Source: Acidobacteriaceae bacterium
GTDB taxonomy: Bacteria > Acidobacteriota > Terriglobia > Terriglobales > Acidobacteriaceae
Assembly (NCBI GenBank): GCA_021323655.1
Contig: JAJPKO010000016.1
Location: forward strand, 1-64,000
Length of the DNA: 64,000 nt
Direction of reading: 5' to 3'
Shown: piece after piece, positions 1 through 64,000 of the stretch
How positions within the stretch are numbered: position 1 is the stretch's first letter
How the letters are laid out: every line of letters begins with the position of its first letter
The notes under the pieces: generated by a model
The model's input: only the letters and a program-made list of their open reading frames with translations
Told to the model about the DNA's origin: nothing
The model's database searches: none
Made by a program: the position numbers and the translations under genes

Positions 1-483
1 ATGAACAGGCTGGCCGAAGTCCGGGCCATCGCCTGAGCCGCTTTGCCAGTGGTCCCCATGGCGACCACTGGCAAAACAACGTCAACCAACAACCTTCCTA
101 AGTTCCAGGGAAGATCGAAAGTGCGAAACTTACTGGACACTACCTGGACACTACCGTCGGTAAAAACCAGGCGCGGCAAGGGGACAAAGTGAATAGTACT
201 GGTCGACGGTCAAGGGTCTTCGACTGGGAGTTCAGCTGGAAAGTGCCCTCCGGCCGAAGTTACGCTTGCGGAAGCCACATTTGAAGAAGTCCGTGTCCCG
301 TGGCAAAAGCCCAGGCACGTGATCGCCGATGCCGGTTACGGTTCTGATCCGCTCGTGTCGAACCAGAGTCGGCGGAATTGGACCAGCCAGGCGTCGGTTC
401 GCTCCACAATCCAGAGCAGATGACCTCAACTGGGCTACACCAAACACCCACACTGGTACAAATTACCGGGCAGGATACACAGC
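1..483. other. Window edge, no confident gene
   Basis: The first 36 bases read as a short open frame (MNRLAEVRAIA then TGA) that could be the 3' end of a plus-strand gene entering from the left, but this cannot be tested inside the window. It is followed by a perfect hairpin. The rest, up to the stop of the GH127 gene, has only short overlapping frames with no recognisable protein. A local direct repeat (TGGACACTACC twice, around 134-155) is visible. This may be decayed mobile or gene-remnant DNA; I see nothing I can name. Confidence 0.4.
42..75. terminator. Perfect 13-bp hairpin, terminator-like
   Basis: TTTGCCAGTGGTC (42-54) pairs perfectly with GACCACTGGCAAA (63-75) around an eight-base loop. 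It sits six bases after a TGA at 34-36, so it is probably the transcription stop of the gene entering from the left. There is no run of T after the stem, so it is not a textbook intrinsic terminator and could also be a palindromic binding site. Confidence 0.5.
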
Positions 484-2457
484 TCACGCGATTGGGAAGG
501 TAACTCGACGTAAGCGAGTACTTTGTGCACCGATTGGAACGAGCGTGGCAGGCGCAGACTGGCCGTTTTTGCGGAGCAGTGTACCGCTCAAAACAGTTCC
601 TGGTTGATCGAGCGGGTAATCAGGATTAGTTCCAGTAGCGGCTTTCGGCACAAAACCAAAACTACGATTCCGTTCAGCGGCTGGCAATGCGAGATCTGCA
701 TCTGCATCTTTCGACTTGGTTACGTAGTAGTCCGTCAGATTGCTATGGGCATAGGTTTTTACAGTTTGTGCTTCGCTCGGGACCGGCAAAGCGTAGAGCA
801 GCGGCCCATATTGCAGCGCGACTTCCTCTCCCAATGCCCGCACTTCGCGGATCTCCTGATGGAAATGAATGTGAACTGTATCTCCGGCCTTCCATTCCCT
901 CCGTACCTGCCAGAAGGTTCCGCTCCGGCGGATACGGGCACCGGAGCAGGAGATCTTCGTCTCATCCGACCATTCAGGGTCGCGGAGCCACAGGCAGAAA
1001 TAGACAGGCCTTTCTGGATGCACAGTAATTTCAATCTCATTCGCGTAAGGATACTGTGTATCTTCTTCAATCCTAACCATGACACCTGCGATTTGCGTCT
1101 TCATCTCGCATGGACCATAAAGCGTGGCAACCAATGCGGGCTCCTCGCATGTTGGTCGCATCCACGCGTTACGAATGAAATAGGAGGCCACACGAGTAGA
1201 GTTGGGGCAGCAGCACACTGCCACCTGCTCATGCGTGGGAGAGAACCTTTGCCTTTTTCCCATCTCGTCATGGATCGAGAGCCGGTTTTCATAAGAACAA
1301 TAGAGGATGGCCGAACCGTCAGGCTCACGAGAACCCTGGGCTGCATTGAACCAGAGATGCTCGGCCGCCTGAAAATAAGCAGCATCACCCTTCTTCTGAC
1401 CTGCGTTGAGGAGAGTCACTTGCCGCTCAAGAATCGAGCAATATTCATAACCTACGTTCCATGGACGCGGTGGCGCATCTATGCTTTCTTCACTAACGAC
1501 GGCGCCGCTTGGCATCACGAATTCATTCATAGCTGCAATAGCGCTCACACCAAATTTCAAATATTCCTCATCACCGGTCGCAAGCCAAAACCAGAAGGGC
1601 ATACGCATGGCTTCAACCACAGTGGCACCGTGTCCGTTTCGAAAGCACTGGTTGAATTTGTTGTCTATGATAGGTTGCTGGAAAAAATCCGTAAGTTTTG
1701 GGCTTGCGTGATAAAGACGCAATGCAAAATCCAGATAAGATTTTGACTTTGTCCTCGTGTACAGGTCCTCAAGAACGTCCGTGTACAGGGCATCGTGCCA
1801 GGTAAGGTTAAGTTCCTTGTTCCGATACCCTTCGATAGTACAATCAACGGCGCGCTTTACTGCATCATGGACTTGTTCGTTTCCAGTCGCATCCGCGTAG
1901 GCGAGTAGTCCGCGGAATAGGCAGGTTTGGGTCCAGAGCTCGCCATTGCCGCGGTAACGAAGCTCTGGGGAAAAGATACCGATGTAACCATCTGCATCTT
2001 GCGACGCAAGAATATGCTTCACGTAAGCGTCCGCTTTGGCCATGGACTCAGTATCTCGAGTAAGACACGCCATCATCATCTGGCCGCATCGCCAATTGCC
2101 TTCGCTTTCCCCGTTCCACCATGGATCGGCAGTAACATTCGCGTTGTTTGGTTTGCCTGGCCGGTTTCGCCCGGAAGAAAAAATGTCACTCGACACCTCA
2201 TGGCAAAATTCATCAAGATGGCCCGCAAAGCCAGTCCGCAGATCGCGCTGCATCTGCGCGAGTATCCACCCTTTAGGCACGATTTCACCGAATACGAGCG
2301 GAGTAAAGGCGGGCTGTATTGCAAATCCGTCGTGGGCTGGCCCTGTTACCCGCGGCTTACCTGTCGCCATTGATCGGGCCTGCGTAACCCATCCCGCCGG
2401 GAGCATGATGCTGCCCGTCGCTGCCACTAACAGCTTTAAGGAATCCCGTCTGTTCAC
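484..2457 (-). CDS. Tat-exported GH127-type beta-L-arabinofuranosidase (DUF1680)
   Basis: Predicted 657-residue glycoside hydrolase of the GH127/DUF1680 group, which releases beta-L-arabinofuranose from plant or exopolysaccharide glycans using a zinc-bound cysteine as nucleophile. The start is GTG at 2457, chosen because a perfect AGGAGG (2464-2469) lies six bases upstream; it places NRRDSLKLLVAATGS, a twin-arginine signal, at the N terminus. The (alpha/alpha)6 barrel follows. The zinc-site signature is present: E-Y-C (about residues 338-340) and C-C-C-P-N (about 415-419), corresponding to Glu/Cys/Cys/Cys in characterised GH127 enzymes. A beta-rich C-terminal part follows. Neighbours on the same strand are a GH99-like protein and a TonB-type receptor, so it probably belongs to a glycan-use cluster. 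Substrate specificity within GH127-related families cannot be read from sequence alone. Confidence 0.88.
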   Translation of the reverse strand: MNRRDSLKLLVAATGSIMLPAGWVTQARSMATGKPRVTGPAHDGFAIQPAFTPLVFGEIVPKGWILAQMQRDLRTGFAGHLDEFCHEVSSDIFSSGRNRPGKPNNANVTADPWWNGESEGNWRCGQMMMACLTRDTESMAKADAYVKHILASQDADGYIGIFSPELRYRGNGELWTQTCLFRGLLAYADATGNEQVHDAVKRAVDCTIEGYRNKELNLTWHDALYTDVLEDLYTRTKSKSYLDFALRLYHASPKLTDFFQQPIIDNKFNQCFRNGHGATVVEAMRMPFWFWLATGDEEYLKFGVSAIAAMNEFVMPSGAVVSEESIDAPPRPWNVGYEYCSILERQVTLLNAGQKKGDAAYFQAAEHLWFNAAQGSREPDGSAILYCSYENRLSIHDEMGKRQRFSPTHEQVAVCCCPNSTRVASYFIRNAWMRPTCEEPALVATLYGPCEMKTQIAGVMVRIEEDTQYPYANEIEITVHPERPVYFCLWLRDPEWSDETKISCSGARIRRSGTFWQVRREWKAGDTVHIHFHQEIREVRALGEEVALQYGPLLYALPVPSEAQTVKTYAHSNLTDYYVTKSKDADADLALPAAERNRSFGFVPKAATGTNPDYPLDQPGTVLSGTLLRKNGQSAPATLVPIGAQSTRLRRVTFPIA

Positions 2458-2605
2458 TTTCTGCCTCCTTTTTTGACTACGCCCGGTCCCTGACGCTGAC
2501 AAGCGGCGCATCATAGGTCAAATTAGCGACATCGGTCCCTGCGCGCCAGGACAATCCACCGCAGAGAAATCAATACCCATAACACAATAGTACAGCTACT
2601 TAGAG

Positions 2606-3802
2606 CTATGATAGAAATACACTTCGAATAGAGTTAAGGTAGTCCATCCCGTACAGCGACTCAGGCTCAAGATAGCTGCCTTCTGTCCATTCGTTCCACG
2701 CATTAATGGTTAATACCTTTGGAATATCGGAATGAGAATCCATATGCGCCTTCGCCTTGGCAAGGGCCGTCCGAAATAGTTGCGGAGTATTCCCCTGCAG
2801 AATTGGCGTAAAGGGATACGTACCCTGCTCGTAACGATCAGATTGGCAAGATCTGGGGCTTGGATCCCAACCCATGCTGACGTCAGTATGGTATGGCACC
2901 CCAAATCGGGACGGCGCAGTGCGCCAGTAGCCTTCAGCCTGCACCAGCACGTCAGCATAGTCAGACACAGGGAAGCCAGTCATTTTACAGTGATGGATCC
3001 AGGTATACGAGGTAACACTACGAACGCCAAGGGAGCTGAATATATCTGACAAATTTGCGAGACCGTCAACCCCCCACGCCACCGCATTCAAGTGGACATC
3101 CGGGAATCCCGCAGCACGGACCTTCTCCCGAAATTGCTCAAATGCAGTTCGCGCAATCTCGATTCCCCCCATCCTCTCGATCAGGTTTTTCAATTCATAA
3201 ATCGAGAAATATGGAGACCCATCAATCCTGAAATAGGATGGTTGCTTAAAGTAATGCGAAATAATGTAATCAGTAACTTTGGCGAAAGTAGCCGCATCAT
3301 ATGTGCCTTGATAAATAATCGGCCTTTGCAGCTCAAGCCTCCTTGCAGGCATCAGGTTATACCAATCATGGTTCGCCCACATCAAGCAAAATTTAACTCT
3401 ATCTTGATTGGATGCTCTGAGGTATCCTTCCTCTAATGCACGGTTTAAAAATGGCTTATCTTCGTACCAGTACCAGTCAAAGATGAAGTGCCCGATACCT
3501 GCCTCGGCTGCCAAATCTATTTTTTTTTGGAACACATTGGGATCCGCTTCATCTTCCATGCCCAATAGAGGTTTCTTGGGCTGGTGATGACCAGGAAATT
3601 TTGGCTCGCCGCGCTTCAAAATCTCCCATTCAGTCCATCCTTTGCCGTGGATGTATTCATTTCTCGGATCTACATGAAAGTTCGGAAAATAGTAGGCCCC
3701 AATTTGATAATGCCCCTCTGCTTCTTGCCTCTGAGGGGGCATGCCTATGGCCAGGGAGGCGCATGCGCCACCTTTCACAAACTCCCGTCGATTCATTATC
3801 AC
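2606..3802 (-). CDS. Exported GH99-like / WbsX-type glycoside hydrolase domain protein
   Basis: A 398-residue protein of the GH99-like WbsX group. These TIM-barrel proteins are found in polysaccharide biosynthesis and degradation loci and are related to endo-alpha-mannosidases; the activity of WbsX members is mostly unproven. Visible family features are the N-terminal GAYYFPNFH strand, GWTEWE, HFIFDWYWYE, MWANHDW, and the C-terminal NAWNEWTEGSYLEP block, which carries acidic residues expected in the active site. The N terminus (MNRREFVKGGACASLAIG) is a twin-arginine signal. The GTG at 3802 has AAGGAG eight bases upstream; an in-frame ATG two codons later (3796) would work but lies 14 bases from the SD. 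It is co-oriented with the GH127 gene and the TonB receptor. Confidence 0.85.
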   Translation of the reverse strand: MIMNRREFVKGGACASLAIGMPPQRQEAEGHYQIGAYYFPNFHVDPRNEYIHGKGWTEWEILKRGEPKFPGHHQPKKPLLGMEDEADPNVFQKKIDLAAEAGIGHFIFDWYWYEDKPFLNRALEEGYLRASNQDRVKFCLMWANHDWYNLMPARRLELQRPIIYQGTYDAATFAKVTDYIISHYFKQPSYFRIDGSPYFSIYELKNLIERMGGIEIARTAFEQFREKVRAAGFPDVHLNAVAWGVDGLANLSDIFSSLGVRSVTSYTWIHHCKMTGFPVSDYADVLVQAEGYWRTAPSRFGVPYHTDVSMGWDPSPRSCQSDRYEQGTYPFTPILQGNTPQLFRTALAKAKAHMDSHSDIPKVLTINAWNEWTEGSYLEPESLYGMDYLNSIRSVFLS

Positions 3803-4278
3803 TCGTATTACTCCTTACTGATCATTGAGTTGTCTTTCACTTTTTGTACTGATCATCCAGATAAGATAAAGCTCCACTTATACTGCTGATGGTTACATGC
3901 CGGTTGCATCTGATGCTGGCGGCAAACCCCAGGTCATAACAGGTCCTCTGTAGGTAGTCCTAAATGCGACACATTTAGAAAGTACAAAGCAGAGAGCCTT
4001 CTAACTTAGATCAGGCCGATGATCCTGAATCGGATCTATGCAAACCACAAAGAATCATCCATGTGATTCTGACAGGCATAAGAAAAGGCCAAAAGGCCAC
4101 CTGACGCCTAATATTTGACTTGCGAGTAAACGCGGCTTGCTTCTTGATTCTGAAGTTAGAAATTTTTGCGCTCGCTTTGTACTGCAATGCGTCTGAATCC
4201 ACCAAGGCAGCAGGTCTCCTGCTGCCTTGGATCTCTGGAAATTCGGTGGAATACTGGTTGCACTCTTGTCCGGACCTC
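3803..4278. other. Intergenic 476 bp, holds a hairpin, no gene
   Basis: There is no coding frame of quality here. The stretch separates the TonB-receptor stop from the start of the GH99-like gene, so it must contain the latter's promoter and the former's terminator. The only strong structure is the perfect hairpin at 4202-4230. Base composition is AT-rich compared with the T6SS region. Confidence 0.5.
4202..4230 (-). terminator. Perfect 13-bp hairpin after TonB-receptor gene
   Basis: CCAAGGCAGCAGG (4202-4214) pairs perfectly with CCTGCTGCCTTGG (4218-4230) across a three-base loop, about 50 bases beyond the stop codon of the minus-strand receptor gene. It is a strong GC-rich stem without a following T run, so termination is likely but not certain. 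Confidence 0.6.
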
Positions 4279-7200
4279 TTACCAGATGAGTTTCATGGCC
4301 ACCTGCACAATCCGGCCCGGTGCTGCAGAGCCTATCACACCAAAGTTAGACGCATAGACCGCATTGCTCGGGTTTCCGAAGTTAGTATGATTGAACGCAT
4401 TAAAAAATTCTCCCCGTGTCTGCCATCTCACACGATCACCTAAAGGAATAGACTTGAACAAAGAAAAATCGAGGTTTGCGAATCCGGGGCCGCGCAAAAG
4501 ATCCCGGCTGGAGTTCCCGAAATATCCCATAGGCGGATTTACGAAAGCAGCAGTATTGAACCATTCATTGATTGATTTATGAAACCCTGATGGATAGGGA
4601 TCACCCACGATATTGGCCCGCTGCCCAAAATTTCGGTTGATAAAACCTACATCGAAGCCAGCAATCGAGAACGGTTGTCCGGTATGGAGATCCAGAATAC
4701 CGTTCGCCTGCCAGCCCCCAATCAACAAGTCGAGAAACCTGTTTGTGTTGTTGCCAAAAGCCTGCCCCCTGCCGAACGGAAGCTGATACAGGAAGTTGCC
4801 CACAAACCGATGTTTGATGTCAAAACTGGAAGTCGCATAGTCCAATGCCCAGTTATATTGGTTCATCGGACCATTTCCAGATGTATCCCCATTGATTCCG
4901 GCATTGCTCGATTTATTGTCCAGGCTGTGAGACCAAGTGTATGAAGCCAGGAAAGTAATTGAGCGCCCGCTGTGTTCGGCTTTAAGGGCCAATGCATTGT
5001 AGTTTGAAGCGAACTCAAACGGATGACCGAGGACGTCCCCAATATTTGGAAGCGGAATTCGCTCAGAAACCGGTGTTGGATGTAAAGGATCGTACGGATA
5101 GGGCGCATTTTCCCATGCGCGACCCGTTAGATGATGCGCCTCAGAGCCAAGATAATCCGCTTCGAACTTGACCCCCTTGACTTCGCGCTCTACTGAAGCT
5201 GTCCACATGGACACATATGGAGGTATGTACTTGTCCATTGCCCAGACAAAGCCCAGATCGGCTGATGTCACAGGTGCATGCGGGACCGGGGCGGGAAACA
5301 ACGTGCTGGTATTAACATAGTAGTGAACTGATTGCTCGGCGAAGGGGTACGAGCCGCCCGCAAAAGATTCCTTGATCTGGGTATTGTCATAGAACAGGCC
5401 CCAGCCAACGCGCAACACTGTAGTTTCACTAGCAGATGGGCGAAATGCGAGCCCGATCCTTGGGGCAAAAACCTTCCATTGCTGAGGTCCTGGTGCCGAA
5501 CTATACTCGTATAGCTTACCGCCATAGCCTTCCTGGATGACTTTCTTGCTTGCCGTATAGAGACCGCCGCCAGGTATGTTCGGATTGAGCCAGAACATAT
5601 TGTCATTGGTTGAATAGGGCAATGGCATGAAATCCCACCGCAATCCTAGATTAAGAGTAAGGCGCGGACTGACCTTCCAGTCATCCTGAATCCATGGCGC
5701 GATACGTGCAATTACAAAGTTCTGCACGTTTGCGCTTTCAACTTTGGTTGAAAATTCTGTAGGGACTTGGGAATTCGCATAAGATGGCCATCCCAACAGG
5801 AAATCAGCAACAGGGTTCCCACTCACAGTACCATCAAAGGAGAACTTGGGTGAAGAAAAGGAATTATCGCGCGTCTCAACGTGCTGAAAATCTATACCAA
5901 TCCCAATGTTATGATTTTTTTTCGCGATGGACAGCGTATCGGAAAACTCATAGCTGGGCTGATCATACAGCATCGGCGAGTATCCGGGCCCTCCAACCGT
6001 GGAGTAGCCGAGCACTGTGATCTGCGGAAATGTAGTATACCGGCTGCTATATGGAAACACGTTTTTGAAGCCAATTGCATTCCATGCTGATTCAGATATT
6101 GGAACGCCTTTCGAGCTCACGTTTTCCTGCATCCAGCCAAATAGTGCTTGATTCAGAATCGTAGGACTGAACATGTGCGTATATGAACCCACGACCTGTC
6201 GGCTGGGTTCGTCCAGATACGTTGTCCCTTCAGGGAGGACGCCAGGTTGCGCCACGTTGTATTCGGTCTGCGTGTATCGCGCAAAGAACTTGTCTCTATC
6301 GCTGAACGACTGGTCAAACCGATAGGTCTGTTGATCTGCATTCTGCGGAATCAGCACAGTATAGAGATAATTTCCCTGAGAAGCATTAACATTAGGAGCT
6401 GGAAAGTGAGAGATGGAGCTGATTGCAAACTGCGAAAAATCGCTCCGAGGGATTGTATTGTTTGGATAGGGCATATGGGTGGTCGGATTGATAATGGTGG
6501 TATGAAACACACCATTGATCTGTTCCGGAGTCGGAACCACCGCAAACTGATTAAAAGAGGCGCGGGCACGCAAGCCTTCGTAATTGGCAAAGAAAAACGA
6601 CCTATTCCTACCATCATACAGTTTGGGGATCCATATAGGCCCACCTAAACTGTAGCCGAATTGGTTCTGCCTGAGCAGCGTCTTCGGTTGCGGTGGTTGG
6701 ACAAACTGATAAGTATATGCATCGAGTGCATCATTACGAAGGTAGTCATAAGCTGTTCCGTGGAGCTCGTTGGTGCCTGATTTTGTAGTTAGATTAACTT
6801 GATTAGCACCGCCGCCATAAGCAGCAGAATAGCCTTTGGTTTGTTCTTGAAACTCCTGCAGAACCTCTACTGATGGGACTACTGCAGGCGTTGAATACAT
6901 CAGGTCGTTAATAGCGATTCCGTCGAGCGTGTACCGGTTCGAGTCGGGGCGGCCACCCTGAATACTGATTGCATTTCCTTCGTTACCTCTGTAAATTCCC
7001 TGTTCTCCGCTGTTGGAACTCGCACCGGCTTCTAGGGTAAGCAACTGCGTAAAGTTGCGTCCATTCAGAGGAAGATCGGAGATCTGCTGTTGCCTGATCA
7101 CCTGCCCCACAGCAGCATTTTCCGTATCCAGGGACACAGCTGTGGCATTTACGCTTACTGTTTCGGAGACACTACCTGGACGGAGATGCACGTCAACTGT

Positions 7201-7584
7201 CACTGCCTTACCCACAGCGAGTTCAATTCCGCCCACTACCTCGCTTGCAAAACCAGATCTTTTCACGGTAACCCGGTAAATGCCCGGAAGAAGTGATGGC
7301 ATCGAATAAGTTCCAGTTGAAGAAGTGATAGTGTTTTGGGTCGCATTTGTTCCCACATTCGTTATCGAAACGGAAGCGCCTGGAACGGCTGCTCCTGAAT
7401 TATCAGTCACCGTTCCAACAATGGTCCCGGTTGCACCGCTTTGCGCCACACCTGGTTTGTCATTCATCCACAAAAAAGCGATAAATAGAGCAGCTAGAAG
7501 CGCTCTAAATGCAGCTTGCCGGAGAGATAATGAGATCCTCCATGGCAGCACGAATTTTCCCATCGGCCTCAAAGACTTATACAT
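4279..7584 (-). CDS. TonB-dependent receptor, Oar-like, with carboxypeptidase-regulatory-like domain
   Basis: A 1101-residue outer-membrane protein of the Oar-like TonB-dependent transporter group that is expanded in Acidobacteriota, presumed to take up oligosaccharides or other large nutrients. The start is ATG 7584 with GGAGG six bases upstream. The order is: positively charged N terminus and hydrophobic signal segment ending near GVAQSG; a carboxypeptidase-regulatory-like Ig fold (GATGTIVGTVTDNSGAAVPG onward, about residues 50-135); a plug domain (SDLPLNGRNFTQLL, then RPDSNRYTLDGIAIND); and a long beta-barrel ending in VQVAMKLIW with the aromatic C-terminal residue typical of outer-membrane barrels. 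Its position beside the GH127 and GH99-like genes supports a role in importing their products. The ligand cannot be deduced. Confidence 0.92.
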   Translation of the reverse strand: MYKSLRPMGKFVLPWRISLSLRQAAFRALLAALFIAFLWMNDKPGVAQSGATGTIVGTVTDNSGAAVPGASVSITNVGTNATQNTITSSTGTYSMPSLLPGIYRVTVKRSGFASEVVGGIELAVGKAVTVDVHLRPGSVSETVSVNATAVSLDTENAAVGQVIRQQQISDLPLNGRNFTQLLTLEAGASSNSGEQGIYRGNEGNAISIQGGRPDSNRYTLDGIAINDLMYSTPAVVPSVEVLQEFQEQTKGYSAAYGGGANQVNLTTKSGTNELHGTAYDYLRNDALDAYTYQFVQPPQPKTLLRQNQFGYSLGGPIWIPKLYDGRNRSFFFANYEGLRARASFNQFAVVPTPEQINGVFHTTIINPTTHMPYPNNTIPRSDFSQFAISSISHFPAPNVNASQGNYLYTVLIPQNADQQTYRFDQSFSDRDKFFARYTQTEYNVAQPGVLPEGTTYLDEPSRQVVGSYTHMFSPTILNQALFGWMQENVSSKGVPISESAWNAIGFKNVFPYSSRYTTFPQITVLGYSTVGGPGYSPMLYDQPSYEFSDTLSIAKKNHNIGIGIDFQHVETRDNSFSSPKFSFDGTVSGNPVADFLLGWPSYANSQVPTEFSTKVESANVQNFVIARIAPWIQDDWKVSPRLTLNLGLRWDFMPLPYSTNDNMFWLNPNIPGGGLYTASKKVIQEGYGGKLYEYSSAPGPQQWKVFAPRIGLAFRPSASETTVLRVGWGLFYDNTQIKESFAGGSYPFAEQSVHYYVNTSTLFPAPVPHAPVTSADLGFVWAMDKYIPPYVSMWTASVEREVKGVKFEADYLGSEAHHLTGRAWENAPYPYDPLHPTPVSERIPLPNIGDVLGHPFEFASNYNALALKAEHSGRSITFLASYTWSHSLDNKSSNAGINGDTSGNGPMNQYNWALDYATSSFDIKHRFVGNFLYQLPFGRGQAFGNNTNRFLDLLIGGWQANGILDLHTGQPFSIAGFDVGFINRNFGQRANIVGDPYPSGFHKSINEWFNTAAFVNPPMGYFGNSSRDLLRGPGFANLDFSLFKSIPLGDRVRWQTRGEFFNAFNHTNFGNPSNAVYASNFGVIGSAAPGRIVQVAMKLIW

Positions 7585-8181
7585 GAAACTCCTCCATTTG
7601 ACTTTTCTGATTGGACGCCGAGCAATGTGAATACCACTCATTCAAATAGGCTTCCAAGTTCAGGCGAAACAATATCCAAGCGTCTATATTGTTGTCATCA
7701 TCGAGATTGATGGATTCCTGTATTAGGTTTGCAGAAACTGTCGTGGGTGATTCGAATGCCAAAACTGCTGGATGATTAGTCCCGGCATTTGATGGGTGCG
7801 ATTCTATCCAGTGGATGGAAGGAAGCACTATGGGACAAGTTTTGCACCGGCACGCCACGACAACAGAGGCAGTCCGTCGAGCGATACAACATAGCCAAGA
7901 GAGCCTGATGGCACTGTCCGCGCCGTCACGGGATCAACCCCAGGACCGTGGCCAGGCGCAGAACGACGACCGGGCGGCCGGTTTCGTTGGTCTTTTCTGT
8001 CATCACCAGCCGGTTGCTCTTCGGCGTCGCCATGGCAATGGTTTCCTGCCCGGAGGTACTCACCCTCGCGCCACTCGAGCGTTGGGCCGGGCTGCATACA
8101 GAAAGATCTATGGTTGCGGCCTCGCCTCTTCATTGCCTTGGCGCCGCGAAGCATGACACAAAGTCGGGTTCGCCGGGAAAA
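7585..8181. other. Junction region between glycan and T6SS blocks
   Basis: About 600 bases without an intact gene. It contains the upstream region of the receptor gene and, at 7971-8094, a decayed piece of vgrG (listed separately). The remaining sequence (about 7610-7960 and 8095-8181) gives no recognisable protein in either strand. Base composition shifts here from AT-richer to GC-richer, consistent with the boundary of an acquired or rearranged block. Confidence 0.5.
7971..8094 (-). pseudogene. Remnant of a second vgrG with an internal deletion
   Basis: Bases 7971-8057 closely match the intact vgrG at about 10081-10168 (roughly 80 of 87 by eye; encodes GQETIAMATPKSNRLVMTEK), and 8058-8094 match 11000-11036 (encodes QPGPTLEWREGEY). 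In the intact gene these two pieces are more than 800 bases apart; here they are fused, and the reading frame shifts at the junction. So a second vgrG copy existed downstream of the present one and lost its middle. This is direct sequence evidence of past vgrG duplication or effector-cassette exchange at the end of the T6SS operon. Confidence 0.85.
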
Positions 8182-9135
8182 TTAATCAAAGCGGGCTAAC
8201 CAGCGAAGCGTATCTTCTAGATCAAAGTTTGGTTCTCCATGCGTGCCTTCCTGGAAACGATACATCATTTTTTGCAGTCGGACTGGCTTGAGAGCCCTGG
8301 CAACTTCCCGGTAGTATTGTGAGACAATTTTCTTCTCACCATCTCCAAGATCCGGCTTCGGGCCTGCCTGGAAAACTATACCGCCTTCATAGCGATAAAC
8401 CAATATCTGCTGGCTCATGCCGCGGCAAATGTCTTCCACCTTGCCTAAGGATTGGAGAAATTCATCGCCCACGGCGGTAAGCCAATTTATGCAGCGCATA
8501 GCGTCCTTCAGACTGAGGCTCTCGAACGTACAAGAAGGTGAAAAAACCTCCAGGCCCGGATAACGCTGCGCTAATTCGTATACCAGCGTTTCATAAGGAG
8601 CAGCGCTTCCGATGCTGGGCCGTTGTAGAATGCCAACACCTGCGTATGCCTGAGTTGCGCGCAGTATGGAAGCAAACCGATGAAATCTACCTATAAAGTC
8701 AGGGTTTAAATAGGAGAGAGGCAACTGTATGCTCAGATAGCTCACACCAACAGGTTGCCACGAGGCCCGACAAAGGAATGCTGCCTGAAATGCTGAAGCG
8801 TCGAACGGATCACTGCCGGAAGAATAAATAGCACTCCAAGTATGCTCTTCTGTGTAGTTTCGTTCGCTAACTTCAAGATCCACTGGCTCTTGCTTACTCA
8901 GGTCAACCTCTCGTTTATCGATCGTCTGCCAATGTAAGTGAGGCCTGGCCAACTCGAGAAATTCTTCAATGCACTTGCGTACTGCAGCTCTTTTTTCATG
9001 AGTGCGCCCGTCTTTAAATAAGAAGAGGGAAGTTAAGCCTATTCCGAGGACTTTCTTGCCGTCTTCTTCGACGAAGCGTTCCCCATGTAAGATGTCCTGT
9101 AGATCAGCTTGGGTTAACTTCAATTCTTTTTCCAT
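8182..9135 (-). CDS. Probable T6SS immunity protein, DUF3396-type
   Basis: A 317-residue protein lacking signal peptide and membrane segments, therefore probably cytoplasmic. The sequence (FFLFKDGRTHEKR-like N-terminal strand, then a region rich in W/Y/F and ending with FDLEDTLRWLARFD) resembles the DUF3396 family, members of which are known immunity proteins to VRR-Nuc DNase effectors of T6SS. It starts 17 bases after the stop of the vgrG gene, whose C-terminal part looks like a VRR-Nuc nuclease, so an effector-immunity pair is the obvious reading. A modest SD (AAGGAAAACAGG) precedes ATG 9135. The family assignment is from recalled sequence character, not a database search. Confidence 0.65.
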   Translation of the reverse strand: MEKELKLTQADLQDILHGERFVEEDGKKVLGIGLTSLFLFKDGRTHEKRAAVRKCIEEFLELARPHLHWQTIDKREVDLSKQEPVDLEVSERNYTEEHTWSAIYSSGSDPFDASAFQAAFLCRASWQPVGVSYLSIQLPLSYLNPDFIGRFHRFASILRATQAYAGVGILQRPSIGSAAPYETLVYELAQRYPGLEVFSPSCTFESLSLKDAMRCINWLTAVGDEFLQSLGKVEDICRGMSQQILVYRYEGGIVFQAGPKPDLGDGEKKIVSQYYREVARALKPVRLQKMMYRFQEGTHGEPNFDLEDTLRWLARFD

Positions 9136-9152
9136 CCTGTTTTCCTTGTACC

Positions 9153-11573
9153 TTAGTATGCTGTGGCGGCACCACGGAGCAGAAATCCGCCTAATCGTAG
9201 GAGACCGTATCCAGCAGCCGCGACAGCTTCTTCAGGCGCCAGCACGATCGCACCTACCACCACGGCCGCACCAACCCCTACTCCTATGGCCACATTCCGC
9301 AGTGTATGGTCTTCCTGACCTTCAGGTTGACGCGCAGGAACAGTCTGCGGCTCTGGCACTCTTTGCTTCTCAGGGCAACCGCATTCCTGAGGGCTTAGAT
9401 GTTCAAGTTGAGCATTGGAACCCGCGATCCGCCTATATTCATCATCTTGTTCTCGGTCAAGTGGTTGCGGAGGGAATTTGATCTCTACAACAGAGCGTAG
9501 GTTGTCTTGGGTCGGTGGCAGGTTGGGGTTGTTTACAATCACTGCGTCGGGCCGTCGCATCATGCCTTTACCAGGTATGAAGTCTGGGACCTTTTGTCCT
9601 GGATATTTGTTCCAGGGGTGCGGACGAGTCGAATTGTCGTTCACCATGATCGGCGTGGGTGGCTCGGTCGTCATGTTGTAGCTGACTTCAGATTTGATGG
9701 TGCTGCGGTGGCCTGAAGCAGCATCCATAGCCTCGAGTTTTGCTGAGACGCACTGCTGTTTTAACTGAGCGCCGCTGGCCGACAGCGGCGCGCTCTGGTT
9801 GCACTCGCAAATAGTCTTGCAAATCACTGCGCGCTCGGCGGCAGTCATTCCGGGGCCGCCTGTACCGGCGCTTGCCGGCATTACTTGTGCGCCTGCGCTC
9901 GATGGCTGGTATACCGCAGGAACAATGGCGGGTGTTGATAATGGTGGAGATGCGGTGGTTGTTCCAGCGCCAACACCACCCCCGCCTGCACCCACTTCCT
10001 TCGACTGCAGCTTGCTTTGCAGGTGGATTCGGCCCTTCGGGGCAGCGAGGATGATGTCGCCGTCGGTGTGCAGCACCACAGCCGGGCGGCCCGTTTCGTT
10101 GGTCTTCTCCGTCATCACCAGCCGGTTGCTCTTTGGCGTCGCCATAGCAATGGTTTCCTGCCCAGAGGTGTCTACCAGCGTGACGCGATGGCCGGACTTC
10201 GTCACCAGACGCTTGATGTTGTTTGGTGCAAACTCACCGCCGTTCGTACCGCCTTCCCAGTAACCGCTCGTCGGCGGCTGAAGCACTCCGTTCCACACCG
10301 AACCAAGAATGTAAGGCCGCTCGGGGTCGGCTTCTTCAAAGCGCACCGCCACCTCATCGCCCACTTCCGGCGTGATGAGCACGCCGCGCCCTGCTCCGGC
10401 ATGGCTGGTGATCAAACGCGCCCAGGTCGTCGCGTTCTCTTCCTGCCAGTAGAACTGCACCTGTACCCGGCCCAGGTTCTGTGGGTCGTGGTTGGCCACC
10501 ACGCGCGCAGGAAAGACGCCTTCGGCCTGCGGACGCGCGGGGCGTTCGGGTGCAAACCAGCGCCGGGCCGTCGTGGCACGGAAGCGGTTCTCAAAGCCGC
10601 GCGGCGTCCACTGATGCAGGCACTCGATTACGCCATAGGTGCCATCCACGTCCGCATCCAGGCCGGAAATGGTGACTTCATTCCCAGCCATTACTTCAGG
10701 CGAGCGGCTGATGCCGGAACAGATGCCGGCATTTACCGCCTGGCGACGCGATTCTTTTTGTAACTGTTGCTGATACGAATCGAGCGTGGTGGCGCGATGG
10801 CGCTCCGCCACCGTTGCTGCGGAAATGCTTTCTCCCGCAGAGAGGGCCTTTCCGCGCAGGCCGCTCCAGGGAGCGTAGAAGGCCGCTTCGCTTTTGACTC
10901 CGGCGTAGCTCCGGCTCTGCGCGGCGCGGTGGTCGTAGTGCGCCCCGGATTGCAGCACCGGACGCACGTGCCCGCTGCCGGAGAACTCCATCAGCCCGTA
11001 CTCGCCCTCGCGCCACTCGAGCGTTGGGCCGGGCTGGAAGCTGGTCTGGGTTTCAAGGCCGTCCTGCGTGGGGCGCAGCCAGGCCTCGCCGTCATCTACA
11101 AGACGCAGTAGAAAGCTCCAGTCGCTCTCGCTCCACTGCACGCGCGAAAGGCCCGCATCGCCCTCAATGGAGCCTTTGAGCGAGAGGCCGTAATTTGCGG
11201 CCAGCGTTTGCGCAATGGCGGAGGGCGACTGCTTGAGGAAGTATGCGTGGCGCTGGGACTGGTCCATGAGCCAACTTGCGCTGATGGCACCAATGTGCGC
11301 GCCGTAGCTGCCGTTGACTTCGTAAATCAGCTCAACGTCGCGCACCGGGCCGCTGAACAGAGTGTGCTCTACGCCGAGAAGGTCGTAGCCGGAAATGGTG
11401 AGTGCCTGGCCCAGCATCTGCGCCACGTCGGGCTGCGTGTCATGCGTGGAGCGGAAGAGCACGCGCGCAGTCCAGTGATCATTGAGTTTCTGCCGGACCT
11501 CGACTTCGGCCAGCAGCGCGAGGTCAATATCTTCTCCGCCAATCTGTACGTGTATGTAGCCAGCGTTCGGCAC
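9153..11573 (-). CDS. vgrG: VgrG spike with C-terminal VRR-Nuc-like nuclease (evolved VgrG)
   Basis: An 806-residue T6SS spike (TssI). GTG 11573 is chosen as start because GGAG lies seven bases upstream and the protein then begins with the usual beta strand (NAGYIHVQIGGEDI); a TTG at 11606 is possible. Residues 1 to about 510 form the gp27/gp5-like body (QPGPTLEWREGEY; FPARVVANHDPQNLGRVQVQ; WARLITSHAG; GDEVAVRFEEADPERPYILG; SGQETIAMATPKSNRLVMTE). After a Gly-rich linker comes a Cys-containing region and then RRPDAVIV (Asp about 676) and VVEIKF (Glu about 697, Lys about 699) followed by a Gln-containing helix (REQDDEY). This PD...ExK...Q order fits a VRR-Nuc/PD-(D/E)xK DNase. A hydrophobic stretch near 760-790 may help target-membrane passage. 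The partner immunity gene follows immediately. Confidence 0.88.
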   Translation of the reverse strand: MPNAGYIHVQIGGEDIDLALLAEVEVRQKLNDHWTARVLFRSTHDTQPDVAQMLGQALTISGYDLLGVEHTLFSGPVRDVELIYEVNGSYGAHIGAISASWLMDQSQRHAYFLKQSPSAIAQTLAANYGLSLKGSIEGDAGLSRVQWSESDWSFLLRLVDDGEAWLRPTQDGLETQTSFQPGPTLEWREGEYGLMEFSGSGHVRPVLQSGAHYDHRAAQSRSYAGVKSEAAFYAPWSGLRGKALSAGESISAATVAERHRATTLDSYQQQLQKESRRQAVNAGICSGISRSPEVMAGNEVTISGLDADVDGTYGVIECLHQWTPRGFENRFRATTARRWFAPERPARPQAEGVFPARVVANHDPQNLGRVQVQFYWQEENATTWARLITSHAGAGRGVLITPEVGDEVAVRFEEADPERPYILGSVWNGVLQPPTSGYWEGGTNGGEFAPNNIKRLVTKSGHRVTLVDTSGQETIAMATPKSNRLVMTEKTNETGRPAVVLHTDGDIILAAPKGRIHLQSKLQSKEVGAGGGGVGAGTTTASPPLSTPAIVPAVYQPSSAGAQVMPASAGTGGPGMTAAERAVICKTICECNQSAPLSASGAQLKQQCVSAKLEAMDAASGHRSTIKSEVSYNMTTEPPTPIMVNDNSTRPHPWNKYPGQKVPDFIPGKGMMRRPDAVIVNNPNLPPTQDNLRSVVEIKFPPQPLDREQDDEYRRIAGSNAQLEHLSPQECGCPEKQRVPEPQTVPARQPEGQEDHTLRNVAIGVGVGAAVVVGAIVLAPEEAVAAAGYGLLRLGGFLLRGAATAY

Positions 11574-11586
11574 GGGAGCTCTCCAT

Positions 11587-12309
11587 TCAGTCAATTGCCA
11601 CAACAAGGCACGTAATATTGTCGAAGCCGCCTGCGCGGTTGGCCGCCTCGACCAATTGATGACAGGCGTGTTCGGGCGAAAGCGATGCGACGAGGATGCT
11701 CAGGATCTCAGAGTTCGAGAGCATACGGGTCAGGCCGTCGGTGGCAAGCAGAAAGCAGTCGTCACGCTTTGCCTGCACCGATGTGACTTCAGGGACAACG
11801 AAATCTCCTGCGCCAAGGGCCTGCGTGAGGACGCCGTCGAGTTCCGGCGCTTCGCCCTGCAGCCCGCTGCGAAGGCGTGCGGCGAGCAGCGAATGGTCTT
11901 CGGTCAGGCGATGCAGCGCGCCATAGCGAAGCAGATAGGCGCGGCTGTCTCCCACGTGCGCGATCCACATGCGGCTGCTGTCAAGGTGCGCGGAGACAAT
12001 GGTGGTGCACATGCCGGAGTAGGCCGACTCGCGTGCGGCGGCGTTGCGCAGGGCGTGGTTTGCCTTCTGCACGACACGATGCAGAGAAGAGCCGCCGCTC
12101 GCGCCATTGACGCCAGGATGGAAATAGTCGAGCACGGTATCGAGCGCCAGCCGGCTGGCTACCTCCCCGGCCTGGTTGCTGCCTACCCCGTCACATACAA
12201 CAAAGAGGCCGCGATCTAGATCAAAGCCAAACGCATCCTCATTCATTCGCCGTCTGCGGCCTGGATGGCTTTCGCCTGCCGCACGAATACGAATCTCCAT
12301 AGCGCTCAT
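11587..12309 (-). CDS. PP2C-family Ser/Thr protein phosphatase of the T6SS operon
   Basis: A 240-residue PPM/PP2C phosphatase, the presumed antagonist of the Ser/Thr kinase encoded at 30.4 kb, comparable to PppA in the threonine-phosphorylation control of Pseudomonas T6SS. Metal-binding motifs are visible: RRRMNEDAFG (N-terminal Asp), VVCDGVGSNQAGE (DGxG), HVGDSRAYLLR, LLATDGLTRML (DG) and GGFDNITCLVV (DN). The length is that of a catalytic domain only, without membrane anchor, so it acts in the cytoplasm. Its ATG overlaps the stop of the FHA gene (ATGA at 12306-12309), implying translational coupling; vgrG begins 13 bases downstream. Confidence 0.92.
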   Translation of the reverse strand: MSAMEIRIRAAGESHPGRRRRMNEDAFGFDLDRGLFVVCDGVGSNQAGEVASRLALDTVLDYFHPGVNGASGGSSLHRVVQKANHALRNAAARESAYSGMCTTIVSAHLDSSRMWIAHVGDSRAYLLRYGALHRLTEDHSLLAARLRSGLQGEAPELDGVLTQALGAGDFVVPEVTSVQAKRDDCFLLATDGLTRMLSNSEILSILVASLSPEHACHQLVEAANRAGGFDNITCLVVAID

Positions 12310-14444
12310 GCCTTTTTGCGCTCATAGCCCAGACGCAGTACGACGGTGCCGCCCAGGTCAATGCGCGAGCTTCTGCCCAGGGGAACAAGCGTGCCCGGGG
12401 GCACGGCCTTGCCGTCCACCTTTGTGCCGTTCGAGCTGTTCATGTCCTTGAGCAGAAGGTATCCATTTTTCTTCACCACTTCGCAATGGAAGCGCGAAAC
12501 CATATGCTCCACATCGCGGACGACGATGTCATTTTTCTGCCCACCGTCCTGCGCGATTGCCCCAATGCGGACCACGTCGCGGTCGAGCGGGTATTTGCGG
12601 CCCTGATCGAGCCCCTGCACCACTTCCAGCACAGGGTGGCGGCTGAGCCTGCGGCGGCGGAAGAAGAAGAGCGATCCTCCAAACAGGGCAGCGAGGCCCG
12701 CTGCGCTTCCGGCAAAGAGCAATCTGCGGCGCAGGCCGAGAGCGTTATCAATACGGCGGCGCAGGTCATTCACAACCGGGTTGGAAGGCGCGATCCTCTC
12801 CGCAATGCGAAGCGTACGGTCTGCTTCATGAATGTGACCACCCAGGAAGCTGGCCTCTGCCGATGCAAGGCTGCTCTGCAACTGTTGTTCGCTTGCGCTG
12901 GCTTTCTGTGTCTCTGCCTGCTGGGCATGTTGCTGCTGCTCCTGCTGGGCCTGCTGCTGCGCAAGTTTCTGCTGCGCGTCTTTGTAGCCCTGGATGGCGG
13001 CAGCATTAGACGGATCTATCTTGATGACCTGGTCGTACAGGTCCATCTGCTCCTGCGGGTCATTGCTTTTGACGGCGCGGCTGATCAGCTCTGCGGAGCG
13101 CGAGCGCACTTGCGGAGACGGAACGCCGAGCGCCGCGGCAAGCTGGGCCGCCTGCGTTGCCGTGTCTGCAGAAGCGCCGGAGGCAGACTGCGCCTTGGCT
13201 GAGGCAAGTTGCGGCTCTGGCTGGTCTTTCACAATGCCGCCCATGCTGGCGGGAATGGAAACGGCAGCAAGCGACTTGATGTCCACAGCGTGCGCGTCTT
13301 CAGGAATTTCAAGGCTGAGCACTCCTCCGCCGATGCGTGCGCCTTGTTTGAGAGAGGCCGCTTCAGGCCGAGTGTCATGATACGCGGTGGAAAGCGTGCC
13401 ATTCAGGAATATGAAGATAGAACGCTCATTCACAATCACGGTTTCAAGAACATCGCCCTTACTGTTGTCTACAGGCTTACGCGGACGGGCCAATGAACCA
13501 ATCTCGCCGATGTGGCTGCCGATTCCCAGCGGATAGCCGGTACCAATGCTGCCTGACTGGTTGCGAATGGAAAGCGCGGGATACACGCCCTTCTTGTTCG
13601 GGTCCACATTCGCAGTGGCCCGGAACTGAAGAACGAAATTGTCATACTGCGATTCTGTTTCAATCGCGCCCGGCCCTTTTTCGCCGTGGATGGCGCCGGA
13701 CTTTACGCTCCAGTCCGCGCTGTGTGGTTTATTGGATCCGCTAAATACGTGGAAGAGCCCTTTGCTCGGTTGATGCTGATATGGAACATTCTTCCAGCCC
13801 GAAAGGTCTGAGCCATCAAAGATCTGCTTTACATTCAGAGGCCGTGCACGCAGATTGCGCAGGTCGAGTGCTGCACCGCGTGTGGACTCGAAGCCAATGT
13901 ATCCGGCGCGAGAGGAGTCATCGTGAATGTCTGCGGTGGGGCGGCCATCCAGTTCTACTCGGATGTGGTTGCCATTCGCCTCCACAGTAACGCTGTGCCA
14001 CGTATTCAGCGAAATGAAAGTAGGCTGCGCCGCGGCGCGTTTCACAATGCTTCCTGCCGGCCAGTCTTTCACCGTGTCAGACAGGGGAATGCGGTAGCCG
14101 CTCTCTGTGGGCTCGCCGTCATGGCTGGCGCGAATGCGCAGCGTCGCGCCGGAAGGTGTGGCGTTGATGCGGTAGTCGAACTTCAGAACAAAATCACTCA
14201 GCGGATACGCAGTGAAAATGCTGCGCGTGTCGCCCATGTCAGAAGTCAGAGCGTCCTCTTTTGTCTGCCAGTTCCCGTTGGCGCTCCACCCAGTGAGCGT
14301 TCCGTCATATAGACGCAGCCAACCCTCTTCCGCCTCAGTAGGCGTGAGCGGTTCTGAAAAAAGAGAGTATTTGCAGCATATGGATATGCCGAGAATCAGG
14401 AGAATGATGCCTGGCCAGCTCTTCCAGCGTTCTCTTGCACGCAT
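12306..14444 (-). CDS. Two-TM protein: two DUF1080 domains, Gln-rich coiled coil, C-terminal FHA
   Basis: A 712-residue protein with an unusual domain order. A TM helix at about 12-30 is followed by two concanavalin-like DUF1080 domains (about 40-200, starting GWLRLYDGTLTGWSANG, and about 205-395, starting IFDGSDLSGWKNV), a short TPR-like stretch (MDLYDQVIKIDPSNAAAIQ), a Gln/Ala-rich coiled coil, a second helical repeat (HIHEADRTLRIAERIAPSNP), a TM helix (about 588-608, followed by FFFRRRRLSRH), and an FHA domain (about 620-712: VVRIGA, VSRFHCEV, NSSNGTKVDG). The topology should place DUF1080 in the periplasm and FHA in the cytoplasm. FHA binds phosphothreonine, so it is a likely kinase target or reader, like Fha1/TagH. 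It lies between clpV (2-base gap) and PP2C (overlap). Confidence 0.82.
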   Translation of the reverse strand: MRARERWKSWPGIILLILGISICCKYSLFSEPLTPTEAEEGWLRLYDGTLTGWSANGNWQTKEDALTSDMGDTRSIFTAYPLSDFVLKFDYRINATPSGATLRIRASHDGEPTESGYRIPLSDTVKDWPAGSIVKRAAAQPTFISLNTWHSVTVEANGNHIRVELDGRPTADIHDDSSRAGYIGFESTRGAALDLRNLRARPLNVKQIFDGSDLSGWKNVPYQHQPSKGLFHVFSGSNKPHSADWSVKSGAIHGEKGPGAIETESQYDNFVLQFRATANVDPNKKGVYPALSIRNQSGSIGTGYPLGIGSHIGEIGSLARPRKPVDNSKGDVLETVIVNERSIFIFLNGTLSTAYHDTRPEAASLKQGARIGGGVLSLEIPEDAHAVDIKSLAAVSIPASMGGIVKDQPEPQLASAKAQSASGASADTATQAAQLAAALGVPSPQVRSRSAELISRAVKSNDPQEQMDLYDQVIKIDPSNAAAIQGYKDAQQKLAQQQAQQEQQQHAQQAETQKASASEQQLQSSLASAEASFLGGHIHEADRTLRIAERIAPSNPVVNDLRRRIDNALGLRRRLLFAGSAAGLAALFGGSLFFFRRRRLSRHPVLEVVQGLDQGRKYPLDRDVVRIGAIAQDGGQKNDIVVRDVEHMVSRFHCEVVKKNGYLLLKDMNSSNGTKVDGKAVPPGTLVPLGRSSRIDLGGTVVLRLGYERKKA

Positions 14445-14446
14445 GG

Positions 14447-17107
14447 CTAGTTTGTCCTCGCTACTTCTTCAGCCTGATCAGCTCCCACCAGGCTGAAACT
14501 CAAACTGTCTTCCTCTTCAAGCGCAATGGCGACCTTGCCGCCGGCCTGCGGCGCTTCTGAAAGCAGCAGGCTGGCCAGCGGTGAGAGCACCAGCTGCTGC
14601 ATGGTCCGCTGTGCCGGGCGCGCTCCATATTCCGGGTCGTATGCCTGCCGCGCAAGATACGCAATGGCTTCAGGACTTACGTCCAGTCCAAGCTGGCGAT
14701 CCTCTTCCAGTTTGCGCGCCAGCTTGCCAAGGTGCAGCTTCACAATGCGCTCCAGCTCTGCTTCAGAAAGCGGATCGAAGGCAACGATCTGTCCAATGCG
14801 GTTGTAAAGCTCCGGCCGCAGGCTCGCGCGGACCACTTCCAGGATGATGTTCTTGCGCTCTTCCGGATCTTCACTGCTGGCCATGGCTTCGCGTACTCCC
14901 AGGTTCGAGGTGAAGATGACGATGGTGTTGGAGAAATCGCAGAAACGGCCTTTCGCATCTGTCAGGCGGCCTTCATCGAGCACGCCAAGCAGCAGGTCAA
15001 GAATCTCAGGATGGCCCTTCTCTACCTCATCAAACAAAACGACGGAGAAAGGCGACCGCCGCACCTGCTCGGTAAGGAATCCCCCTTCATCTGAGCCGAC
15101 AAGCCCTGGCCGCGAGCCAATCAGGCCGGAGACAGAAGACTTGTCTTTGTATTCGCCCATGTCAATCCGAATCAGGGCATGCTCATCGTCAAAGAGTGCT
15201 TCTGCCAGCGCCTTCGCCAATTCGGTTTTGCCTACGCCAGTAGGCCCTACGAAGAGGAAGGAATTGGGCGTCTGGCGCAGCTCCAGATCAGCGCGCATGC
15301 GGCGGGCTGCCTCAGAAACAGCGCTCACGGCCGCCGATTGTCCAAACACGCGTGCAGACAGACGTTCTTCAAGATGCAGCAGGCGTTCGCGCTCGCTCTC
15401 AAGCAGGCGCTGGATCGGGATGCCGGTGCGTTCACCAATGACCTCAGCAATGTGCTCCGCTGTGACCTCGGTGGAAATCATGGGATTCTCACTCGCGGCG
15501 CTCACCTGTGCTTCAAGATCAGCGCGCTGCTGCTCCAGATACTTAAGGCTTCCATAACGAATCTCTGCCGCCTTCGCGACGTCGCCCGATGCCTCGGCCT
15601 GCTTGAGTACCCGGTTTTGTTCTTCAATCGCTGCCACTGTTTTTTGCAGCTCAGCCGATGCTTGCCGGGACCGCTGCCAGGCTTCCGTCTGCGCTGCTAC
15701 TTGCGGAGCAAGCTCGGCAATCTCTTTTTCCAGCGCTGGAATGGCCTTTTTCTGTTGCGCGCTTTGCGGACCATTACGCAGCGCTTCAAGCTCTGCGCGC
15801 TTGCGGGTAAGCAGACGTGCCTGCTGGTCAATGTGCGTCGGCGTGGATTCCTTCTGCATGCGCAGGCGCGATGTGGCCGCGTCAATCACGTCAATGGCCT
15901 TGTCTGGAAGGAAGCGGTCGCGAACATACCGGCGCGACAGCTTGACGGCCGCGTGCAACGCATCATCTGAAAGCCGGACGCCGTGAAAGGTTTCGTATCT
16001 CTCACGCAGGCCGCGCAGAATGGAGAGCATCGCCTCGTCATTCGGCTCTTTTACCTGCACCTGCTCAAAGCGCCTGGCCAGTGCACCGTCTTTTTCAATT
16101 CGCTCGCGGTATTCGTCAAAGGTGGTAGCACCCACACAGCGAAGCTCGCCGCGGGCCAGTGCGGGCTTCAGGATATTGGCAGCGTCCATACCGCCTTCCG
16201 TCCCCCCTGCACCCACAAGCTGGTGAAGCTCATCCATAAAGAGGATGATCTCGCCCTTGCGCGAACGCACTTCTTCCACGACGGACTTGATGCGCTCTTC
16301 AAATTCGCCGCGATATTTTGCGCCAGCAACCAGAGCAGGCAGATCGAGCGCGTAGAGTTTGCAATCGCGCAGGCTGTCGGGAACATCTCCGGCAGCAATG
16401 CGAAGCGCGAGTCCTTCGACCACGGCCGTCTTGCCAACGCCGGGATCACCCACCAGCACAGGATTGTTCTTGGTCTTGCGCAAAAGCGTCTGGATCATGG
16501 AACGAATTTCATCATCGCGCCCAATGACGGGATCAATTTTCCCTGCGGCTGCCTCCGCTGTGAGGTCGCGGCCAAAACGTTCGAGTACCTTTTCCGCCGC
16601 AGGAGCGCCAGTAGAACGGGCCTGCTTTTCCGGCTGGAAGGTTTCTTTCAGCGTGCGTTGCGTGCCTTCAATCTTTTCTACCGCCTCTTTTGTGACTCCG
16701 GCTTCGCGCAGGTCCGTGCGAACATCATCGCGCAGATCATTCATGCTCTGGTCCACGGCGGCGAGCACGGCGTCAATCGGCTCCACGGAAGGAGAGTTAC
16801 GCTCGGCGGCAAGAGCAAAGCTGCGCTCCAGCAGATTGCGCAGCGCCTTGGAGGCAACGGGGCGGCGCCCCGGCTCCAGCTTGCCGGAGTTCGCCTTATT
16901 CAACCGTGTGGCCAAAGCGTCGAGCAAAGCTCCTACGGCAATGCCGTTGCGCTCAAGCAAAGCGTACAGACTGCTCTCATGATCGAGCAGCGTATAAAGA
17001 AGGTGTTCGGGCTGAATCAACGCCTGCTGCCGTTCGGCGGCCAGCAGGCGCGCCTGTTCCAGCGCCTGCTCCATTGCATCAGATAGTGCACTTAGGTCTA
17101 ACTGCAT
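14447..17107 (-). CDS. clpV: T6SS sheath-disassembly ATPase ClpV (TssH)
   Basis: A 886-residue class-I AAA+ unfoldase that recycles contracted TssB/TssC sheath. The start at ATG 17107 is preferred (GGAG five bases upstream); a TTG at 17125 would add six residues and overlap tssK. It has a Clp N-domain (about 1-150), AAA-1 with Walker [14 protein letters not shown] and Walker [16 protein letters not shown], a coiled-coil middle domain (about 395-530), AAA-2 with Walker [15 protein letters not shown] and [14 protein letters not shown], and a C-terminal D2-small domain. ClpB is the main alternative, but the location between tssK and the FHA gene in a T6SS operon decides for ClpV. Confidence 0.93.
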
Positions 17108-17117
17108 GCGTGCTCCA

Positions 17118-18884
17118 TTACTCAAGGCGCCGGCGACGTGGGCGGTTCAGCGGTTCTTCCGGTGAGGGCGGCGTGGGTCGTTTGTCTCGTGGTGCCCACG
17201 GCGGCAAGGCATCCTCTGCTGGCTCCGTAGTCACAGCCGGCTGCGCAGGTTCCATCGGCCGCGATGAAGAAAAGCGGCCATTTCCAAGTGGCGGCGGTGG
17301 AGGTGAGTAAGAATCCACGGGCGGCGGCACGCTGGCGGGCCGCACCTTTTCATAGTCCGGCTCCAGGTTACGCACCGTCTGCTCCTGCGTACGACTCGCA
17401 TAAAAGCGGTGCCGGATAAACAGGAGCGCCGTGCGGATGGGATGATAGGCCTGCACGGTAACACGCAAGTCGGTGATCGTCGGCACGTCCGGAGCTTCAA
17501 AGTCGAACTCGAAGTTGTATTGCTCATCGAGCTTCGCTTCTGCGGAAAGGATGATCGCTTCGCGACGGAATCCGGTGCCTTCATTCAGTCGGATCTCCGC
17601 GCTGATGGTGGTGCCGCGCGAGAAGGGAGCGTCCCGCTCGCCCACAAGAATAAGCCGGTAGCGGTCGCGTCCTTCCAGGCGCAATTGCGAGAAGAAGATG
17701 GTCAGCTCGTCGGCCACACCCTGCACACGGCTTGGCTTCGCGGCCAGCTTGTAGAGCACCTTGCCGCCGCGATCGAAGATAAAGTTCATGCCATCGAGCG
17801 ACGGGCTGATGCGGAAGTCAATGTACTTGCCCTCAAGCGCGCGCTCCAGTTTTTCGAGCGCAGTGAGCGATTGCAACGCCGAACGCACTTCCAGGCTGAG
17901 ATCATCCGCCAGCTTCAGGGTACGCGTCGCATCCAGTTGCCGTTTCTGCCCTTCAATCAATGAGACGAGCTCAGTTTCGCCGGTTTCACGCAGCGTTTCG
18001 TAATACTGTTGCATGTTTGGGGCGAGGCTGAAGAAGGTGGCTGACTGATGCAGCAGCTTGCGCACCTGAATAAAGAAGCTCTGCGGCGATTGCGTGCGGT
18101 CCAGAATGCTGTACGCAATCTCCTCAAGCGCCAGTACCATGCGCTCGGCAAACTGTGTGGCGTCGCGGTCGACCTCAGTCTCAATGCCGCGCTCGGTAAA
18201 CAGCACCATAAATTCGCGCATGGCGCGATGCAGCTCTGCGTACCCCTGGGAAAGCCGCTGAATCGCTTCGACAATCCGGCGCCATCCCGCCATCAATTCG
18301 CTGTGCGCAGAAAGCGTCAGGCACGGTGGAATGTACAGCGGGTCCTTCTCAAAGTGCGCGCCGCTGGCTGGTCTGCGGATGCGAGCAATCGCCAGTGCCC
18401 GCTCCCGTTCGGCGGCCGTTACCTGCAATGCGATCCGATAGCTGTAGGTGCGCTCGCTGCGCATCTGCGGATTAAACTCATCCGCAACACCATCTATCTT
18501 GATACGCTGCGACGGGTCTATGATCACATAGATTTCCGCTTCGGCCACCCCGGCGAGTGCGTCTTTGTCGAACCGTCCAGCGATTGCGCCATCTTCATCA
18601 ACGTCAATCAGAAGGCCAGATGGAGTGAGCCCGCGGCACTGCGTTACAGAAATGTTCAGCGCTTCGCTGTTTTCGTCGAGATAGACAATTGGATCGAGCC
18701 GTACCGCGCCGAGGTCCGGCAACGGCAGACGCACACCGCCGCCAATCAGACCATGTCCGGCGCTCATGTATCGCAGGCCCCAGTAGAACAGCGATTCAAA
18801 ATATTCTTCCAGGCGCAGGAAGTGCTCCGGGGTCAGGAGCATTCCATGTTCCCAATTGACCGATCTCAAACGAAGCGAGTCCAT
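17118..18884 (-). CDS. tssK: T6SS baseplate protein TssK with atypical Pro-rich tail
   Basis: A 588-residue TssK homologue, the baseplate subunit that in canonical systems trimerises and binds the TssL/TssM membrane complex. The family signature at the N terminus is clear: VNWEHGMLLTPEHFLRLEEYF. A helical middle (about 200-350) follows. The usual TssK is about 450 residues; this one has an extra beta-rich C-terminal section (about 360-500) and a final 80-residue proline-rich, positively charged tail (SYSPPPPPLGNG ... RPRRRRLE) that is probably disordered. Since TssL and TssM are not encoded here, the altered C-terminal half may bind a different membrane partner. Downstream clpV begins 10 bases after the stop. 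Confidence 0.82.
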   Translation of the reverse strand: MDSLRLRSVNWEHGMLLTPEHFLRLEEYFESLFYWGLRYMSAGHGLIGGGVRLPLPDLGAVRLDPIVYLDENSEALNISVTQCRGLTPSGLLIDVDEDGAIAGRFDKDALAGVAEAEIYVIIDPSQRIKIDGVADEFNPQMRSERTYSYRIALQVTAAERERALAIARIRRPASGAHFEKDPLYIPPCLTLSAHSELMAGWRRIVEAIQRLSQGYAELHRAMREFMVLFTERGIETEVDRDATQFAERMVLALEEIAYSILDRTQSPQSFFIQVRKLLHQSATFFSLAPNMQQYYETLRETGETELVSLIEGQKRQLDATRTLKLADDLSLEVRSALQSLTALEKLERALEGKYIDFRISPSLDGMNFIFDRGGKVLYKLAAKPSRVQGVADELTIFFSQLRLEGRDRYRLILVGERDAPFSRGTTISAEIRLNEGTGFRREAIILSAEAKLDEQYNFEFDFEAPDVPTITDLRVTVQAYHPIRTALLFIRHRFYASRTQEQTVRNLEPDYEKVRPASVPPPVDSYSPPPPPLGNGRFSSSRPMEPAQPAVTTEPAEDALPPWAPRDKRPTPPSPEEPLNRPRRRRLE

Positions 18885-18899
18885 TTCTTCCTCAATTTC

Positions 18900-19826
18900 T
18901 TACAACGAGCCTGCGCTTTCGCAGCCCTTGCCCAGATAGCTGTTGATCTGCAAACGGCAGTTTCGTTCCGCGATTCCCAAGCGCGGTGCCTGTTCCGGAT
19001 CGAGCACTACCCAGCGCAGTTCGTAATCCAGATGCACCGGCAGCACCAGCGCCAGCAGGCGGTCCAGCAAATCGCGCCCTTCGCTGCCCAGATATTTTTC
19101 GTAAGTAGCCAGCGGAACTGGCCCTATTTCTACGCGCAGATGGGCCATGTCATAAAACGCATCGCCCACAATAAAGTCCAGCCCGATTCGTGATGCTCTT
19201 TCCCCCAGGCGCGTCTTGGTCGGGTGCTTCAGGACTGCGAGCGAATGCCGGAAGGACGACGAGTTTACCGGAAGCCCGAGCACGCGCTCCAGCGCTGTCT
19301 TCACAGCTTCCTCGCTCCCGGCAATCGAAGGCAGATCCAGCAGCAGGAGCGCCAGCCTGTACCAGAGCGAGCGTGGCCACTCCTCCGGAGCAATGCCGAA
19401 AAGGCTGATCCATCGCGCACACGCAGCCAGATTGTCCGGCGCAAGACGCAGCAGCGATGCGCCTTCATACATCCAGTGCGTCAGTTTTTCTAAAGGATCA
19501 TCCAGGACTTCAAGCAGCTCGCGCGTACCTGGCTCGGCTTCACCGCCGCTGTCCCACATGGCCACAGGCAGACTGTGGTGAAAGGCAGGCCCCGCCACCT
19601 GAAGCTCGATCATGCCATCCAGGGCCCCTCCTGGAGCAGGCGACTGACCCACGACAGTGCCATGCGGAACGCTGTGCCACCCGACGGGACGTATGTGGAT
19701 GCGCGAAACGGGGACCTGCAAGCGCGCGAGGCAAGTCAGGGCCGAATGCAGATTGTGCTGAAATCCATGCGTACCTGAAACAAAGTCAGGCATGGTCCTC
19801 GGAAGCGTCACTGGAGCGGCGCTCAT
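18900..19826 (-). CDS. tssG: T6SS baseplate protein TssG with PASTA-like segment
   Basis: A 308-residue TssG/VasB-type baseplate protein, expected to form the wedge with TssF and TssE. The start at ATG 19826 is chosen because it makes an ATGA overlap with the tssF stop; an upstream start at 19847 is less likely. The C terminus shows the TssG-like pattern LGIAERNCRLQINSYLGK. Near the N terminus, VPHGTVVGQSPAPGG followed by MIELQVAG resembles a PASTA repeat (GtVisQsPapG then a beta strand), unusual for TssG. The assignment rests on both sequence pattern and its invariant position between tssF and tssK. Confidence 0.75.
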   Translation of the reverse strand: MSAAPVTLPRTMPDFVSGTHGFQHNLHSALTCLARLQVPVSRIHIRPVGWHSVPHGTVVGQSPAPGGALDGMIELQVAGPAFHHSLPVAMWDSGGEAEPGTRELLEVLDDPLEKLTHWMYEGASLLRLAPDNLAACARWISLFGIAPEEWPRSLWYRLALLLLDLPSIAGSEEAVKTALERVLGLPVNSSSFRHSLAVLKHPTKTRLGERASRIGLDFIVGDAFYDMAHLRVEIGPVPLATYEKYLGSEGRDLLDRLLALVLPVHLDYELRWVVLDPEQAPRLGIAERNCRLQINSYLGKGCESAGSL

Positions 19827-21529
19827 GCAACCACCCCCTGCTTCCACTCAAATTGAATATCGAGGTGCGTGCCGTGTAGCATCCGTGCCTGCAGAAGGCG
19901 CTTCAGCTCCTCCTGCAAAATGGGCAGCTCAATTTCCGGACGCGTGAAGCCGTCCGCATCCAGCGTGATCCAAAGACGTTCCAGGCGATGCAATCCATGC
20001 TCGCCGCGTTCGATTTCGCTTCTTACATCCACGGCCAGAATGCGGCGGTCAAAGCCCAGCGCGGTGGATTCAAGGTCGCTCCGCGTGACAATGCGTCCAC
20101 GCGTCAGGAGCGCGTTTGAGAAGCGGCGGCGCGCGTCAGAATAATCTTCGTCATCGGTGCCGCCTGCGGCTGCGGTCAGATGGTTCACCCGGATCTGATC
20201 AAAAGTTGCGCTACTGGCAAAGCCTGTAATGTCTCCGGGAGCAACCAGATTACCCAGCTCGCCATTTGTGAGCCACAGACGAATGTTTGCGCCTGTCTGT
20301 CGCGTGCCGTCGGGTCTAAGGCCGGGGTGCAGCGTGATCCTCTCTTTGGTGATCTCGTACCAGCCTTCTGCCGGGTTCGCAGTATTTCCCGGAGCTGAGT
20401 GGTAAATCTCATTGTCCAGACCGGAGACCGAGAGCGGCGCGACCAGCATCTGCCGCAGACCATGATGGCCACGCGTGATCGGCACCGAATAGCCATCCTG
20501 CTCAAAATGCACCGTCTGGTTCAGGCAGAAGAGGTTCGACGCCGTTGTGGCGTGCAGAATGATGCCGTGTATCGCCGTATGCAGCGCCGGCACATTCGCC
20601 GGAAGCGGTACCTTGATCCAGGCGCGCGGCGTCTCAAACCAGGAGCGCAGGTCGTGTCCCGCGAGACGCGAAAGAGGAACATCCAGCAGCCGTGGCACTC
20701 CGCAGAGCAGCTTCCGGTCGTCCACAATCTCCGGAAACAGAAAGGCACGTCCTGCATAAAAACCATCCGGCAAATCAGGAAGGCCCTCTTCTCTCCGCGC
20801 GCGCTGCGAAGATGCAACCTGCCACTCCAGTTGCCGCACACCGCGATGCACGCGATGCGGACGCATCAGTCCCTTGTCGCTTAGATCACCATCTTCTCCG
20901 AAAAACCACCAGGGCTCAGAAATAAGCCCCTGCTGAATCGAGTAGGCCCCTGCGCTTAAATCAAAGAACAACCCATGGTGGCTGAGGTGCGCAGGCCCCA
21001 GATTTTCAACCGCCAGAAAGATGGCGGGCTGCGGCCCAAGATTCACACGGACAGGATCATACGAAGGACGATACGTTGCGAATGACTCCGAAATGTCCAC
21101 CCCGGGGAGCAGTTGCAGTTGCTGCTCCTGATAGACCAGGGCCAGGGCAATCTGCGCGGGAGAAAGTGCGATGCTCACATCTGTGGCAAAACTCAGCCTC
21201 TCGCCGGTGGCCGCTTTCGCATTCAGTTCAGTGCCGGTTCGCAGTGTTTTGGCGTGCGGCCCGTTGGAGATGAACCGTACGACCGTCTGTGCGGGATGCG
21301 CGTAGCGCCCGGGTAGCTTGATGCCAGCAATCAGATCATCCAGCAGCTTTTCACGAATACGCCCGGTATTGGCATAGACCGATTCAATCTGATGAGCAAA
21401 CGTCCGGAAGATAACAGCAAGCACCGGGTCGAGGACATCCACCGTGATGCCAAAGTCCTTCAGCCGGCGGCGAAAGTCCTCGCGTAGTTTATGGTCAATT
21501 TCAAGAATTCCTGGCGTTTGAAAGCTCAT
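19823..21529 (-). CDS. tssF: T6SS baseplate protein TssF
   Basis: A 568-residue TssF/VasA homologue, the baseplate-wedge protein related to phage gp6/gpJ. It begins with the long amphipathic helix region typical of the family (AVIFRTFAHQIESVYANTGRIREKLLDDLI), has beta-rich middle parts (GPAHLSHHGLFFDL, PWWFFGEDGDL) and the C-terminal gpJ-like signature (SDARRRFSNALLTRGRIVTRSDLE). Its ATG overlaps the tssE stop and its stop overlaps the tssG start, so tssE-F-G are translationally coupled. The length is close to the family norm of roughly 550-620. Confidence 0.83.
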   Translation of the reverse strand: MSFQTPGILEIDHKLREDFRRRLKDFGITVDVLDPVLAVIFRTFAHQIESVYANTGRIREKLLDDLIAGIKLPGRYAHPAQTVVRFISNGPHAKTLRTGTELNAKAATGERLSFATDVSIALSPAQIALALVYQEQQLQLLPGVDISESFATYRPSYDPVRVNLGPQPAIFLAVENLGPAHLSHHGLFFDLSAGAYSIQQGLISEPWWFFGEDGDLSDKGLMRPHRVHRGVRQLEWQVASSQRARREEGLPDLPDGFYAGRAFLFPEIVDDRKLLCGVPRLLDVPLSRLAGHDLRSWFETPRAWIKVPLPANVPALHTAIHGIILHATTASNLFCLNQTVHFEQDGYSVPITRGHHGLRQMLVAPLSVSGLDNEIYHSAPGNTANPAEGWYEITKERITLHPGLRPDGTRQTGANIRLWLTNGELGNLVAPGDITGFASSATFDQIRVNHLTAAAGGTDDEDYSDARRRFSNALLTRGRIVTRSDLESTALGFDRRILAVDVRSEIERGEHGLHRLERLWITLDADGFTRPEIELPILQEELKRLLQARMLHGTHLDIQFEWKQGVVA

Positions 21530-21888
21530 TGCTCAGCTATTTCAGATCGAACTGTCGTGGTATATCGCTCATTTCCTGATACAAGTGTGACCGTATAAAC
21601 ATCGTAGTCGCGGCGCTCAGACACCTCTCTTACGATCTCTTCCACCATAAAATCAACAAACCCCAGTTCCTGCAGTGCTGCATTTGCGCGTTCCTGGGCC
21701 AGCCGCGGAGCATCTGCGCGAAATCTCGCATCTTCCAGAAGGTCGCGCACGCCGAAACTGGGGCATGCCTTCCATGACCCTCCCGGCGTTCTTGCCATCA
21801 ATTGCATAAGAAAAAGGATGGCGGCGGACCTCTCCGACCTGCGGAGAAATCCGCCTTCCTCTACCCGTAATGGAAAAGAGAGAAACAA
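21526..21888 (-). CDS. tssE: T6SS baseplate protein TssE (gp25-like)
   Basis: A 120-residue gp25/TssE-like protein that should initiate sheath assembly in the baseplate. The N terminus (SFPLRVEEGGFLRRSER) matches the short beta segment that starts gp25 domains and the rest (QERANAALQELGFVDFMVEEIVREV, then YTVTLVSGNERYTTTV) the alpha-beta core. The start is TTG 21888 (weak SD GGGAACGAAG); a shorter form from an internal ATG would lose the conserved N-terminal strand. It overlaps tssF by four bases. Confidence 0.7.
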   Translation of the reverse strand: MFLSFPLRVEEGGFLRRSERSAAILFLMQLMARTPGGSWKACPSFGVRDLLEDARFRADAPRLAQERANAALQELGFVDFMVEEIVREVSERRDYDVYTVTLVSGNERYTTTVRSEIAEQ

Positions 21889-21917
21889 CTTCGTTCCCGT
21901 TTCTTTCTATGCCGGGT

Positions 21918-22364
21918 TTAGTTGCTGATGGTGACGTCCTTGAAGTTCTGCTGGTTCAGGGCAGGTTCCACTTCCAGCACCAGCATGTGGTTGACTCCGA
22001 TGTGATCATTGTCGGAGGGCTGACCATTCTGGTACGGGTTCAGAGTGTGGAAGCTGGAGATCCAGCCTTTGAAGTTGTAGCTGACCAGTGCATCCTGCTT
22101 CGCGTCATCTTTCCAGAACTCGACCTTGATGTCGCGGATCTTGTCCCGCGTGACCACATTGGAAAGATCAAACAGCTTCTTCAGCGTGCTGAATGGCAGG
22201 TTCTGATCATCGTGAAAATCAACATATGCTTTGATGGACGTGGTCAGGCTCCCCATCTGGGGCATGCCGGCACGGTCTTTCTCGGTTTGCAGTGCGACGG
22301 AGACGGAAACACAGTCAAACTTATTCCCATCAATCGTAAGGGTGCTGCGGTTCGGTGATGCCAT
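21918..22364 (-). CDS. hcp: Hcp/TssD tube protein, paralogue B
   Basis: A 148-residue inner-tube protein of the Hcp/TssD type; hexamer rings stack inside the sheath and are expelled. It is a beta-barrel sequence beginning NRSTLTIDGNKFDCVSVSV and ending NHMLVLEVEPALNQQNFKDV. It is an obvious paralogue of the upstream gene (22383-22862), with blocks such as FHDDQN, PFST, KLF, NVVTRDKIR, WKDD, KQDALVSY and EPALNQQNF shared; this copy has a shorter loop before the last strands. The two copies are separated by 18 bases. Confidence 0.82.
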   Translation of the reverse strand: MASPNRSTLTIDGNKFDCVSVSVALQTEKDRAGMPQMGSLTTSIKAYVDFHDDQNLPFSTLKKLFDLSNVVTRDKIRDIKVEFWKDDAKQDALVSYNFKGWISSFHTLNPYQNGQPSDNDHIGVNHMLVLEVEPALNQQNFKDVTISN

Positions 22365-22382
22365 GTCTGTCCTGTCTCCTTT

Positions 22383-22862
22383 CTAGTTGCTGACCTGCAC
22401 GTTCTGGAAGTTCTGCTGGTTCAGAGCAGGTTCAATGTCCAGTACAAGCAGATGGTTGGTGTTGCTGTAGATGCCGCTCACAAAGTTGTCCTCGTCGCTG
22501 TTCGTCGCCGTTGCGCGGACAAAATCCAGTGGGTTGCTTGTTTCAAAGCGGCGGATCCAGCCATTAAAGCTGTAGCTGACCAGCGCATCCTGCTTGGAAT
22601 CGTCTTTCCAGTACTCGATCTTGATCGAGCGTATTTTGTCGCGCGTTACGACATTTGCGAGATTGAAAAGCTTTTGGACTGTGCTGAAGGGAATGTTCTG
22701 GTCATCATGAAAGTCCGCCCACACGCGGACTGAAGTTGCCAGACTCCCCATTTGTGGTACACCCGACCGGTCTTTTTCCGTGCTGAACCGGACACTCGTA
22801 GAGATGGCATCAAACTTCGTGCCATCAATCGTAACTGTCGTGCGATATGGTGATGCTGCCAC
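22383..22862 (-). CDS. hcp: Hcp/TssD tube protein, paralogue A
   Basis: A 159-residue Hcp/TssD-type tube subunit. GTG 22862 is preferred to the longer TTG start (22880) because AGGAGA sits six bases upstream and the N terminus then aligns with paralogue B (ASPYRTTVTIDGTKFDAIS). Compared with B it has an insertion of about ten residues in the loop preceding the last strands (ATNSDEDNFVSGIYSNT). Tandem Hcp genes may build mixed tubes or carry different effectors; which applies here is unknown. Confidence 0.82.
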   Translation of the reverse strand: MAASPYRTTVTIDGTKFDAISTSVRFSTEKDRSGVPQMGSLATSVRVWADFHDDQNIPFSTVQKLFNLANVVTRDKIRSIKIEYWKDDSKQDALVSYSFNGWIRRFETSNPLDFVRATATNSDEDNFVSGIYSNTNHLLVLDIEPALNQQNFQNVQVSN

Positions 22863-22892
22863 GCGTTCTCTCCTACTCAACAGAATTGTGGA

Positions 22893-23348
22893 CTACGTCT
22901 TGTTTCCTGGCGAAGCGGTTGGAAACCGCCGCCGAAACAGTGCTCTCAACAGGAAACCAGGGAAGGCAACCGTAGACGAATCTACTGGCAGGTCTGATGC
23001 GCGCTCTTTTTCAGGAGCAGCAGCATTCATTGTTTTTTCATTTGGTGATTGGATTGTTTTCCTGATTTGTACTTCCGGAGCAGAGGCTGCTGACTGCGGT
23101 TCCGCAGGCATTGCCTCCCCCGCTGCTGTCGGCGCACCATTCTCAAAGCGGAATGGCTTGCCTACTCGCGCCGACAAAGTAAAACCGTGGACCGTCCTCC
23201 CGATGGAAGCGTCATACTGGCGCTGCTCGGCATCACGCGCCGCCGTTCCTCCGTCTATACGGCGGAACGGCACAGGACGCGGCTCCTGTTCAGCCTTGCG
23301 TGCGCTGTCTCCCGGCTCGATACTCTTCTTGTGCGGCCCAAAAGACAT
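22893..23348 (-). CDS. Hypothetical disordered protein inside T6SS operon
   Basis: A 151-residue protein of no recognised family. It has charged, Pro/Ala/Glu-rich composition without predicted membrane segments, suggesting intrinsic disorder (RKAEQEPRPVPFRRIDGG; AAPEKERASDLPVD). It lies between tssC and the first hcp, co-oriented with 21- and 30-base gaps, so it is probably co-transcribed. It could be an adaptor, chaperone or substrate, but nothing in the sequence decides. Confidence 0.6.
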   Translation of the reverse strand: MSFGPHKKSIEPGDSARKAEQEPRPVPFRRIDGGTAARDAEQRQYDASIGRTVHGFTLSARVGKPFRFENGAPTAAGEAMPAEPQSAASAPEVQIRKTIQSPNEKTMNAAAPEKERASDLPVDSSTVAFPGFLLRALFRRRFPTASPGNKT

Positions 23349-23369
23349 AATCCAACTTTCTACAGGCTT

Positions 23370-24722
23370 CTATGCCTGCTTCGCTTCAGGATTCGTCGGT
23401 TTTGAAAATTCAGGCACATCAATTTTCAACACAAATGTTTCCGCAGGGCCCGTCGGCATCACGTTCAAGGTAATATCGCAGATGCCTTGCATGCGCTTGT
23501 TCGAATCCTTGTCCACAAATAGGTCGTAGCTGAGGATCGTCCCCTGCTCCACCTGTTCATCCAGCAGGCGCTTCAGGGGCGCCTCAATCTGCTGGTCCAT
23601 AAAGTCGCGCGTCAGTACCTGTCCGGCGACCTGCAACAGATAGTGACGGCAGCACCGCTCAAGGTATCGCAAAATTCGATAGGACGTGAAAAATTTCAGC
23701 ACACCGTAAGGATCGTCCGCCTGCGTGCGGCAGCCGAAGAAGCACAGATGATTGTCGGCATCGCGAATCACCGGGATCAGCTGCCGCTCCATGCTCAGGT
23801 GCTCCATCTCGCCAATCAATGGCTCAATGCGCGCCTTCTCCGCCCCATGCACTCTGCCAAATCGTGATCCCACCGGCCCCTGCGCCAGCCCCTGCGCATC
23901 ATCAGCGCGGGCAACAGCCCCGGCGAATGCCACCGATGGCGGCGCGTAGAGGCCATCCATCACCTGGTCCTTCTCAAACCAGTACGGCGATCGAAGCTGC
24001 AAGTATCCCATCAGGCAAACATCCGCTGCGGCCTGGTCTTCAGGCCGCTTCAGGAATTCATACTTACCGCCGGGAAGGAAATTCCGCTCCACGTTCTTGA
24101 AAGACTTCTCGTCATCCAGGTCGCTGATCAGCAACATGCCCCACTGGTTTGCAATCTGCTCAAACTTTTCACGAATGCTTTGCGGATAAAATCCCGGCAC
24201 AACCAGATTGCAGATATCGTCGCGAAAATTGAAGTTGTCATTGCGGGATTTCACGAAATTTTCAATCGCCGCGACGCTCATGCTGAAGATGTCCTTCATG
24301 GCCGCAACATCGGCGTTCAGAATGTACACCTCAACCGGCTTGCGCACCTTCCCGTCCATCACCTTGCTGTTCTCAAAGAACAGTTGCAATTGACGGTAGC
24401 TGCGCTCAATGGGACGAATCTGCTCAAACACCTGCGCCAGCAATTCGTCCCGCACGCCTTCCGCTTTCTCAATCTGCTGCTGCAGCTTCTGGACCGTGTC
24501 GTTGTAGCTGTCCGTCTCAGACAGCAGCTGGTCAAAATTCGTCAGTTGCGACAGAAATTCTTTCGCCGACTGCGGAGTAAAGATGCTGGCCAGCTCGCGT
24601 TTTTCGTCCGTAAGCGCCGGGTGCAGGTCCGCAAAAATGTCCTGCAACAGCTCGCGTGCAGGGGAATCTGCAATCAGCTCTTCGGTGGTCTTGGTGCGCG
24701 TGATCGTTTGCGTATCTGCCAT
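23370..24722 (-). CDS. tssC: T6SS sheath large subunit TssC
   Basis: A 450-residue TssC/VipB homologue, a contractile-sheath building block that pairs with TssB. Recognisable parts are the N-terminal helical region (LSQLTNFDQLLSETDSYNDTVQ), the core VEVYILNADVAAMKDIFSM, PGFYPQSIREKF, the segment FLPGGKYEFLKRPEDQ, and the C-terminal handshake domain (SYRILRYLERCCRHYLLQVAGQ ... SYDLFVDKDSNKRMQGICDITLNVMPTGPAETFVLKIDV). It is somewhat shorter and more divergent than proteobacterial TssC (about 490-500). Its ATG overlaps the tssB stop (TAATG), ensuring equal translation. Confidence 0.88.
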   Translation of the reverse strand: MADTQTITRTKTTEELIADSPARELLQDIFADLHPALTDEKRELASIFTPQSAKEFLSQLTNFDQLLSETDSYNDTVQKLQQQIEKAEGVRDELLAQVFEQIRPIERSYRQLQLFFENSKVMDGKVRKPVEVYILNADVAAMKDIFSMSVAAIENFVKSRNDNFNFRDDICNLVVPGFYPQSIREKFEQIANQWGMLLISDLDDEKSFKNVERNFLPGGKYEFLKRPEDQAAADVCLMGYLQLRSPYWFEKDQVMDGLYAPPSVAFAGAVARADDAQGLAQGPVGSRFGRVHGAEKARIEPLIGEMEHLSMERQLIPVIRDADNHLCFFGCRTQADDPYGVLKFFTSYRILRYLERCCRHYLLQVAGQVLTRDFMDQQIEAPLKRLLDEQVEQGTILSYDLFVDKDSNKRMQGICDITLNVMPTGPAETFVLKIDVPEFSKPTNPEAKQA

Positions 24723-25225
24723 TACTGTTTACCCCCGTTTGCAACCCGCTCCAGCTCGCTGCGCAGCTTGCCCAGCGCCGCAATGATTTCCTTGCGCTGC
24801 GCCTCATTCGCCCACGCCCGCCGCACAGTCGGCAGCTTCCACCGGTCTTTCAGCCGGTACAGCAAATCAATATTCGTTTTCAGATCTGCAATGTCGTTCC
24901 GCAGATACTCAACTTCGCCGTCCTCTTTGCGTATCTCCTGCTTTTTCTGCAGGTTTTCCGGATCGAAATCCTTGATGCTCCGGAACCGGAACTCGGCCTT
25001 GAATTCGGCCTCATCTTCTCCAGCATGCCCGGTAAACTTCAGCTTCGGCTGAAACTTACGGAACGCGTCGTTCAGGTCTTCGACCTTCACCGGCTCTTCG
25101 TTTTCTGAAGCCGCCTCAGCCCCGATCCTTTCCGGCGTCATGGGCAACATCATGGCGCACGTAGAGGTAGGTACTTTTCTTACGTGCGGCGTAACTCCTT
25201 TTCTGACGACTTTAATCAGCGGCAT
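24722..25225 (-). CDS. tssB: T6SS sheath small subunit TssB
   Basis: A 167-residue TssB/VipA homologue. Family features are FKAEFRFRSIKDFDPENL followed by a helical C-terminal half (DIADLKTNIDLLYRLKDRWKLP and EIIAALGKLRSELERVANGGKQ). The N terminus is atypical, with two short basic segments (MPLIKVVRKGVTPHVRKV) and an acidic linker where a proteobacterial TssB normally begins with SIQ.KL. The stop overlaps the tssC ATG; the upstream VWA gene ends 34 bases away. Confidence 0.85.
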   Translation of the reverse strand: MPLIKVVRKGVTPHVRKVPTSTCAMMLPMTPERIGAEAASENEEPVKVEDLNDAFRKFQPKLKFTGHAGEDEAEFKAEFRFRSIKDFDPENLQKKQEIRKEDGEVEYLRNDIADLKTNIDLLYRLKDRWKLPTVRRAWANEAQRKEIIAALGKLRSELERVANGGKQ

Positions 25226-25259
25226 CGAAACATTCTCCTTTGTAAGTCTCGTTCAATCT

Positions 25260-26696
25260 TTATTTCTTCCCCTGGGAAGCTGCACTCGTCAGGTCAGGCC
25301 GAGGCCTGACTTGTGTGACCTGGGCCGCCGAGCGCTGCGGCGAACTGGCTCCTTCCGCATCAAACCCGTTCGGAGTGCTCTTTACCTGCACGCCTGAAGC
25401 CTGCACCGAGGCTTCCTTGCTCCAGCGGCGCCGTGTGCCCGAAGCTGGAAGGCCATTGTATTCACCCCGCCAAGCAATGCGCGGCACCCAGAACCATAGC
25501 AGCAACAATATTACGCCGAGCCCGCAAAATACCAGAATGCCGCGCAAAACGACGGACCATCCGGAAATTGCCGGGGGTTCTACAGACGCTAGTGCCTCCA
25601 GTGCCTCGCGGCCCAGATGCCCCTCATACAACGGAAAGCCCATCGCTGGTGGAACATAGGAAATCGTCTGGCTCGCCAGGTTCGTTCCGCCCAGCAGGTG
25701 CAGGTTGAAAACAAACTCCGCATTGCGCGCTGCCAACGAATGCCGGTCCGTCACCGGAGCAAGAAACGCAATCTCCAGGTCAGCTGGATGCACTGGGGCA
25801 GAAGAGCGGAACACCTGGGCCAGCTGCGCCGGATCGGACGCCAGAAAGTACCGCGTGGAGAGGCGCTTCAGGGCCTCCGCATCAATATCATTAGCATTCC
25901 CAAAACCAATTCCAATCACGTCGTATCCGGCATCGCGGACCTTCGCCGCTGCCTGTTCCAGCCCCAGCGGCCCGTCAAGCAGCACTGGATCGTCGCCATG
26001 GAAGACTTCGTTCTTGCCATCGGTCATCACGATCAGCTGCGCCGTCAGATTGCTTCGCAGCGTGCCCTTCTTCTCCAGCCGTGCAAGCTCCGCATTCAGC
26101 GTGTCCACTCCTGTGAAGACTGCCTGGTACAATGCCGTGTTGTTCTTTGGCCCAGGATCGGGCAGTGCATTCAGTTGCGCCACAGCCTGTTCCCGCCTGG
26201 TGGTAAACACAGCCGACTGGATCGTTGGCACCACATGATGGCTCTCAAACGGAACAATCGCTACTTCATCCACGCCGTCCTGCATCGTGGCCAGATAGTT
26301 TTGAATGGCCTGCTTGGCTGCGGTAAAGCGGCTGGTCCCCGGCGCGACCGTTTCATTCATGCTGCCGCTGATGTCAATTTCGATCAGCACAATGTCTGGC
26401 CGCGCAATGGCATCGCCACCCCCAGTTGCCTTTACATAGAACGGCGTAATCGTGCCGCTGGATGTCTGAATGGAAACAGCCTGCGTCAGCCGGTCCTGCG
26501 GCGGCAGAAGTACCCCGGCAGGAAGACCGTTGTGGTCTACTGGACTTAAATTGACGGTAAAGCAAGGGACCAGCGTCACCGGAGCGCAGTCATGCAGAGC
26601 AACCGGTCGTGTCTGGCGCAAAGCCACCGGGGGTGCCGCAACCGCATTTACAGCGGCAGCGAACAGAATGCAGGACAGGAGCGCGCCTTTCTTCAT
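25260..26696 (-). CDS. Membrane-anchored VWA-domain protein of the T6SS operon
   Basis: A 478-residue protein with a cleavable-looking signal peptide (MKKGALLSCILFAAAVNAVAA), a von Willebrand A domain with an intact MIDAS (DISGSMN, then a downstream Thr and MTDGKN, about residues 105-300), a beta-sandwich region (about 300-370), one TM helix (VVLRGILVFCGLGVILLLLWFWV) and a roughly 80-residue charged cytoplasmic tail. The VWA domain is therefore periplasmic. In Pseudomonas the T6SS kinase PpkA carries a VWA domain too; here the kinase and VWA are separate genes. It may substitute for part of the missing trans-envelope complex. ATGA overlap with the upstream FHA gene. Confidence 0.85.
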   Translation of the reverse strand: MKKGALLSCILFAAAVNAVAAPPVALRQTRPVALHDCAPVTLVPCFTVNLSPVDHNGLPAGVLLPPQDRLTQAVSIQTSSGTITPFYVKATGGGDAIARPDIVLIEIDISGSMNETVAPGTSRFTAAKQAIQNYLATMQDGVDEVAIVPFESHHVVPTIQSAVFTTRREQAVAQLNALPDPGPKNNTALYQAVFTGVDTLNAELARLEKKGTLRSNLTAQLIVMTDGKNEVFHGDDPVLLDGPLGLEQAAAKVRDAGYDVIGIGFGNANDIDAEALKRLSTRYFLASDPAQLAQVFRSSAPVHPADLEIAFLAPVTDRHSLAARNAEFVFNLHLLGGTNLASQTISYVPPAMGFPLYEGHLGREALEALASVEPPAISGWSVVLRGILVFCGLGVILLLLWFWVPRIAWRGEYNGLPASGTRRRWSKEASVQASGVQVKSTPNGFDAEGASSPQRSAAQVTQVRPRPDLTSAASQGKK

Positions 26697-27646
26697 TGCT
26701 CCCCCTGCTTTCTGGTGGTAAAGCGCAGCGCAGTCCGGCCAATCAGAATATCGTCGGCTTCGGTCAGCTCCTGTGATGTGGTGACTGTCTTCCCGCGTAC
26801 CCTCAGCACATATTTCGCAATGCCTGCAGGTCCGCCCGCATCTGGATGCCGCGCAATATAAAAGCGCCCTTCTTTGGAAAAGAGCACTGCATGACGGGCC
26901 GCCATCGAAGCATCAGGGATGAAAATTTCTGCGCCCGGCTGAAAGCGCGTCTCAGATTGCGAAGTCGCCAGATTGCCGACAACGTAGGTTTCCTCATGCT
27001 GCAATTCCCAATACTTGTTCGCGCGGCCATACTTGCTCTGTGCGCGCGCATCGGCGCTGCTGATGAACTGCACTGCTCCATCGCGAATCAACAGCGGAGC
27101 CAGCCCTGCTCCAAAACCAATTCCAGCACCCGTCAACATAAGCCCGGCCGCCTGACAGAGTTCTGGCTGGTGTGAGCCAAAACCAACAAATAGTAATCCT
27201 CCCAGCAAACCGCCCGCAAGACCTCCGGTATAGGTGTGCAGGATTCGTAATTTGTTCGTCGTCAGCCAGCGAGAGCCAATTCCCAAACCAAGGATGGAGG
27301 CGGCCAGCGCCCAGCCAGCCAGCCGGTACAGTACCGGAGATTCCGCAGAGACATTCGCGCGCAGAAACCAAAGCACCACAGCGGCGATCAAAGCAGACGA
27401 GATGGCGATAAGAACACCAAGGCCGATCGTCCTCCAGCGGAACGACCGCCCGGAAAAACGGTCCAGTTGCACAAGCAGAAATGGAATGAGAAGGACCGCA
27501 ACCAGCCCAAGAAGAAGCGTATCTGCCGCCCAGCCGGCAGCGGATGTCTGTATCGCTGCGCCAACGACAGCCTGGATGCCCCATGCCACGAGCCCGGCCA
27601 ACGCGCCTGAAAGGGAGGAAAAATATATCAGACGAAGGAAATCCAT
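26693..27646 (-). CDS. Six-TM protein with C-terminal FHA-like domain, first gene of T6SS operon
   Basis: A 317-residue integral membrane protein. About six hydrophobic helices are visible in residues 1-195 (e.g. TLLLGLVAVLLIPFLLVQ; GVLIAISSALIAAVVLWFL; AGWALAASILGLGIG; GGLAGGLLGGLLFVGFG). A cytoplasmic C-terminal domain (about 205-317) has FHA features: YVVGN, IFIPDASMAARHAVLF (in place of S-R-H), FYIARHPD and VRGKTV; the usual G-R/S-x-x-H/N-G signature is partly changed, so phosphothreonine binding is plausible but not assured. It is the promoter-proximal gene and overlaps the VWA gene by four bases. It may be the inner-membrane platform that recruits phosphorylated partners. Confidence 0.75.
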   Translation of the reverse strand: MDFLRLIYFSSLSGALAGLVAWGIQAVVGAAIQTSAAGWAADTLLLGLVAVLLIPFLLVQLDRFSGRSFRWRTIGLGVLIAISSALIAAVVLWFLRANVSAESPVLYRLAGWALAASILGLGIGSRWLTTNKLRILHTYTGGLAGGLLGGLLFVGFGSHQPELCQAAGLMLTGAGIGFGAGLAPLLIRDGAVQFISSADARAQSKYGRANKYWELQHEETYVVGNLATSQSETRFQPGAEIFIPDASMAARHAVLFSKEGRFYIARHPDAGGPAGIAKYVLRVRGKTVTTSQELTEADDILIGRTALRFTTRKQGEQ

Positions 27647-27797
27647 ATGTACCGTTAAAATTTCATTGGGCCATAACGGACCACAGATGTTGGTGAAACT
27701 ACGTTAAATTCCGTATCGTTTCAACAATTTCGTTCAGCAAAAACATCATGACAACTGCGTCTTTTTCTTTAACCCGACGACTGTAATTCGTTCTTAG
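27647..27797. promoter_or_regulatory. Divergent promoter region between T6SS and ubiquitin-like operons
   Basis: A 151-base non-coding, AT-rich stretch between the head-to-head first genes of the two operons (starts at 27646 minus and 27798 plus). Both operons must be driven from here unless internal promoters exist. I find no clean -35/-10 pair by eye; AT-rich patches with TTAAA on the plus strand (around 27655 and 27704) are candidates. The shared control region is the main physical link between the two systems. Confidence 0.55.
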
Positions 27798-28904
27798 ATG
27801 CGTATAGTACGGGAAAAGATGGGCCTTCCAAAATTAACTCGAACCAGTTACCAGTCGTGCAGCATAGAAACCCTGTCCGTGGCCTTGGTCGGCCTTGGCG
27901 CACTGGGTAGTGAAATTGCCAGACTCCTCGGACTTCTCGGAGTGGCAGCCGTTGCATTAGTTGATAACGACACAATCGAGTCCGTCAACACTTCACAAAA
28001 CATATTTTTTCGCACCCCCGATGCTTTGCACCGGCCTAAAGCAGAAGTAATAGCAGAGAAAGGGTTTATCTACTTTCCAGATACCCGATGGATACCGCTC
28101 GCGTGCGAAATCGCGGACGCGGGTTTCAAGCCACTCAAAGATTGCGCGCTTATCATCAGCGCGACCGACAGCGCCTTGTCTCGAGTCGAAACTGCCTATG
28201 TCAGCAGGCGGCTCCATGTCCCGATGTTAGACACCGGATTATCAGGACCTGCCTGTTGGCGCGGACGGGCAGCATGGTTCCCGGCTGAAAGTAGCAGCGC
28301 ATGTTACTGCTGCCAGTTAAGTGAGGACCGCAGGGCAGAAGTCCTCTCGATGACCTGCTCCCCCGTTCTGAGCTGCCTCTGGAGTCCGGAGAATCTGGAC
28401 ATGCCGAGCACTCCCACCATGGCTTCCGTGGTCGCCGGTATGGCCATAGACCTCGCCTTCCGTCATGGACTGTCTCGAAAACAGGAGCAGTCCTTTGCCT
28501 GGGACATAGACCTGGACAGCCCGCCTGAACTGCGCCAGCACAGCCTTATCCGGTCTGTCACCTGTCCATTTCATGACTTCCCCGCTAGCGACGTACTCAC
28601 AGAACTGGACCACGACGCGCCATTCCAGCACTCCCTTACGGCGCTTGGAGCGCAAGCCATCCAGCTTGACTGGCCCGTGGCCACCGATGCAACATGCCTG
28701 AGTTGCCACCACAACTGGCAACCATTATGCAGGCTCGGCTGGCTCAGGCGCTATGGGAAATGCCCCCGCTGCGGGGAACCAGTCAAGGTGCGCTGGCACG
28801 CCATAGACCGCATCCTTACAAACACTGCGGAAGCAGGTTTTTCTCCCGCAGATTTGTCATACTCTAAAGACCATTTGTTTACGCCGGTTTACCATACTCG
28901 GTAG
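27798..28904 (+). CDS. E1-like ubiquitin-activating enzyme (ThiF/MoeB fold) with zinc ribbon
   Basis: A 368-residue E1-superfamily adenylyltransferase that should adenylate the C-terminal glycine of the ubiquitin-like protein encoded two genes later and pass it as a thioester. The Rossmann loop GLGALGSE (about 32-39), ATP/Mg segment DNDTIESVNTSQN (56-68) and SATDSALSRVE (121-131) are conserved. CYCC at 169-172 corresponds to the first zinc-cysteine pair, and TCSP with Cys187 is at the catalytic-cysteine position before the crossover helix (STPTMASVVAGMAIDLA). The C terminus adds a separate zinc ribbon (CLSC 300-303, CPRC 322-325). A second start (ATG 27819, with GGGAAAAG upstream) is possible. 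The E2 and RING genes downstream favour E1 of a conjugation cascade over a plain MoeB/ThiF enzyme. Confidence 0.86.
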   Translation: MRIVREKMGLPKLTRTSYQSCSIETLSVALVGLGALGSEIARLLGLLGVAAVALVDNDTIESVNTSQNIFFRTPDALHRPKAEVIAEKGFIYFPDTRWIPLACEIADAGFKPLKDCALIISATDSALSRVETAYVSRRLHVPMLDTGLSGPACWRGRAAWFPAESSSACYCCQLSEDRRAEVLSMTCSPVLSCLWSPENLDMPSTPTMASVVAGMAIDLAFRHGLSRKQEQSFAWDIDLDSPPELRQHSLIRSVTCPFHDFPASDVLTELDHDAPFQHSLTALGAQAIQLDWPVATDATCLSCHHNWQPLCRLGWLRRYGKCPRCGEPVKVRWHAIDRILTNTAEAGFSPADLSYSKDHLFTPVYHTR

Positions 28905-28913
28905 AAACGAACC

Positions 28914-29633
28914 ATGACGGCACGCTCAGGCACTATTGCACAAATCAGCGGACTGCTTGCCATTGCCTTCACGCTTTCCCTCATTGCGGGCATCGCCGGA
29001 AGCGCAGCCCTTATCGCCGCCACTGTACTCATCGGTGTGGCCACTCCTTTTGTGGCTTACTTCTGCGATATCAACCCTGTCCGCTGGTGGATCCTGCCCA
29101 CCGTGCTTTCTGTCACCTTCTGCGTGGCCCTGGTGGTCCTCGCCACTACCCGCCACATCGGAGCATTCACCTGGGCGCTCCCCGCTTTGCTCTTCGCTGT
29201 GATTGCGATCGCCTCCTTGCTGAGCAAAATGGCGAAACGCCGCTGCGCTTTATGCCACCGGCGTCTTGGCCCTCATGCCATTACGTTTGATTGCCCACGC
29301 TGCGGACTTGAGGTCTGCGACGAGTCCTGCTGGAACTTTGAGCACCGCCGCTGCCGCATGTGTGAGGAAAACCATGTGCCCATCCTGCCTGCGCAAAGCC
29401 AGTGGTGGGACCGCCAGCTCGGCCCGCGCGTGCATCAGGGGCGTTGCCAGTTGTGCATGGCATCGCCCGAACAGGCAGACCTGCGTATTTGCAGCCACTG
29501 CCACCGCCCGCAATGTCGTGACTGCTGGGACCAGGCTAACGGCGAATGCAGCCGCTGCGGCTGGACCATGCCCAATCTGCCCAAATCTCTCGAGACCGTG
29601 GCAGTCCATCTGCCCGCCCATCTGGAGCAATGA
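28914..29633 (+). CDS. Membrane protein with tandem RING-like (binuclear treble-clef) domains, candidate E3
   Basis: A 239-residue protein with about three hydrophobic helices (10-50, 58-78, 86-105) and a cytoplasmic C-terminal part holding two eight-cysteine zinc modules. Module 1: C111-C114, C127-C130, C135-C139, C147-C150. Module 2: C178-C181, C193-C196, C201-C204, C212-C215. The almost identical spacing (CxxC, 11-12 residues, CxxC, 4, CxxC or CxxxC, 7, CxxC) fits RING-like binuclear treble clefs rather than simple zinc ribbons. Between E1 and modifier genes, it is the obvious candidate E3 or membrane scaffold that recruits the E2. It starts nine bases after the E1 stop; its stop lies just before the modifier start, so coupled translation is likely. 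E3 activity is inference. Confidence 0.78.
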   Translation: MTARSGTIAQISGLLAIAFTLSLIAGIAGSAALIAATVLIGVATPFVAYFCDINPVRWWILPTVLSVTFCVALVVLATTRHIGAFTWALPALLFAVIAIASLLSKMAKRRCALCHRRLGPHAITFDCPRCGLEVCDESCWNFEHRRCRMCEENHVPILPAQSQWWDRQLGPRVHQGRCQLCMASPEQADLRICSHCHRPQCRDCWDQANGECSRCGWTMPNLPKSLETVAVHLPAHLEQ

Positions 29634-29635
29634 CC

Positions 29636-29896
29636 ATGCCTAAATTTCAAATGTATTTCGATACGGTTCGCGGTGAGACGCGTTACAACGTTGACATAGA
29701 TGAAAACGAAACACTCTCTGAAGTGCTCGAAGAAATTCTGTTCGACCTCCGCGAGCGCGGCGATGTGCTTGCCGGAGAAGGCGAACCTCAGGTCATCTGG
29801 AACGGCCAGAGCCTCGACTTTTCCATCCCGCTATATCAGCAGGGCGTGCGGCCCAACGATGTTCTCCGCATCTCCACCATCGCCACAAACGGGTGA
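29636..29896 (+). CDS. Ubiquitin-like beta-grasp protein (YukD/EsaB-like) ending in glycine
   Basis: An 86-residue beta-grasp protein. Start: ATG 29636 is preferred to ATG 29630 because GGAG at 29624-29627 is eight bases from the former and only two from the latter; longer in-frame forms lie inside the preceding gene. Pattern: strand FQMYFDTV, strand TRYNVDIDEN, helix TLSEVLEEILFDLRERGD, strand PQVIWNGQSLDF, and PNDVLRISTI, matching the ubiquitin order with the conserved late G-V-R-P-N-D-V-L segment seen in YukD-like proteins. It ends ...TIATNG, with a single exposed C-terminal glycine available for adenylation without processing, consistent with the absence of a JAB protease gene in the window. 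It is flanked by RING-like and E2 genes and ends next to the E2 start. Confidence 0.82.
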   Translation: MPKFQMYFDTVRGETRYNVDIDENETLSEVLEEILFDLRERGDVLAGEGEPQVIWNGQSLDFSIPLYQQGVRPNDVLRISTIATNG

Positions 29897-29898
29897 CC

Positions 29899-30435
29899 AT
29901 GCCAGCGCTACGCGAACGCAGGCTCGCCCATGAATGGGAAGCCCTGCAGCAGTTCAAGGCCAGTTCTCCCGGCAGGCTTACGGAGATCGACCGCGCAGGT
30001 GACGAGGCATTCCTTCTCACGGTGGCCGAAATGCCCGCACTCTGCCACGCCCCCGGAGACGACTGGGCCTCCGCCCTCTGCAATCGCCATTCGCTGAAAA
30101 TTCTGTTCCCGCGCTACTACCCCGCCATGCCGTGCGAAATCTATCTTTCGCGCCCGGTATTTCATCCCAACGTGGATGAAGTAAACGGCTTCGTCTGTCT
30201 CTGGAACAGGTACAGCACCGCATATACCAGCCTCCATGCATTGACGCAGCTGGCAGCCATCCTGGCCTGGCGCCTGATGAACACTGAAGCCATCCATCTC
30301 CTGCAGCCCACTGCTCTCGACTGGTACAACAGCACCGGACAGGCCTCGGAAAAGCTGCCTCTTTCGCGCGCTCCGTGGATCGAGCTTCCCGGACTGTCCA
30401 TTCACGGTCGGCCCTCCCGGAGGCGCTTGTCGTGA
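29899..30435 (+). CDS. E2-like (UBC-fold) conjugating enzyme
   Basis: A 178-residue protein with the E2 hallmark: FHPNVDEVNGFVCLW, i.e. His89-Pro90-Asn91 and the catalytic Cys100 nine residues later, preceded by the strand-turn LKILFPRYYPAMPCEIYLSRPVF and followed by the helix YTSLHALTQLAAILAWRLMN and the C-terminal helix region LLQPTALDWYN, as in the UBC fold. The ATG 29899 lies 3 bases after the modifier stop; an in-frame GTG at 29893 overlaps it. It should accept the modifier from the E1 as a thioester. Proline-containing HPN and Cys are intact, so catalysis is plausible. The tail PSRRRLS is shared with the next gene's product. The stop overlaps the kinase start (GTGA). Confidence 0.84.
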   Translation: MPALRERRLAHEWEALQQFKASSPGRLTEIDRAGDEAFLLTVAEMPALCHAPGDDWASALCNRHSLKILFPRYYPAMPCEIYLSRPVFHPNVDEVNGFVCLWNRYSTAYTSLHALTQLAAILAWRLMNTEAIHLLQPTALDWYNSTGQASEKLPLSRAPWIELPGLSIHGRPSRRRLS

Positions 30436-31403
30436 TCTCGCTCAACCTCTTTACATTCAGGACGCGCGCCGACAATCCCTCCGCGCAAAAGGCCAATCTT
30501 CCCGAACTCTCCAGCCGGCTTGAGACCATCCTTGCGGCAAAGTACCGTCTCGTGAAGCACCTCGGCTCAGGCGGCATGTCCACCGTGTGGCTCGCGCGCC
30601 ACCGCGTCCACGGAGCACTCTTCGCCATCAAAGTGCTTCATCCATTTCTGGGCGAGCACCCTCAGTTCCGTGAGGCCTTTGTCCACGAAGCTGCTCACAC
30701 CGCCGTGCTGTCCGGCCATCCCAATATCGTTCCCATTTTTGACATAGACCATGCGGACGGACTGCACTACATCGTCATGCCCTATGTTCGCGGGCACGAT
30801 CTGGACCAGGTGCTGCAACAGTGCGGTACGCTCAATCGCGCCGACGCCCTGACCGTGGCGCTTGAGATCGCCAGTGCGCTGGCGTATGCCGAAGAGCGCG
30901 GCATCATCCACGGGGACCTCTCCCCGGGCAACGTCCGGATAGACGGGTTCGGACGTGTTCTGCTGCTTGATTTCGGCCTCTCTGCCCCGCAGCATGTCTT
31001 TGCCCCCAACAGTAGCGTTCTGCTCGGAACACCGTACTCCATGAGCCCTGAGCGACTTGCTGGCGAGCGGCCCGGCATCCGCTCGGACCTCTACTCGCTC
31101 GGCGTGCTCCTCTTCCACATGCTGATCGGCCATCCGCCATTTGAAGGAAAATCCGTCGAGGCCATCGAAAAATGGCATCGGGAAGGCGTCTTGCACTTCC
31201 CTGACGCCTTTACCCAGGGCCACAAGTCGCTGGCCGAACTTATCGAGCGTCTGCTGGCAAAACACGTCCAGGACCGCCCAGCGAACGCAAAATCACTGGA
31301 AACGTTGCTCCGCGACCTCGGCGCAGAAAGCCACCCGCTGGAACTCTCTCACGACCTGCCCGCCGACGAAAAAATCGGAGCAATGCGCCGCCGCTTGTCG
31401 TGA
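30432..31403 (+). CDS. Ser/Thr protein kinase, soluble, with variant catalytic loop
   Basis: A 323-residue Hanks-type kinase. GTG 30432 is chosen since it forms a GTGA overlap with the E2 stop; longer in-frame starts lie inside the E2 gene. Motifs: glycine loop LGSGGMSTVWLA, AIKVL lysine, HEAAHTA (alpha-C Glu), catalytic loop HGDLSPGNV, DFGLS, activation-segment GTPYSMSPERL (APE equivalent SPE), and DLYSLGVLLFHML. The catalytic loop has Gly for Arg in HRD and Ser for the usual Lys two residues after the Asp, so it is an atypical but probably active kinase. There is no TM segment and no sensor domain; the C terminus is short and ends MRRRLS. PP2C and two FHA proteins across the promoter complete a phosphothreonine circuit comparable to PpkA/PppA/Fha of other T6SS. 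Confidence 0.88.
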   Translation: MISLNLFTFRTRADNPSAQKANLPELSSRLETILAAKYRLVKHLGSGGMSTVWLARHRVHGALFAIKVLHPFLGEHPQFREAFVHEAAHTAVLSGHPNIVPIFDIDHADGLHYIVMPYVRGHDLDQVLQQCGTLNRADALTVALEIASALAYAEERGIIHGDLSPGNVRIDGFGRVLLLDFGLSAPQHVFAPNSSVLLGTPYSMSPERLAGERPGIRSDLYSLGVLLFHMLIGHPPFEGKSVEAIEKWHREGVLHFPDAFTQGHKSLAELIERLLAKHVQDRPANAKSLETLLRDLGAESHPLELSHDLPADEKIGAMRRRLS

Positions 31404-31650
31404 TCCATCGGTTATCTGAGGAATTCCGGAAAAGACAAGCCCCCCTTTATCCTCCGCACATCCACGATCCATCCTGCGTCAATAAGTTGCATTGTCGCAC
31501 CAACGAAGCAGATTCAGCTGAAGTAGGACCAGCCATTCAACCCACGGTATCATCGCGTCCATTTCTTCCAGGAACTGCTCCCGCCGCGTCTTCTCCCCTA
31601 AAAGCCGCGGCAAAGGCTGATACTCTGGAATATAAGACCCTGAGACAAAA
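31404..31650 (+). other. Intergenic, hisS upstream region
   Basis: A 247-base gap after the kinase operon. No coding frame with family character is visible. A TATAAG at about 31632 could be a -10 for hisS, placing transcription start very near the ATG at 31651, but there is no good -35. No clear terminator for the kinase operon. Confidence 0.4.
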
Positions 31651-32934
31651 ATGAGTACCTTGAAAGCCGTTCGCGGCACGCGGGACCTCCTGCCGCCGGA
31701 AACTGAATTATGGAACTTTGTTGAAGAGACGGCGCGCCGCGTCTTCGCACGCTACAACTTCGGCGAAATCCGTACCCCCATTTTTGAGGACACGGGCCTC
31801 TTTGCGCGCGGCGTGGGCGAAGAGACCGACATCGTCTCAAAAGAGATGTATACGTGGGAGGACCGCGCGCGGGCGCAGTCGGAAAAATCGCAATCTCTCA
31901 CGCTAAGGCCAGAGAACACGGCGGGCGTAGTCCGCGCCTACATTGAACACAAGCTGGGCGAGACGGGGCTTCTGCAGAAGCTCTACTACATCGGACCGCA
32001 GTTCCGGCGCGAGCGTCCGCAGAAGGGGCGCTACCGGCAGTTCTACCAGATTGGCGCCGAGGTCATCGGGCCGCCCAGCGCCGGATCAGAATCGCCGCTG
32101 CGGGATGCAGAAGTGCTGGAGATGCTGGCTACGCTGCTCGATGAGTTGGGGATTCAAGGCTGGAAGCTGGTGATCAATTCTGTCGGCTCCTCCTCGGACC
32201 GTCCTCGCTATATTGCAGCACTGCGCGAGGCGCTCAGGGACAAGGCCCCGCTGATGTGCGTGGATTGCCAGCGGCGCGCCGAGACCAATCCTTTGCGCGT
32301 GCTGGACTGCAAGGTACCGGAAGACCAGCCGATCATTGAAACGCTGCCGAAGATCGCCGATTATCTCGACGAAGACTCGAAAGCGCACTTTGCCGCTGTG
32401 TGCGCGGCGCTCGACGCCTGTGGAGTGAGGTATGACGTGGATCCACGTCTGGTGCGCGGGCTGGATTACTACACGCGCACGACGTTTGAGTTCACGCACG
32501 GAGGCCTGGGCGCGCAGAATGCGCTGCTCGGCGGGGGGCGATACGACGGCTTGTCTGAAGCGCTGGGCGGGCCGAAGGCGCCGGGCATCGGCTTTGCCAT
32601 GGGCGAAGACCGCCTGATTTTGACGCTCCAGGCACAGGCCGCGCAACAGAGCGCCCCGGCTGATGCGTATCTTGCGCCGCTGGGCGAGGCGCAAAATGCC
32701 GCCGCACTTGGATTGGCGCGGGAGCTGCGACGCGCAGGGTTACGCATTGAACTGGGGGATGGCGGTTTCCGGCTGAAAAAGTCGTTCGAGATCGGGAACA
32801 AGCTGGCGCGGAAAATAATCCTGCTGGGCGAGGATGAACTGAAATCCGGTATCTTGACGGTAAAGGACTTTGCCAGCGGGGAGCAGGTGAAAGTGGCGTG
32901 GGCAGAGTTGGCCACTGCGCTTCGTTCCCGGTAG
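31651..32934 (+). CDS. hisS: Histidyl-tRNA synthetase
   Basis: A 427-residue class-II synthetase charging tRNA-His. Class-II motif 1 region (VRGTRDLLPPETELW, RTPIFEDTGLFARGVGEETDIV), motif 2 (YIGPQFRRERPQKGRYRQFYQIGAEVIG), the HisRS-specific GLDYYTRTTFEF, motif 3 GGGRYDGLSEALGG followed by PGIGFAMGEDRLI, and the C-terminal anticodon-binding domain (about 330-427) are all present, at the normal length. It is followed by aspS, a very common pairing. Confidence 0.97.
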   Translation: MSTLKAVRGTRDLLPPETELWNFVEETARRVFARYNFGEIRTPIFEDTGLFARGVGEETDIVSKEMYTWEDRARAQSEKSQSLTLRPENTAGVVRAYIEHKLGETGLLQKLYYIGPQFRRERPQKGRYRQFYQIGAEVIGPPSAGSESPLRDAEVLEMLATLLDELGIQGWKLVINSVGSSSDRPRYIAALREALRDKAPLMCVDCQRRAETNPLRVLDCKVPEDQPIIETLPKIADYLDEDSKAHFAAVCAALDACGVRYDVDPRLVRGLDYYTRTTFEFTHGGLGAQNALLGGGRYDGLSEALGGPKAPGIGFAMGEDRLILTLQAQAAQQSAPADAYLAPLGEAQNAAALGLARELRRAGLRIELGDGGFRLKKSFEIGNKLARKIILLGEDELKSGILTVKDFASGEQVKVAWAELATALRSR

Positions 32935-33063
32935 ATGCAGGGTCCTTCGATGATGCACGCTATGCGTGCTCCGCTCAGGATGACAAAGCATTTGCAAGGC
33001 CTTCGGGTGCCCCATTCTTTGCGTAGCATGGATGGAAGAGAAAACTAAACTAGGAAGCACACT
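32935..33063. repeat. Dispersed-repeat-like spacer between hisS and aspS
   Basis: The spacer holds a small hairpin (GCACGC-TAT-GCGTGC, about 32957-32971) and sequence blocks (CTCAGGATGACAAAG; GGGTGCCCCATTCTTTGC) that resemble intergenic repeats I associate with acidobacterial genomes. An AGGAAG six bases before the TTG at 33064 is the aspS SD. Whether this is a genome-wide repeat needs a self-search. Confidence 0.45.
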
Positions 33064-34935
33064 TTGCTGGACTTTTTAGGAACACTGGAACGCACGCACA
33101 CCTGCGGAGAGCTTCGCGCTCAGGACGCAGGTAAATCTGTTGTCCTTCTCGGATGGGTCAACCGCCGCCGTGACCACGGCAATCTCATCTTTCTTGATCT
33201 GCGCGACCGGTATGGCATCACGCAGGTCGTCCTCGACAAGGAGCTAAGCCTTGCCGCACACGCCAAGGCCGAACAGGCCAGGCCCGAGTACGTGGTCGCC
33301 GCGATTGGCAAGGTGCGGCTGCGCGGAAAAGACGTGGTCAATCCCAAAATGGAGACGGGAGAGATCGAGGTCGTCGCCAGCGAGATCCGCATCCTCAATG
33401 ACGCGAAGGTGCCGCCGTTTTCACCCGCCGAAGAGGCCATCAGCAATGAAGAAGTGCGCCTCAAGTACCGTTATCTCGACCTGCGCCGCGCTGAGATGCA
33501 GCACAATTTTGAAGTCCGGCACAAGGTCACCATGGCGGTGCGCGAGTATCTTTCGCAACAGAACTTTCTTGAGATTGAGACGCCCTTCATGACGCGCTCG
33601 ACTCCGGAAGGCGCGCGCGATTATCTGGTGCCCAGCCGCGTACACGCCGGGACCTTCTATGCGCTGCCGCAGTCGCCGCAGTTGTTCAAGCAAATCCTGA
33701 TGATCTCTGGCTTTGACCGCTACTTCCAGGTCGCGCGCTGCTTCCGCGACGAAGACCTGCGCGCCGACCGCCAGCCCGAGTTTACGCAGATTGATCTCGA
33801 AATGACCTTCCCGCAGCAGGAGACCATCTTCCGCATGGTGGAAGGTTTTATGAAGGCCGCCTTTGCCGCCGTTGGCATCGCGCTGCCCACGCCCTTTCCG
33901 CAAATTACCTATGACGAAGCGATGCGGCAGTTCGGTATTGATAAGCCTGATCTTCGCCTGCCTGGACTCACGGACGTAAAGGAAATCTTTTCAGCAAGCG
34001 ACTTGGCCACGCTGGCCATTGATCCGGCGCTGCCCGTAGTTGCGCTGCGCATCCCGAAGGTCGGCGAGCTTTCCCGTAAAGAGCGTGATGACAACCGTCC
34101 CCTCTTTGATACGCGCAAGGGTGCGAAGTATATTGACGACCTGAAGCGTCTGGAGAAATCATTCCCGAACGCCGTTGTCAAACTGCGCGAGCTGACGAAG
34201 GCCGAGGAAGGCGACCTGCTCATCATCGTTGCCGGAGACGCGGCAACCCACATTCAGGCGAGCGACACGAAGTCTGAAGGGCGGCTCTCCGAGCGCGAAA
34301 TCGCGGTCTATTCCGCCGCCGGGAACTTCCGCGTCGAGCTGGCGAAGAAATACGCCGACCGTCACGGCGCCTTCGCAGTGACGGAGCAGGTGGTCGCATC
34401 CCCGGACCGCAGGACAGGGACCGTAGATGGCTCCGCAGCCTTCCGGCCTATCTGGGTCACGGACTTTCCAATGTTTGAGCATGACCCCGAGACTGGAAAA
34501 TGGATGCCGGCGCACCATCCTTTTACCTCGCCGCACGAAGAAGATATGGACCGGCTCACCTCTGATCCGGCCTCCGTCCGCGCCCGCTACTACGACCTTG
34601 CCATGAATGGCCTTGAGCTGGGCTCAGGCTCGATTCGTATTCACCGGCAGGATGTGCAACAGCAGATCTTCACCGCTCTCGGCATGTCTGAACAGGAGGC
34701 AAAGGAACGTTTCGGATTCTTCCTTGAAGCGTTGCAGTATGGAACGCCGCCGCACGGCGGCATTGCCCTCGGCCTCGACCGCCTGGTCATGATTCTTGCC
34801 GGAGCATCGAGCCTGCGCGAAGTCATCGCCTTCCCCAAGACGGCAAAGGCCATTGATCTGATGGTGGATGCGCCGACTCCGGTGAGCGAACAGCAGTTGC
34901 GCGAGCTGCACATTCGCCCAGTGCTGAAAGACTGA
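33064..34935 (+). CDS. aspS: Aspartyl-tRNA synthetase, possibly non-discriminating
   Basis: A 623-residue bacterial-type AspRS: N-terminal OB fold (VLLGWVNRRRDHGNLIFLDLRD), motif 1-2 (TPEGARDYLVPSRV, FRDEDLRADRQPEFTQIDLEM), the bacterial GAD insertion (about 300-430), and motif 3 (GIALGLDRLVMILAG) with the C-terminal extension ending VSEQQLRELHIRPVLKD. The start is TTG 33064 with AGGAAG six bases upstream. In the anticodon-binding RRRD-x-G loop the residue is His (about 38), the residue type associated with non-discriminating AspRS that also charge tRNA-Asn; discriminating enzymes such as that of E. coli have Leu. This would imply GatCAB-dependent Asn-tRNA formation. Confidence 0.96.
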   Translation: MLDFLGTLERTHTCGELRAQDAGKSVVLLGWVNRRRDHGNLIFLDLRDRYGITQVVLDKELSLAAHAKAEQARPEYVVAAIGKVRLRGKDVVNPKMETGEIEVVASEIRILNDAKVPPFSPAEEAISNEEVRLKYRYLDLRRAEMQHNFEVRHKVTMAVREYLSQQNFLEIETPFMTRSTPEGARDYLVPSRVHAGTFYALPQSPQLFKQILMISGFDRYFQVARCFRDEDLRADRQPEFTQIDLEMTFPQQETIFRMVEGFMKAAFAAVGIALPTPFPQITYDEAMRQFGIDKPDLRLPGLTDVKEIFSASDLATLAIDPALPVVALRIPKVGELSRKERDDNRPLFDTRKGAKYIDDLKRLEKSFPNAVVKLRELTKAEEGDLLIIVAGDAATHIQASDTKSEGRLSEREIAVYSAAGNFRVELAKKYADRHGAFAVTEQVVASPDRRTGTVDGSAAFRPIWVTDFPMFEHDPETGKWMPAHHPFTSPHEEDMDRLTSDPASVRARYYDLAMNGLELGSGSIRIHRQDVQQQIFTALGMSEQEAKERFGFFLEALQYGTPPHGGIALGLDRLVMILAGASSLREVIAFPKTAKAIDLMVDAPTPVSEQQLRELHIRPVLKD

Positions 34936-34993
34936 ATGAACGCAGCAGCATGAAGTATACTTCCATTTTCCTTTGAGAAAGTGGGTTTTCTTC

Positions 34994-36865
34994 ATGCCGC
35001 TCGACCGTCGCGCGTTTCTCGCCATCTCAGGACAATTTGGGCTCGCCTCCACGCTTTTTCCCGGAGCGCTGTACACGCTGGCTGCGCAGGCGCAGGACGC
35101 GGCCGCAACGGAAAAGCTCCCGCCAGTCACATCGGAGATGATAGATCAGGCCGCGGTGCTGGCCGGCATTACGATCGCTCCCGCCCAGAAGCAGATGATG
35201 CTGGATGGCCTGAATGATCAGCGCAGGTCGTACGAAGCGATTCGCAAACTGCACCTGCCCAACAGCGTACCACCAGCGTATGTCTTTGATCCGCTGCCGC
35301 CGGGCGCAAAAGTGAATACAGAAAAACGCCAGCCGAGATACAGCAAGGCGCCTGCGATAGCAACGGCCCCGTCGGACCTGGAAGACCTGGCGTTTGCCTC
35401 AGTGGTGGAGCTGGGCGAGCTGGTGCGCCGGCGCAAGATTTCTTCGACCAACCTGACGGAGATGTATATTGCGCGGCTGAAGCGCTATGATCCGCTGCTG
35501 CACTTCGTGATTACGATCACCGAGGACCGTGCACTGGCGCAGGCGCGCGAAGCTGATGCTGATATCGCTGCGGGACGGTATCGGGGGCCGCTGCACGGGC
35601 TTCCCTGGGGCGCGAAAGACCTGCTGGCGGTCAAGGGATATCCCACCACGTGGGGCGCGGGCGGGTTTGAGAAGCAGAGTTTTGAGGAAGAAGCCACAGT
35701 GGTAAAGCGTCTGGATGCAGCGGGCGCAGTGCTTGTAGCCAAGACCACGCTGGGCGCGCTCGCCATGGGAGACAAGTGGTTTGGCGGGCGCACGCGCAAT
35801 CCATGGAACCCGAAGCAGGGGTCGAGCGGGTCGTCGGCCGGGTCGGCCTCGGCCACGGCGGCAGGATGCGTGGCCTTTGCCATTGGCTCTGAGACGCTGG
35901 GGTCCATCTCATCGCCTTCGACACGCTGCGGAACGACGGGACTAAGGCCGACGTTTGGCCTTGTTCCACGTACCGGCGCGATGGCACTGAGCTGGACAAT
36001 GGACAAGCTTGGGCCGATTTGCCGCGCCGTGGAAGACTGTGCCATTGTGCTTGAGGCGATCTACGGGCCAGACGGGCAGGACTTGGCGACTCGCGATGCT
36101 GCTTTCAACTGGGACGCCGAGTTTGACTGGAAGACGCTGCGCGTTGGATATCTGCACAAGGACTTTGAATTTGCGAAGAAGCCGGAGGCGCTTGATCCTA
36201 AATCGCTCGAAGGCCTGAGCGAAGAGGAAAAGAAGAAGCGCGAGAAGGAACAACAGGAGACGAATGAGTGGCGGCTGCGACGTGCTTACGATCTGAAATA
36301 TGAGCTGGCTACGCTCGATAAGCTGCGTTCGATGGGCGTGAAGCTTGTTCCGCTGGAGTTGCCGGAGCTTCCCTATGGCTCGATGACACCGCTGCTCGAG
36401 GCAGAGGGCGCTGCGGCGTTTGATGAGCTGACGCGCTCGGGGCGTGACAAACTGCTGACTGAGCAGGGGCCGGAGGACTGGCCGAACATCTTCCGCATCG
36501 CGCGGTTTTATCCGGCCGTCGAATACATTCAGGCCAACCGCGCGCGGTCGCTGGCGATTCGCGAGATGGCAAAGCTGTTCGAGCAGGTGGACATTCTTGT
36601 GGCGTCATCGAATGGTGAGCAGCTCACGGTCACCAACCTGACAGGGCATCCGGCGGTGATTGTGCCGAACGGCATTCGGGGCAACGATGCGCCTGCTCCG
36701 CCGCGTACAGATACGGGCGACGATGATTCGATTGGCGGACCGGGCACGCCCGTGAGCATCACATTTCTTGCCGGACACTATCAGGATGCGAAACTGTGCG
36801 CCTTTGCCATGGCGTACCAGGAAGCGACCGGGTTCCATAAGCTGCATCCAAAGCTGGCAACATAA
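34994..36865 (+). CDS. Exported amidase-signature hydrolase
   Basis: A 623-residue amidase-signature enzyme. ATG 34994 gives a twin-arginine-like signal (MPLDRRAFLAISGQFGLASTL), so it acts in the periplasm; a TTG start at 34973 is less likely. The Ser-cisSer-Lys triad is visible: Lys in GLPWGAKDLLAVKG, the first Ser in QGSSGSSAGSASATAAG, and the nucleophile in GSETLGSISSPSTRCGTTGLRP. A long charged helix (KSLEGLSEEEKKKREKEQQE) interrupts the C-terminal half. The substrate cannot be read; it could be an amide or peptide-derived compound. GatA is excluded by the signal and length. Confidence 0.85.
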   Translation: MPLDRRAFLAISGQFGLASTLFPGALYTLAAQAQDAAATEKLPPVTSEMIDQAAVLAGITIAPAQKQMMLDGLNDQRRSYEAIRKLHLPNSVPPAYVFDPLPPGAKVNTEKRQPRYSKAPAIATAPSDLEDLAFASVVELGELVRRRKISSTNLTEMYIARLKRYDPLLHFVITITEDRALAQAREADADIAAGRYRGPLHGLPWGAKDLLAVKGYPTTWGAGGFEKQSFEEEATVVKRLDAAGAVLVAKTTLGALAMGDKWFGGRTRNPWNPKQGSSGSSAGSASATAAGCVAFAIGSETLGSISSPSTRCGTTGLRPTFGLVPRTGAMALSWTMDKLGPICRAVEDCAIVLEAIYGPDGQDLATRDAAFNWDAEFDWKTLRVGYLHKDFEFAKKPEALDPKSLEGLSEEEKKKREKEQQETNEWRLRRAYDLKYELATLDKLRSMGVKLVPLELPELPYGSMTPLLEAEGAAAFDELTRSGRDKLLTEQGPEDWPNIFRIARFYPAVEYIQANRARSLAIREMAKLFEQVDILVASSNGEQLTVTNLTGHPAVIVPNGIRGNDAPAPPRTDTGDDDSIGGPGTPVSITFLAGHYQDAKLCAFAMAYQEATGFHKLHPKLAT

Positions 36866-36871
36866 TTTCAA

Positions 36872-37768
36872 GTGCAGGAGAAACTAACGGGAGTGCCTGG
36901 AACAGGTGAACGCAAGCTCGGATTGATTGCAGGCAATGGACGCTTTCCTTTTCTACTGCTGGAGGCGGCGCGTGCGCACGGTCTTGAGGTGGTGGTCGCG
37001 GCCATTAAGGAAGAGACGGATCCGGAGATGAATGAGCGCGCGGCGGCTGATTCCAGCGTGCGCGTGTACTGGCTCTCTCTGGGCGAATTGTCGAAGCTCA
37101 TCGAAACCTTCCAGAAAGAAGGCGTGACGCGCGCCGTCATGGCCGGGCAGGTGAAGCATAAGCAGATCTTTTCGAGCATTCGTCCGGACTGGCGGCTGGC
37201 GAAGCTACTGCTTTCCCTGCGGACCAGGAACACGGACATGCTTCTGGGCGCAGTGGCCAAAGTGCTGGGCGATGAAGGTATTGAGCTGATCTCGTCGACT
37301 GCGTATCTTGAGCCGCTGGTGGCGAAACCAGGCGTGATGACGGAGCGCGCGCCATCGGAGCAGGAGCAGAAAGACATCGTATATGGCCGTGCTGTTGCGC
37401 AGGCTGTAGCCGGATATGACATTGGCCAGACGGTGGTTGTGGCGAGCCAGGCGTGCGTGGCCGTGGAAGCAATGGAGGGCACCGATGCGGCGATTGAGCG
37501 GGCCGGAGCCATTATGCGATCGCTTGAGGACGAAGGCGAGGCTTCCACGCTGGATCGCAGCCTGACGGTGGTGAAAGTCGCGAAGCCAAAACAGGACATG
37601 CGCTTTGATGTTCCTGTGGTTGGCTTGAAGACGATTGAGACCATGAAGCGCGCGGGCGCAACGTGCCTGGCGATTGAGGCCGGGCGCACGCTGGTTTTTG
37701 ATAGGGAAACAATCGTTTCGCGTGCCAACGCTGCGGGGATTGCGATTGTTACAGTCGAACAAGGATAA
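36872..37768 (+). CDS. lpxI: UDP-2,3-diacylglucosamine pyrophosphatase LpxI
   Basis: A 298-residue LpxI family protein, which hydrolyses UDP-2,3-diacylglucosamine to lipid X in lipid A synthesis in bacteria without LpxH. Typical parts are KLGLIAGNGRFPFLLLEAAR near the N terminus, VMAGQVKHKQIFSSIRPDW, and the C-terminal domain RFDVPVVGLKTIETMKRAG followed by CLAIEAGRTLVFDRE. The GTG at 36872 begins six bases after the amidase stop; a second GTG at 36893 is possible and would leave the conserved domain intact. It implies a lipopolysaccharide-type outer membrane. Confidence 0.9.
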   Translation: MQEKLTGVPGTGERKLGLIAGNGRFPFLLLEAARAHGLEVVVAAIKEETDPEMNERAAADSSVRVYWLSLGELSKLIETFQKEGVTRAVMAGQVKHKQIFSSIRPDWRLAKLLLSLRTRNTDMLLGAVAKVLGDEGIELISSTAYLEPLVAKPGVMTERAPSEQEQKDIVYGRAVAQAVAGYDIGQTVVVASQACVAVEAMEGTDAAIERAGAIMRSLEDEGEASTLDRSLTVVKVAKPKQDMRFDVPVVGLKTIETMKRAGATCLAIEAGRTLVFDRETIVSRANAAGIAIVTVEQG

Positions 37769-37800
37769 TAAGCGCACCCCTTAGAGGAGGGACTTACACG

Positions 37801-38349
37801 ATGTCCAGGATTTCTCTGCTTGTGATTGCAGCCGTTGCCGTACTTGCGGTTGTATTTGTGTCGCGCAGTTTTGCCGACGGCAATCAGTCGCTTCCGCAGG
37901 TGGGCCAGCAGGCACCTGATTTCACGCTGCCTTCGCAGGAAGGCAAACCGGTCAGTCTCGACAGCTTCCGCGGCAAGTGGGTGGTGCTCTACTTCTATCC
38001 CAAGGACATGACCTCCGGCTGCACGATTGAGGCCCACAATTTCCAGCGCGACCAGGAGAAGTTCCAGAAAGCCAATGCTGTGGTTCTTGGCGTGAGCGTG
38101 GACACAGTGGACAGCCACAAGCAGTTCTGCGCGAAAGACGGGCTGAACTTCACGCTGCTGAGTGATGCGGACAAGAAGGTGGTGGCGCAATACGGTTCGC
38201 TGGGCAATTACGCCGGGTTCAAGATTGCGAACCGCAACACCTTTCTCATCAATCCGGAGGGAAAAATCGCCAAAGTCTGGACCAAAGTAGATCCTTCGCA
38301 CCACAGCGAAGAAGTGCTTACGGCGCTCAACCAGCTTGAAGGACAATAG
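37801..38349 (+). CDS. Exported peroxiredoxin, Bcp/PrxQ-like
   Basis: A 182-residue thiol peroxidase with an N-terminal hydrophobic signal or anchor (SLLVIAAVAVLAVVFV), so it probably detoxifies peroxides in the periplasm. The thioredoxin fold shows the peroxidatic site FYPKDMTSGCTIEAHNF. The usual Bcp resolving Cys five residues later is missing (His instead); a Cys in HKQFCAKDGL, in the next helix, could act as the alternative resolving Cys. AGGAGG nine bases upstream of ATG 37801 confirms the start. Oriented with lpxI, 32 bases apart. Confidence 0.9.
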   Translation: MSRISLLVIAAVAVLAVVFVSRSFADGNQSLPQVGQQAPDFTLPSQEGKPVSLDSFRGKWVVLYFYPKDMTSGCTIEAHNFQRDQEKFQKANAVVLGVSVDTVDSHKQFCAKDGLNFTLLSDADKKVVAQYGSLGNYAGFKIANRNTFLINPEGKIAKVWTKVDPSHHSEEVLTALNQLEGQ

Positions 38350-38350
38350 C

Positions 38351-39256
38351 TCATTCGCTGGGTGATGGATTGGGCGCAGTGAACTGGGAGCAGCATGGAG
38401 GCCGCACGCTGGAGAACTCCATGTATTCCAGGCGCGTCCCGTCGGGATCATAAATGTTCAACTGCCATTTGCCGTCGCGCCCGATCCGGGTCTTCGAATC
38501 CGGAGGGACGAGGCGGCCTTCGGCTTTTAGCGTGTCGTAGGTTTTCGACATGCTGACGATGCCAATCGAAAAGTGATTGAGCACGCCGAGCTGGTGCTGC
38601 GAGATGTCCTCTCCGCCGGTAAGCATGTATTCGAGCCAGTCGTGGCTTTCCGGGGTCTGCTGCGAGACCCAATCTATTTTTCCTGGCTTCATGCCTCCGT
38701 ACCAGTAGGGACGAAAACTGAGGATGTCGCGGTAGAAGGCGTCTTCTTTTTCGCGGCTGCGGACGAGCATTCCCACATGGATGATGTGATGCCCAACAAG
38801 CTTTGGTGCACGGACCGCTTTTGGATGCGCGGGCGGATGGACGAACTGGACGATGTTTCCTTCAGGGTCTTTGACCTCGAACCAGCGGCTCCCATCGCCG
38901 GCCTTCTTCACCCTTGAGGGGACTTCCACCCCCTTCGTCTGGAGGTAAAGCCGGAGCTTTTCAGCGTCGGACGTTTTGTAGGCCAGATGATCAAGGTGGT
39001 TGGGTGAGCTCCTGCCCTTGAGCGGCAGCACTTCCACAAACTGCGTGCTGTTGACGTAGTAGCGGACGCCCTGCGGGTCTTCCGGGTCCGCCGCCTCCTG
39101 GCAGCCGACGATGTCCAGATAAAAGTGGCTTGCCGCGGCTAGGTCGCTTGCGTATACGGCGATGTGCGAGATTCCTGTGAGCGGCGGGCGGGCGGGGAAG
39201 GTCTGGGCTGAAACGATGGAGCAGAGAGTGAGGAACAGCGCCGGGGCGTATTTCAT
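38351..39256 (-). CDS. Secreted two-domain VOC (glyoxalase/dioxygenase-fold) protein
   Basis: A 301-residue protein with a signal peptide (MKYAPALFLTLCSIVSAQ) from ATG 39256; the frame is open further upstream but those residues look non-coding. It has two vicinal-oxygen-chelate modules: ISHIAVYASDLAAASHFYLDIVG ... HLDHLAYKTSD ... WFEVKDPEGNIVQFV and IIHVGMLVRSREKEDAFYRDIL ... LNHFSIGIVSMSK ... LNIYDPDGTRLEYMEF. Metal-ligand His and Glu positions are mostly retained. Function within the glyoxalase/dioxygenase/resistance superfamily is not deducible. It ends one base beyond the peroxiredoxin stop, convergently. Confidence 0.82.
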   Translation of the reverse strand: MKYAPALFLTLCSIVSAQTFPARPPLTGISHIAVYASDLAAASHFYLDIVGCQEAADPEDPQGVRYYVNSTQFVEVLPLKGRSSPNHLDHLAYKTSDAEKLRLYLQTKGVEVPSRVKKAGDGSRWFEVKDPEGNIVQFVHPPAHPKAVRAPKLVGHHIIHVGMLVRSREKEDAFYRDILSFRPYWYGGMKPGKIDWVSQQTPESHDWLEYMLTGGEDISQHQLGVLNHFSIGIVSMSKTYDTLKAEGRLVPPDSKTRIGRDGKWQLNIYDPDGTRLEYMEFSSVRPPCCSQFTAPNPSPSE

Positions 39257-39570
39257 TCCCGTACAGGGTACAGCTCCCGGACTGAAAATGTCAGTGGGTA
39301 GATACCCTCCCCCGGTTTTGTGTTGGATGCTTTTCTTCAATGACTTGCGCTCTCTTGCGTTACTTATGCCTTGCGTCTGGTTGAGATTTTGTGGTTTCAC
39401 ACAGGGGTTCGCTTTCCTGCACTGTATTTTGAAAGCTGATTGATTTGTTTTTTGTCCCTCTATTCAGGGGAGATCAGGCTGCGGCGAAATTATGATACAT
39501 TGTTTGTTTAAACAGGTAGTTTTGGGCAGCCGGCCCTGCGGTGTGGGCAGGCTGGTTATGTTCTGGGTGC
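39257..39570. other. Intergenic 314 bp, nothing distinct
   Basis: The sequence between the NADH dehydrogenase stop and the VOC gene start. It is AT-rich in the middle, with an imperfect GC-rich inverted repeat near 39531-39555 that could terminate the NADH dehydrogenase transcript. No gene or known RNA recognised. Confidence 0.4.
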
Positions 39571-40980
39571 TTAGCGCTTTTCGTCTGCTGGCGTAGCTAC
39601 TTCCCCATGGTGGTTTCTGAAGCCGGGTGAAGTCGGGTCGAGAGGCTGGTTTGTCTCTTCCCTTTCGACACCTTGCTGTTCGCTCCAGCCCGGGAGCACC
39701 TGGCTTCCGGTAATCAGGCGGGCGCCGTGGGTGAAAGTGAAGTAGGTCCAGGCCCATTCCCAGAAGACGAAAATGCGGTTGCGGAAACCGATGAGGAAGA
39801 AGATGTGGATGGACAGCCAGGTGATCCACGCCATGAAGCCGCTCCAGTGGGCCTTGAACGGCCATTCGAGTTTGGCCACGGCGGCCATTCTACCAATGGT
39901 GGCCATGTCACCTTTGTCGAAGTAATGGAAGCCACTGCGGGCGGTACCTTTCAGGTCCTGCTCGATCATGCGGGCCACGTGGTCGCCCATCTGCATTGCG
40001 GGCTGCGCCACACCAGGGACCTGCTTGCCGTTCTGTTCAAAGTGGGCGAGGTCGCCGCAGACAAAGATTTCAGGATGTCCAGCAGGGTTGAGCGTGGCAT
40101 TGACCATGACGCAGCCGCGGCGGTCTGTTTCAACGCCCAGCAGCTTGCCCAGCGGGGAGGCCTGCACGCCTGCGGCCCACAGGGTCACGACAGAATCGAG
40201 CCGCTGGTTGCCGACCACTACATAGCCCGGCTGCACATCTGTGACCTGCGCGCCGGTATGGACCTCGACTCCGAGAGCGTTGAGCTGCTCGACCGCTTTC
40301 TTTGAGAGGTCCTCAGGATAGGCGGCGAGAATGCGCGGACCGCCTTCGAGAATGAGGACGCGCGCCTTTGCCGGATCAATATGGCGGAAATCGTGGCGCA
40401 TATAAAGCTTGGCAATGTCGGAAATGGCCCCGGCGAGTTCCACTCCGGTGGGACCGCCGCCGATAACAACAAAGTTGAGCGGAGGATGCGAGCCTGTTTC
40501 GAGCATCTGGCGCTCGGCCAGCTCAAAGGCGAGCAGTACGCGACGGCGGATTTCAGTCGCGTCTTCGACGGTCTTGAGGCCGGGTGCCACCTGCGCCCAG
40601 TCATCGTGGCCAAAGTAGGAGTGCGTTGAGCCAGTGGCGACGACCAGATAGTCGTACTCCATTTCAGCGCCACTCTTCATTTTTACGGCGCGGCGCTCCT
40701 TATCAATCTGGATGGCCTCGTCCATGAGGACTTCGACATTTTTGTGTTTGCGCAAAATGCCACGGATGGGTGTAGCAATGTCTGCGGGAGAAAGCACGGC
40801 AAGCGCCACCTGATAAAGCAGCGGCTGAAAGGTATGGTGGTTGCGGCGGTCTACAACGGTAATGTCCACTGGCAGGCGCGCGAGGCCTTTGGCCGCATGC
40901 AAGCCGGCAAATCCTCCACCCAGAATCAACACACGAGGACGCCGCTTTTCAGCGATCGCAGGAATCAGTTCCGCAGTCAT
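39571..40980 (-). CDS. ndh: Type-II NADH dehydrogenase (NDH-2)
   Basis: A 469-residue membrane-associated FAD oxidoreductase passing electrons from NADH to quinone without proton pumping. ATG 40980 is chosen (GGGGGC upstream); a longer frame exists. The FAD-binding GGGFAGLHAAKGLA, quinone-side FQPLLYQVA, NADH-binding VIGGGPTGVELAGAISD, CGDLAHF and AQPAMQMGDHVA are classic NDH-2 features. The C-terminal region (WITWLSIHIFFLIGFRNRIFVF) is a hydrophobic amphipathic membrane-binding segment, followed by a charged tail. Confidence 0.94.
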   Translation of the reverse strand: MTAELIPAIAEKRRPRVLILGGGFAGLHAAKGLARLPVDITVVDRRNHHTFQPLLYQVALAVLSPADIATPIRGILRKHKNVEVLMDEAIQIDKERRAVKMKSGAEMEYDYLVVATGSTHSYFGHDDWAQVAPGLKTVEDATEIRRRVLLAFELAERQMLETGSHPPLNFVVIGGGPTGVELAGAISDIAKLYMRHDFRHIDPAKARVLILEGGPRILAAYPEDLSKKAVEQLNALGVEVHTGAQVTDVQPGYVVVGNQRLDSVVTLWAAGVQASPLGKLLGVETDRRGCVMVNATLNPAGHPEIFVCGDLAHFEQNGKQVPGVAQPAMQMGDHVARMIEQDLKGTARSGFHYFDKGDMATIGRMAAVAKLEWPFKAHWSGFMAWITWLSIHIFFLIGFRNRIFVFWEWAWTYFTFTHGARLITGSQVLPGWSEQQGVEREETNQPLDPTSPGFRNHHGEVATPADEKR

Positions 40981-41052
40981 CAAAGCCCCCGAAAAAGTTA
41001 TCTCTATGAAAGATGCGGGAAATGCAACGAGCGGCACAAACCCAGGCGACGG

Positions 41053-43926
41053 TCATGGGTGCTGCTCAATTTCAAAGTTCAGTGATGCCGAGTTTCCAGT
41101 TACAGCCGTGATGTACAGCCGTGTGGCCGCGCCATTTCCTGTCACTGGAACTAGTGTAACCAATCCATCCGCGCCGGAGGCTGTGTTGACCACCTGCGTG
41201 GTGATGGTTGGAGCAGAAGGGCAGCGTCCCTGTGAGGGACAATCGGGCGTCCATTGGTTCAGCGTTTCGTAAAACGTGACTGTGCCTGCGGCCATGGGGT
41301 GTCCTGCCGCATCGGTGACGCGCAGGATGACGGGAGCCGGCGTTTGGCTTGCACTGAGCGACTGACTCGCGCCGCTGACAGCAACCAGCTGCGCAGCCTC
41401 AGGATGCACACTGTAAATGTGGAAGGTGACACACTGAGTATTCAAGGAAACGCAGGCGTACACCGGAAGATCGGTCCCGGCGCTGAGCGGGCTGATGCTC
41501 ACTTGCCCGGTGGCTGTTCCTGTGGAATCGCTGAGTGTGGTAGCAGCATTGACAGTGGCACCCGATGAGGCAGACCACGTTACAGGTTGCCCGGAAATAG
41601 AAACGCCATTGAGCAGTACCTGTGCCTGCGGGGCCCATGTGAAGGAAGCGTCCGCTGCGATGTAGAGATTGGGCGAGAGCGCAGCGATCATGGGCGCTCC
41701 GGAGCCGCTGAATTCCGTCAGCACACTTGCGCCATCGCTGAGAGATGCCATGACTTGAGCTGACGCCGTAGAGTTGGCGGCAACGTTGATGGTGGCCAGT
41801 CCGTCTCCGCCGGAGAGCACAGAGCAAGTTGGCTGACCACAGCTGAGGGCCGCCGTCCCATTTATAACCGAGAAAGTTACAATTGTCCCCGCCGCAGGCG
41901 TCTGTCCGTCTGCGGCAAGCGCACGGACTGTAAATGGCATCCACGCGCCGAGGCCTACTTGTCCGTAGGGCGCGGTGACAATGCCGAGAGCGTCTCCACC
42001 GAGCGCGTCGTAACTCAGGCCATCCTGAATGGCAGTTACGCCGAGCGTCTGCGGGTCGCTCACCGTGAGCAGCACCACACCTGTTTTTCCATTTGCAGGC
42101 GGAGCGATGGCTGTAATCTCACCAGGGGTTACGCCGGTGACCGCAGCGCGAACGCCGTTCACGGTGACGATGGAGTCAGGCCGGAAGCCTGTGCCGCGAA
42201 TTGTAATGGGGCCGCCGCTTAACCCGATGCGGGCGGGAGAGACGGAATCAGCATAGAGCAGCCGCGCGTGATAGAGATAATCCGGCCGGCCATCGCCGCG
42301 CGCGTCGGCAATTCCCAGACGAAGGTGGCCGGATGCCACGGTGGCAACAGAGAGCGTGGTGAGCCCGGTTTGCGCTCCATTGAAAGCTTGCGCCGTTGTG
42401 CTCACAGGAGAGGTGCCCGGCGCATCGGAACCATTCCATGCTCCCAGAACAAGCTGGGCCTTGTTCAGCGTAGGCTTGCCGGATTCATCGAGAGCAATGG
42501 CCTCGATGGTGAGTTCGCGGTTCGGGCATACAGGCCAGTCAAACCATGCAGTGTGCCCGTATCCGGTGATGCGCCCGGTCCACTCGCCCAAAGAAGGAAT
42601 GCGCGCGGGTGCGGTTTCTGTTCCGTCATTCGCCGAGTACTCTTCATCTGCGGAGTCCTGAATGACGACGTCCTGCACAACGCTTTTTCCCGCAGTCAGC
42701 CCGTACAGGGTGATGGAAGGCATGGTGCCCGACGGCGTGACTTGCCCGGTGGTGTAGGGGCCGACGGAGTAGTTGGCGGAATACAGAGGATGAATGGGCT
42801 CAAAAGTGAGCTGGTAGTCGGCGATATTGGTCCCCGGAGGCAGAGGCACTCCGCTGAGATCAAACCAGCCTTCCAGAGTGGTGTCATCACTGCCATACCT
42901 GCTGGAAACGCCGGCCCCGTTGACCGGGTTGGCAGCAGCGCCCTGAAAAAATGCGCCGCTGACGGCGGTCACGGTGTAGCGAACATCGGGTGTGCTGGTG
43001 CCCGAGTTGATGGGGCGCAGGACGACATTGACGCCCTGCATGCCCTGTCCGTTGCGGAAGTGAATGGTACCCTGGACGGAAATTGTCGCGGCCGCCGTCA
43101 GGGTTTTTCCGGGGAAGCTGCTGAGATTCGCTGGTATGACCGGGTAGAGCCTGTTCAGCGCAGCGATGTCGTCATAACGCGGCGTGGTCCAGTTGGGGGA
43201 GCAGAAAGAGCCGGCAAATTCGCAGAGATACTCCACCGGATGCATGATGGGCCAGCCCTGGAGATCATCGGAGGTGATATTGTGGCTGGCGAAATTTTCT
43301 TCATTGGCCTGCGACCAGTCCAGCCCAAGAATGCGGCCAAGGCCGCGCACAAGCTGGTACTGCATGACCTCAAGTTGGCCGCTGTTCCAGGCGCAGAGAC
43401 CATTCAGGATCATGAGGGCGTGGCGAATGGTGGCGTCTGTGCCGAGATTGTCCACAAGCGTGACGACGGCGTTGTCGCGGCAGTCCGAAGGGTTGCTGGC
43501 TCCCGCCCCCAGAAGCGCATTGATGACAGAGCCATCACTGTCAAAGATGACGGCAACGGGCTTATTGGTCGCGCTGGACTGAATGTCGCCCGGCATGGTG
43601 ATGGACCCGTCAGAATTGGCAGAAACATTACTGCCGCTCACATCCTCATCGAGCATGCCACCCGGGGCAATGTTGACGGCGGCGGTGGGCACGCTGTTCC
43701 ATGCGGCCGCAGCGGCGGCGACCATGCTTGCAGCGGTGGAGGCATCCGCAGCAGGGCCGAGGCCGCCCTGGTCGAGGTAGTAGGAGACCGCGCCGTTGGC
43801 CCACCGCACGGGTCGCCCCTTGACAGAGGGATCGAAGTAGCTCGGACCAGCCACCCAGCGCGGGCCGCCGCAGAAAGCAAACGGTGAGACCAGCAGCAGG
43901 AGAAGGAATGGAGCGCAGCGGAACAT
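41053..43926 (-). CDS. Secreted pseudo-metzincin with Ig-like (IPT/TIG and Big-like) domains
   Basis: A 957-residue exported protein (signal MFRCAPFLLLLLVSPFAFCG). Residues about 25-265 resemble a matrixin/metzincin protease, with VRWANGAVSYYLD near the start, a helix AAAAAWNSVPTAAVNI, and RGLGRILGLDWS at the zinc-site position, where HExxHxxGxxH is expected: all three His and the Glu are replaced (R, G, R, W). A Met-turn-like WPIMHP follows. Next come beta domains: a carboxypeptidase-regulatory-like insert, an IPT/TIG domain (SGGPITIRGTGFRPDSIVTVNG, about 590-670), and bacterial Ig-like repeats (PAAGTIVTFSVINGTAALS ... LATINVAANSTASAQVMASL; AAGTVTFYETL). It is probably a surface adhesion or scaffold protein without protease activity. 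Confidence 0.8.
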   Translation of the reverse strand: MFRCAPFLLLLLVSPFAFCGGPRWVAGPSYFDPSVKGRPVRWANGAVSYYLDQGGLGPAADASTAASMVAAAAAAWNSVPTAAVNIAPGGMLDEDVSGSNVSANSDGSITMPGDIQSSATNKPVAVIFDSDGSVINALLGAGASNPSDCRDNAVVTLVDNLGTDATIRHALMILNGLCAWNSGQLEVMQYQLVRGLGRILGLDWSQANEENFASHNITSDDLQGWPIMHPVEYLCEFAGSFCSPNWTTPRYDDIAALNRLYPVIPANLSSFPGKTLTAAATISVQGTIHFRNGQGMQGVNVVLRPINSGTSTPDVRYTVTAVSGAFFQGAAANPVNGAGVSSRYGSDDTTLEGWFDLSGVPLPPGTNIADYQLTFEPIHPLYSANYSVGPYTTGQVTPSGTMPSITLYGLTAGKSVVQDVVIQDSADEEYSANDGTETAPARIPSLGEWTGRITGYGHTAWFDWPVCPNRELTIEAIALDESGKPTLNKAQLVLGAWNGSDAPGTSPVSTTAQAFNGAQTGLTTLSVATVASGHLRLGIADARGDGRPDYLYHARLLYADSVSPARIGLSGGPITIRGTGFRPDSIVTVNGVRAAVTGVTPGEITAIAPPANGKTGVVLLTVSDPQTLGVTAIQDGLSYDALGGDALGIVTAPYGQVGLGAWMPFTVRALAADGQTPAAGTIVTFSVINGTAALSCGQPTCSVLSGGDGLATINVAANSTASAQVMASLSDGASVLTEFSGSGAPMIAALSPNLYIAADASFTWAPQAQVLLNGVSISGQPVTWSASSGATVNAATTLSDSTGTATGQVSISPLSAGTDLPVYACVSLNTQCVTFHIYSVHPEAAQLVAVSGASQSLSASQTPAPVILRVTDAAGHPMAAGTVTFYETLNQWTPDCPSQGRCPSAPTITTQVVNTASGADGLVTLVPVTGNGAATRLYITAVTGNSASLNFEIEQHP

Positions 43927-44068
43927 GCTTCCATTCCGCCATGAAAACGGGGCGACTTTAGGACAAAAACGCCTGGATTGCGCAGGCGATTTTCATTCCG
44001 GAACGCTTCTTTGCGCACGTACCAAAATGGGAATGCCGCTGCACATTTCTCTTGACAGTGGCGCGAGA

Positions 44069-44269
44069 TCAGATTTCGGGAAAGAAATCAAAGAACGCGT
44101 CAATGCTTTGCCGCAGCTGCGCCTCAATCTGCTCACGCGAGCCTTCAAGAATGTGCATGGTGACGCGCGCGCTGTTGCCATTTTTCAGTTGGATGGGGGC
44201 ATCGCCTACTTCCGCAATTTCATCGGCAGGCAGGAGCCTCAGGCCGTAAACCAATGTGAGATTTGCCAT
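44069..44269 (-). CDS. Small conserved-looking hypothetical protein (66 aa)
   Basis: A 66-residue acidic protein (MANLTLVYGLRLLPADEIAEVGD ... IEAQLRQSIDAFFDFFPEI) in an otherwise empty gap. Codon pattern and amphipathic composition look genuine: beta strand first, helix last. No strong SD is visible. Function unknown; it lies between the pseudo-metzincin and trxR-like genes but on the minus strand, with its own promoter presumably in 44270-44365. Confidence 0.55.
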   Translation of the reverse strand: MANLTLVYGLRLLPADEIAEVGDAPIQLKNGNSARVTMHILEGSREQIEAQLRQSIDAFFDFFPEI

Positions 44270-44365
44270 ACAGGTATGTTAGCCGGGCGGCCGCATCTTT
44301 CTGCCGTTTGAAGCATCTCTCATCTACGCCTGCGCAGCAGGTACAATTCAGATTGAACTCCCACT

Positions 44366-45301
44366 ATGCCTGAGACGATTCGCGACACTGTCATCCTTGG
44401 TTCCGGCTGCTCCGGACTGACTGCAGCCATTTACACCGCGCGCGCCAACCTGAAGCCGCTTGTGCTGGAGGGTCACGAGCCTGGCGGCCAGCTTTCCATT
44501 ACCACGCTGGTGGAGAATTTCCCCGGCTTTCCGGAGGGCATCCAGGGGCCGCAGCTTATCGAAAACATGAAGCAGCAGGCGTCGCGCTTCGGTGCCGAGT
44601 TCCGGATGGGGCACCTGGTCTCGGCTGATCTTTCGAAACGGCCTTTTGCGCTGGACCTTGGCGCAGAGACGATCCATGCGCGCACGCTCATCATTGCCAG
44701 CGGCGCTTCGGCCCGATGGCTGGGGCTGCCGTCGGAGCAGGCGCTGATTGGACATGGCGTCAGCTCCTGCGCCACGTGCGATGGGTTCTTCTTTTCCGGG
44801 AAAGAAATTGCGGTCATCGGCGGAGGCGACTCAGCGATGGAAGAAGCACTCTTTCTTACGCGGTTTGCCACCAGGGTCTTTATGATCCACCGCCGCGACC
44901 AGTTTCGCGCCTCGCGCATTATGCTGGACCGCGCCATTGCCCACCCGAAGATCCAGTTTGTGACGAACACCGTGGTGGAAGAGGTCCTGGGCGTGGAGGA
45001 GAAGGAAGTAAAAGGGCTGCGCACGCGCAATGTGCTGACCGGCGAAGAGAGCATTCTGCACGTGAGCGGCATGTTTCTGGCAATTGGACACGAGCCTAAC
45101 GCAAAAATGTTTGCCGGGCAGCTTGATCTGGACGAGGATGGCTACATCAAGACGCAAAATTATGTCCTGACGCGTGTTCAGGGGGTCTACGCCTGCGGAG
45201 ACGTGCAGGACCGCCGCTATCGGCAGGCCATTACCGCAGCAGGAACCGGCTGCATGGCCGCGCTCGAAGTCGAGAAGTATCTGGAAGAGCACGGACGGTA
45301 G
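44366..45301 (+). CDS. trxB: Thioredoxin reductase-like flavoprotein
   Basis: A 311-residue two-domain NADPH/FAD disulfide reductase. FAD-binding GSGCSGLTAAIYTARA, LEGHEPGGQLSITTLVENFPGFPEGI, the redox-active CATC in SSCATCDGFFF, NADPH-binding VIGGGDSAMEEALFLTRFA, and the C-terminal VYACGDVQDRRYRQAITAAGTGC are all in the canonical order and the length is standard for low-Mr TrxB. The FAD motif reads GSGCSG instead of the usual GSGPAG. It is monocistronic; REP-like hairpins follow the stop. Confidence 0.92.
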   Translation: MPETIRDTVILGSGCSGLTAAIYTARANLKPLVLEGHEPGGQLSITTLVENFPGFPEGIQGPQLIENMKQQASRFGAEFRMGHLVSADLSKRPFALDLGAETIHARTLIIASGASARWLGLPSEQALIGHGVSSCATCDGFFFSGKEIAVIGGGDSAMEEALFLTRFATRVFMIHRRDQFRASRIMLDRAIAHPKIQFVTNTVVEEVLGVEEKEVKGLRTRNVLTGEESILHVSGMFLAIGHEPNAKMFAGQLDLDEDGYIKTQNYVLTRVQGVYACGDVQDRRYRQAITAAGTGCMAALEVEKYLEEHGR

Positions 45302-45339
45302 ATCTTGATGAAACCGGCTTGAGTGATCGGCCTGGGCCG

Positions 45340-45428
45340 GGAACCTGGAAGCGAAATCCGGGGCTAAAAGCCCCTCATTCCTGAAGCAGTTTTCATCGGC
45401 CTTCAGGCCGATGCTTCCACCTGGTTCC
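45340..45428. repeat. Nested palindromic (REP-like) element with three stems
   Basis: Outer arms GGAACC-T-GGAAGC (45340-45352) pair with GCTTCC-ACCT-GGTTCC (45413-45428). Inside are two perfect hairpins, GGGGCT-AAA-AGCCCC (45360-45374) and CATCGGCCT-TC-AGGCCGATG (45394-45413). Located between the convergent trxB-like and membrane-protein genes, it may serve as a bidirectional transcription barrier, but the cloverleaf-like nested design is that of dispersed REP/MITE-type intergenic repeats. Confidence 0.7.
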
Positions 45429-45439
45429 TGAGATGGCTT

Positions 45440-46306
45440 CTAGCTGGTTTTGGAGGCGTTTCGCGCGAGGACGCGGTCTACGACGCTCTCCACATCCTGC
45501 AGGAACCCGGTGGCGTGTTCTTCGGCAGGCTGTTCTGGTGGATGGAGCGCGAGAGCAAGATCGTTCCAGCGCATCAGGGTCTTCAGAGGAGTGTGGGCAA
45601 ACTCTCTGGCTGGCTCCGGCAGGGCGAAGTACAGGATCCATGCAGCGAGGCATAGGATTGTGGCGGAATTGCTGATGTACGCAGCCACGGAGTTGGTGCC
45701 GTTCGGGCTCGCGGAGAAGCGCGCGATATCAGCCAGGGCGAGAAGCATAAAGCCGACGCAGATGCCGACGACGCGGCTGCGGAGGGAAAAGCCGAGGGCA
45801 CGGGAGACAAGCAGCAAAAACGCAAGCAGACAAAGCTCAAGAGCGCAGAAGTCGGTGGCAATCTGCAGAAGGACGAAATAGATGTGGCTGCCGCGCGGGT
45901 GCAACAGCGAAGGAAGTCCAACAGCGGCGGAGAGCAGCAGCGACACAAGTGCTACCCAGCGAAAGACGATGCCGCCGACATGGGCGAGCCCCGGAAGCGG
46001 AGAAATGATGTGGTGGAAAATCTCGCGCAGCGAGAACAGCAACAGCACAAAACCAGCCAGAAAGCCTGCCCAGCTAATGTAAAACGAGACAACCGCAAAC
46101 GGAGCGGAAAGCCCGGATTGTGAATGCGAGAGGAAGAGGGCAGTCAGGGCAAAGGCTGCCGCCGTGCGGACACCGAGGAATACGCCTAAAAATAACGAAA
46201 GTAAGTTCCCTTTGGCACGCAGATATCCCACCAGTGCCAACAACCAAATCCATGGTTCTATACTGTGGGCCAGCGAACTGAACGGACTTACAGCCAATGA
46301 GCTCAT
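45440..46306 (-). CDS. Polytopic membrane protein of unknown function
   Basis: About 288 residues from ATG 46306 (an upstream start at 46423 is open but looks non-coding). Roughly seven hydrophobic helices are visible (e.g. PWIWLLALVGYLRA; LLSLFLGVFLGVRTAAAFALTALFL; FYISWAGFLAGFVLLLFSL; VALVSLLLSAAVGLPSLL; LLAFLLLVSRALGF; VVGICVGFMLLALADIARF; TILCLAAWILYFALPEPA) with a charged cytoplasmic tail. No catalytic motif. A TATACT at 46319-46324 (minus strand) just ahead of the ATG suggests a very short or absent leader. Confidence 0.65.
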   Translation of the reverse strand: MSSLAVSPFSSLAHSIEPWIWLLALVGYLRAKGNLLSLFLGVFLGVRTAAAFALTALFLSHSQSGLSAPFAVVSFYISWAGFLAGFVLLLFSLREIFHHIISPLPGLAHVGGIVFRWVALVSLLLSAAVGLPSLLHPRGSHIYFVLLQIATDFCALELCLLAFLLLVSRALGFSLRSRVVGICVGFMLLALADIARFSASPNGTNSVAAYISNSATILCLAAWILYFALPEPAREFAHTPLKTLMRWNDLALALHPPEQPAEEHATGFLQDVESVVDRVLARNASKTS

Positions 46307-46467
46307 CGTGCGAAACGAGTATAACGAACTCGACTCATCTAGATTAGCGTGTACCCGCACGGCAATCAAGGCAGAAAGAGCTGCGGCTCTCCCCGTAAGT
46401 ATGATACTTATGGTTACTTGCATTGGTTACCTAACGGCCTTCCACAGGCCCTCCCGCCGCTCTCCGG

Positions 46468-49202
<2,735 letters not shown>

Positions 49203-49209
49203 AACTGTT

Positions 49210-49350
49210 TTTTTTCGCCGCGTTGACAAGGATGGTTTTCCGCTCGGACTCCGATACCGGCTCCACACCATTCTCCTGGCGTTCCGAGAGATGACGGTGG
49301 CCGTTCTCGACCATCACAATCGAAGCATCGACGAGTACGCCTATCATCAC
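49210..49350 (-). pseudogene. Fragment of a CusA/CzcA-type RND efflux pump
   Basis: The minus-strand frame encodes about 46 residues (VMIGVLVDASIVMVENGHRH then LSERQEN...ILVNAAK). IGVLVDA.IVMVEN.H.HL is a hallmark of the TM4 region of heavy-metal RND transporters of about 1040 residues. Nothing else of the gene is present: the flanking frame is unrelated and the piece lies in the 240-base gap between convergent gyrB and the HemD-GAF-ANTAR gene. It is a deletion scar from a lost metal-efflux gene. Confidence 0.75.
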
Positions 49351-49442
49351 CGTATTTGGGGACGAGTCAGGCGAAAAAGAGCAAGACGAAGCCGACTTAC
49401 CCAAATAACTGGACGGGACACCCAGCATCTGTGATTGAAAGC

Positions 49443-51104
49443 TCACATCACAGAATGCTTCACCGGCTTCTCTTCCGTACCTGAGCGTGTCTTTTTTAGT
49501 TCGTCACTGAGTAAAATTGCCTCTGCGATTTCGCGCATGGATTTGCGCCGCTGGCGGCTTTCGCGCTGCATCATGCGATAGGCTTCATCTTCTGTAATAC
49601 CAAGATCACGCTGCAGAATTCCCTTGGCGCGGTCAACCGTGATGCGCGCTTCCAACCTGTCAGAGAGTTCTTCATTCTCGCCTTCAAGCCTTGCCCGTTC
49701 GATTTCAGCGCCCACCAGAAAACCGAGCATAGAGAGCAATCTGACTTCATTGGAAGTGTGATGATACGGCTTCCGGTGCTGGAGCGTAATGACCCCTACT
49801 ACTTTGCTTGCGCACAAAACAGGCACGCAGAGAATGGCCTCAAAATAATCTTCCGGCAAATTCTGGAAAACCTGAAAGCGCGGGTCTTGCGATGCTTTGG
49901 AGGCAATCGCAACTGGTTCACGATGCTGGGCCACCCATCCTGTAATGCCTTGCCCAAGACGCACATCAAGCCTGTCCACCACGTCCGCATGAGGATTTTT
50001 TGAGGCGCGCAGGACCAGCTTGTCTTGCTCCAGCACATAGATGAAGCATGAATCGCACGGAATGACGCTCGAGACAAAATCAACAATGCGGTCGAGCACA
50101 GCATGCAATGCGTCAGCAGAAGCAATGCGGCTGCTGATTTCATGTAGAAATTCAAAAGCAGCAAGGCCATCGCGAAAACCTGCCATTGCAGGCGTGGAAC
50201 GGGCGACGCGTGGAACAGGCTGCATCTGCAAAGTGGATGGACCAATATTGGGCGTTTCTTTATTGCGTTTTTCTTCGAGCAGCCGCCCCGCATACTGCGC
50301 GGCTTCATTTACCAGAAAACCCATTTTCGGGTGTGAAGGCTCAAAATTCGGAGTAATACCGTAATGCCGCAGCTCCTCTGATGTAGTCGGCCCAATGGAA
50401 ATCACCGCGGTGGATTGCAGTCCACGCCGCAGCTCTTCCACGTATTTCATCTGTTCAGCAACCTGAAAAAGATGGATCACCTGAACAGCTGTCATGAAAA
50501 GCGCGACATCCACATTTCCATTGGCAATACCCAGCACGCACTCGCGCAGAGGTTGTAGATCATCTGGCAGCGCCCATTGGTAGACAGGGACTTTCGCGAC
50601 TTCCTTGCTTCTTTCTGTCAGTCCGGTAAGAAGTTCCGGATTCGATGCTCCATATTCCTGTACAGCCACGCGGAATTGCCTGAGGGAATCTCCAAATGTT
50701 GCATCAAGTGATGAAAGCACCTCGCGCCATGTGCATGGCTCAGGGGCGGAAACTGTAATCGGCACTTTGAATTCTTTTAAAACGCCGGATGGCTTGGGGC
50801 CACGGCAAGCAATCCTGACTTCGCGAAGAGCATTCAAAAAAGATTCGCGATCATATCTGGTTTCAACAACATTCAACAGCGTCCGGATGCCGACACCGGT
50901 AAGAAAGACCACCAGATCAAAGTCCCGGTGCAGGAGGCGGTCGGCAAATTCAAATGCCTGTTTGTTAGAAAAGGCGGGAACCTCGCGCATTGAGGGTACG
51001 ACTATCGGATCGCCATCATAGGTGCGAATGAGTTTGGCAACCTCAGCGGCACGGCGTGACTCAAGCGACAGGACCCGTAGTCCATTGAAGCTTGCGTGCG
51101 CCAT
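49443..51104 (-). CDS. Uroporphyrinogen-III synthase fused to GAF and ANTAR domains
   Basis: A 553-residue fusion. Residues 1 to about 275 are a HemD domain (LRVLSLESRRAAEVAKLIRTYDGDP; DLVVFLTGVGIRTLL; VALFMTAVQVIHLFQVAEQ; AVISIGPTTSEELRHYGITP), which makes the precursor of sirohaem. About 320-475 is a GAF domain (LHEISSRIASADALHAVLDRIVDFV ... ILCVPVLCASKVVGVITLQHR). About 478-540 is ANTAR (LSDRLEARITVDRAKGILQRDLGITEDEAYRMMQRESRQ), a three-helix RNA-binding antiterminator module as in NasR and AmiR. AGGAGG six bases before ATG 51104 fixes the start. It is divergent from the sirohaem-dependent reductase genes; one protein may thus join cofactor supply to RNA-level control of that operon. Confidence 0.88.
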   Translation of the reverse strand: MAHASFNGLRVLSLESRRAAEVAKLIRTYDGDPIVVPSMREVPAFSNKQAFEFADRLLHRDFDLVVFLTGVGIRTLLNVVETRYDRESFLNALREVRIACRGPKPSGVLKEFKVPITVSAPEPCTWREVLSSLDATFGDSLRQFRVAVQEYGASNPELLTGLTERSKEVAKVPVYQWALPDDLQPLRECVLGIANGNVDVALFMTAVQVIHLFQVAEQMKYVEELRRGLQSTAVISIGPTTSEELRHYGITPNFEPSHPKMGFLVNEAAQYAGRLLEEKRNKETPNIGPSTLQMQPVPRVARSTPAMAGFRDGLAAFEFLHEISSRIASADALHAVLDRIVDFVSSVIPCDSCFIYVLEQDKLVLRASKNPHADVVDRLDVRLGQGITGWVAQHREPVAIASKASQDPRFQVFQNLPEDYFEAILCVPVLCASKVVGVITLQHRKPYHHTSNEVRLLSMLGFLVGAEIERARLEGENEELSDRLEARITVDRAKGILQRDLGITEDEAYRMMQRESRQRRKSMREIAEAILLSDELKKTRSGTEEKPVKHSVM

Positions 51105-51442
51105 GGATGTCCTCCTGGGGCTTACTCACAAGCGGCATGCCATGGCCGCCTGGTTATTTCTATCTTTGCATGAATCGTCATTTGGGCAACTTGAAATTGA
51201 ATTTGTTTATTGCATCCATAAAAGTCTCTTCATTTGCGGGTTTGACGCGGGATTGCGATTGAAATCGCGATTGGCCCATGGTATTGCTCAATAAAAGCAA
51301 CAGCCCCAAAGGGCACCACGTTGTGTCCACTGTTTGCGTTCCTGTTGTGATCTCTCCTGCTCTCCGTTGAGCAATCCAGACAAGACAATCTCGGTTTCGC
51401 GCTGCTGCGCCGCCGTATGCGTGTATCAATTTTCGGAATTCC
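51105..51442. other. Intergenic between hemD fusion and truncated porin
   Basis: About 340 bases with no intact gene. It must contain the promoter of the HemD-GAF-ANTAR gene. The in-frame open segment before the porin homology (from 51371) does not look like a signal peptide, so the normal porin 5' end has been replaced by unrelated DNA. Possible decayed remains of nitrate-transport or reductase genes were looked for and not recognised. Confidence 0.4.
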
Positions 51443-52354
51443 GACCAGGAGGACCTCAATGGACTATATGGCAACTGGGACATCACAGCATTCGCTGCAC
51501 GCGCCGATCAGGGTGTCTTCAATATGAATGGCAATCCTGAATTGAATGTTGATGTCCAGTATCTTGCATTCACGCAGTCTGTGGCAAAACGGCATGTTCT
51601 GTGGCGTGCTTTTGCTCTTGGTTATCACGATGGGCGGACAGGCATTACAAAGACCGACAACCGGGCGCTCGCAGTTCGCGCGACAGATCATAACAACATC
51701 CGCGTTGGCACATATGGAGGAGACCTGCTTGCAGCCGTTCCTGCCGGGAGCGGCCAACTCGACTTTCTCTTCTGGGGGGCGGTGCAGAACGGAAGCTGGG
51801 GCAAACTTGACCACAACGCAAATGCAGTCGCCCTCGAAGGCGGATACAAATTCAGCAAAGCTGCGCCGTCCCCGTGGTTTCGTGCCGGTTGGTTTCGCGC
51901 GAGCGGTGATAACAACGCGACAGACAACAAACACGGCACATTCTTCCAGGTTCTGCCTACGCCGCGCATTTACGCCCGCATGCCTTTCTACAACCTGATG
52001 AACAGCACCGACACATTCATCCAGGTCGCGGAAAAGCCTGTAGGGAAGCTCGCCCTCCGCGCCGATCTGCACTGGCTGCAACTTACTTCGAGAAAAGACC
52101 TGTGGTACGCAGGCGGTGGCGCATATGACAACAAAGTGTTTGGCTATCAGGGACGTCCGGCCAACGGCAATACATCATTGGCGTCGCTGGCCGACATCAG
52201 CGCAGATTGGCAGACTACAAAGAATGTTGCGCTGAACCTTTATTACGCGCACACATGGGGCAAGCAGGTCATAGAAAAAATTTATCCATCCAATCACGAT
52301 GCTCAATACGGCTATGCGGAATTGGTATATCGCTTCGATGTGGAGCAGAGATGA
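51443..52354 (+). pseudogene. 5'-truncated alginate-export-type outer-membrane porin
   Basis: The frame from 51443 (DQEDLNGLYGNWDITAFAA) to the stop carries about 303 residues of an AlgE-like alginate_exp family beta-barrel (typical length about 450), with the barrel pattern FRAGWFRASGDNNATDNKHGTF and a C-terminal YGYAELVYRFDVEQR. There is no signal peptide and no start codon with an SD before the homology; the first ATG (51524) lies inside it. Without export signal it should be non-functional, hence pseudogene. Related porins accompany nitrate-assimilation genes in acidobacteria and planctomycetes, consistent with the reductase genes downstream. Confidence 0.7.
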
Positions 52355-52446
52355 GCAAAGAAATAATGAGAAAAATTGTTTCTTTCACCGCCTCTTATCT
52401 TGCTTCAGAAAAAGAGCCGAAGTATGATCAGAGCAATTAAGCCGCC

Positions 52447-52506
52447 TGACACCACGCCGTGTCATGGCAGAAATTCCTCAACAATTTATCGCGCTCCATG
52501 AAGAGC
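52447..52506 (+). promoter_or_regulatory. Two hexaloop hairpins in the nirA leader, candidate ANTAR target
   Basis: Hairpin 1: TGACAC (52447-52452), loop CACGCC, GTGTCA (52459-52464). Hairpin 2: GCTC (52493-52496), loop CATGAA, GAGC (52503-52506). Both loops are six bases with G at position 4, as in ANTAR two-hexaloop RNA targets, but position 1 is C instead of the usual A, and stem 2 is only four pairs. They lie about 60-120 bases ahead of the reductase start. Confidence 0.35.
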
Positions 52507-52565
52507 TTTGAGACGGCTGTTCGATTCAGCGAATGCACATCCATCTCCAGACAAGGATTTCTGTC

Positions 52566-54344
52566 ATGGCAACACAAGTGTTTACCAATGCGGCGGATTT
52601 CACAGAAGAGCAGAAGTATTATCTGCAAGGCTTCTTTGCTGGAATTACACAGCGCGGCAAGTTCCCATATGTTGGGCACACCGGATCGGGGCTGATTACG
52701 CATGATCCTGCAACGGGTGGAGTGAACCAGGCTGCGAAGGCAAAAGAAGAAACTTACCTTGGTACTCCTGTCTCTGATCTATGCAGGGAAGAGCGCTTAA
52801 AGTACGAGGAAAATCCGCTCGATATATGGGACAAAATTCTCGCGCACGCGAATGAAAACCGAGCTCCTTCCGGCGGAGATGTCTTCCGCTTCAAATTCCA
52901 CGGCCTGTTTTATGCAGCGCCTGCGCAAGACTCGTTTATGCTGCGTCTGCGCATTCCTGGGTGCATTCTCAGGTCGCACCAGATGCGCGGTCTTGCGCAG
53001 ATGGCACAGGAGTGGGGATCAGGGTGCGCTGACATCACCACGCGCGGCAATTTACAAATTCGCGAGTTTCAGCCAAAGGACATTGTTCGTGTTCTGACAA
53101 AGCTGCAAACGCTGGGTCTTACTTCACGGGGATCGGGCGCAGACAATATCCGCAACGTCACCGCATCGCCGCTCACAGGAATTGATCCTGATGAGTTATA
53201 TAATGTGGCCCCGCTTGCCGAAGCGCTGCACTTCTACATCCTTAACTCGCGCGACCTTTATAGGCTTCCGCGCAAGTTTAACGTTGCGTTTGATAATGGC
53301 GGATCGCTCAGTGTGCTCGCTGACACAAACGATATTGGCTTCATCGCTACAAAAGTAGAGGAAGGGCACGACATTCCCGCGGGAATCTACTTCCGTGTGC
53401 TTCTCTGCGGAATTACGGGACACAAGCAGTTTGCAACAGATTGCGGGCTGCTTCTGACTCCCGACCAGACGGTGGCTGTGGCTGCTGCAATGATTCGCGT
53501 CTTCTCTGAAAATGGAGACCGCACTGACCGTAAAAAGGCGCGGTTGAAATATCTCGTAGACCGCTGGGGTGTCCAAAAATTTCTTGGAGAGACTGAAAAA
53601 CGGCTGGCCTTTCCGCTGCTCCGTTTTCCTGTAGAAAAATGCGTTCCCCATAGACCGATAGACCGCGCAGGGCACATCGGTCTGCATCCACAGCGCCAGC
53701 CAGGAATGCACTACATCGGTGTTTCGGTTCCCGCAGGCAGGTTGCCGGTGGACCAGATGATTGCAATCGCCGATATTGCTGAACGTTTCGGTTCAGGCGA
53801 AATGCGGCTCACGGTTTGGCAGAACCTCATCGTTCCTGACATTGCAACAGAAAACCTTGAGGCCGCAACGGAGGCAATCCTCAGCGCAGGATTAAAGATC
53901 AGTGCGGGTACAGTCATGCGCGGCACTGTTGCATGCACGGGCAACAAAGGCTGTCGCTATGCTGCTACGGACACAAAGCGGCATGCAGTTGAACTGGCCA
54001 CGTTTCTCGATGAGCGCTTTGTTATAGATCAGCCCGTGAACCTGCATGTCACTGGATGCCCGCATTCCTGCGCCCAGCACTATATCGGTGACATCGGTCT
54101 GCTTGGAGCAAAAGTAGAAGGGGAAGAAGGCTACCAGGTAGTGATTGGCGGCGGCGCAGATGATGGACAGGGGATTGCGCGCGAATTGGTTCCCTCTATC
54201 AAAGCCACCGAATTATCGCCGGTAATGGAGCGGCTCTTTGCCGCATATATAAAAAGCCGCGAGCCAGCAGAATCGTTTCTCTCCTTCACTCGCCGACATG
54301 ACATTGTAACTCTCAAATCATTCTGCATGGAAAAGGCGGTTTAA
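52566..54344 (+). CDS. nirA: Sirohaem [4Fe-4S] nitrite (or sulfite) reductase, NirA family
   Basis: A 592-residue assimilatory reductase that reduces nitrite to ammonium (or sulfite to sulfide) with six electrons. ATG 52566 has AAGGA eight bases upstream. The two half-modules with ferredoxin-like folds show FRFKFHGLFYAAPAQDSFMLRLRIPGC and HIGLHPQRQPGMHYIGVSVPAGRL. The sirohaem/4Fe-4S ligands are VACTGNKGCRYAATDTK (C-x5-C) and HVTGCPHSCAQHYIGDIG (C-x3-C), the latter closer to nitrite reductases. The neighbouring diflavin protein would be electron donor, starting 5 bases after the stop. Choosing nitrite over sulfite rests on this motif and the ANTAR/HemD regulator nearby; no nitrate reductase or transporter gene is present in the window. 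Confidence 0.85.
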   Translation: MATQVFTNAADFTEEQKYYLQGFFAGITQRGKFPYVGHTGSGLITHDPATGGVNQAAKAKEETYLGTPVSDLCREERLKYEENPLDIWDKILAHANENRAPSGGDVFRFKFHGLFYAAPAQDSFMLRLRIPGCILRSHQMRGLAQMAQEWGSGCADITTRGNLQIREFQPKDIVRVLTKLQTLGLTSRGSGADNIRNVTASPLTGIDPDELYNVAPLAEALHFYILNSRDLYRLPRKFNVAFDNGGSLSVLADTNDIGFIATKVEEGHDIPAGIYFRVLLCGITGHKQFATDCGLLLTPDQTVAVAAAMIRVFSENGDRTDRKKARLKYLVDRWGVQKFLGETEKRLAFPLLRFPVEKCVPHRPIDRAGHIGLHPQRQPGMHYIGVSVPAGRLPVDQMIAIADIAERFGSGEMRLTVWQNLIVPDIATENLEAATEAILSAGLKISAGTVMRGTVACTGNKGCRYAATDTKRHAVELATFLDERFVIDQPVNLHVTGCPHSCAQHYIGDIGLLGAKVEGEEGYQVVIGGGADDGQGIARELVPSIKATELSPVMERLFAAYIKSREPAESFLSFTRRHDIVTLKSFCMEKAV

Positions 54345-54349
54345 CAGAG

Positions 54350-56164
54350 ATGTCGCAGATGGTCCCATTTGTTCCCAATGACGCTCCTTTTTCAAAGGAA
54401 CAACGTGCATGGTTAAATGGCTTTCTGGCTGGGGTATTTTCAAGCACGCCAGCGCCTGAGTTCGCAGCCAAGCCGGCTCCGCTGAAGATTGCCGTCTTCT
54501 ACGCTTCACAAACCGGCACAGCGGAAGGCCTTGCGCGCAAGCTCACAAAAGAACTCAAGGCCAAAGGGTATGATGCGACGGCGATTTCGCTTGAAGCCTA
54601 CACATCAGCAGCCCTGGCATCAGAACGCCACGCCATCTTTATCGCCAGCACTTATGGCCAGGGAGAAGCGCCCGATTCTGCGCAATTTTTCTATGAGCAG
54701 GTATGCGTGGAGCACTTTCCGCGTTATGAAAATCTGCAATACGCAGTTTTTGCGCTTGGAGACCGTCATTATGAGACATTCTGCAAATTTGGCATTGATC
54801 TCGATAACAAGCTCGCATCGCTTGGCGCCACGCGCATATTGGATCGCATCGAATGCGATGTAGATATTGATGGTCCTTTTGGGCGCTGGAAAGAAGAATT
54901 ATTCGGACGCCTGAGAGCCATAGCCAAAGGCGAATGCGGGACATCTGCAATAAGTTCTTCAGATGCATCTGAACTAGCGCCTGCTATGCCTTCCTCTGTT
55001 GCGATGGCCTCTGCGGTGCCTGCGCAGGAACCATCCGCGGCAGTGACGCGCGACCATCCCTATTTTGCGCCACTTGTGGAAAAGCGACCTCTTACCCGTG
55101 ATGGATCTACGAAGCTCACATTACATCTCACGTGGTCTATTGCAGGATCAGGAATCAAATACGAAGCAGGAGATGCCTGCGGCATCATTCCACAAAATGA
55201 TCCAGCATTAGTAGATGACATCCTGAATAGTCTGCAGTTTGCCGGGAAGGAACAGGTGGAAATCCCGAGGGCCGGAATAGTCCCCTTGCAGGAAGCGCTG
55301 CGGCATCATCTGGTCATCACAAAGCTGAACCGTAAGCTCATCGAGCGCTACGCGACCATGGGTCAATGCAAGCGGCTGCTCAGCCTGCTGGCGCCGGAAC
55401 AACAGGCGCACCTTGAGAAATATATTTACGAGCGCGGATTCGTAGACATTCTCGAAGCATGTCCGGGGGTCATTCATGACCCGTCCGATCTTGTTGGAAT
55501 GCTGCCAAAGCTCACGCCACGGCTATATTCCATCTCTTCAAGCCCATCGGTACACGCCGGTGAGGTACATACCACCATTGCCGTGGTCCGCTATCGCTCG
55601 TTAAATCGCGAGCGCGGGGGCGTATGCTCAACGCTCGTTGCAGATCGCGTTCCCGTGGGCGAGCGCCTACCGATTTACATTCAGCCAAACAAGAAATTTC
55701 GTTTGCCGAAAAATCCAGACACCCCAGTCATCATGATTGGTCCCGGCACTGGCATTGCTCCATTTCGCGCGTTTCTTCATGAACGCCGTGCGGCGGGAGC
55801 AAAGGGCCGCAACTGGCTCTTCTTCGGCGAGAGAAATTCAGCGAATGATTTCCTCTACCGGGAAGAACTGGAAGACATGGTTGCCGATGGTCATCTTACA
55901 CATCTTGATACGGCCTTTTCGCGGGACCAGGAGCACAAAATCTACGTACAGGACAGAATGCTGGAACAAGGGCCCATGTTCTGGTCATGGCTTCAGGATG
56001 GCGCAAGTATCTATGTTTGCGGCGATGCCTCCCGTATGGCAAAAGATGTGGACGCTGCTCTGCACACAATCGTTGCAAAGCAAGGCCATATGGATAATGA
56101 CGCTGCCAAAGAGTACGTTCTGCGCCTGAAAGATGATCACCGCTATCACCGCGACGTGTATTAG
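54350..56164 (+). CDS. Diflavin reductase (CysJ-like), electron donor to NirA
   Basis: A 604-residue protein with an FMN flavodoxin domain (AVFYASQTGTAEGLARKLTKEL, about 50-190; IASTYGQGEAPDSA), an Ala/Ser linker (about 205-235), a connecting and FAD domain (RLYSISSSPSVHAGEVHTTIAVVRY; RGGVCSTLVADR) and an NADPH domain (MIGPGTGIAPFRAFLHERR; WLFFGERN; IYVCGDASRMAKDVDAALHTIV), ending in DVY. It is organised like the CysJ flavoprotein of sulfite reductase. The 5-base gap indicates an operon with nirA. The N terminus starts with a helix-rich segment (SKEQRAWLNGFLAGVF), which resembles the start of NirA (EEQKYYLQGFFAGIT) and may be a docking element. Confidence 0.9.
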   Translation: MSQMVPFVPNDAPFSKEQRAWLNGFLAGVFSSTPAPEFAAKPAPLKIAVFYASQTGTAEGLARKLTKELKAKGYDATAISLEAYTSAALASERHAIFIASTYGQGEAPDSAQFFYEQVCVEHFPRYENLQYAVFALGDRHYETFCKFGIDLDNKLASLGATRILDRIECDVDIDGPFGRWKEELFGRLRAIAKGECGTSAISSSDASELAPAMPSSVAMASAVPAQEPSAAVTRDHPYFAPLVEKRPLTRDGSTKLTLHLTWSIAGSGIKYEAGDACGIIPQNDPALVDDILNSLQFAGKEQVEIPRAGIVPLQEALRHHLVITKLNRKLIERYATMGQCKRLLSLLAPEQQAHLEKYIYERGFVDILEACPGVIHDPSDLVGMLPKLTPRLYSISSSPSVHAGEVHTTIAVVRYRSLNRERGGVCSTLVADRVPVGERLPIYIQPNKKFRLPKNPDTPVIMIGPGTGIAPFRAFLHERRAAGAKGRNWLFFGERNSANDFLYREELEDMVADGHLTHLDTAFSRDQEHKIYVQDRMLEQGPMFWSWLQDGASIYVCGDASRMAKDVDAALHTIVAKQGHMDNDAAKEYVLRLKDDHRYHRDVY

Positions 56165-56426
56165 CAGAAATCAATACTGTGCGGGTCTGGGGGCCTCTGG
56201 CACATTCTTTCAATGATTTGAGAAGCAAAGAGGGAAACCATACGTGTCATTGCCGCTACATGAGCGAATCGGAGCCGATGAATCCGCCGCCGTTGGGGAA
56301 AAGATATGCAGAGGGGCGCTTCCAGATAGGCCCGATGCAGCTCTGTGTGAACCGTGAAATCGGCACCGTGGGACTGCCTTTTTGCCTGAATTGTCAGCGG
56401 AGATCACGGTGCTCATGCTTGCTTAG
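56165..56426. other. Intergenic 262 bp, no clear gene
   Basis: Spacer between the diflavin reductase stop and the convergent anti-sigma gene. A plus-strand frame here (from ATG 56260 or 56278) runs on into the antisense of the anti-sigma gene and shows no family character, so I do not call it. Its start region reads MNPPPLGKRYAEGRF and might be a decayed gene head. Confidence 0.35.
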
Positions 56427-57212
56427 TCAGGAAACCTGTACTCGCCTGATCATGTCCATCAGGCCCGCCAATCGCGCAGAATCCACATCGCTGACGGCAA
56501 CAATTTCAAGTTCCCGCGTACTGAAACCGGCAATCTGAAACCCGGACTGATGCGTCAGAAAATCGCTGGTGCCGCTCTCGCCTGTTTTTTCCTGCAGAAA
56601 TACTGATACGCGATGCCGGCCAACGCTGTAGAGAAGCTGAGCAACCGGCCGATCATGCACATATGTCAGGTTTGCGCCTTCCAGTTTTGTCTCGTCTGGA
56701 AGATTCTCAGGCAGGTTGAAACTGAAAGGCAACTTGCCCTGAAACCAGGGTTTTACCGTGTGCCGGTCTGAGGAAAGCACCTGCGGCGGCATGTTCGCCG
56801 CCAGCGTGGCGATATGCAGATCGCAGACCTCAGTCATCAGCGCCGCATTTTCTGTCGAAGCCGTATTTGACCGCAAAGCATGGCGTCCGAGGAACATCCA
56901 TCCGCCAAAAAGCACCAGAATGATTGCCGCTGCAGCCCATCCGGAAAGCCGTACGCCTGATGAAACGGCATGGCGGTGGCCAGGAATTTCCTGCTCAGAT
57001 AGCAGACGCTTCATCCGGTCCGTTAGTTCAGGTGGCGCGTGATATCTCTGCCCTGATTTTGCCATAGCGGTTTTCAGCAGAGACTGAGCTAGCGCGCTGG
57101 ATGTGCATGCATTGCAGGCATCAAGATGCTCCTTTGCTACGGCAAGCTGACCGGCAGACAACTCGCCATCCACCAGAGCATTCAATGTCGTTAAAGAGAG
57201 ATGGTCAGTCAT
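56427..57212 (-). CDS. Membrane anti-sigma factor with zinc finger
   Basis: A 261-residue partner of the upstream ECF sigma factor. The N-terminal zinc-finger anti-sigma domain has H-x3-C-x2-C (HLDACNACTSS, about 29-38) preceded by LNALVDGELSAGQ; a TM helix at about 91-108 (SGWAAAAIILVLFGGWMFL); and a periplasmic domain (about 110-261) with a LPFSFNLPENLPDETKLEGANL pattern shared with other acidobacterial/proteobacterial anti-sigma proteins. Sequestration of the sigma at the membrane and release on a periplasmic signal is inferred. It overlaps the sigma gene by four bases (ATGA). Confidence 0.88.
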   Translation of the reverse strand: MTDHLSLTTLNALVDGELSAGQLAVAKEHLDACNACTSSALAQSLLKTAMAKSGQRYHAPPELTDRMKRLLSEQEIPGHRHAVSSGVRLSGWAAAAIILVLFGGWMFLGRHALRSNTASTENAALMTEVCDLHIATLAANMPPQVLSSDRHTVKPWFQGKLPFSFNLPENLPDETKLEGANLTYVHDRPVAQLLYSVGRHRVSVFLQEKTGESGTSDFLTHQSGFQIAGFSTRELEIVAVSDVDSARLAGLMDMIRRVQVS

Positions 57213-57811
57213 GCGCGGAAATCCCGACTAAACATGGAATTGGCTTGTAGTTCACGACGCAGTAAGCCGCGGGCGCGTGCAATGCGCGACATCACCGTGC
57301 CGATGGGAATCTCAAGAATCGTGGCAATCTCCTTGTATTTCATCTCCTCCACATCACATAGAAGAACGACTTCCAGCAAGGGTGGGGGCAGTTTTTCCAT
57401 AGCGTCCTGAATAGCGGCGCGATCCCCCAGACGCATCAGATTCAACTCCGGCGTCTGCCGCTCAATTGCTCCCTCCCGATAAATGACCTGCCCTGACTCT
57501 CCCTGCTCGCCCAGCTCATCTTCCAGAGCTACAGTGCGCAATGCCGCCAGCCCACTCCGCGAAGTCAAATATGTGTTTCTCAAAATGCGAAAAATCCATG
57601 CTTTGAAATTCGTGCCTTCTTCAAAACCGGAAAAGCCTCGAAGCGCCTTCAAAAAGGTCTCCTGTACAAGGTCTTCGGCATCATGCGCGTTGCGCGCCAG
57701 CCAAAAGGCGAGGTTATAGAGCGCAGGAAGCAAAGGAAGAGCAAGGTCCTCGAATGAGGACGCAACAGGGGCATCTTCGTGAAGTTTGCGCCTCCAGGGC
57801 AACAGCGTCAT
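57209..57811 (-). CDS. ECF RNA polymerase sigma factor
   Basis: A 200-residue group-IV sigma factor. Region 2: LPALYNLAFWLARNAHDAEDLVQETFLKALRGF ... FKAWIFRILRNTYL. Region 4: AMEKLPPPLLEVVLLCDVEEMKYKEIATILEIPIGTVMSRIARARGLLRREL with the helix-turn-helix. The two regions are linked by a longer-than-usual stretch (EDELGEQGESGQVIYREGAIERQTPELN). Together with the anti-sigma gene it probably drives the divergent metallophosphoesterase/cytochrome operon and itself from the 57812-57931 region. Confidence 0.93.
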   Translation of the reverse strand: MTLLPWRRKLHEDAPVASSFEDLALPLLPALYNLAFWLARNAHDAEDLVQETFLKALRGFSGFEEGTNFKAWIFRILRNTYLTSRSGLAALRTVALEDELGEQGESGQVIYREGAIERQTPELNLMRLGDRAAIQDAMEKLPPPLLEVVLLCDVEEMKYKEIATILEIPIGTVMSRIARARGLLRRELQANSMFSRDFRA

Positions 57812-57931
57812 CCGAGTTGCTCGATCCTTTGCTTCTCTTCTGCAGATGAAAACTGAGCTTGAGCGAAATTATTCCAGAAATTATGCGGAATAGTTTTTCC
57901 GAATTTCAGTTTGTATCCCCAGAGGAGCTTT
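57812..57931. promoter_or_regulatory. Divergent control region sigma / metallophosphoesterase
   Basis: This 120-base gap carries a GGAA...TTCC palindrome, CGGAA-TAGTTT-TTCCG (about 57889-57904), and a related TTCCAGAAAT upstream. It is a plausible ECF-sigma or regulator binding site serving one or both genes, but no consensus is known for this sigma. Confidence 0.4.
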
Positions 57932-58930
57932 ATGAAGAACACGCAAGCGGGTAAACAGAAGCAGGATCAGGCCCAGGAATTTGAGATCGCAAAGGACGGA
58001 ATCGACCGGCGAAATTTTCTCAAGTGCATGGCCTGGGCAGGAACAGGTCTGGTATGGACAGTCACAGGCGGCGTGCCCACCTCCAGGCTATTCGCCGCTA
58101 TCGGAGGAGCGGATGCCCATAAAAAGCATGCTGAGGCAGCCAGTTTCAGCTTTGTTCAGATAAGCGACAGTCACATCGGATTTAACAAAGCCGCCAACCA
58201 GGATGTTACCGGAACTCTGAAGCTGGCGATTAATCGGATCAACCAGCTTCCATCACAGCCTGATCTGCTGCTGCACACAGGCGACATCACGCAGTCCTCA
58301 AAACCGGGAGAATTCGATACAGCCCAGCAGATCATCACCACCGCAAAAGCAGGCCAGACCTTCTATGTGCCCGGCGAGCATGACACCGCGCTTGATGACG
58401 GCGTTCTCTATCGCGAGCGTTTCGGCAAGGGAACAGTCGGCAACGGATGGTACAGCTTCAACCATAAAGGCGTGCACTTCATCGGGCTTAACAACGTGCA
58501 GCAGATTGATGCGATGGGCAAGCTGGGTGAGGCGCAGCTAAGCTGGCTCAAAAATGATCTGTCGGGCCTTTCGCCCTCAACGCCGATCGTGATTTTTGCC
58601 CACATTCCGCTCTGGATGGTCTATCCGCAGTGGGGCTGGGGCACAGAGGACGGCGCGGAAGCGCTCTCTTACCTGAAAAAGTTTGGCTCTGTCACGGTGC
58701 TCAACGGGCACATCCACCAGACATTGCAAAAGGTAGAAGGAAATCTGGCCTTCCACACAGCCGCGTCCACAGCCTTTCCACAGCCCGCCCCCGGATCAGC
58801 GCCACACGCCGGCCCCATGGTGGTGGATGCGGGCAAGCTGCAAAGCGTTCTTGGGATCACTAAGGTCAGATATGTCGCCGGACAGAGCCATCTGGCAATT
58901 GTCGATTCTCCTCTGGCGGAGAAAGCATGA
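57932..58930 (+). CDS. Tat-exported metallophosphoesterase
   Basis: A 332-residue calcineurin-like phosphoesterase. The ATG at 57932 follows GAGGAG at good spacing; a twin-arginine motif (GIDRRNFLKCMAWAGTGLVWTV) indicates export in folded form. Metal-binding motifs: QISDSHIG (DxH), HTGDITQ (GDx), PGEHD where the usual GNHD has Glu for Asn, FAHIPLW (H), and LNGHIHQ (GHxH). It is typically dinuclear (Fe/Mn/Zn). The substrate is unknown. It overlaps the cytochrome gene by four bases and is divergent from the ECF sigma genes. Confidence 0.88.
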   Translation: MKNTQAGKQKQDQAQEFEIAKDGIDRRNFLKCMAWAGTGLVWTVTGGVPTSRLFAAIGGADAHKKHAEAASFSFVQISDSHIGFNKAANQDVTGTLKLAINRINQLPSQPDLLLHTGDITQSSKPGEFDTAQQIITTAKAGQTFYVPGEHDTALDDGVLYRERFGKGTVGNGWYSFNHKGVHFIGLNNVQQIDAMGKLGEAQLSWLKNDLSGLSPSTPIVIFAHIPLWMVYPQWGWGTEDGAEALSYLKKFGSVTVLNGHIHQTLQKVEGNLAFHTAASTAFPQPAPGSAPHAGPMVVDAGKLQSVLGITKVRYVAGQSHLAIVDSPLAEKA

Positions 58931-59724
58931 GGAGTATTCGAGCAATCATCGGCGGTTGCACTGCAATCGCCACGCTCATGTTTCTGCTTGCCTTTATTCA
59001 TCCATTTGGCAACGCAGGAATCCATGCGCAGCAAGTCAACCATCAGCCTCTGATGAGTAGCGCGCCGCCGGAAGTCCGCGATCTTCTGTCTGCCAAATGC
59101 GCTGACTGCCACTCTATGCAGACAAGAACGCCGGTCTATGGAAGATTTGCCCCGGCGTCCTGGCTGATGGAGCGCGATATCATCCAGGCGAGGAACGCGA
59201 TGAACCTCTCCCGCTGGGAGCAATATACGCCGGAAGAACAGGAGACGCTCAAGACAAAGATGCTCCTTGAAACCCGAGCGCATAAGATGCCTCCCCCGCA
59301 GTATCTTGCCATGCACTGGGATGCGCAGATTACAAGCACTGACTTGGTGAAATTAACGTCTTGGGCGCGGACATCCGCTCTGTCCGATTCAAATCCCACA
59401 GCAGACCCTGCCGGCGAAGGGGATGCAGCCCGAGGCAAAACAGTATTTGAAAAACGCTGCACTGGATGTCACGCGATGGAGCAGGACCGGGAAGGGCCTC
59501 GGCTGCATGGGGTCTTCGGCAGAACCTCAGGTACCGTAGCCAGATTCGACTATTCTCCTGCCTTGAAAAATGCACACATCGTCTGGAATGAAAAGACGCT
59601 GGAGCGCTGGCTTACCGATCCGGATTCGCTCGTTCCGGGAAACAACATGGAATTCCACGTTGCAAAGCCCGAGGAGCGCCGCGATGTCATCAGGTATTTA
59701 CAGGCAGAAAGCATGGGTAAATAG
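58927..59724 (+). CDS. Exported two-haem cytochrome c
   Basis: A 265-residue periplasmic c-type cytochrome with an N-terminal hydrophobic anchor or signal (IIGGCTAIATLMFLLAFIHPFG). Two CxxCH haem sites: CADCHS (about residue 57), in a haem-binding domain of the type found in oxidative-stress or peroxidase proteins, and CTGCHA (about 177), in a class-I cytochrome c fold with a Met axial-ligand candidate (NNMEF). The ATGA overlap with the metallophosphoesterase gene implies coupled translation, so the two probably act in one pathway under the ECF sigma. Confidence 0.88.
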   Translation: MRSIRAIIGGCTAIATLMFLLAFIHPFGNAGIHAQQVNHQPLMSSAPPEVRDLLSAKCADCHSMQTRTPVYGRFAPASWLMERDIIQARNAMNLSRWEQYTPEEQETLKTKMLLETRAHKMPPPQYLAMHWDAQITSTDLVKLTSWARTSALSDSNPTADPAGEGDAARGKTVFEKRCTGCHAMEQDREGPRLHGVFGRTSGTVARFDYSPALKNAHIVWNEKTLERWLTDPDSLVPGNNMEFHVAKPEERRDVIRYLQAESMGK

Positions 59725-59742
59725 GCCTTTGTACGGCTCTTA

Positions 59743-59777
59743 CAGGGAAGCCGATTTAGAATGAATCAGCTTCCCTG
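59743..59777 (+). terminator. Stem-loop after cytochrome c operon
   Basis: CAGGGAAGC (59743-59751) pairs with GCTTCCCTG (59769-59777), a perfect nine-base stem with a 17-base loop, 18 bases past the cytochrome stop. No T run follows. Confidence 0.5.
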
Positions 59778-59894
59778 AGAGCAGGTAAAGCCGTATTCGC
59801 GCGCCAGAGACCCCGGGTTGAGCGGATCTATGCCATGCACAATGGACCAGTGCCATGGAAGGACGTGCTGGCACTTCTGGACAAGGCGCAATAA
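59775..59894 (+). pseudogene. Possible gene fragment
   Basis: An open plus-strand frame of about 39 codons without a good start ends in RVERIYAMHNGPVPWKDV then LALLDKAQ and a stop, and reads like the C-terminal end of a real protein. I cannot name the family. It may be a deletion remnant. Confidence 0.3.
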
Positions 59895-59901
59895 ATTCCT
59901 T

Positions 59902-60303
59902 CTAGTTCAGCAGCAGTCCGATGCCAACCGTAAGCGTCACGATAATTAGAAGGACTGCTCCCAGATACAGGAGCCAGCGCAATGCCGGAAGATGCGCCGC
60001 TCCGAAAAATCCTCCTGAAACAAGCAGCGGAACAGCGAAGATGGCAATACGCGCCGGCCAGACGAGACCAGGCGCGACACGTGCAGAATCCATTGCAATT
60101 TGCATAAAAAGCGCAAGGATCGTGAGAACGCCGGCGTGCGCGTGTCCGGCGCGATAGAGCATCGTCTGCTGATCAGAAAGTTGCGGCGAAGGCGCTCCAT
60201 AGGCCCCGCCTGTAACAACTCCCAGTACTGTAAGACCGCCATACACAATGGTAGGAACAAGGATGAGACTCAGTCCGCACATCAGACAGCTATCGTGAGA
60301 CAT
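59902..60303 (-). CDS. Small membrane protein of unknown function
   Basis: A 133-residue protein with four hydrophobic helices (LSLILVPTIVYGGLTVLGVV; HAGVLTILALFMQIAMDSA; PARIAIFAVPLLVSGGFFG; LRWLLYLGAVLLIIVTLTVGIGLLL). ATG 60303 with GGAGG four bases upstream is preferred to the longer frame from 60456. The pattern with HAHAG in helix 2 recalls small quinol/cytochrome-like membrane proteins, but no family can be assigned. Confidence 0.7.
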   Translation of the reverse strand: MSHDSCLMCGLSLILVPTIVYGGLTVLGVVTGGAYGAPSPQLSDQQTMLYRAGHAHAGVLTILALFMQIAMDSARVAPGLVWPARIAIFAVPLLVSGGFFGAAHLPALRWLLYLGAVLLIIVTLTVGIGLLLN

Positions 60304-60637
60304 GCAACCTCCGAGCGTGACCGGATTTGATGACCACCATCCTACTACTGTGTTATATGCGTAGATTTCCACAGAAGGGGCAAGAGTGAAGTTGGCGGAG
60401 GGGCGAGCGGGCCAGCAGGCTCCGGATAGTTTTCCGCCGCGTCGATGCGTTTCCATCCGGAGGATTATGCGCGGTAAAGTTTCCAGGAGCAGATTTCATT
60501 CAGCTACACAGAGTGGGACTTCAGACTAAAGCTTTCATGGCACTACTGAAGCCGTGCCCTTTCAAACAGCGACTTTCTCGGCACCTGAGCCGGAGCGAAT
60601 GCTCCGGCTCTTTATTGGAACAGCTACATGGAATCAA
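60304..60637. other. Intergenic 334 bp with an orphan plus-strand terminator
   Basis: No protein-coding frame of quality. The stretch separates two minus-strand genes (the upstream one ends at 60638). It holds a perfect hairpin at 60588-60609 followed by CTTTATT on the plus strand, listed separately. Confidence 0.45.
60588..60609 (+). terminator. Intrinsic terminator without an upstream plus-strand gene
   Basis: AGCCGGAGC (60588-60596), loop GAAT, GCTCCGGCT (60601-60609), then CTTTATT. It is oriented as a plus-strand rho-independent terminator, yet no plus-strand gene precedes it, which raises the possibility of a small RNA ending here. On the minus strand it lies about 30 bases after the MFS stop but lacks a T run in that direction. 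Confidence 0.55.
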
Positions 60638-61837
60638 TCAGGCGCGCTTCGCAGGCGGACGCACAATCAAAGGCAGTATCGTGGATATGAGCACGATGGC
60701 AGCAAGCGCGTGGAATCCGCTGTTGTATGCCCCTGAGCTTTGCCGCATATGGGCTACCAGCAGCGGACCAAAGGCGCTGGCCGCGCCCCATGCTGTCAGC
60801 ATGAGTCCATAGATCGATCCTACGTTTGTCGAGCCGAAGTAATCGGCTGCGAAGGCAGGCATCGTTCCGAAGCCGCCGCCGTAGCACATCAGAATGATGA
60901 AGGCGACGAGCGTCAACACGGGTGCAGAGCCAATCTGCGGCAGGAGCCAGAAGAGCACCACCTGTAAAAGAAACATGATGATGAAGGTGATGCGGCGCGT
61001 GATTGCATCCGATACAAATGCCCAGAAGACGCGGCCCACGGCATTGCCGATGCTGACGATGCCAACCATGCCAGCGGCAATGACTACCGTGACTTTAGCA
61101 AGCTCCTGGAAGACAGGCGACTCCTGCGAGATGAGCGAGATGCCTGCTGACGTGTTCAGGAACAGGATCAGCCAGAGCGCCCACCATTGCCAGGTCCGCA
61201 GCGCTTCTCCCATGGTGTAGTCCTTGACGGAGCGCTCGGATGTCTGCCGCGCCGATGGTGTCCAGCCTGCGGGCAGCCAGCCTTCCGGAGGGTTCTGCAT
61301 AAACCATGCAGTGATGATGCCGATCACCATGTATGCAATACCGAGATAGCGGAAGGTCGCCAGCACGCCGCTGAGCTGCATCAGCCGCGTGGCCGTTGGC
61401 GCGACGACGAGTGCTCCAGCTCCAAAGCCACCAACTGCAATGCCTGTGATCAAGCCGCGGCGATCAGGAAACCACTTCACCAGCACAGCAATGGGGACGA
61501 TGTATCCGAAGCCAAGTCCGATGCCGCCGATGATGCCGTAGCTTGCATACAGCCACCAGAGTTGGCCGCCGAAAATGCCAGCCAGCAGCGTCCCCAATCC
61601 GTAGAGAAACACGCCGGTGACGGCGACGATGCGCGGGCCTGCCTGCTTCATCCAGACGCCGCCGAAATAAGCTGCGACGCCCAGCGTGAAAATACTGATT
61701 GTGAAAGTGAGAGTAACCTGGGAAATGCTCCAGTGGAACTGCTTTGAAAGCGGAATGCGGAAGACGCTCCAGGCGTAAACCGAACCCAGAACCACCTGTA
61801 AGATAACGCCTGCAAAGGCAATACCCCAACGTTTCAT
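60638..61837 (-). CDS. MFS transporter, OFA (oxalate/formate antiporter) type
   Basis: A 399-residue major-facilitator transporter with 12 hydrophobic segments. Features of the oxalate-formate antiporter family: GVILQVVLGSVYAWSVFRIPL in TM1, GGIGLGFGYIVPIAVLVKWFPDRRGLITGIAVGGFG around loop 4-5, and GNAVGRVFWAFVSDAITRR in loop 8-9. The substrate is uncertain; related proteins carry oxalate, formate, nitrate-unrelated monocarboxylates or lactate. Its closeness to fdhD and a probable formate dehydrogenase supports formate or oxalate. Confidence 0.88.
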   Translation of the reverse strand: MKRWGIAFAGVILQVVLGSVYAWSVFRIPLSKQFHWSISQVTLTFTISIFTLGVAAYFGGVWMKQAGPRIVAVTGVFLYGLGTLLAGIFGGQLWWLYASYGIIGGIGLGFGYIVPIAVLVKWFPDRRGLITGIAVGGFGAGALVVAPTATRLMQLSGVLATFRYLGIAYMVIGIITAWFMQNPPEGWLPAGWTPSARQTSERSVKDYTMGEALRTWQWWALWLILFLNTSAGISLISQESPVFQELAKVTVVIAAGMVGIVSIGNAVGRVFWAFVSDAITRRITFIIMFLLQVVLFWLLPQIGSAPVLTLVAFIILMCYGGGFGTMPAFAADYFGSTNVGSIYGLMLTAWGAASAFGPLLVAHMRQSSGAYNSGFHALAAIVLISTILPLIVRPPAKRA

Positions 61838-62249
61838 TTTGCTTACCTCAGAATTTATGCTGGCAGGAGTTGCCCGCTAAGTGATGAAGAGAGCAAGAAA
61901 AGTGGATACCTGTCAACTCGGAGTTCATAAAACTACTCCGGGGTGATGATGACTTCTTTGCAGGAAATCTTTATCGAGGAAATCTTCACCGGTTCCGATG
62001 TGCTGATCGACCAGGCGCTATGGCGTGTGCGCCAGCTACTCGCCTAGCGAAATGTCCTCATCGTTTGGGGTTGACAGGCATTAGGTCGTATCCACACATA
62101 GTAGTGGTGAAGGAGAAGAATTCTCTGTATTGGGCAATGGGAAAGGAAGAACTGAAGGCCTCTGACGGCGGCAACTTCGCTCAGAATGACAATGGCAATG
62201 ATGCAAAATCAAATCCATTTATTGGCGCATCGTTCTATGTCAATACAAT
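61838..62249. other. Intergenic 412 bp, possible small ORF only
   Basis: Contains the MFS promoter region near 61840-61930, a possible 33-codon plus-strand ORF (61946-62047) and a frame (from 62134) running up to 62253 with low coding quality. No known RNA recognised. Confidence 0.4.
61946..62047 (+). CDS. Possible 33-residue small protein or gene fragment
   Basis: ATG ATG ACT...: MMTSLQEIFIEEIFTG then SDVLIDQALWRVRQLLA and TAG. The sequence is strongly amphipathic-helical and has a weak GGGGT upstream. It may be a true microprotein or the tail of a lost gene. It is too short for confident calling. Confidence 0.3.
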   Translation: MMTSLQEIFIEEIFTGSDVLIDQALWRVRQLLA

Positions 62250-62633
62250 CTAACAAGTCTGGCCTGCGTGCGGATTAGCAAAAGTGTCCGCATTATCTTC
62301 ATCACTGCGATCCAGGCAGGCAAAGTCCTTCTCAACGATCACTTCCAACGGGCCTGCAGAGCCGGCGTCCAGGCTTGCATAAACGCCTACTTCGCTTTCG
62401 CTGCTCCAGATTTTTGCCTGTTCTTTTGAGAGGGCGACTGTCAATTTAGGCAGGTTGCAGTCCACACTTACAGGAGGGCTCTGCTGTCTGGCAACCAGTG
62501 CATAACTCAACCTGGCTTCCGGAGACGGACCGAAGCGGACTGTCTCCTCGATTTCTTCTCCCCGCAGCAGGCGGGCAAGCTCAGAGCGAGTGACCCGCAG
62601 GCGCAACGAGTTTCCTTTGATGCGTAATTTCAT
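62250..62633 (-). CDS. DUF7009-like protein linked to FdhD
   Basis: A 127-residue cytoplasmic protein beginning MKLRIKGNSLRLRVTRSELARLL, a start I associate with a small conserved family (DUF7009) often encoded beside molybdoenzyme or formate-dehydrogenase genes. The remainder is beta-rich with an acidic C terminus. It overlaps fdhD by four bases (ATGA), suggesting a shared role in formate dehydrogenase maturation. Function unproven. Confidence 0.7.
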   Translation of the reverse strand: MKLRIKGNSLRLRVTRSELARLLRGEEIEETVRFGPSPEARLSYALVARQQSPPVSVDCNLPKLTVALSKEQAKIWSSESEVGVYASLDAGSAGPLEVIVEKDFACLDRSDEDNADTFANPHAGQTC

Positions 62634-63523
62634 ACTGCCGTTCCTATGTGCGTACTTATATGCTCCGCACCGTGATAAATGTTGAAGCGATTGTCCCGCA
62701 GAAAGCCGACCAGTGCGACATCGAACTCGCGTGCCACCTGCACGGCAAGGCTCGAAGGAGCGCCGACCGCCGCTACCATCGGCAGTCCCGCCATCACAGC
62801 CTTCTGCAGCAGCTCAAAACTGGCCCTGCCGGAAAGCAGGAGCAATTTGTCGTGCAACGGAGTCCTGTCTGCAAGAAATTCCGCGCCGAGCAGCTTATCG
62901 ACTGCATTGTGACGGCCTACATCTTCGCGCAGCGCATGCAGATTTCCATCAGCATCGAAGAGCCCGGCTCCATGCAGGCCGCCCGTTCTATCGAATACCT
63001 GCTGCGCATCGCGCAGCCTTGCGGGCAACTGGTAGAGGGTTTCGGCAGAGATCACAAAGCTGTTCTTGCAACGCGGCGGACATACGGAGCGCAAAGCCAG
63101 CAGCGACGCCTTGCCGCAGATACCGCAGCTTGAAGTGGTATAGAAATTCCGCTCCAGGCTGGAGATATTGACCTGCACGCCGGGAGCAAGCTCGACGCGG
63201 ACGGTATTCAGCCGGGAAGGAGAATCGCTTTCAATTTCCGCACGATCAAAAGCATTTTGCACTTTGAGGATATCGGCTGCGTCGCGGATCACGCCTTCGG
63301 CCAGAAGAAAGCCCACAGCCAGCTCTGAATCACGTCCCGGCGTCCGCATGGTAACGGTGATCGGCCGGGAGATACGGGCATGCTCCGAGCCATAGACAAG
63401 CTGAATTTCCAGCGGTTCCTCGATGGCGATGGCATCCGGCACCGATACAGAAATTGCTCCCTCCACCTTTTCGACAGGAATCTCAAGCAGAGACCGGGTT
63501 CTATCCGATGCTGTTCTGTTCAT
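62630..63523 (-). CDS. fdhD: Formate dehydrogenase accessory sulfurtransferase FdhD
   Basis: A 297-residue FdhD: sulfurates the bis-MGD cofactor of formate dehydrogenase with sulfur from IscS. ATG 63523 is preferred (the frame is open to 63589). Typical motifs: EEPLEIQL, MRTPGRDSELAVGFLLAEGVI, the catalytic cysteine pair SSCGICGKAS, GGLHGAGLFDADG, REDVGRHNAVDKLLG, LSGRASFELLQKAVMAG, and GFLRDNRFNIY. It is divergent from the presumed formate dehydrogenase gene that runs off the right end. Confidence 0.95.
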   Translation of the reverse strand: MNRTASDRTRSLLEIPVEKVEGAISVSVPDAIAIEEPLEIQLVYGSEHARISRPITVTMRTPGRDSELAVGFLLAEGVIRDAADILKVQNAFDRAEIESDSPSRLNTVRVELAPGVQVNISSLERNFYTTSSCGICGKASLLALRSVCPPRCKNSFVISAETLYQLPARLRDAQQVFDRTGGLHGAGLFDADGNLHALREDVGRHNAVDKLLGAEFLADRTPLHDKLLLLSGRASFELLQKAVMAGLPMVAAVGAPSSLAVQVAREFDVALVGFLRDNRFNIYHGAEHISTHIGTAV

Positions 63524-63852
63524 CTTCGCGGCACGCTCCAGGCATGAGAACCAGGCCTCTGCAATGTGGCTGAGGTCGCGCCCCTGCAAATTGATCTATA
63601 CCGTATTGCTATGTACACCGCCAGAGCATCTTTGTGGCAGGCTGCGCACTTCTTAAAATGATAGTTCAAGGGGCAAGATGGGTTTCTCACAAAAAGCGCA
63701 AGAAATTACAAATACCGGACTGGTTGTTTCGAGAAACTGAAAAGTTACCATCCGGCCTATTCCGGCATATGGCATATGTGTTTCGGCATATGGCATATAT
63801 TGATAGGTTGCCACAATGGGCGGGGAAACGTTCTGCGAAGGGGGCTGGACAT
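63524..63852. promoter_or_regulatory. Divergent control region fdhD / oxidoreductase
   Basis: A 329-base gap between divergently oriented genes. It contains a short palindrome GTTTC-GA-GAAAC (63726-63737) and, 26 bases on, the heptamer array at 63764-63798. The SD AAGGGGGC lies eight bases before the ATG at 63853. This is where both fdhD and the oxidoreductase operon must be controlled. Confidence 0.5.
63763..63798 (+). repeat. Heptamer direct-repeat array, candidate operator
   Basis: The 15-mer CGGCATATGGCATAT occurs at 63763-63777 and again at 63784-63798, exactly 21 bases (two helical turns) apart. Each contains two GGCATAT heptamers, so heptamers begin at 63764, 63771, 63785 and 63792. 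A degenerate copy GGCCTAT sits at 63754. The array is 54 bases upstream of the oxidoreductase start. Confidence 0.7.
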
Positions 63853-64000
63853 ATGAGCGCTACGGTAGTCGGGCTTGAAGCGAAGCTGGGAGAAGCACAG
63901 ACGGAAGTCCATATTTCCATTGATGGAAAGCCTGTCGCAGCCAAAGAAGGCGAGCTGGTTCTCGAAGCAGTCCTTCGCAACAAAGAGATTCCACATATCT
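63853..64000 (+). CDS. Molybdopterin oxidoreductase / NuoG-like subunit, N-terminal part
   Basis: The first 49 codons of a gene running off the window. VHISIDGKPVAAKEGELVLEAVLRNKEIPHI is the start of a 2Fe-2S ferredoxin domain, as found at the N terminus of NuoG and of formate dehydrogenase alpha subunits. The cysteines lie beyond the edge. The ATG is preceded by AAGGGGGC. With fdhD, a DUF7009-like gene and an OFA transporter nearby, a formate dehydrogenase alpha subunit is likely, but NuoG cannot be excluded. Confidence 0.7.
   Translation, partial: MSATVVGLEAKLGEAQTEVHISIDGKPVAAKEGELVLEAVLRNKEIPHI

What the first reader, a model, noticed from the sequence alone, without database searches (positions are those of the whole stretch)
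12306..14444. FHA protein with two periplasmic DUF1080 domains
The order TM, DUF1080, DUF1080, TPR-like/Gln-rich coil, TM, FHA predicts a trans-membrane sensor whose periplasmic face has two concanavalin-like sugar- or envelope-binding folds and whose cytoplasmic face reads phosphothreonine. DUF1080 is normally found in secreted sugar-acting proteins. In a T6SS lacking TssJLM this could anchor the apparatus to the cell wall.
Basis: partly seen in the sequence, partly recalled or inferred. Interest (0 to 1): 0.75.

Follow-up and report, generated by a model that had tools for sequence, protein, structure and literature searches.

The report
Membrane protein of unusual bacterial injector
A soil bacterium's toxin-injecting machine lacks the usual parts that hold it in the cell envelope, and this gene encodes a membrane-spanning protein with two sugar-binding-type domains outside and a signalling-type domain inside that may be one of the replacement parts.

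Summary
Window 12306-14444 (-) encodes a 712-aa protein with two DUF1080 (PF06439) domains, each above Pfam's cut-off alone, a helical TPR-like stretch, one clear transmembrane helix and a C-terminal FHA domain. Two corrections: the first hydrophobic segment looks like a cleavable signal peptide in most relatives, and "reads phosphothreonine" is doubtful. The arginine critical for phosphothreonine is replaced in 9 of 9 fused proteins and in a relative lacking DUF1080; 12 of 12 other FHA frames from nine Acidobacteriota loci keep it. Signature residues of free-standing tandem-DUF1080 proteins are also lost, so catalysis is unlikely.

The gene belongs to a syntenic T6SS locus in Acidobacteriaceae; full-length protein and the locus's TssC occur in the same 6 of 396 genomes. 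TssM and TssL are absent genome-wide in 6 of 7 carriers; the seventh has a separate classical T6SS. The locus has two further membrane proteins (multi-pass; vWA), resembling in outline, not homology, the Bacteroidota complex TssNQOPR. My best reading: part of a third, unrelated T6SS membrane complex. That is inferred, not shown. A phosphorylation-linked regulator is the main rival. A ubiquitin-like conjugation operon (E1, RING, Ubl, E2) with a kinase adjoins the locus.

The parts
12306..14444 (-). signal peptide/TM - DUF1080 - DUF1080 - TPR-like helices - TM - FHA protein, 712 aa
14355..14411 (-). N-terminal hydrophobic segment, residues 12-30; signal peptide in most relatives
13836..14327 (-). 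DUF1080 domain 1, residues 40-203
13245..13835 (-). DUF1080 domain 2, residues 204-400
   Evidence: 41.4 bits against cut-off 26.8
12735..13115 (-). TPR-like helices and Gln-rich long helix, residues 444-570
12666..12722 (-). transmembrane segment, residues 575-593, within a continuous predicted helix 556-598
12318..12644 (-). FHA domain, residues 601-709; phosphothreonine arginine replaced, SRFH and NGT kept
11587..12309 (-). PP2C phosphatase, next gene downstream
   Evidence: NCBIfam NF033484 E 1.8e-57, below its cut-off
14447..17125 (-). ClpV/ClpB-type ATPase
17118..18884 (-). TssK
   Evidence: PF05936 E 8.6e-10, TIGR03353 E 4e-15 below cut-off
18900..19847 (-). TssG
   Evidence: PF06996 E 8e-15
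19823..21529 (-). TssF-like baseplate protein
   Evidence: weak NCBIfam matches TIGR02243 and TIGR03359
21526..21888 (-). small gene in the place of TssE; name by position only
   Evidence: no informative family match; conserved in synteny
21918..22880 (-). two Hcp-like small proteins (21918-22364, 22383-22880); name by size and position only
   Evidence: no informative Pfam match; conserved in synteny
23370..24722 (-). TssC of the PF17541 (Bacteroidota-like) type
   Evidence: E 2e-23
24722..25225 (-). TssB
   Evidence: PF05591 E 3.9e-5, at the cut-off
25260..26696 (-). membrane protein: export signal, vWA domain, TM 382-400, cytoplasmic tail with an invariant Thr
26693..27646 (-). multi-pass membrane protein (called FHA2 here), about five to six TM; possible degenerate FHA at the C-terminus
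   Evidence: (FHA E 0.038, below cut-off); single-sequence model too poor to use
27798..28904 (+). E1-like ThiF protein
28914..29633 (+). membrane + RING-like protein
   Evidence: Prok-RING_2 E 0.0011, below cut-off
29546..29896 (+). ubiquitin-like (YukD-like) small protein; ORF extends 5' of the likely start
   Evidence: YukD resemblance is my reading, no Pfam test
29893..30435 (+). E2 ubiquitin-conjugating-type protein
   Evidence: UQ_con E 2.5e-7
30375..31403 (+). Ser/Thr protein kinase
   Evidence: Pkinase E 1.5e-38

Best explanation
The protein is one of three inner-membrane proteins (multi-pass FHA2, vWA protein, DUF1080x2-FHA protein) that together stand in for TssJLM as the membrane complex of an Acidobacteriota T6SS. 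Proposed mechanism: it is exported by a signal peptide, crosses the inner membrane once, and places two lectin-like DUF1080 sandwiches in the periplasm, where they bind envelope glycan or partner proteins without catalysis. The TPR-like and long-helix stretch next to the membrane makes assembly contacts. The cytoplasmic FHA domain, which has lost the phosphothreonine arginine, works as a docking or ring domain towards the baseplate, as the FHA domain of PrgH/YscD does in type III secretion. Shown: domains, fold, synteny, co-occurrence, absence of TssL/TssM, residue losses. Inferred: topology, complex formation, ligand, docking partner.
For: Synteny: FHA2-VWA-TssB-TssC-Hcp-like-(TssE position)-TssF-TssG-TssK-ClpV-DUF1080FHA in the window and in 5 of 5 relatives whose whole locus was fetched; two more (L018, L019), held only from TssB on, agree from there. 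In the same 396-genome phylum sample the full-length DUF1080-FHA, the TssC lineage and full-length FHA2 fall in the same six genomes, FHA2 also in G375. TssM (PF06761) and TssL (PF09850) are absent in 6 of 7 carriers; G116 has them at 5.03 Mb, far from its locus at 0.22 Mb, which also shows the search works in this family. 22 of 208 Acidobacteriota genomes have TssM; none of the 22 has a TPR-TM-FHA match or a full-length FHA2 match. Distant G375 has FHA2 next to VWA, and a TPR-TM-FHA protein without DUF1080 beside T6SS genes of classical type, and no TssM hit. Only these three proteins of the window's T6SS core have membrane segments by hydropathy. Parallel: TssN (five TM and a cytoplasmic domain) and TssR (vWA-like) in the TssNQOPR complex, all five essential (PMC10781749, passages). 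FHA arginine lost 9 of 9 and in G375, kept 12 of 12 in other FHA frames; substitution abolishes FHA binding in Fkh1 (PMC11326605, passage); PrgH FHA unlikely to bind pThr yet needed for assembly (PMC3635987, passages).
Against: No interaction, localisation or mutant data exist. FHA2 shows no profile relation to TssN. TssJ was not searched. No outer-membrane component was identified. A kinase and a PP2C phosphatase sit in clade A loci, which favours regulation. SRFH and NGT of the FHA remain, so phosphopeptide binding by another geometry is possible. DUF1080 is missing in the G375 version, so the tandem domains are not needed for the core role. The G375 genome is a fragmented draft (about 950 contigs, 90% complete), so its lack of TssM is weak evidence, and its FHA2-VWA contig is not physically linked to its T6SS genes.
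Confidence: 0.5

Rival explanations
1. It is a transmembrane regulator of T6SS firing, analogous to the threonine phosphorylation pathway: the periplasmic DUF1080 pair senses envelope or neighbour-cell glycan, and the FHA domain, with the locus-encoded kinase and PP2C, controls assembly.
For: Kinase and PP2C present in the clade A loci: window, G097, G127, G066, 4 of 4. PP2C also beside the TPR-TM-FHA gene in G375. SRFH and NGT motifs kept. The vWA protein has an invariant Thr in its cytoplasmic tail.
Against: The phosphothreonine arginine is lost in all members. In clade B (G129, G116, L018, L019) no kinase or PP2C was found in the DNA held, yet the FHA is conserved; kinases elsewhere in the genome could still serve. 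TagH model TIGR03354 scores 31.1 against a cut-off of 120.25.
Confidence: 0.27
2. A T6SS-linked periplasmic glycan-binding or wall-docking accessory protein that improves anchoring but is not a core part of the membrane complex.
For: DUF1080 fold and similarity of domain 1 to CBM66 (Z 19.5, rmsd 2.3, 154 aligned; phmmer E 1.2e-4). The G375 counterpart lacks the DUF1080 pair.
Against: Strict co-occurrence and fixed place after clpV fit a core part better than an optional one.
Confidence: 0.15
3. A periplasmic 3-keto-glycoside enzyme tethered to the membrane, near the T6SS by chance.
For: PF06439 membership; named DUF1080 enzymes are 3-keto-glycoside hydrolases/hydratases (PMC9007349 passages; structure titles).
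Against: In domain 2, 12 of 54 columns conserved in at least 10 of 11 free-standing proteins are kept in 0 of 9 fused ones, among them HDP and the Q of QxN; in domain 1, 8 of 39. Fixed T6SS linkage.
Confidence: 0.03

Closest known systems
Bacteroidota T6SSiii membrane complex TssNQOPR (PMC10781749)
   Same: T6SS without TssJLM; PF17541-type TssC; a multi-pass protein with a cytoplasmic domain, a vWA-fold component and periplasmic beta domains encoded in the locus
   Different: No TssN detectable by family search or profile comparison; FHA and DUF1080 domains instead of a ubiquitin-like domain and PKD domains; the paper says T6SSiii is found only in Bacteroidota
T3SS SctD/PrgH/YscD inner-ring protein (PMC3635987)
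   Same: Secretion membrane-complex protein with a cytoplasmic FHA fold and poorly conserved phosphothreonine residues; PF16697 also hits here
   Different: Reverse order: in PrgH the FHA is N-terminal (recalled), here it is C-terminal; periplasmic domains differ
TagH/Fha of T6SSi threonine phosphorylation pathway
   Same: T6SS-linked FHA with kinase and PP2C nearby in clade A
   Different: FHA frames near TssM in Acidobacteriota keep the GR arginine and TagH's model does not reach its cut-off here; that TagH is soluble is recalled
Free-standing tandem-DUF1080 secreted proteins, and 4jqt (BT3469)
   Same: Two consecutive PF06439 domains, 24-30% identity to the window protein
   Different: No TPR, TM or FHA; they keep HDP, QxN and NSG motifs that the fused proteins largely lost; fused and free-standing sets are separated by one branch, support 100/99

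Membership tests
DUF1080 / PF06439 domain family | Profile score above Pfam cut-off for each domain alone | tested here: met
   75.8 and 41.4 bits against 26.8
DUF1080 / PF06439 domain family | Concanavalin-like beta-sandwich fold | tested here: met
   pLDDT mostly 85-96; domain 1 to 3hbk Z 21.9, rmsd 2.4, 174 aligned
Tandem-DUF1080 signature of free-standing relatives | Residues conserved in at least 10 of 11 free-standing tandem proteins (HDP, QxN, NSG and others) | tested here: not met
   HDP and the Q of QxN kept in 0 of 9 fused proteins; of 93 such columns 25 are kept in all nine and 20 in none. Which residues are catalytic was not established
3-keto-glycoside hydrolase/hydratase | Activity on 3-keto-glycosides | not testable with these tools
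   needs an enzyme assay
Phosphothreonine-binding FHA domain | FHA profile | tested here: met
   45.2 bits against 20.7
Phosphothreonine-binding FHA domain | Arginine of the GR motif | tested here: not met
   A or G in 9 of 9, S in G375; 12 of 12 control FHA frames keep R
Phosphothreonine-binding FHA domain | SRxH and NGT motifs | tested here: met
   9 of 9
T6SSi with TssJLM membrane complex | TssM (PF06761) | tested here: not met
   absent in 6 of 7 carriers; in G116 present only at a distant second locus
T6SSi with TssJLM membrane complex | TssL (PF09850) | tested here: not met
   absent in 6 of 7 carriers; in G116 present only at a distant second locus
T6SSi with TssJLM membrane complex | TssJ lipoprotein | not tested
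T6SSiii with TssNQOPR membrane complex | TssN (PF17555) | tested here: not met
   0 of 5 carrier genomes; over the cut-off in two of 26 genomes reached through other loci; FHA2 versus TssN profile comparison probability 0.1 on hhalign's percent scale
T6SSiii with TssNQOPR membrane complex | TssC of PF17541 type | tested here: met
   E 2e-23; 9 of 9 plasmid records matched are of Bacteroidota genera (phylum recalled), 22-25% identity
T6SSiii with TssNQOPR membrane complex | TssO, TssP, TssQ, TssR | tested here: inconclusive
   Pfam scans of the cluster proteins gave no such hit; no genome-wide or fold test; vWA resemblance to TssR is by domain name only
TagH/Fha T6SS protein | NCBIfam TIGR03354 above cut-off | tested here: not met
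   31.1 bits against 120.25

The most novel reading that the evidence does not exclude
Acidobacteriota carry a T6SS with a third kind of membrane complex, unrelated to TssJLM and TssNQOPR and built from a multi-pass protein, a vWA protein and a TPR-TM-FHA protein that in Acidobacteriaceae gained a non-catalytic, lectin-like DUF1080 pair, whose assembly is controlled by a locus-encoded ubiquitin-like conjugation system (E1, RING, Ubl, E2) and, in one clade, a kinase and phosphatase.
Probability: 0.35. Interest if true: 0.9.

Novelty: new variant of a known kind. Interest (0 to 1): 0.7.

Why it matters
How T6SSs without TssJLM hold on to the envelope is, to my knowledge, worked out only for Bacteroidota. 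If right, the envelope anchor of this contractile machine was replaced at least twice, each time with a vWA-fold protein and a multi-pass protein with a cytoplasmic domain. It would also show a secreted sugar-enzyme fold turned into a machine part, and an FHA domain used without its phosphothreonine arginine, as proposed for T3SS. The candidate genes are few and occur in a named strain with a complete chromosome (ZG23-2, locus L020), so the idea can be tested directly.

Tried and rejected
Rejected: chance resemblance to DUF1080 (both domains pass alone; fold match). Rejected: FHA2 as a recognisable TssN. Rejected: an active 3-keto-sugar enzyme as the first choice. Rejected: a canonical phosphothreonine reader as a safe claim.

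Led nowhere: single-sequence model of FHA2, mean pLDDT 47, not used. Profile search of FHA2 against PDB sequences found no FHA match, so its FHA label rests on one weak Pfam hit (E 0.038). Plasmid search with the full protein found only DUF1080 proteins, 2 records. Paper searches returned no paper whose listing describes a TssJLM-less T6SS in Acidobacteriota or a DUF1080-FHA protein; only titles, abstract starts and the passages cited were seen. One paper on prokaryotic RING/E2 systems that I recall was not held. The catalytic residues of DUF1080 enzymes could not be read from a paper.

Rows dropped: L030 was left out of the 11 free-standing proteins (12 tandem matches were at hand; L030 is the most divergent in domain 1); L032 and L035 were not used; L020 duplicates G116 and was counted once; L103 is identical to L021 and both are rows of the tree. 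G136 is a partial DUF1080 match with stops and is not counted as a carrier. The six TssM-linked FHA loci were chosen from 22 TssM genomes because an FHA match lay on the same contig within about 10 kb; L122, L125 and L126 came.
Full report
Observation. The ORF at 12306-14444 (-) is a single 712-aa protein. Pfam finds PF06439 (the former DUF1080) twice, FHA, and the T3SS YscD cytoplasmic domain. Scanned apart, each DUF1080 domain passes the curated cut-off: 75.8 and 41.4 bits against 26.8. An AlphaFold2 model on 16 rows has mean pLDDT 82 and shows two beta-sandwiches, helices from 444 on, one long helix 556-598 covering the second hydrophobic segment, and an FHA sandwich. pTM is 0.56, so the relative placing of domains is not reliable. 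Domain 1 superposes on solved DUF1080 proteins (3hbk Z 21.9, rmsd 2.4, 174 aligned) and on the sugar-binding module CBM66 (4azz Z 19.5, rmsd 2.3, 154 aligned); phmmer also links domain 1 to CBM66 at E 1.2e-4.

Topology. Hydropathy marks residues 12-30 and 575-593. By a crude rule a small-residue cleavage site follows the first segment in 8 of 9 fused proteins, weakly in the window protein and not in L018. I therefore read the first segment as a signal peptide, leaving one transmembrane helix, with DUF1080 outside and FHA inside. Lysine and arginine flanks of the second segment do not decide the orientation. This topology is inference.

Surroundings. The gene lies in a T6SS locus on the minus strand: multi-pass protein (FHA2), vWA protein, TssB, TssC, a small variable gene, two Hcp-like genes, a small gene in the TssE position, TssF, TssG, TssK, ClpV, the DUF1080-FHA gene, PP2C, a VgrG with VRR-NUC and its TsiV-type immunity protein. 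Several names (Hcp, TssE) rest on size and place. The order FHA2 to DUF1080-FHA is kept in 5 of 5 relatives whose whole locus was fetched (L008, L010, L012, L014, L016); two more loci (L018, L019) begin at TssB and agree from there on. Named relatives are Acidobacteriota: an Edaphobacter MAG, an Acidobacteria MAG and Acidobacteriaceae ZG23-2, whose chromosome length equals that of G116's contig, a genome given as same family as the window's. So the window is from Acidobacteriaceae or close by.

Distribution. In the family sample 7 of 150 genomes matched; one of these (G136) is a partial DUF1080 match and is not counted. In the phylum sample 114 of 396 matched the profile, nearly all by FHA or DUF1080 alone; the full-length protein is in 6. 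TssC of this lineage is in 6 of 396, the same six. FHA2 matches 8 of 396: the same six, G375, and G340 with a partial weak match over the FHA-like end. A TPR-TM-FHA protein of G375 without DUF1080 matches 7 of 396: itself and the same six.

No TssL or TssM. PF06761 and PF09850 are absent in 6 of 7 carrier genomes. In the seventh, G116, both occur together at 5.03 Mb, far from the locus at 0.22 Mb. The searches ring in E. coli, and 22 of 208 Acidobacteriota genomes have TssM. None of these 22 has a TPR-TM-FHA match or a full-length FHA2 match; that all 22 lie in the 396-genome sample is inferred from their handles. TssJ was not searched.

The G375 case. In this distant family the TPR-TM-FHA gene and a PP2C gene stand beside TssB-TssC-Hcp-TssE-TssF-TssG genes that read as classical T6SSi (names from my reading of the sequences), and FHA2 and VWA stand side by side on another contig. 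PF06744 and PF06761 find no TssM there. The genome is 90% complete in about 950 contigs, so this is suggestive only. It suggests that FHA2, VWA and TPR-TM-FHA form a unit that can work with two sheath lineages, and that the DUF1080 pair was added later. A tree of the DUF1080 pair puts all nine fused proteins on one side of a branch with support 100/99, so one fusion is not ruled out.

Lost residues. The GR arginine of FHA is A or G in 9 of 9 and S in G375. SRFH and NGT are kept in the nine. In nine other Acidobacteriota loci, 12 of 12 FHA frames keep GR; the search pattern did not ask for R. PMC11326605 (one passage seen) says substitution of this arginine abolishes FHA-dependent interactions. 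PMC3635987 (passages seen) reports that mutating the corresponding PrgH residues had no effect on secretion, and that deleting the FHA domain gives immature assemblies. For DUF1080, 93 columns are conserved in at least 10 of 11 free-standing tandem proteins; 25 are kept in all nine fused proteins and 20 in none, the latter including HDP. I could not establish which residues are catalytic.

Comparison. PMC10781749 (abstract, outline and passages seen) describes TssNQOPR: TssN with five TM helices and a cytoplasmic domain, TssR with a vWA-like domain, TssP with PKD-like domains, all five needed for T6SS function, and T6SSiii only in Bacteroidota. The outline here is alike, and TssC is of the PF17541 type with only Bacteroidota plasmid records matched, 9 of 9 (phylum recalled from the genus names), at 22-25% identity. 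Yet no TssN is found and FHA2 does not align with TssN. I file this as a T6SS variant with candidate membrane proteins of its own, not as a member of T6SSiii.

Ubiquitin-like operon. Divergent from FHA2 lie genes for an E1 (ThiF), a membrane RING-like protein, a small Ubl, an E2 and a Ser/Thr kinase. E1, RING, Ubl and E2 are found beside FHA2 in 5 of 5 relatives with that side held; the kinase and PP2C only in clade A. G375 has JAB, an E2 protein whose N-terminal part reads as a Ubl, a RING-like protein, E1 and PP2C beside FHA2 and VWA. PMC1779556 (passages seen) links YukD-like proteins to ESAT-6 secretion; the passages I saw do not mention a T6SS. What the operon does here is open.

Mechanism and verdict. 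The best account is a membrane-complex subunit with a periplasmic lectin-like head and an FHA foot towards the baseplate (0.5). The main rival is a phosphorylation-linked regulator (0.27). What is shown is anatomy and linkage; complex formation, ligand and function are inferred.

Noticed in passing
27798-31403 (+): Operon with E1-like ThiF, membrane RING-like protein, ubiquitin-like protein, E2 and a Ser/Thr kinase, next to the T6SS; E1, RING, Ubl and E2 conserved in 5 of 5 relatives.
   Followed up: partly
25260-26696 (-): vWA membrane protein whose cytoplasmic tail holds a Thr invariant in 6 of 6, a possible phosphorylation site.
   Followed up: no
9153-11606 and 8182-9135 (-): VgrG with a C-terminal VRR-NUC match (E 0.0013, below cut-off) and a hydrophobic tail, followed by a TsiV-type immunity protein (E 1.4e-42).
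   Followed up: no
7815-8156: Overlapping short frames; one repeats a stretch of letters also in the VgrG protein, perhaps a partial duplication.
   Followed up: no
22893-23348 (-): Fast-evolving small protein between TssC and the Hcp-like genes, no family match; positional counterparts in L008, L010 and L012 share an 'AARxAEQ'-like stretch.
   Followed up: no
L127 and L155 (G375): Distant Acidobacteriota genome with T6SS genes of classical type beside a TPR-TM-FHA gene, and FHA2-VWA beside a JAB-E2-E1-PP2C cluster.
   Followed up: partly
L014, L016: Clade B loci have a metallophosphatase-like gene beside E2 where clade A has the kinase; the name is my reading of the sequence.
   Followed up: no

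Follow-up and report, generated by a model that had tools for sequence, protein, structure and literature searches.

A ubiquitin-like (Ubl) conjugation cassette lies beside a type VI secretion system (T6SS) cluster in an Acidobacteriaceae bacterium, and probably encodes a cascade dedicated to a T6SS subtype of Terriglobia (Acidobacteriota), which it would modify and regulate. The sequence examined, referred to here as the window, comprises 64,000 nucleotides (GCA_021323655.1, contig JAJPKO010000016.1, positions 1-64,000, forward strand). This reading builds on the gene content of the locus, the protein folds, invariant catalytic residues, a near-strict linkage between cassette and T6SS, and shared C-terminal tails.

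Organization of the locus

The cassette (27798-31403) consists of five genes on the forward strand:

27798-28904, +, E1-like ThiF-fold activating enzyme, 368 aa (Pfam ThiF 5.6e-22)
28914-29633, +, membrane zinc-finger protein, 239 aa, with N-terminal transmembrane helices and two eight-Cys fingers
29636-29896, +, ubiquitin-like modifier, 86 aa, ending in STIATNG
29899-30435, +, E2 with UBC fold, 178 aa (Pfam UQ_con 2.4e-7, above cut-off), tail RRRLS
30432-31403, +, Ser/Thr protein kinase (Pkinase 1.3e-38), C-terminal tail RRRLS

As initially annotated, the ORFs are tightly packed, with junctions ranging from a 9-base gap between the E1 and zinc-finger genes, through a 2-base gap between Ubl and E2, to a 4-base overlap between E2 and the kinase, which starts with GTG. 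An alternative Ubl start, an ATG at 29630 upstream of 29636, is possible. All T6SS-linked relatives whose loci were read completely have the same order, E1, finger protein, Ubl, and E2. Conservation of this gene order, of the catalytic residues, and of 16 zinc Cys residues, together with a confident model of the Ubl, confirms that the cassette is not a product of chance.

These five genes are only half of the locus. The upstream T6SS genes (8182-27646), which are divergent from the cassette, belong with it. The FHA membrane gene shares a 151-bp intergenic region with the E1 gene and is its conserved divergent neighbor in Acidobacteriaceae loci.

26693-27646, -, membrane protein with a degenerate FHA domain (FHA 0.038, under cut-off)
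25260-26696, -, VWA-domain protein (VWA 1.9e-11)
24722-25225, -, TssB, sheath (T6SS_VipA 3.9e-5, at cut-off); 59-81% identical in relatives
23370-24722, -, TssC, sheath (PF17541 2e-23); 66-86% identical in relatives
22383-22880, -, Hcp-like tube protein 2, assigned by its conserved place beside TssC
21918-22364, -, Hcp-like tube protein 1, a context-based assignment (conserved paralogue of Hcp-like tube protein 2)
21526-21888, -, TssE-like small baseplate protein, a context-based assignment (conserved, before the TssF-like gene)
19823-21529, -, TssF-like baseplate protein (TIGR02243 3.5e-5 and TIGR03359 TssF 0.0048, both far under cut-off)
18900-19847, -, TssG (PF06996 8e-15)
17118-18884, -, TssK (VasE 8.6e-10, TIGR03353 4e-15), C-terminus RPRRRRLE
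14447-17125, -, ClpV-type AAA+ ATPase (AAA_2 2e-53, ClpB_D2-small 1.4e-20)
12306-14444, -, 3-keto-disaccharide-hydrolase-type domain with C-terminal FHA (Pfam)
11587-12309, -, PP2C phosphatase (9.1e-17)
9153-11606, -, VgrG with C-terminal VRR_NUC nuclease, an effector-fused spike (Phage_base_V 3.5e-23, Phage_GPD 5.8e-11, VRR_NUC 0.0013)
8182-9135, -, TsiV-type immunity protein to VRR-NUC (PF11876 1.4e-42)

The cluster contains TssB/C, TssK, TssG, ClpV, and VgrG, with TssF recognized by weak matches only. Hcp-like tube protein 2 gave no match in Pfam or the PDB, tube protein 1 gave no significant match in Pfam, and the TssE-like protein matched no family in Pfam or NCBIfam. No match for TssJ, TssL, or TssM was found among the locus proteins, nor any for the TssM family (PF06761) in the whole genome. 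The lack of such matches points to a T6SS subtype, as in T6SS-iii, and does not exclude T6SS identity. This setting, among T6SS genes and with FHA, VWA, and PP2C genes in the same locus, alters what the cassette most likely does.

Folds and conserved residues of the cassette proteins

E1 combines an adenylating fold, a nucleotide-binding motif, an acidic Asp, and a conserved candidate Cys, and its profile matches in the PDB include UBA7, MoeB, and BubCD, with Cap2 also among them. In the alignment of relatives, G32, G34, G37, D56, N64, K81, D124, and R129 are invariant (24/24 sequences). Cys187, the E1 residue put forward in the initial annotation, is not conserved and was rejected as the active site; Cys193 is the invariant one (24/24) and is most likely the thioester Cys, a putative role assigned from conservation. 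The protein also has a CxxC at 169/172 and a C-terminal zinc ribbon (C300/303/322/325). For E2, the UBC fold and the HPN...Cys100 arrangement that had been read from the sequence were borne out by Pfam, by a PDB profile search with UBC E2s at the top (6e-6), and by the invariance of H89, N91, and Cys100 (24/24), with Cys100 at the active-site position.

The zinc fingers of the membrane protein span C111-C150 and C178-C215, and all 16 zinc Cys residues are invariant across 23 sequences. An AF2 model of the zinc part has a pLDDT of about 90 or more. PDB profile matches are mostly RING E3s (E about 0.01), and Prok-RING_2 matches two stretches at 0.0011, under the Pfam cut-off. The first finger is FYVE-like (Z 6.1, rmsd 2.2, 47 aligned residues), the second is RING/HOIL-1/PML-like (Z 4.1-4.7), and the spacing, Cx2C-x4-Cx2-3C, differs from that of a classical RING. 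Foldseek with the whole model gave no match below 0.001. These matches support membrane-anchored tandem fingers of a binuclear treble-clef type, FYVE-like and then RING-like. The tandem eight-Cys fingers and the membrane anchor first described are confirmed, and the fingers look FYVE/RING-like. Simple zinc ribbons, which had been named as a finding that would speak against this protein's proposed role, are not favored, as the best matches of the zinc part are FYVE, RING, and PHD folds. The protein is a candidate E3-like scaffold.

The Ubl gave no match in Pfam or NCBIfam, and its AF2 model (mean pLDDT 90) shows a confident ubiquitin fold. The nearest folds are ubiquitin/SUMO and EccD/YukD; the best Foldseek match, the EccD5 Ubl of ESX-5 (2.9e-4, TM 0.60), is tied with many ubiquitins. 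VIA gave a Z of 10.9 and an rmsd of 2.0 over 75 residues, and in several structure-match rows the C-terminal Gly aligns with Gly76 of ubiquitin. The C-terminal Asn-Gly is invariant among T6SS-linked relatives, and the terminal Gly is found in 27/27. The Ubl is the beta-grasp protein ending in Gly that was first described, and the proposal that it needs no processing gains support: Gly is the last residue in every T6SS-linked relative, as would suit a modifier made in mature form. Consistent with the initial annotation, no JAB-family gene was found among the locus proteins (ORF list and Pfam search); two JAB-domain matches lie elsewhere in the genome, on other contigs.

Identity between T6SS-linked relatives is 69-80% for the Ubl versus 27-47% for E1/E2. 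The mean distance of the Ubl (0.25) is level with that of the sheath protein TssC (0.24) and that of E1, E2, and the finger protein is near 0.6, a distance correlation that also carries species-tree signal. Conservation at the level of the sheath would be expected if several partners constrain the Ubl.

The kinase is present here, as annotated, and is not a constant part of the cassette, as no match was found in six loci of a second clade (L030, L036-L039, and L043). Judging by this distribution, it is an accessory gene of the locus. In Bryobacteraceae it is fused to an FGE-sulfatase domain.

Linkage of the cassette to the T6SS

Two hundred genomes of the order were searched for TssC and E2. 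TssC of the type found at this locus occurs in 16 genomes, and the cassette or its E2 in 15 of these, the exception being a contig break. In 14 of the 15 loci read, the cassette lies beside FHA-VWA-TssB-TssC, and the 15th is on an 8-kb contig. E2 matches in three genomes without this TssC (G032, G041, and G119) belong to other E2 families and were set aside. A Ubl scan of about 85,000 species genomes, overlapping in part with the order survey, returned 20 loci, 18 with T6SS genes on the same fragment and two on short fragments. The linkage is kept in Bryobacteraceae despite a different gene order and is near-strict overall. Neither the Ubl nor E2 found a match on plasmids.

One distant relative, G416 (locus L078), has a Ubl-GGG-E2 fusion adjoining a JAB gene, the arrangement expected where the Ubl needs processing; among 38 genomes of its class, it is the only one with this JAB-bearing variant. 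No TssC was found with its Ubl/E1/E2/FHA/VWA/PP2C module in this fragmented genome, so the presence of the module does not depend on this T6SS.

The baseplate protein TssK ends in PRRRRLE in all 15 relatives with a readable end, and E2 and most kinases of the same clade end in a similar RRxRL(S). In a background set of 620 ORFs of at least 150 aa from the loci, tails of the RRxRL type were confined to E2 and kinase ORFs. The E2 of one clade continues beyond the motif. The tails suggest a common docking site for TssK, E2, and the kinase.

Proposed mechanism and alternative readings

The sequences make a good case for the chemistry of a Ubl cascade. In the mechanism that we infer, E1 would adenylate the Ubl at its C-terminal Gly, hold it in thioester linkage, with Cys193 the most likely site, and pass it to Cys100 of E2. 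The membrane zinc-finger protein would recruit E2~Ubl to the membrane, and the Ubl would be attached to a T6SS component or its membrane anchor, controlling assembly or firing. This arm may work beside the kinase/FHA/PP2C arm, and the TssK-like RRxRL tails may bring E2 and the kinase to the machine. Standing against this cascade are the sub-threshold Prok-RING_2 score of the finger protein and its more FYVE-like first finger, the closeness of the Ubl to EccD/YukD, whose role in the T7SS is structural, the G416 module without TssC, and the clade in which the E2 motif is not terminal. A bolder version, to which we give somewhat less than even chances, holds that Ubl conjugation is obligatory for assembly, anchoring, or firing of this subtype lacking a canonical TssM. 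No earlier interbacterial weapon would then have had an E1-E2 cascade to build or trigger it, with E2, kinase, and TssK docking through one shared C-terminal peptide (RRxRL-S/E).

Alternatively, the Ubl could be mainly a structural T6SS part that E1/E2 attach once, constitutively, to a partner, with no regulation. The EccD match, the TssC-like conservation, the lack of a TssM-family match and of a JAB gene, and the predicted Ubl-fold domain of Bacteroidota TssN (PMC10781749) all fit this scheme, but the nearby kinase, FHA, and PP2C genes, even if they might work on their own, speak for regulation, and we consider it unlikely. It is improbable that the cassette is a phage-defense system (Bil, Bub, or CBASS-like) merely co-resident with the T6SS on an island. 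Known bacterial Ubl-like conjugation does work in defense (PMC10097602) and PADLOC E1 models match E1 (best 8.7e-11), but they span only its general nucleotide-binding part; the locus has no JAB, E1-E2 fusion, or CD-NTase, the link is to one T6SS clade and survives changes in gene order, and the E2 tail is common to TssK. The single terminal Gly and the membrane-bound finger protein would also suit an ATG8-like conjugation in which the acceptor at the T6SS anchor is a membrane lipid or an envelope amine instead of a protein, but E2 is UBC-like with a canonical HPN, which makes this very improbable. Least credible is a ThiS/MoaD-like sulfur-carrier or cofactor pathway using E1 only, which the ThiF superfamily membership of E1 would allow but the intact E2 with Cys100 and HPN, the Ubl tail of NG rather than GG, and the lack of sulfurtransferase or cofactor genes at the locus speak against.

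Comparison with known systems

To our knowledge, wherever the role of a bacterial E1-E2-Ubl system has been tested, it lies in phage defense. If our reading of a T6SS-directed cascade is correct, E1-E2-Ubl chemistry would serve a new biological purpose, coupled to a contractile weapon, and a single bacterial machine would be flanked by kinase and ubiquitin-like arms. A literature search found no paper joining a T6SS with a Ubl cascade, a weak absence given incomplete coverage. With four small proteins, including a membrane finger protein, and hosts that can be cultured, Granulicella and Edaphobacter among them, the cassette offers a compact test system for ubiquitin-type signaling, and the tail common to TssK and E2 gives a clue to the docking site that can be tested directly.

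Burroughs, Iyer and Aravind (2011) reportedly predicted operons with a YukD-like Ubl, E1, E2, and RING, which resemble this cassette in having separate neighboring genes for E1, E2, a RING-like finger, and a YukD-like Ubl. The bacterial E1/E2 operons of types 6a-6e of Iyer et al. 2006, some with a Ubl, show JAB domains, and in part E1-E2 fusions or E2s that lack the classical His (PMC1779556), whereas here a stand-alone E2 with HPN is found with membrane zinc fingers and a T6SS, and no JAB. Bil/Bub and CBASS type II share the E1 superfamily, as BubCD and Cap2 are among the PDB matches, but the JAB-family deconjugase in the operon that marks the Bil type is missing at this locus, as is a CD-NTase, and the cassette is linked to a weapon rather than being a defense module. 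YukD and EccD match in fold, but the FtsK-type ATPase and WXG100 neighbors of the T7SS are absent among the locus genes.

The Pseudomonas T6SS is controlled by PpkA-Fha1-PppA. Both that system and the present one have kinase, FHA, and PP2C genes within the T6SS cluster; here the E1-E2-Ubl-finger cascade is added, and the genome has no TssM-family match. Bacteroidota T6SS-iii has a PF17541-type TssC, shows no canonical membrane complex, and contains TssN, with a predicted Ubl-fold domain (PMC10781749). The TssC kind, the lack of any canonical membrane complex seen, and the Ubl fold are common to both, but T6SS-iii carries the fold within a membrane protein, whereas the present Ubl is a free modifier accompanied by its own enzymes.

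A ubiquitin-like cassette divergent from a T6SS cluster

The five-gene cassette described in the initial annotation is real: the ORF reading places all five genes where it had put them, on the plus strand with junctions ranging from 9 bases to overlapping, and Pfam backs the E1, the E2, and the kinase. Its setting had been overlooked, namely a set of type VI secretion system (T6SS) genes at 27646-8182.

Genes of the cassette and the neighboring kinase, with Pfam matches
27798-28904, +, E1: ThiF, 5.6e-22
28914-29633, +, membrane finger protein: Prok-RING_2, 0.0011 in two stretches, under its cut-off
29636-29896, +, ubiquitin-like protein (Ubl): no match in the Pfam search
29899-30435, +, E2: UQ_con, 2.4e-7
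30432-31403, +, kinase: 1.3e-38

The minus-strand genes upstream, from 27646 down to 8182, make up a T6SS cluster that includes a nuclease effector paired with its immunity gene. First come the genes for an FHA membrane protein and a VWA protein, followed by those for TssB and TssC, a pair of Hcp-like proteins, TssE-like and TssF-like proteins (Hcp and TssE being assigned from gene position only), TssG, TssK, ClpV, a protein combining FHA with a sugar-hydrolase-type domain, PP2C, and a VgrG fused to a VRR-nuclease with its TsiV immunity protein. The whole source genome gave no match to the TssM family. The VgrG-VRR-nuclease fusion and the adjoining TsiV-type gene (8182-11606) are likely an antibacterial effector pair in Acidobacteriota. 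The protein at 12306-14444, in which a 3-keto-disaccharide-hydrolase-type domain is combined with FHA, is constant in this T6SS cluster.

Linkage of the cassette to the T6SS

The TssC clade of the window occurs in 16 of 200 genomes of the order, and 15 of these 16 carry the E2. In the exception (G178), the TssC contig breaks off within the FHA gene, short of the place where the cassette would start, and the E2 was not found on the other contigs. The cassette adjoins FHA-VWA-TssB-TssC in 14 of the 15 relatives read; the 15th is an 8-kb contig from a genome with TssC elsewhere. Among 347 genomes across the phylum, the Ubl was present in 7, TssC in 7, and both in 6, the mismatches being G416, a distant relative, on the Ubl side and G381, whose TssC match is distant (23% identity). 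When the Ubl was used to scan about 85,000 species genomes, 20 loci emerged, partly from the same genomes as the other surveys, with T6SS genes on the same fragment in 18 and short fragments in the remaining two. By title, all belong to Acidobacteriota apart from a single metagenome bin, labelled Arcobacter, the genes of which resemble those of Bryobacteraceae. The Bryobacteraceae loci have the cassette on the same strand as FHA-VWA-TssB-TssC and separated from it by other genes, so the link survives rearrangement. One intervening gene (L048:14298-16385) encodes a caspase-fold/TPR protein. The kinase goes unmatched in one clade, and in Bryobacteraceae it is fused to an FGE-sulfatase domain.

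The related module of G416, which belongs to another family of the phylum, lies at L078:4313-9041 and encodes PP2C, E1, a Ubl-E2 fusion, a membrane JAB protein, an FHA-protein-like membrane protein, and VWA. No TssC was found in this fragmented genome, nor T6SS genes on the contig of the module, which indicates that the module can exist apart from this T6SS. There the Ubl, joined to E2 by a GGG junction, would need cutting, and a JAB protein is present; in the T6SS-linked form, the Ubl is made mature and JAB is absent from the locus. Elsewhere in the source genome (G000:C46:58320-59577; L006, L090), a second E1-like frame of 506 aa occurs together with a JAB-domain match, perhaps a separate Ubl system.

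Conserved residues and folds

Conjugation chemistry is strongly implied by the cassette sequences. In 24 E1 sequences, Cys193 is invariant whereas Cys187, the one named initially, is not. His89, Asn91, and Cys100 are invariant in the E2 alignment, as are 16/16 zinc cysteines across 23 finger-protein sequences. All 26 aligned T6SS-linked Ubls terminate in Asn-Gly, with the frame closing right after.

Profiles of 24 sequences each were compared with the PDB. UBC-fold E2s ranked first for the E2 (best 6e-6), and the E1 retrieved UBA7, MoeB, ThiF, SUMO E1 subunit 2, BubCD, and Cap2. The Ubl model (mean pLDDT 90) has the strand-strand-helix-strand-strand order of a beta-grasp. In VIA-align, it matched SUMO2/3 over 75 residues (Z 10.9, rmsd 2.0), and with several ubiquitins the aligned range reached Gly86 on the Ubl and residue 76 on the other side. 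The finger protein is modelled with hydrophobic helices at the N-terminus and two well-predicted fingers, the first resembling FYVE domains (Z about 6, 47 residues) and the second the RING-type domains of HOIL-1, Deltex, and PML (Z 4.1-4.7). A separate PDB profile search returned RLIM, NOT4, and Arkadia, all RING ligases, with values of about 0.01. A FYVE/RING-type fold is thus likely, short of proof because the match values are middling.

Evolutionary rates and shared tails

Mean pairwise distances are 0.24 for TssC, 0.25 for the Ubl, and 0.59-0.63 for E1, E2, and the finger protein. Distances of the cassette proteins are correlated with the TssC distances (r 0.66-0.87), for which the species tree accounts in part. 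Sheath-like constraint on the Ubl beside fast-evolving enzymes would fit several or tight T6SS partners.

TssK ends in PRRRRLE after a variable linker in all 15 relatives with a readable end (two pairs being the same genome from two sources), despite an identity that drops to about 43%. The E2 carries RRxRLS at its C-terminal end, or shortly before it in one clade, and many kinases have a similar tail. Among 620 locus ORFs of at least 150 aa, in stretches that exclude the TssK ends, RRxRL-type C-terminal tails occur only in E2 and kinase ORFs. The tail-bearing genes of the window are TssK (17118-18884), E2 (29899-30435), and the kinase (30432-31403), with relatives in L081-L088 and L093-L100. 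From these motifs we infer a common docking site that would bring E2 and the kinase to where TssK binds; the final E in TssK and S in E2 and the kinase might constitute a phospho-switch. An RRRRLE-like motif also occurs near the N-terminus of ~300-aa proteins near VgrG (L081:12085-13026, L082:1961-2866, L084:13646-14545), for which Pfam gave no matches.

Comparison with known systems

The best reading of the cassette, and one we consider reasonably probable, is a conjugation cascade dedicated to the T6SS. Its main rival is a structural YukD/EccD-like Ubl attached once to a partner, and the Foldseek neighbors of the Ubl include the EccD Ubl of ESX-5 together with ubiquitin, NEDD8, and SUMO. The substrate, ligase role, and effect on the weapon of such a dedicated cascade are all putative. 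A literature search of partial coverage found no paper linking an E1-E2-Ubl cascade to a T6SS. YukD-like Ubls with RING fingers were reportedly predicted in 2011. Bacterial E1-E2-Ubl sets are already known (PMC1779556).

Follow-up and report, generated by a model that had tools for sequence, protein, structure and literature searches.

A small membrane protein with sixteen cysteines arranged in two modules of eight, encoded beside E1- and E2-like enzymes in a soil bacterium, raises the question of what such a protein does there and which cellular machine it serves. The protein, here termed TM-RING, lies in the window, the whole stretch of 64,000 nucleotides of an Acidobacteriaceae contig that was analysed. 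Its cysteines, its neighbouring genes and its distribution across related genomes point to a ubiquitin-like conjugation cascade associated with a type VI secretion system (T6SS). The features of the locus are collected in Table 1.

Table 1. Features of the cassette and of the T6SS cluster in the window
Feature	Position	Strand	Remarks
TM-RING protein, candidate RING-type E3	28914..29633	+	239 aa, single open frame
TM-RING module 1 (Cys 111-150)	29244..29363	+	predicted cross-brace two-zinc module, nearest FYVE in the model
TM-RING module 2 (Cys 178-215)	29445..29558	+	RING-like, all-Cys ligands, bears the Prok-RING_2 match
E1-like (ThiF-fold) activating enzyme	27798..28904	+	Pfam ThiF 5.6e-22
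Ubiquitin-like protein (Ubl), 86 aa	29636..29896	+	ATG at 29636, upstream in-frame ATG at 29630; predicted ubiquitin fold
E2-like conjugating enzyme	29893..30435	+	Pfam UQ_con 2.5e-7; HPN motif, C102; RRRLS tail
Ser/Thr protein kinase	30432..31403	+	GTG at 30432 overlaps the E2 stop; open from 30375; RRRLS tail
Membrane protein, weak C-terminal FHA match	26693..27646	-	first T6SS-cluster gene, divergent from the cassette
VWA-domain protein of the T6SS cluster	25260..26696	-	
TssB/VipA-like sheath subunit	24722..25225	-	
TssC/VipB sheath subunit	23370..24722	-	co-occurs with the cassette
Probable TssF	19823..21529	-	adjoins TssG; weak Baseplate_J and baseplate-wedge matches
TssG	18900..19847	-	
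TssK-like baseplate protein	17118..18884	-	VasE Pfam match; ends ...NRPRRRRLE
ClpV-like AAA+ ATPase	14447..17125	-	
PP2C phosphatase	11587..12309	-	

Architecture of the TM-RING protein

The hydropathy profile of TM-RING places four hydrophobic segments in its N-terminal part, at about residues 8–27, 31–50, 58–77 and 84–103, and so corrects the three transmembrane helices counted in the preliminary description. The C-terminal part that follows these segments is soluble and carries the two eight-cysteine modules. The translation agrees with the cysteine spacing reported earlier, namely 111, 114, 127, 130, 135, 139, 147 and 150 for module 1 and 178, 181, 193, 196, 201, 204, 212 and 215 for module 2, which correspond to residues 8–47 and 75–112 in soluble-region numbering (plus 103 for the full-length protein).

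A search of 100 relatives with TM-RING as the query returned its own gene and chance-level matches only, and the family was opened up instead by an E2 search across the class. Among 21 aligned TM-RING sequences, the window protein included, 12 of the 16 cysteines are invariant and each of the other four is present in 20, all four being missing from a single MAG. Because of this conservation, the cysteine pattern represents more than chance.

Mutual likeness and predicted fold of the two modules

The two modules had been called near-identical, a description that fits the spacing of their cysteines but not their sequences, in which 12 of 42 positions are identical, 8 of them cysteines. Their profiles align with an hhalign probability of 95.8 (E 7e-9), and the similarity of the 34 non-cysteine columns exceeds that of shuffled ones (p 1e-4; p 0.006 without the shared Trp). 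The internal duplication suggested from the cysteines is, in a simple form, weakly supported, because module 1 resembles FYVE domains and module 2 RING domains, and because module 2 is about equally similar to eukaryotic RINGs and to module 1. Nor does the low sequence identity support a simple recent duplication.

The soluble part was modelled with AlphaFold2 (pLDDT 86.9, pTM 0.72), and a Foldseek search of the model against the PDB gave nothing significant (best E 0.064). In VIA-align, the top matches of module 1 are FYVE and FYVE-related domains (Z 4.0–4.8, rmsd 2.1–3.5), while module 2 aligns with the RING E3s Ltn1, Deltex2, RNF38, PML, RNF213 and RNF4 (Z 3.5–4.5), both sets being weak. 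All these top matches are cross-brace two-zinc folds with Z under 5; that other zinc-finger families are missing from the list does not count against those families. The weak Z values of module 2 agree with a profile search of PDB sequences and with Prok-RING_2. Specifically, the family profile matches Arkadia, RNF165, RLIM, AMFR and NOT4 over module 2 (E 0.0025–0.01), in a search that gave an archaeal ribosomal protein and the zinc fingers of muscleblind scores similar to those of the RING E3s. Prok-RING_2 matches the soluble region at 24.5 bits, above the Pfam cut-off of 22.4, with the full-length protein (19.5 bits) and module 2 alone (22.1 bits) just under it; for Prok-RING_1, the window TM-RING scores below the Pfam cut-off.

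The homolog at locus L060 provides a further indication of how zinc may be arranged. In its module 2, Cys 2, 5 and 6 are gone and Cys 1, 3, 4, 7 and 8 remain, so that one cross-brace site is short of three of its four ligands and the other is complete. This loss pattern, a single event in one MAG, fits a cross-brace better than the separate single-zinc knuckles that the preliminary description had named as the alternative. Its proposal of binuclear treble clefs is supported by the cross-brace matches of the AlphaFold2 model (Z 3.5–4.8), the profile search and Prok-RING_2, so that both modules are predicted to be two-zinc treble clefs of the cross-brace type, with zinc presumably bound by the cysteines.

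E3, RBR and FYVE features

At Cys1+2 of module 2, the E2-contact site, a hydrophobic residue (L/V/I/M) is found in 20 of the 21 sequences, and a Trp occupies Cys6+1 in all 21, at a position that differs from that of the usual RING Trp. Similar Ile and Trp residues are important when the archaeal RING protein srfp works with its E2 (PMC5654768). TM-RING has no linchpin Arg/Lys following Cys 8: the position is taken by Gly in 17 of the 21 aligned sequences in module 2 and by E, V, L or M in module 1. The Pro between Cys 7 and Cys 8 is missing as well. The linchpin is missing in some RING E3s as well; its absence here stands against a fully canonical E3. The four hydrophobic segments and the E1, Ubl and E2 neighbours agree with the transmembrane helices and gene neighbours reported for bacterial Prok-RING_1 proteins.

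The resemblance to RBR ligases that had been drawn from the tandem layout is not sustained. The modules are separated by only about 27 cysteine-free residues with no IBR-type middle domain, and the 21 aligned sequences contain no conserved cysteine beyond the 16, hence no free catalytic cysteine; an RBR layout is rejected on both grounds. The FYVE lipid motif R(R/K)HHCR is likewise not recognizable, and the alignment of module 1 contains no RHHCR. The suggestion of an E3-like role beside E1 and E2 is supported.

The E1, Ubl, E2 and kinase cassette

The gene order E1–TM-RING–Ubl–E2(–kinase) is kept across more than 20 Acidobacteriota genomes, and a deeper-branching member of the phylum (L082) has the same cassette. 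Pfam matches confirm the E1 and E2 neighbours noted at first (Table 1), whereas the preliminary description had overlooked both the gene for the Ubl and the partnership with the T6SS that is treated below. In the E1, eight cysteines are invariant among 30 homologs, including C193 (30/30) and the C-terminal CxxC pairs; C193 follows the C169xxC172 pair and is the candidate catalytic cysteine, a placement that we take to be like that of the catalytic cysteine of ThiF. In the E2, N93 of the HPN motif and the catalytic-type C102 are present in 31 of 31 sequences, and H91 is nearly invariant.

The Ubl has no Pfam match, and because its profile found nothing significant among PDB sequences either, the assignment of its fold rests on the model, which adopts a ubiquitin fold (pLDDT 91), SUMO and ubiquitin matching it with Z values of up to 10.8. 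In Foldseek, this model is matched best by the ubiquitin-like domain of ESX-5 EccD5 (E 2.8e-4). The Ubl ends exactly in a conserved NG without a tail, an end found in all free homologs and presumably comparable to the single-Gly ends of the Atg8/Atg12 type. No processing peptidase is therefore needed, and the cassette contains neither a processing peptidase nor a deconjugating JAB gene. At two loci, L016 (1228–2070, + strand) and L082 (895–1755, - strand), Ubl and E2 are fused in a single frame and the NG end is lost, so that the fused Ubl would not act as a free modifier there unless cut. Separately, contig C3 of the window genome encodes, among ribosomal protein genes, a 60-residue protein whose eight cysteines follow a RING-like pattern (L002, 1498–1680, + strand).

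The T6SS cluster and its co-occurrence with the cassette

On the other strand, the window carries a T6SS cluster with the TssB/C sheath, the TssK/F/G baseplate, VgrG and ClpV, TssF being assigned by position and weak matches. The TssM/TssL (IcmF/DotU) domains PF06744, PF14331 and PF09850 were found nowhere in the whole window genome; T6SS-iii is likewise devoid of TssL and TssM (PMC10781749). Another protein encoded in the cluster (12306–14444, - strand) combines an FHA domain with 3-keto-disaccharide hydrolase domains in one chain. Its VgrG (9153–11606, - strand) shows a weak VRR-NUC match on the C-terminal side and adjoins a TsiV immunity gene (8182–9135, - strand), and the two are likely to form an antibacterial effector/immunity pair.

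The cassette and the T6SS occur together almost one to one. The sample comprised 399 genomes from the class. An E2 search located the cassette in 21 of them, and the T6SS sheath gene TssC is present in 20, all among those 21; the number of genomes with TssC was 20 both when the window TssC and when the whole TssC Pfam family was used. Fisher's test across the 399 genomes gives 8e-33 with phylogeny ignored, a value that overstates independence because the genomes are related. In the twenty-first genome (G408), which is without TssC, the cassette adjoins FHA and VWA genes where the contig ends; in another (G117), cassette and TssC lie on separate contigs; and a third (G346) holds two copies each of cassette and T6SS, belonging to different clades (L012/L038 and L034/L047). 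Wherever the contig and the examined stretch allow, the cassette is close to T6SS genes. A Ubl scan of named genomes yielded 21 loci, including those of Granulicella, Terriglobus, Edaphobacter, Bryobacter and other Acidobacteriota, and nearly all of them have T6SS-cluster genes within the examined stretch. This distribution suggests, rather than proves, that tagging of proteins serves bacteria in the assembly or control of a T6SS.

A C-terminal tail shared by E2, kinase and TssK

The E2, the kinase and TssK end alike, in a short basic tail where S, E or Q comes after RR(x)RL; this tail is found in 16 of 17 TssK, 18 of 29 E2 and 8 of 21 kinase sequences. In the window it forms the C-termini of the E2 (30435), the kinase (31403) and TssK (17118). 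The tail was first spotted on E2 and kinase and then on the window TssK, and because its strict form was set afterwards, the counts are descriptive and do not test the pattern. The definition did not presuppose that the tail is absent elsewhere: RRxRL[SE] ends none of the 1,830 other ORFs of 100 residues or more at these loci, and it is absent from the remaining T6SS and cassette families.

A proposed cascade at the inner membrane and its alternatives

With moderate confidence, we regard TM-RING as the membrane-anchored RING-type E3 in a cascade of ubiquitin-like conjugation that is specific to the T6SS. In such a cascade, the E1 would adenylate the Ubl at its NG end, which is ready for use, and hand it on to C102 of the E2. 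TM-RING would then, mainly through module 2, bring the loaded E2 to the inner membrane, and there the Ubl would be attached to a T6SS component. The leading candidate target is TssK, or a common partner bound by the tails of TssK, E2 and kinase. Tagging of this kind would set when or where the T6SS machine docks, alongside the kinase/PP2C/FHA layer. A more far-reaching proposal, possible but doubtful, is that this represents a T6SS branch with its own covalent Ubl cascade, in which the Ubl that the double-finger E3 attaches at the inner membrane would, via TssK, dock or release the baseplate in place of the canonical TssJLM anchor, and the shared tail would gather E2, kinase and TssK.

The strongest rival to covalent conjugation is non-covalent docking, in which the Ubl and the transmembrane zinc protein would form the inner-membrane dock of a TssJLM-less T6SS, with the Ubl binding TssK and with E1 and E2 acting as assembly partners or modifying only themselves. 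We consider this rather unlikely, although several observations agree with it: the EccD5 match of the Ubl model, the lack of TssM/TssL domains in the window genome, the Ubl–E2 fusions in two lineages and the absent RING linchpin, together with the analogy to Bacteroidota TssN, which has five transmembrane segments and an EccD-like cytoplasmic domain and binds TssK (PMC10781749). A scaffold would, however, have no need of the catalytic-type cysteines that E1 and E2 keep without exception, nor of the exact NG end kept in the free Ubl. By the same analogy, docking and tagging may be compatible, the Ubl being attached enzymatically here and built in in Bacteroidota.

The cascade might also be real while the transmembrane zinc protein binds Ubl or E2 instead of acting as a catalytic E3, in which case the FYVE-like module 1 could bind lipid or protein. 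The matches of module 1 to FYVE domains rather than RINGs, the missing linchpin Arg and Cys7-Pro, and the loss of three module 2 ligands in one lineage are consistent with such a receptor or adaptor, but module 2 retains the hydrophobic residue at Cys1+2 (20/21) and the Trp (21/21), and we judge a purely binding role improbable. Links to defence are known for bacterial E1/E2 systems, among them Bil, Bub and CBASS Cap2, and the E1 here resembles PADLOC E1-E2 models at 9e-11, as would suit an anti-phage system that merely adjoins a T6SS. The near-complete co-occurrence with the T6SS makes this highly improbable, as does the lack of PADLOC matches for E2 and Ubl, with TM-RING giving only a marginal unrelated one. 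NCBIfam contains no family for E2, Ubl or TM-RING.

If the proposed conjugation cascade serves the T6SS, it would apparently be the first case in which an E1/E2 system is linked to a secretion machine through their nearly one-to-one occurrence; bacterial ubiquitin-like systems of known role are mostly anti-phage. It would also offer a candidate for the missing membrane anchor of the TssJLM-less T6SS in Acidobacteriota. The connection of Ubl domains with secretion machines (EccD, YukD, TssN) would then be open to direct tests in Granulicella or Edaphobacter, which can be cultured. Interest in the cascade would be high if the T6SS role were confirmed.

Comparison with known systems

The closest relatives of TM-RING in domain type are Prok-RING_1 and Prok-RING_2 (Pfam PF14446 and PF14445), which Burroughs, Iyer and Aravind are said to have defined in 2011, the bacterial Prok-RING_1 proteins reportedly carrying transmembrane helices and being encoded beside genes for E1, E2 and Ubl. 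TM-RING shares with these families a RING-like domain, seen in the Prok-RING_2 score of its soluble region, and differs from them in its tandem modules, in a module 1 nearer to FYVE and in the T6SS partnership.

In Caldiarchaeum subterraneum, an operon encoding E1, E2 and the RING protein srfp together with a Ubl has been reconstituted as an E3-dependent conjugation system (PMC5654768). The Acidobacteriota cassette resembles this operon in combining Ubl, E1, E2 and a RING protein. The srfp protein is a small single C3H2C3 finger with a linchpin Arg, whereas TM-RING is membrane-bound, as far as its hydropathy indicates, and has two all-Cys modules; in addition, the Caldiarchaeum Ubl needs cleavage by Rpn11, while the Ubl here is ready-made.

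The Bil and Bub systems also have E1, E2 and Ubl, and the matches of the cassette E1 include Citrobacter BubCD as well as a model for BilD. Unlike the cassette, their operons carry deconjugating or processing peptidases (JAB in Bil). To our knowledge, no TM-RING or T6SS is known for Bil or Bub. Homologous E1 and E2 enzymes are likewise encoded in operons that combine E1, Ubl and E2 with a JAB-like peptidase (cf. type 6d in Iyer 2006, PMC1779556). An operon of this kind occurs in other members of the window's bacterial family (L028 and L029), where the Ubl ends in GGLR or GGCR, with residues past the GG, and the part seen contains no RING; it is likely to be a sister system.

On the secretion side, the nearest parallel is the T6SS-iii membrane complex TssNQOPR of Bacteroidota, which lacks TssJLM and in which an EccD-like ubiquitin-like domain at the membrane is proposed to contact TssK (PMC10781749). 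In T6SS-iii, however, the Ubl-like domain is fused to a membrane protein and is not known to be accompanied by E1 or E2 (PMC10781749), whereas here a separate Ubl is accompanied by E1 and E2. The searchable literature yielded no report linking a T6SS to a ubiquitin-like cascade, although an earlier description of the operon or of the link is possible. Membrane RING proteins beside E1, E2 and Ubl genes are already known; their link with the T6SS appears, within the literature searched, to be new.

Follow-up and report, generated by a model that had tools for sequence, protein, structure and literature searches.

The protein encoded at positions 49443–51104 (reverse strand) of the window, the whole 64,000-nucleotide stretch of Acidobacteriaceae DNA analysed here, joins HemD, GAF and ANTAR domains and is probably a one-component RNA-binding regulator of nitrite and nitrate assimilation, predicted to turn on genes whose leaders carry hexaloop hairpins of a C1/G4 type. 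What we observed are its domains, its linkage to these genes, a conserved paired RNA element in their leaders and the genome-wide specificity of that element.

The fusion protein, its distribution and its neighbours

The fusion is a single open reading frame of 553 residues. Pfam profiles place the HemD (HEM4) domain at residues 21–265 (50310–51044, E = 6.7e-32), the GAF domain at residues 333–468 (49701–50108, E = 5.8e-17), with a CDxC motif at C350-D-S-C353, and the ANTAR domain at residues 478–531 (49512–49673, E = 3.4e-17), all on the reverse strand. Each match exceeds its curated cut-off (62.4 bits against 27.3 for ANTAR, the only ANTAR match in the window genome), and the HemD–GAF–ANTAR fusion read by the original prediction thus holds in one frame. 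The AlphaFold model has a mean pLDDT of 76.6, with HemD mostly above 90, ANTAR at about 90 and a poor GAF core. Its top PDB match in Foldseek is the Thermus thermophilus uroporphyrinogen-III synthase (1wd7, E = 6.5e-16), followed by further HemD structures and also PtsP-type GAF domains, so profile and predicted structure agree that the HemD fold is present.

Within the window's family, an Acidobacteriaceae lineage, the HemD piece was matched in 83 of 300 genomes, and from their open frames we sorted these into 59 fusions, 22 stand-alone proteins and two short remnants. A chance or assembly-derived fusion was considered and rejected, since the fusion recurs in 59 of the 300 genomes. In three of the 59 (G017, G100 and G271) it is in pieces; in G017, of the same genus, the frame near position 9574 of the locus (L129) runs through HemD and GAF to residue 437 with ANTAR in another frame, reflecting either a broken gene or a sequencing error. 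In a set of 297 genomes from across the phylum, the fusion was confined to the window's family, with both halves present outside it as separate genes in four genomes (G468, G558, G469 and G479). When named genomes were scanned, only Acidobacteriaceae, among them Terriglobus, Edaphobacter, Bryocella and Paracidobacterium, gave the fusion at full length. Many relatives encode GAF-ANTAR as a separate protein of ~240 residues, including 15 of the 22 genomes with a stand-alone HemD, and G145, G091 and G204 have the two genes on one strand, no more than ~2.5 kb apart. This co-occurrence suggests that the fusion united two proteins that already travelled together.

Divergent from the fusion in the window lie nirA (52533–54344, forward strand), a NirA-family reductase gene (NF007126, 822 bits against a cut-off of 523) likely to start at 52566 behind AAGGA, and a CysJ-like flavoprotein gene (54350–56164, forward strand), whose product is the likely electron donor to NirA. 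Reductases of the NirA family use sirohaem; the sirohaem-requiring neighbour of the original prediction is identified as NirA by its profile. Both genes are preceded by a leader and by the remnant of an Alginate_exp-type porin gene (51524–52354, forward strand), which lacks ~190 N-terminal residues relative to the L129 ortholog. Having lost its front part but kept an ANTAR-type leader (51310–51372), this porin gene looks like a pseudogene in the making.

We fetched 42 fusion loci, and the conservation near nirA that had been proposed as a check on the fusion was evident: nirA is nearby in 32 and nirB in two, with neither in the fetched stretch of eight. The 32 nirA-bearing loci also hold cysJ-like genes (29), molybdopterin, nitrate reductase-like genes (27) and a porin of one of two types (18), the usual order being the fusion, then divergent nirA, cysJ, an Fe/S protein gene and the molybdopterin reductase gene, with an occasional MFS transporter, formate/nitrite transporter or tetrapyrrole methylase. 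Three loci (L143, L151 and L154) carry second fusion copies in their genomes. In a sample of 120 genomes, which are related and not independent, all 12 with a NirA over cut-off have a fusion within 5 kb, and nirA over cut-off occurs in 12 of the 17 fusion genomes vs none of the 103 others.

The window organism, a soil acidobacterium, carries no close copy of its relatives' nitrate reductase; the top match has 32% identity and starts just past the window end (C34:64654–66705), and the same comparison in G017, G118 and G097 gave 65–67%. Given this and the lost porin front, the regulator appears to persist here with nitrite reduction alone, which would count against a signal made by the relatives' nitrate reductase.

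A paired hexaloop element in nirA leaders

The candidate ANTAR target in the nirA leader, defined by alignment and covariance model, spans 52446–52506 on the forward strand. It comprises hairpin P1 (52447–52464, loop CACGCC) and, after a 28-nt linker, hairpin P2 (52493–52506, loop CATGAA). A second candidate, before the porin remnant, lies on the same strand at 51310–51372 (P1 loop CACGTT, P2 loop TCCGTT).

The P2 hairpin, GCUC-CNNGNN-GAGC, was found in the nirA leaders of 40 of 42 nirA loci, representing 36 distinct leaders, with a search pattern that fixed only the CUC/GAG stem bases. L142 has one outer-stem mismatch, and the two loci lacking P2 (L040 and L169) are copies of one broken locus in which nirA itself is broken. 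All 36 distinct leaders have C1 and G4 in the P2 loop, while positions 2, 3, 5 and 6 vary. We parsed P1 by eye in 31 of the 42 loci, 23–56 nt upstream of P2, with a C..G loop in mind, so that only the P1 stem counts as independent evidence. In several leaders (L134, L136, L140 and L041) P1 is unclear or longer-looped, and some P1 loops have 7 nt.

For alignment A1 we kept 26 of the 31 leaders, omitting near copies (L033, L137) and three leaders with a 9-nt loop, a U1 loop and a 56-nt linker (L039, L160 and L141). Standard pairs fill 90% of its paired cells, a level reached by none of 500 shuffles (mean 83.2). In P1, both bases vary at five of the six pairs; pairing is lost when the partner is slid along, and the closing C:G pair is present in all 26 leaders in P1 and P2 alike. 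The P2 stem is invariant and by itself therefore shows no covariation. The RNA singled out by the original prediction, at 52447–52506, is accordingly a conserved two-hairpin candidate ANTAR target, and related leaders carry it too. We found no relevant Rfam family for the leader, and none of the four sources scanned yielded a match to Rfam.

Genome-wide searches used a full model (R1) and a leave-out model (R2) built from 18 other leaders, with the window and its nearest kin excluded; alignment A2, of 18 leaders, omits those of the window, L125, L126 and L129 and any whose P1 loop has 7 nt. In the 4.59-Mb window genome R2 ranked the nirA leader first (E = 5.2e-6) and the porin-leader site second (E = 0.067, not significant on its own); R1 gave 6.4e-11 and 0.0027, respectively. 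Of 120 genomes searched, all 13 with a site at E ≤ 1.2e-4 have the fusion, although most of the genomes that R1 picked out had already contributed to its training and the independent evidence comes from R2, G058 and G067. In the last two, which are among the 13 and not in the model, the element stands ahead of nirB, which encodes a nitrite reductase of unrelated type, and in G067 it is placed between a porin gene and nirB. Just below the 13 rank G043, which lacks the fusion (9.9e-4), and G034, which has it (0.0011). Weaker sites stand in front of porins, genes for nitrate reductase, an MFS transporter and also the fusion gene. Linkage and a conserved candidate target in the nirA leader together argue that the nirA operon has an ANTAR regulator of its own, as had been predicted.

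Several further leaders carry related elements. The MFS-transporter leaders of L149 and L153 have a similar loop on a different stem (gaac/guuc). In L175, a nirB leader near a split GAF-ANTAR gene holds a candidate pair (4819–4866, R1 E = 0.28) with an A1/G4 hexaloop in P1 and another hexaloop of the C1/G4 type, which may represent an intermediate loop code, and we found no convincing hairpin pair in the leaders searched at the split loci L193 and L042. Leaders with two C1/G4 hexaloop hairpins of another stem sequence occur in L168 (8700–9129, reverse strand), before a large gene that runs divergently from a stand-alone GAF-ANTAR gene, and in L170 (6900–7080, forward strand); we read these as a second ANTAR regulon in these bacteria.

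Proposed sensing and control

Known ANTAR proteins recognise a pair of hexaloop hairpins that are closed by C:G and carry A1 and G4, according to the available text of three sources (PMC3369931, PMC7496416, PMC8164766). Because the layout, the closing pair and G4 of the leaders agree with these targets, we infer that the fusion's ANTAR domain binds and activates them. In the mechanism we propose, the N-terminal HemD-like domain, probably with GAF, would sense a tetrapyrrole-pathway or nitrogen-oxide signal, for which the candidates are a tetrapyrrole held by HemD, nitrite or nitrate, and a redox or metal state read through the GAF CDxC. This ligand or state would expose the C-terminal ANTAR domain, and an ANTAR dimer would bind the two C1/G4 hairpins of the nirA–cysJ leader, acting also on leaders of the porin, nitrate reductase and transporters, and of nirB in relatives. 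Bound leaders would then turn on nirA–cysJ and the neighbouring nitrite and nitrate genes. RNA binding, the dimer, the ligand and activation as the direction are all predictions from sequence. More tentatively, the state of the tetrapyrrole pathway (hydroxymethylbilane, uroporphyrinogen III or sirohaem) may be what gates ANTAR binding to the C1/G4 leaders.

How binding would act on expression may differ between leaders. We looked for a classical terminator after P2 with two scripts. The first gave a mean of 16.0 vs 14.3, with 22 of 33 leaders above their own shuffles; the second, for the third hairpin, gave 12.6 vs 10.4 expected (Wilcoxon p = 0.0013), for related leaders and shuffles that kept base composition only. 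The signal of both was weak overall. The third hairpin is modestly enriched and does not overlap P2, and T tracts are few and weak, with a T-rich stretch in ten or so leaders; leaders of the L127/L128 type combine the hairpin with a T tract. The third hairpin and T-rich stretch of some leaders are compatible with antitermination, which is somewhat likelier in the relatives. In the window's own nirA leader we found no clear intrinsic terminator and no U tract after the third hairpin, and in this short leader release of a helix over the nirA Shine-Dalgarno sequence and start codon is equally plausible. Control of translation in general, with the P1 3′ arm and linker covering the Shine-Dalgarno sequence and AUG until the ANTAR dimer locks P1 and frees them, is on the unlikely side. 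The covering helix is found in the minimum-energy folds of the window, L129 and L125 leaders, and the window leader has a fold z-score of −2.54, both compatible with such control, but these are only three related leaders, and most others are longer, with a third hairpin downstream of P2, ahead of the gene.

The HemD domain belongs to a lineage apart from the housekeeping enzyme. HEM4 matches two proteins of the window genome, the fusion with 113.5 bits and, at C27, a canonical HemD with 213.4 bits. Of 41 family genomes tested, 40 encode a canonical HemD, the window's included. For a tree we took, in list order, 17 of the 52 fusion rows and 14 of the 30 loci with canonical HemD, together with other HemD proteins; it placed all canonical HemD on one side (100/100) and, opposite, the fusions, free HemD, NnaR, Deinococcus HemD encoded after nirBD, and HemD–HemE fusions. 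The last of these indicate that this side is not purely regulatory. The free HemD of G019 falls within a well-supported fusion set; a single origin of the fusion, which would need one change on the tree, was not adopted, at a support of only 69/76.

Since the fusion genomes checked keep an ordinary HemD and the HemD of the comparable regulator NnaR is described as inactive as an enzyme in Streptomyces coelicolor (available text of PMC6277429 and PMC11162112), a sensor role for the fused HemD is more likely than that of a housekeeping enzyme. The same two observations make it improbable that the protein is bifunctional, with uroporphyrinogen-III synthase activity and with RNA binding governed by the catalytic state of the enzyme, substrate-bound or product-bound, even though its top fold match is an enzyme, some relatives have a tetrapyrrole methylase gene (TP_methylase, of the sirohaem/cobalamin type) after the fusion, and its HemD lineage includes biosynthetic-looking HemD–URO-D (HemE) fusions from Nitrospira and from a Myxococcota genome (L049, L051). 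We consider it less probable still that GAF is the sole sensor (for instance of redox state, a metal or NO through CDxC) and HemD a structural or dimerising appendage. Many relatives do have GAF-ANTAR working as a separate protein, and both CDxC cysteines are kept in all 54 fusion rows and all 25 split GAF-ANTAR rows, making a redox or metal site possible; however, HemD residues are also strongly conserved across the 54 fusion rows, and near-identical free HemD proteins lie beside nirB or a nitrite transporter (L042, L193), tying the HemD part to nitrite use in its own right. A HemD-like sensor, probably with GAF, is thus our preferred reading. Of the further suggestion that the fusion could couple sirohaem-precursor synthesis to readthrough of the reductase operon, the regulator of that operon and its conserved candidate target are supported; a sensor role is likelier than an enzyme joined to an antiterminator, and the window leader has no clear intrinsic terminator.

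Relation to known regulators

The fusion is closest in design to NnaR and in output to NasR; it combines both and is a member of neither. NnaR, a HemD domain with a winged helix, is described in the available text as essential for nitrate and nitrite use in mycobacteria (PMC6277429, PMC11162112) and as an architecture restricted to Actinomycetes (PMC11162112). As far as these sources extend, both proteins have an N-terminal HemD joined to a regulatory output, nirB-type nitrite assimilation and a separate true HemD (PMC6277429, PMC11162112), and on inspection of an NnaR locus for comparison (L243) the fusion shares its defining trait, an N-terminal HemD near nitrite reductase genes that is not the genome's only HemD. 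They differ in that the output of NnaR is a DNA-binding OmpR-type winged helix, whereas the fusion has an RNA-binding ANTAR domain and an extra GAF, comes from another phylum and is predicted to act through leader RNA. The stand-alone HemD-like proteins of Deinococcus plasmids (after nirBD) and of split acidobacterial loci share its HemD lineage and nitrite-reductase neighbourhood but are unfused.

NasR, the NIT-ANTAR protein of the Klebsiella nasF leader, is likewise a one-component ANTAR regulator of nitrate and nitrite assimilation, with a two-hairpin hexaloop leader, a C:G closing pair and G4 (available text of PMC7496416). In the fusion its NIT sensor is replaced by HemD-GAF, with no Pfam match to NIT, and the leaders have C1 instead of A1, linkers of 23–56 nt and no clear terminator overlapping P2. 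The targets of EutV, NasT and actinobacterial ANTAR proteins share the dual stem-loops, hexaloops and G4 in the available text (PMC3369931, PMC8164766), but have A1 as the rule, other genes, and proteins that are two-component or partner-controlled. The window's 28-nt linker also exceeds the ~2–25 nt given for known targets in the available text of PMC8164766.

In the openly licensed literature searched, we found no earlier report of the fusion or of an ANTAR protein linked to uroporphyrinogen or its synthase. New here would be the HemD sensor on a one-component ANTAR regulator, a kind otherwise known. The fusion would give HemD-like nitrite regulators a second, independent output, RNA rather than DNA, and this counterpart makes the role of the NnaR HemD domain testable by comparison. 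It also points to an Acidobacteriota ANTAR regulon with a shifted loop code, C1 and not A1, so that searches based on A1/G4 could miss such targets. In the window organism the probable role of the protein is to switch on nitrite use in response to a nitrogen or tetrapyrrole signal. If tetrapyrrole gating is true, NnaR would apply the same sensor idea with a DNA-binding output, and nitrite reductase would be produced only while the cell is able to provide its cofactor.
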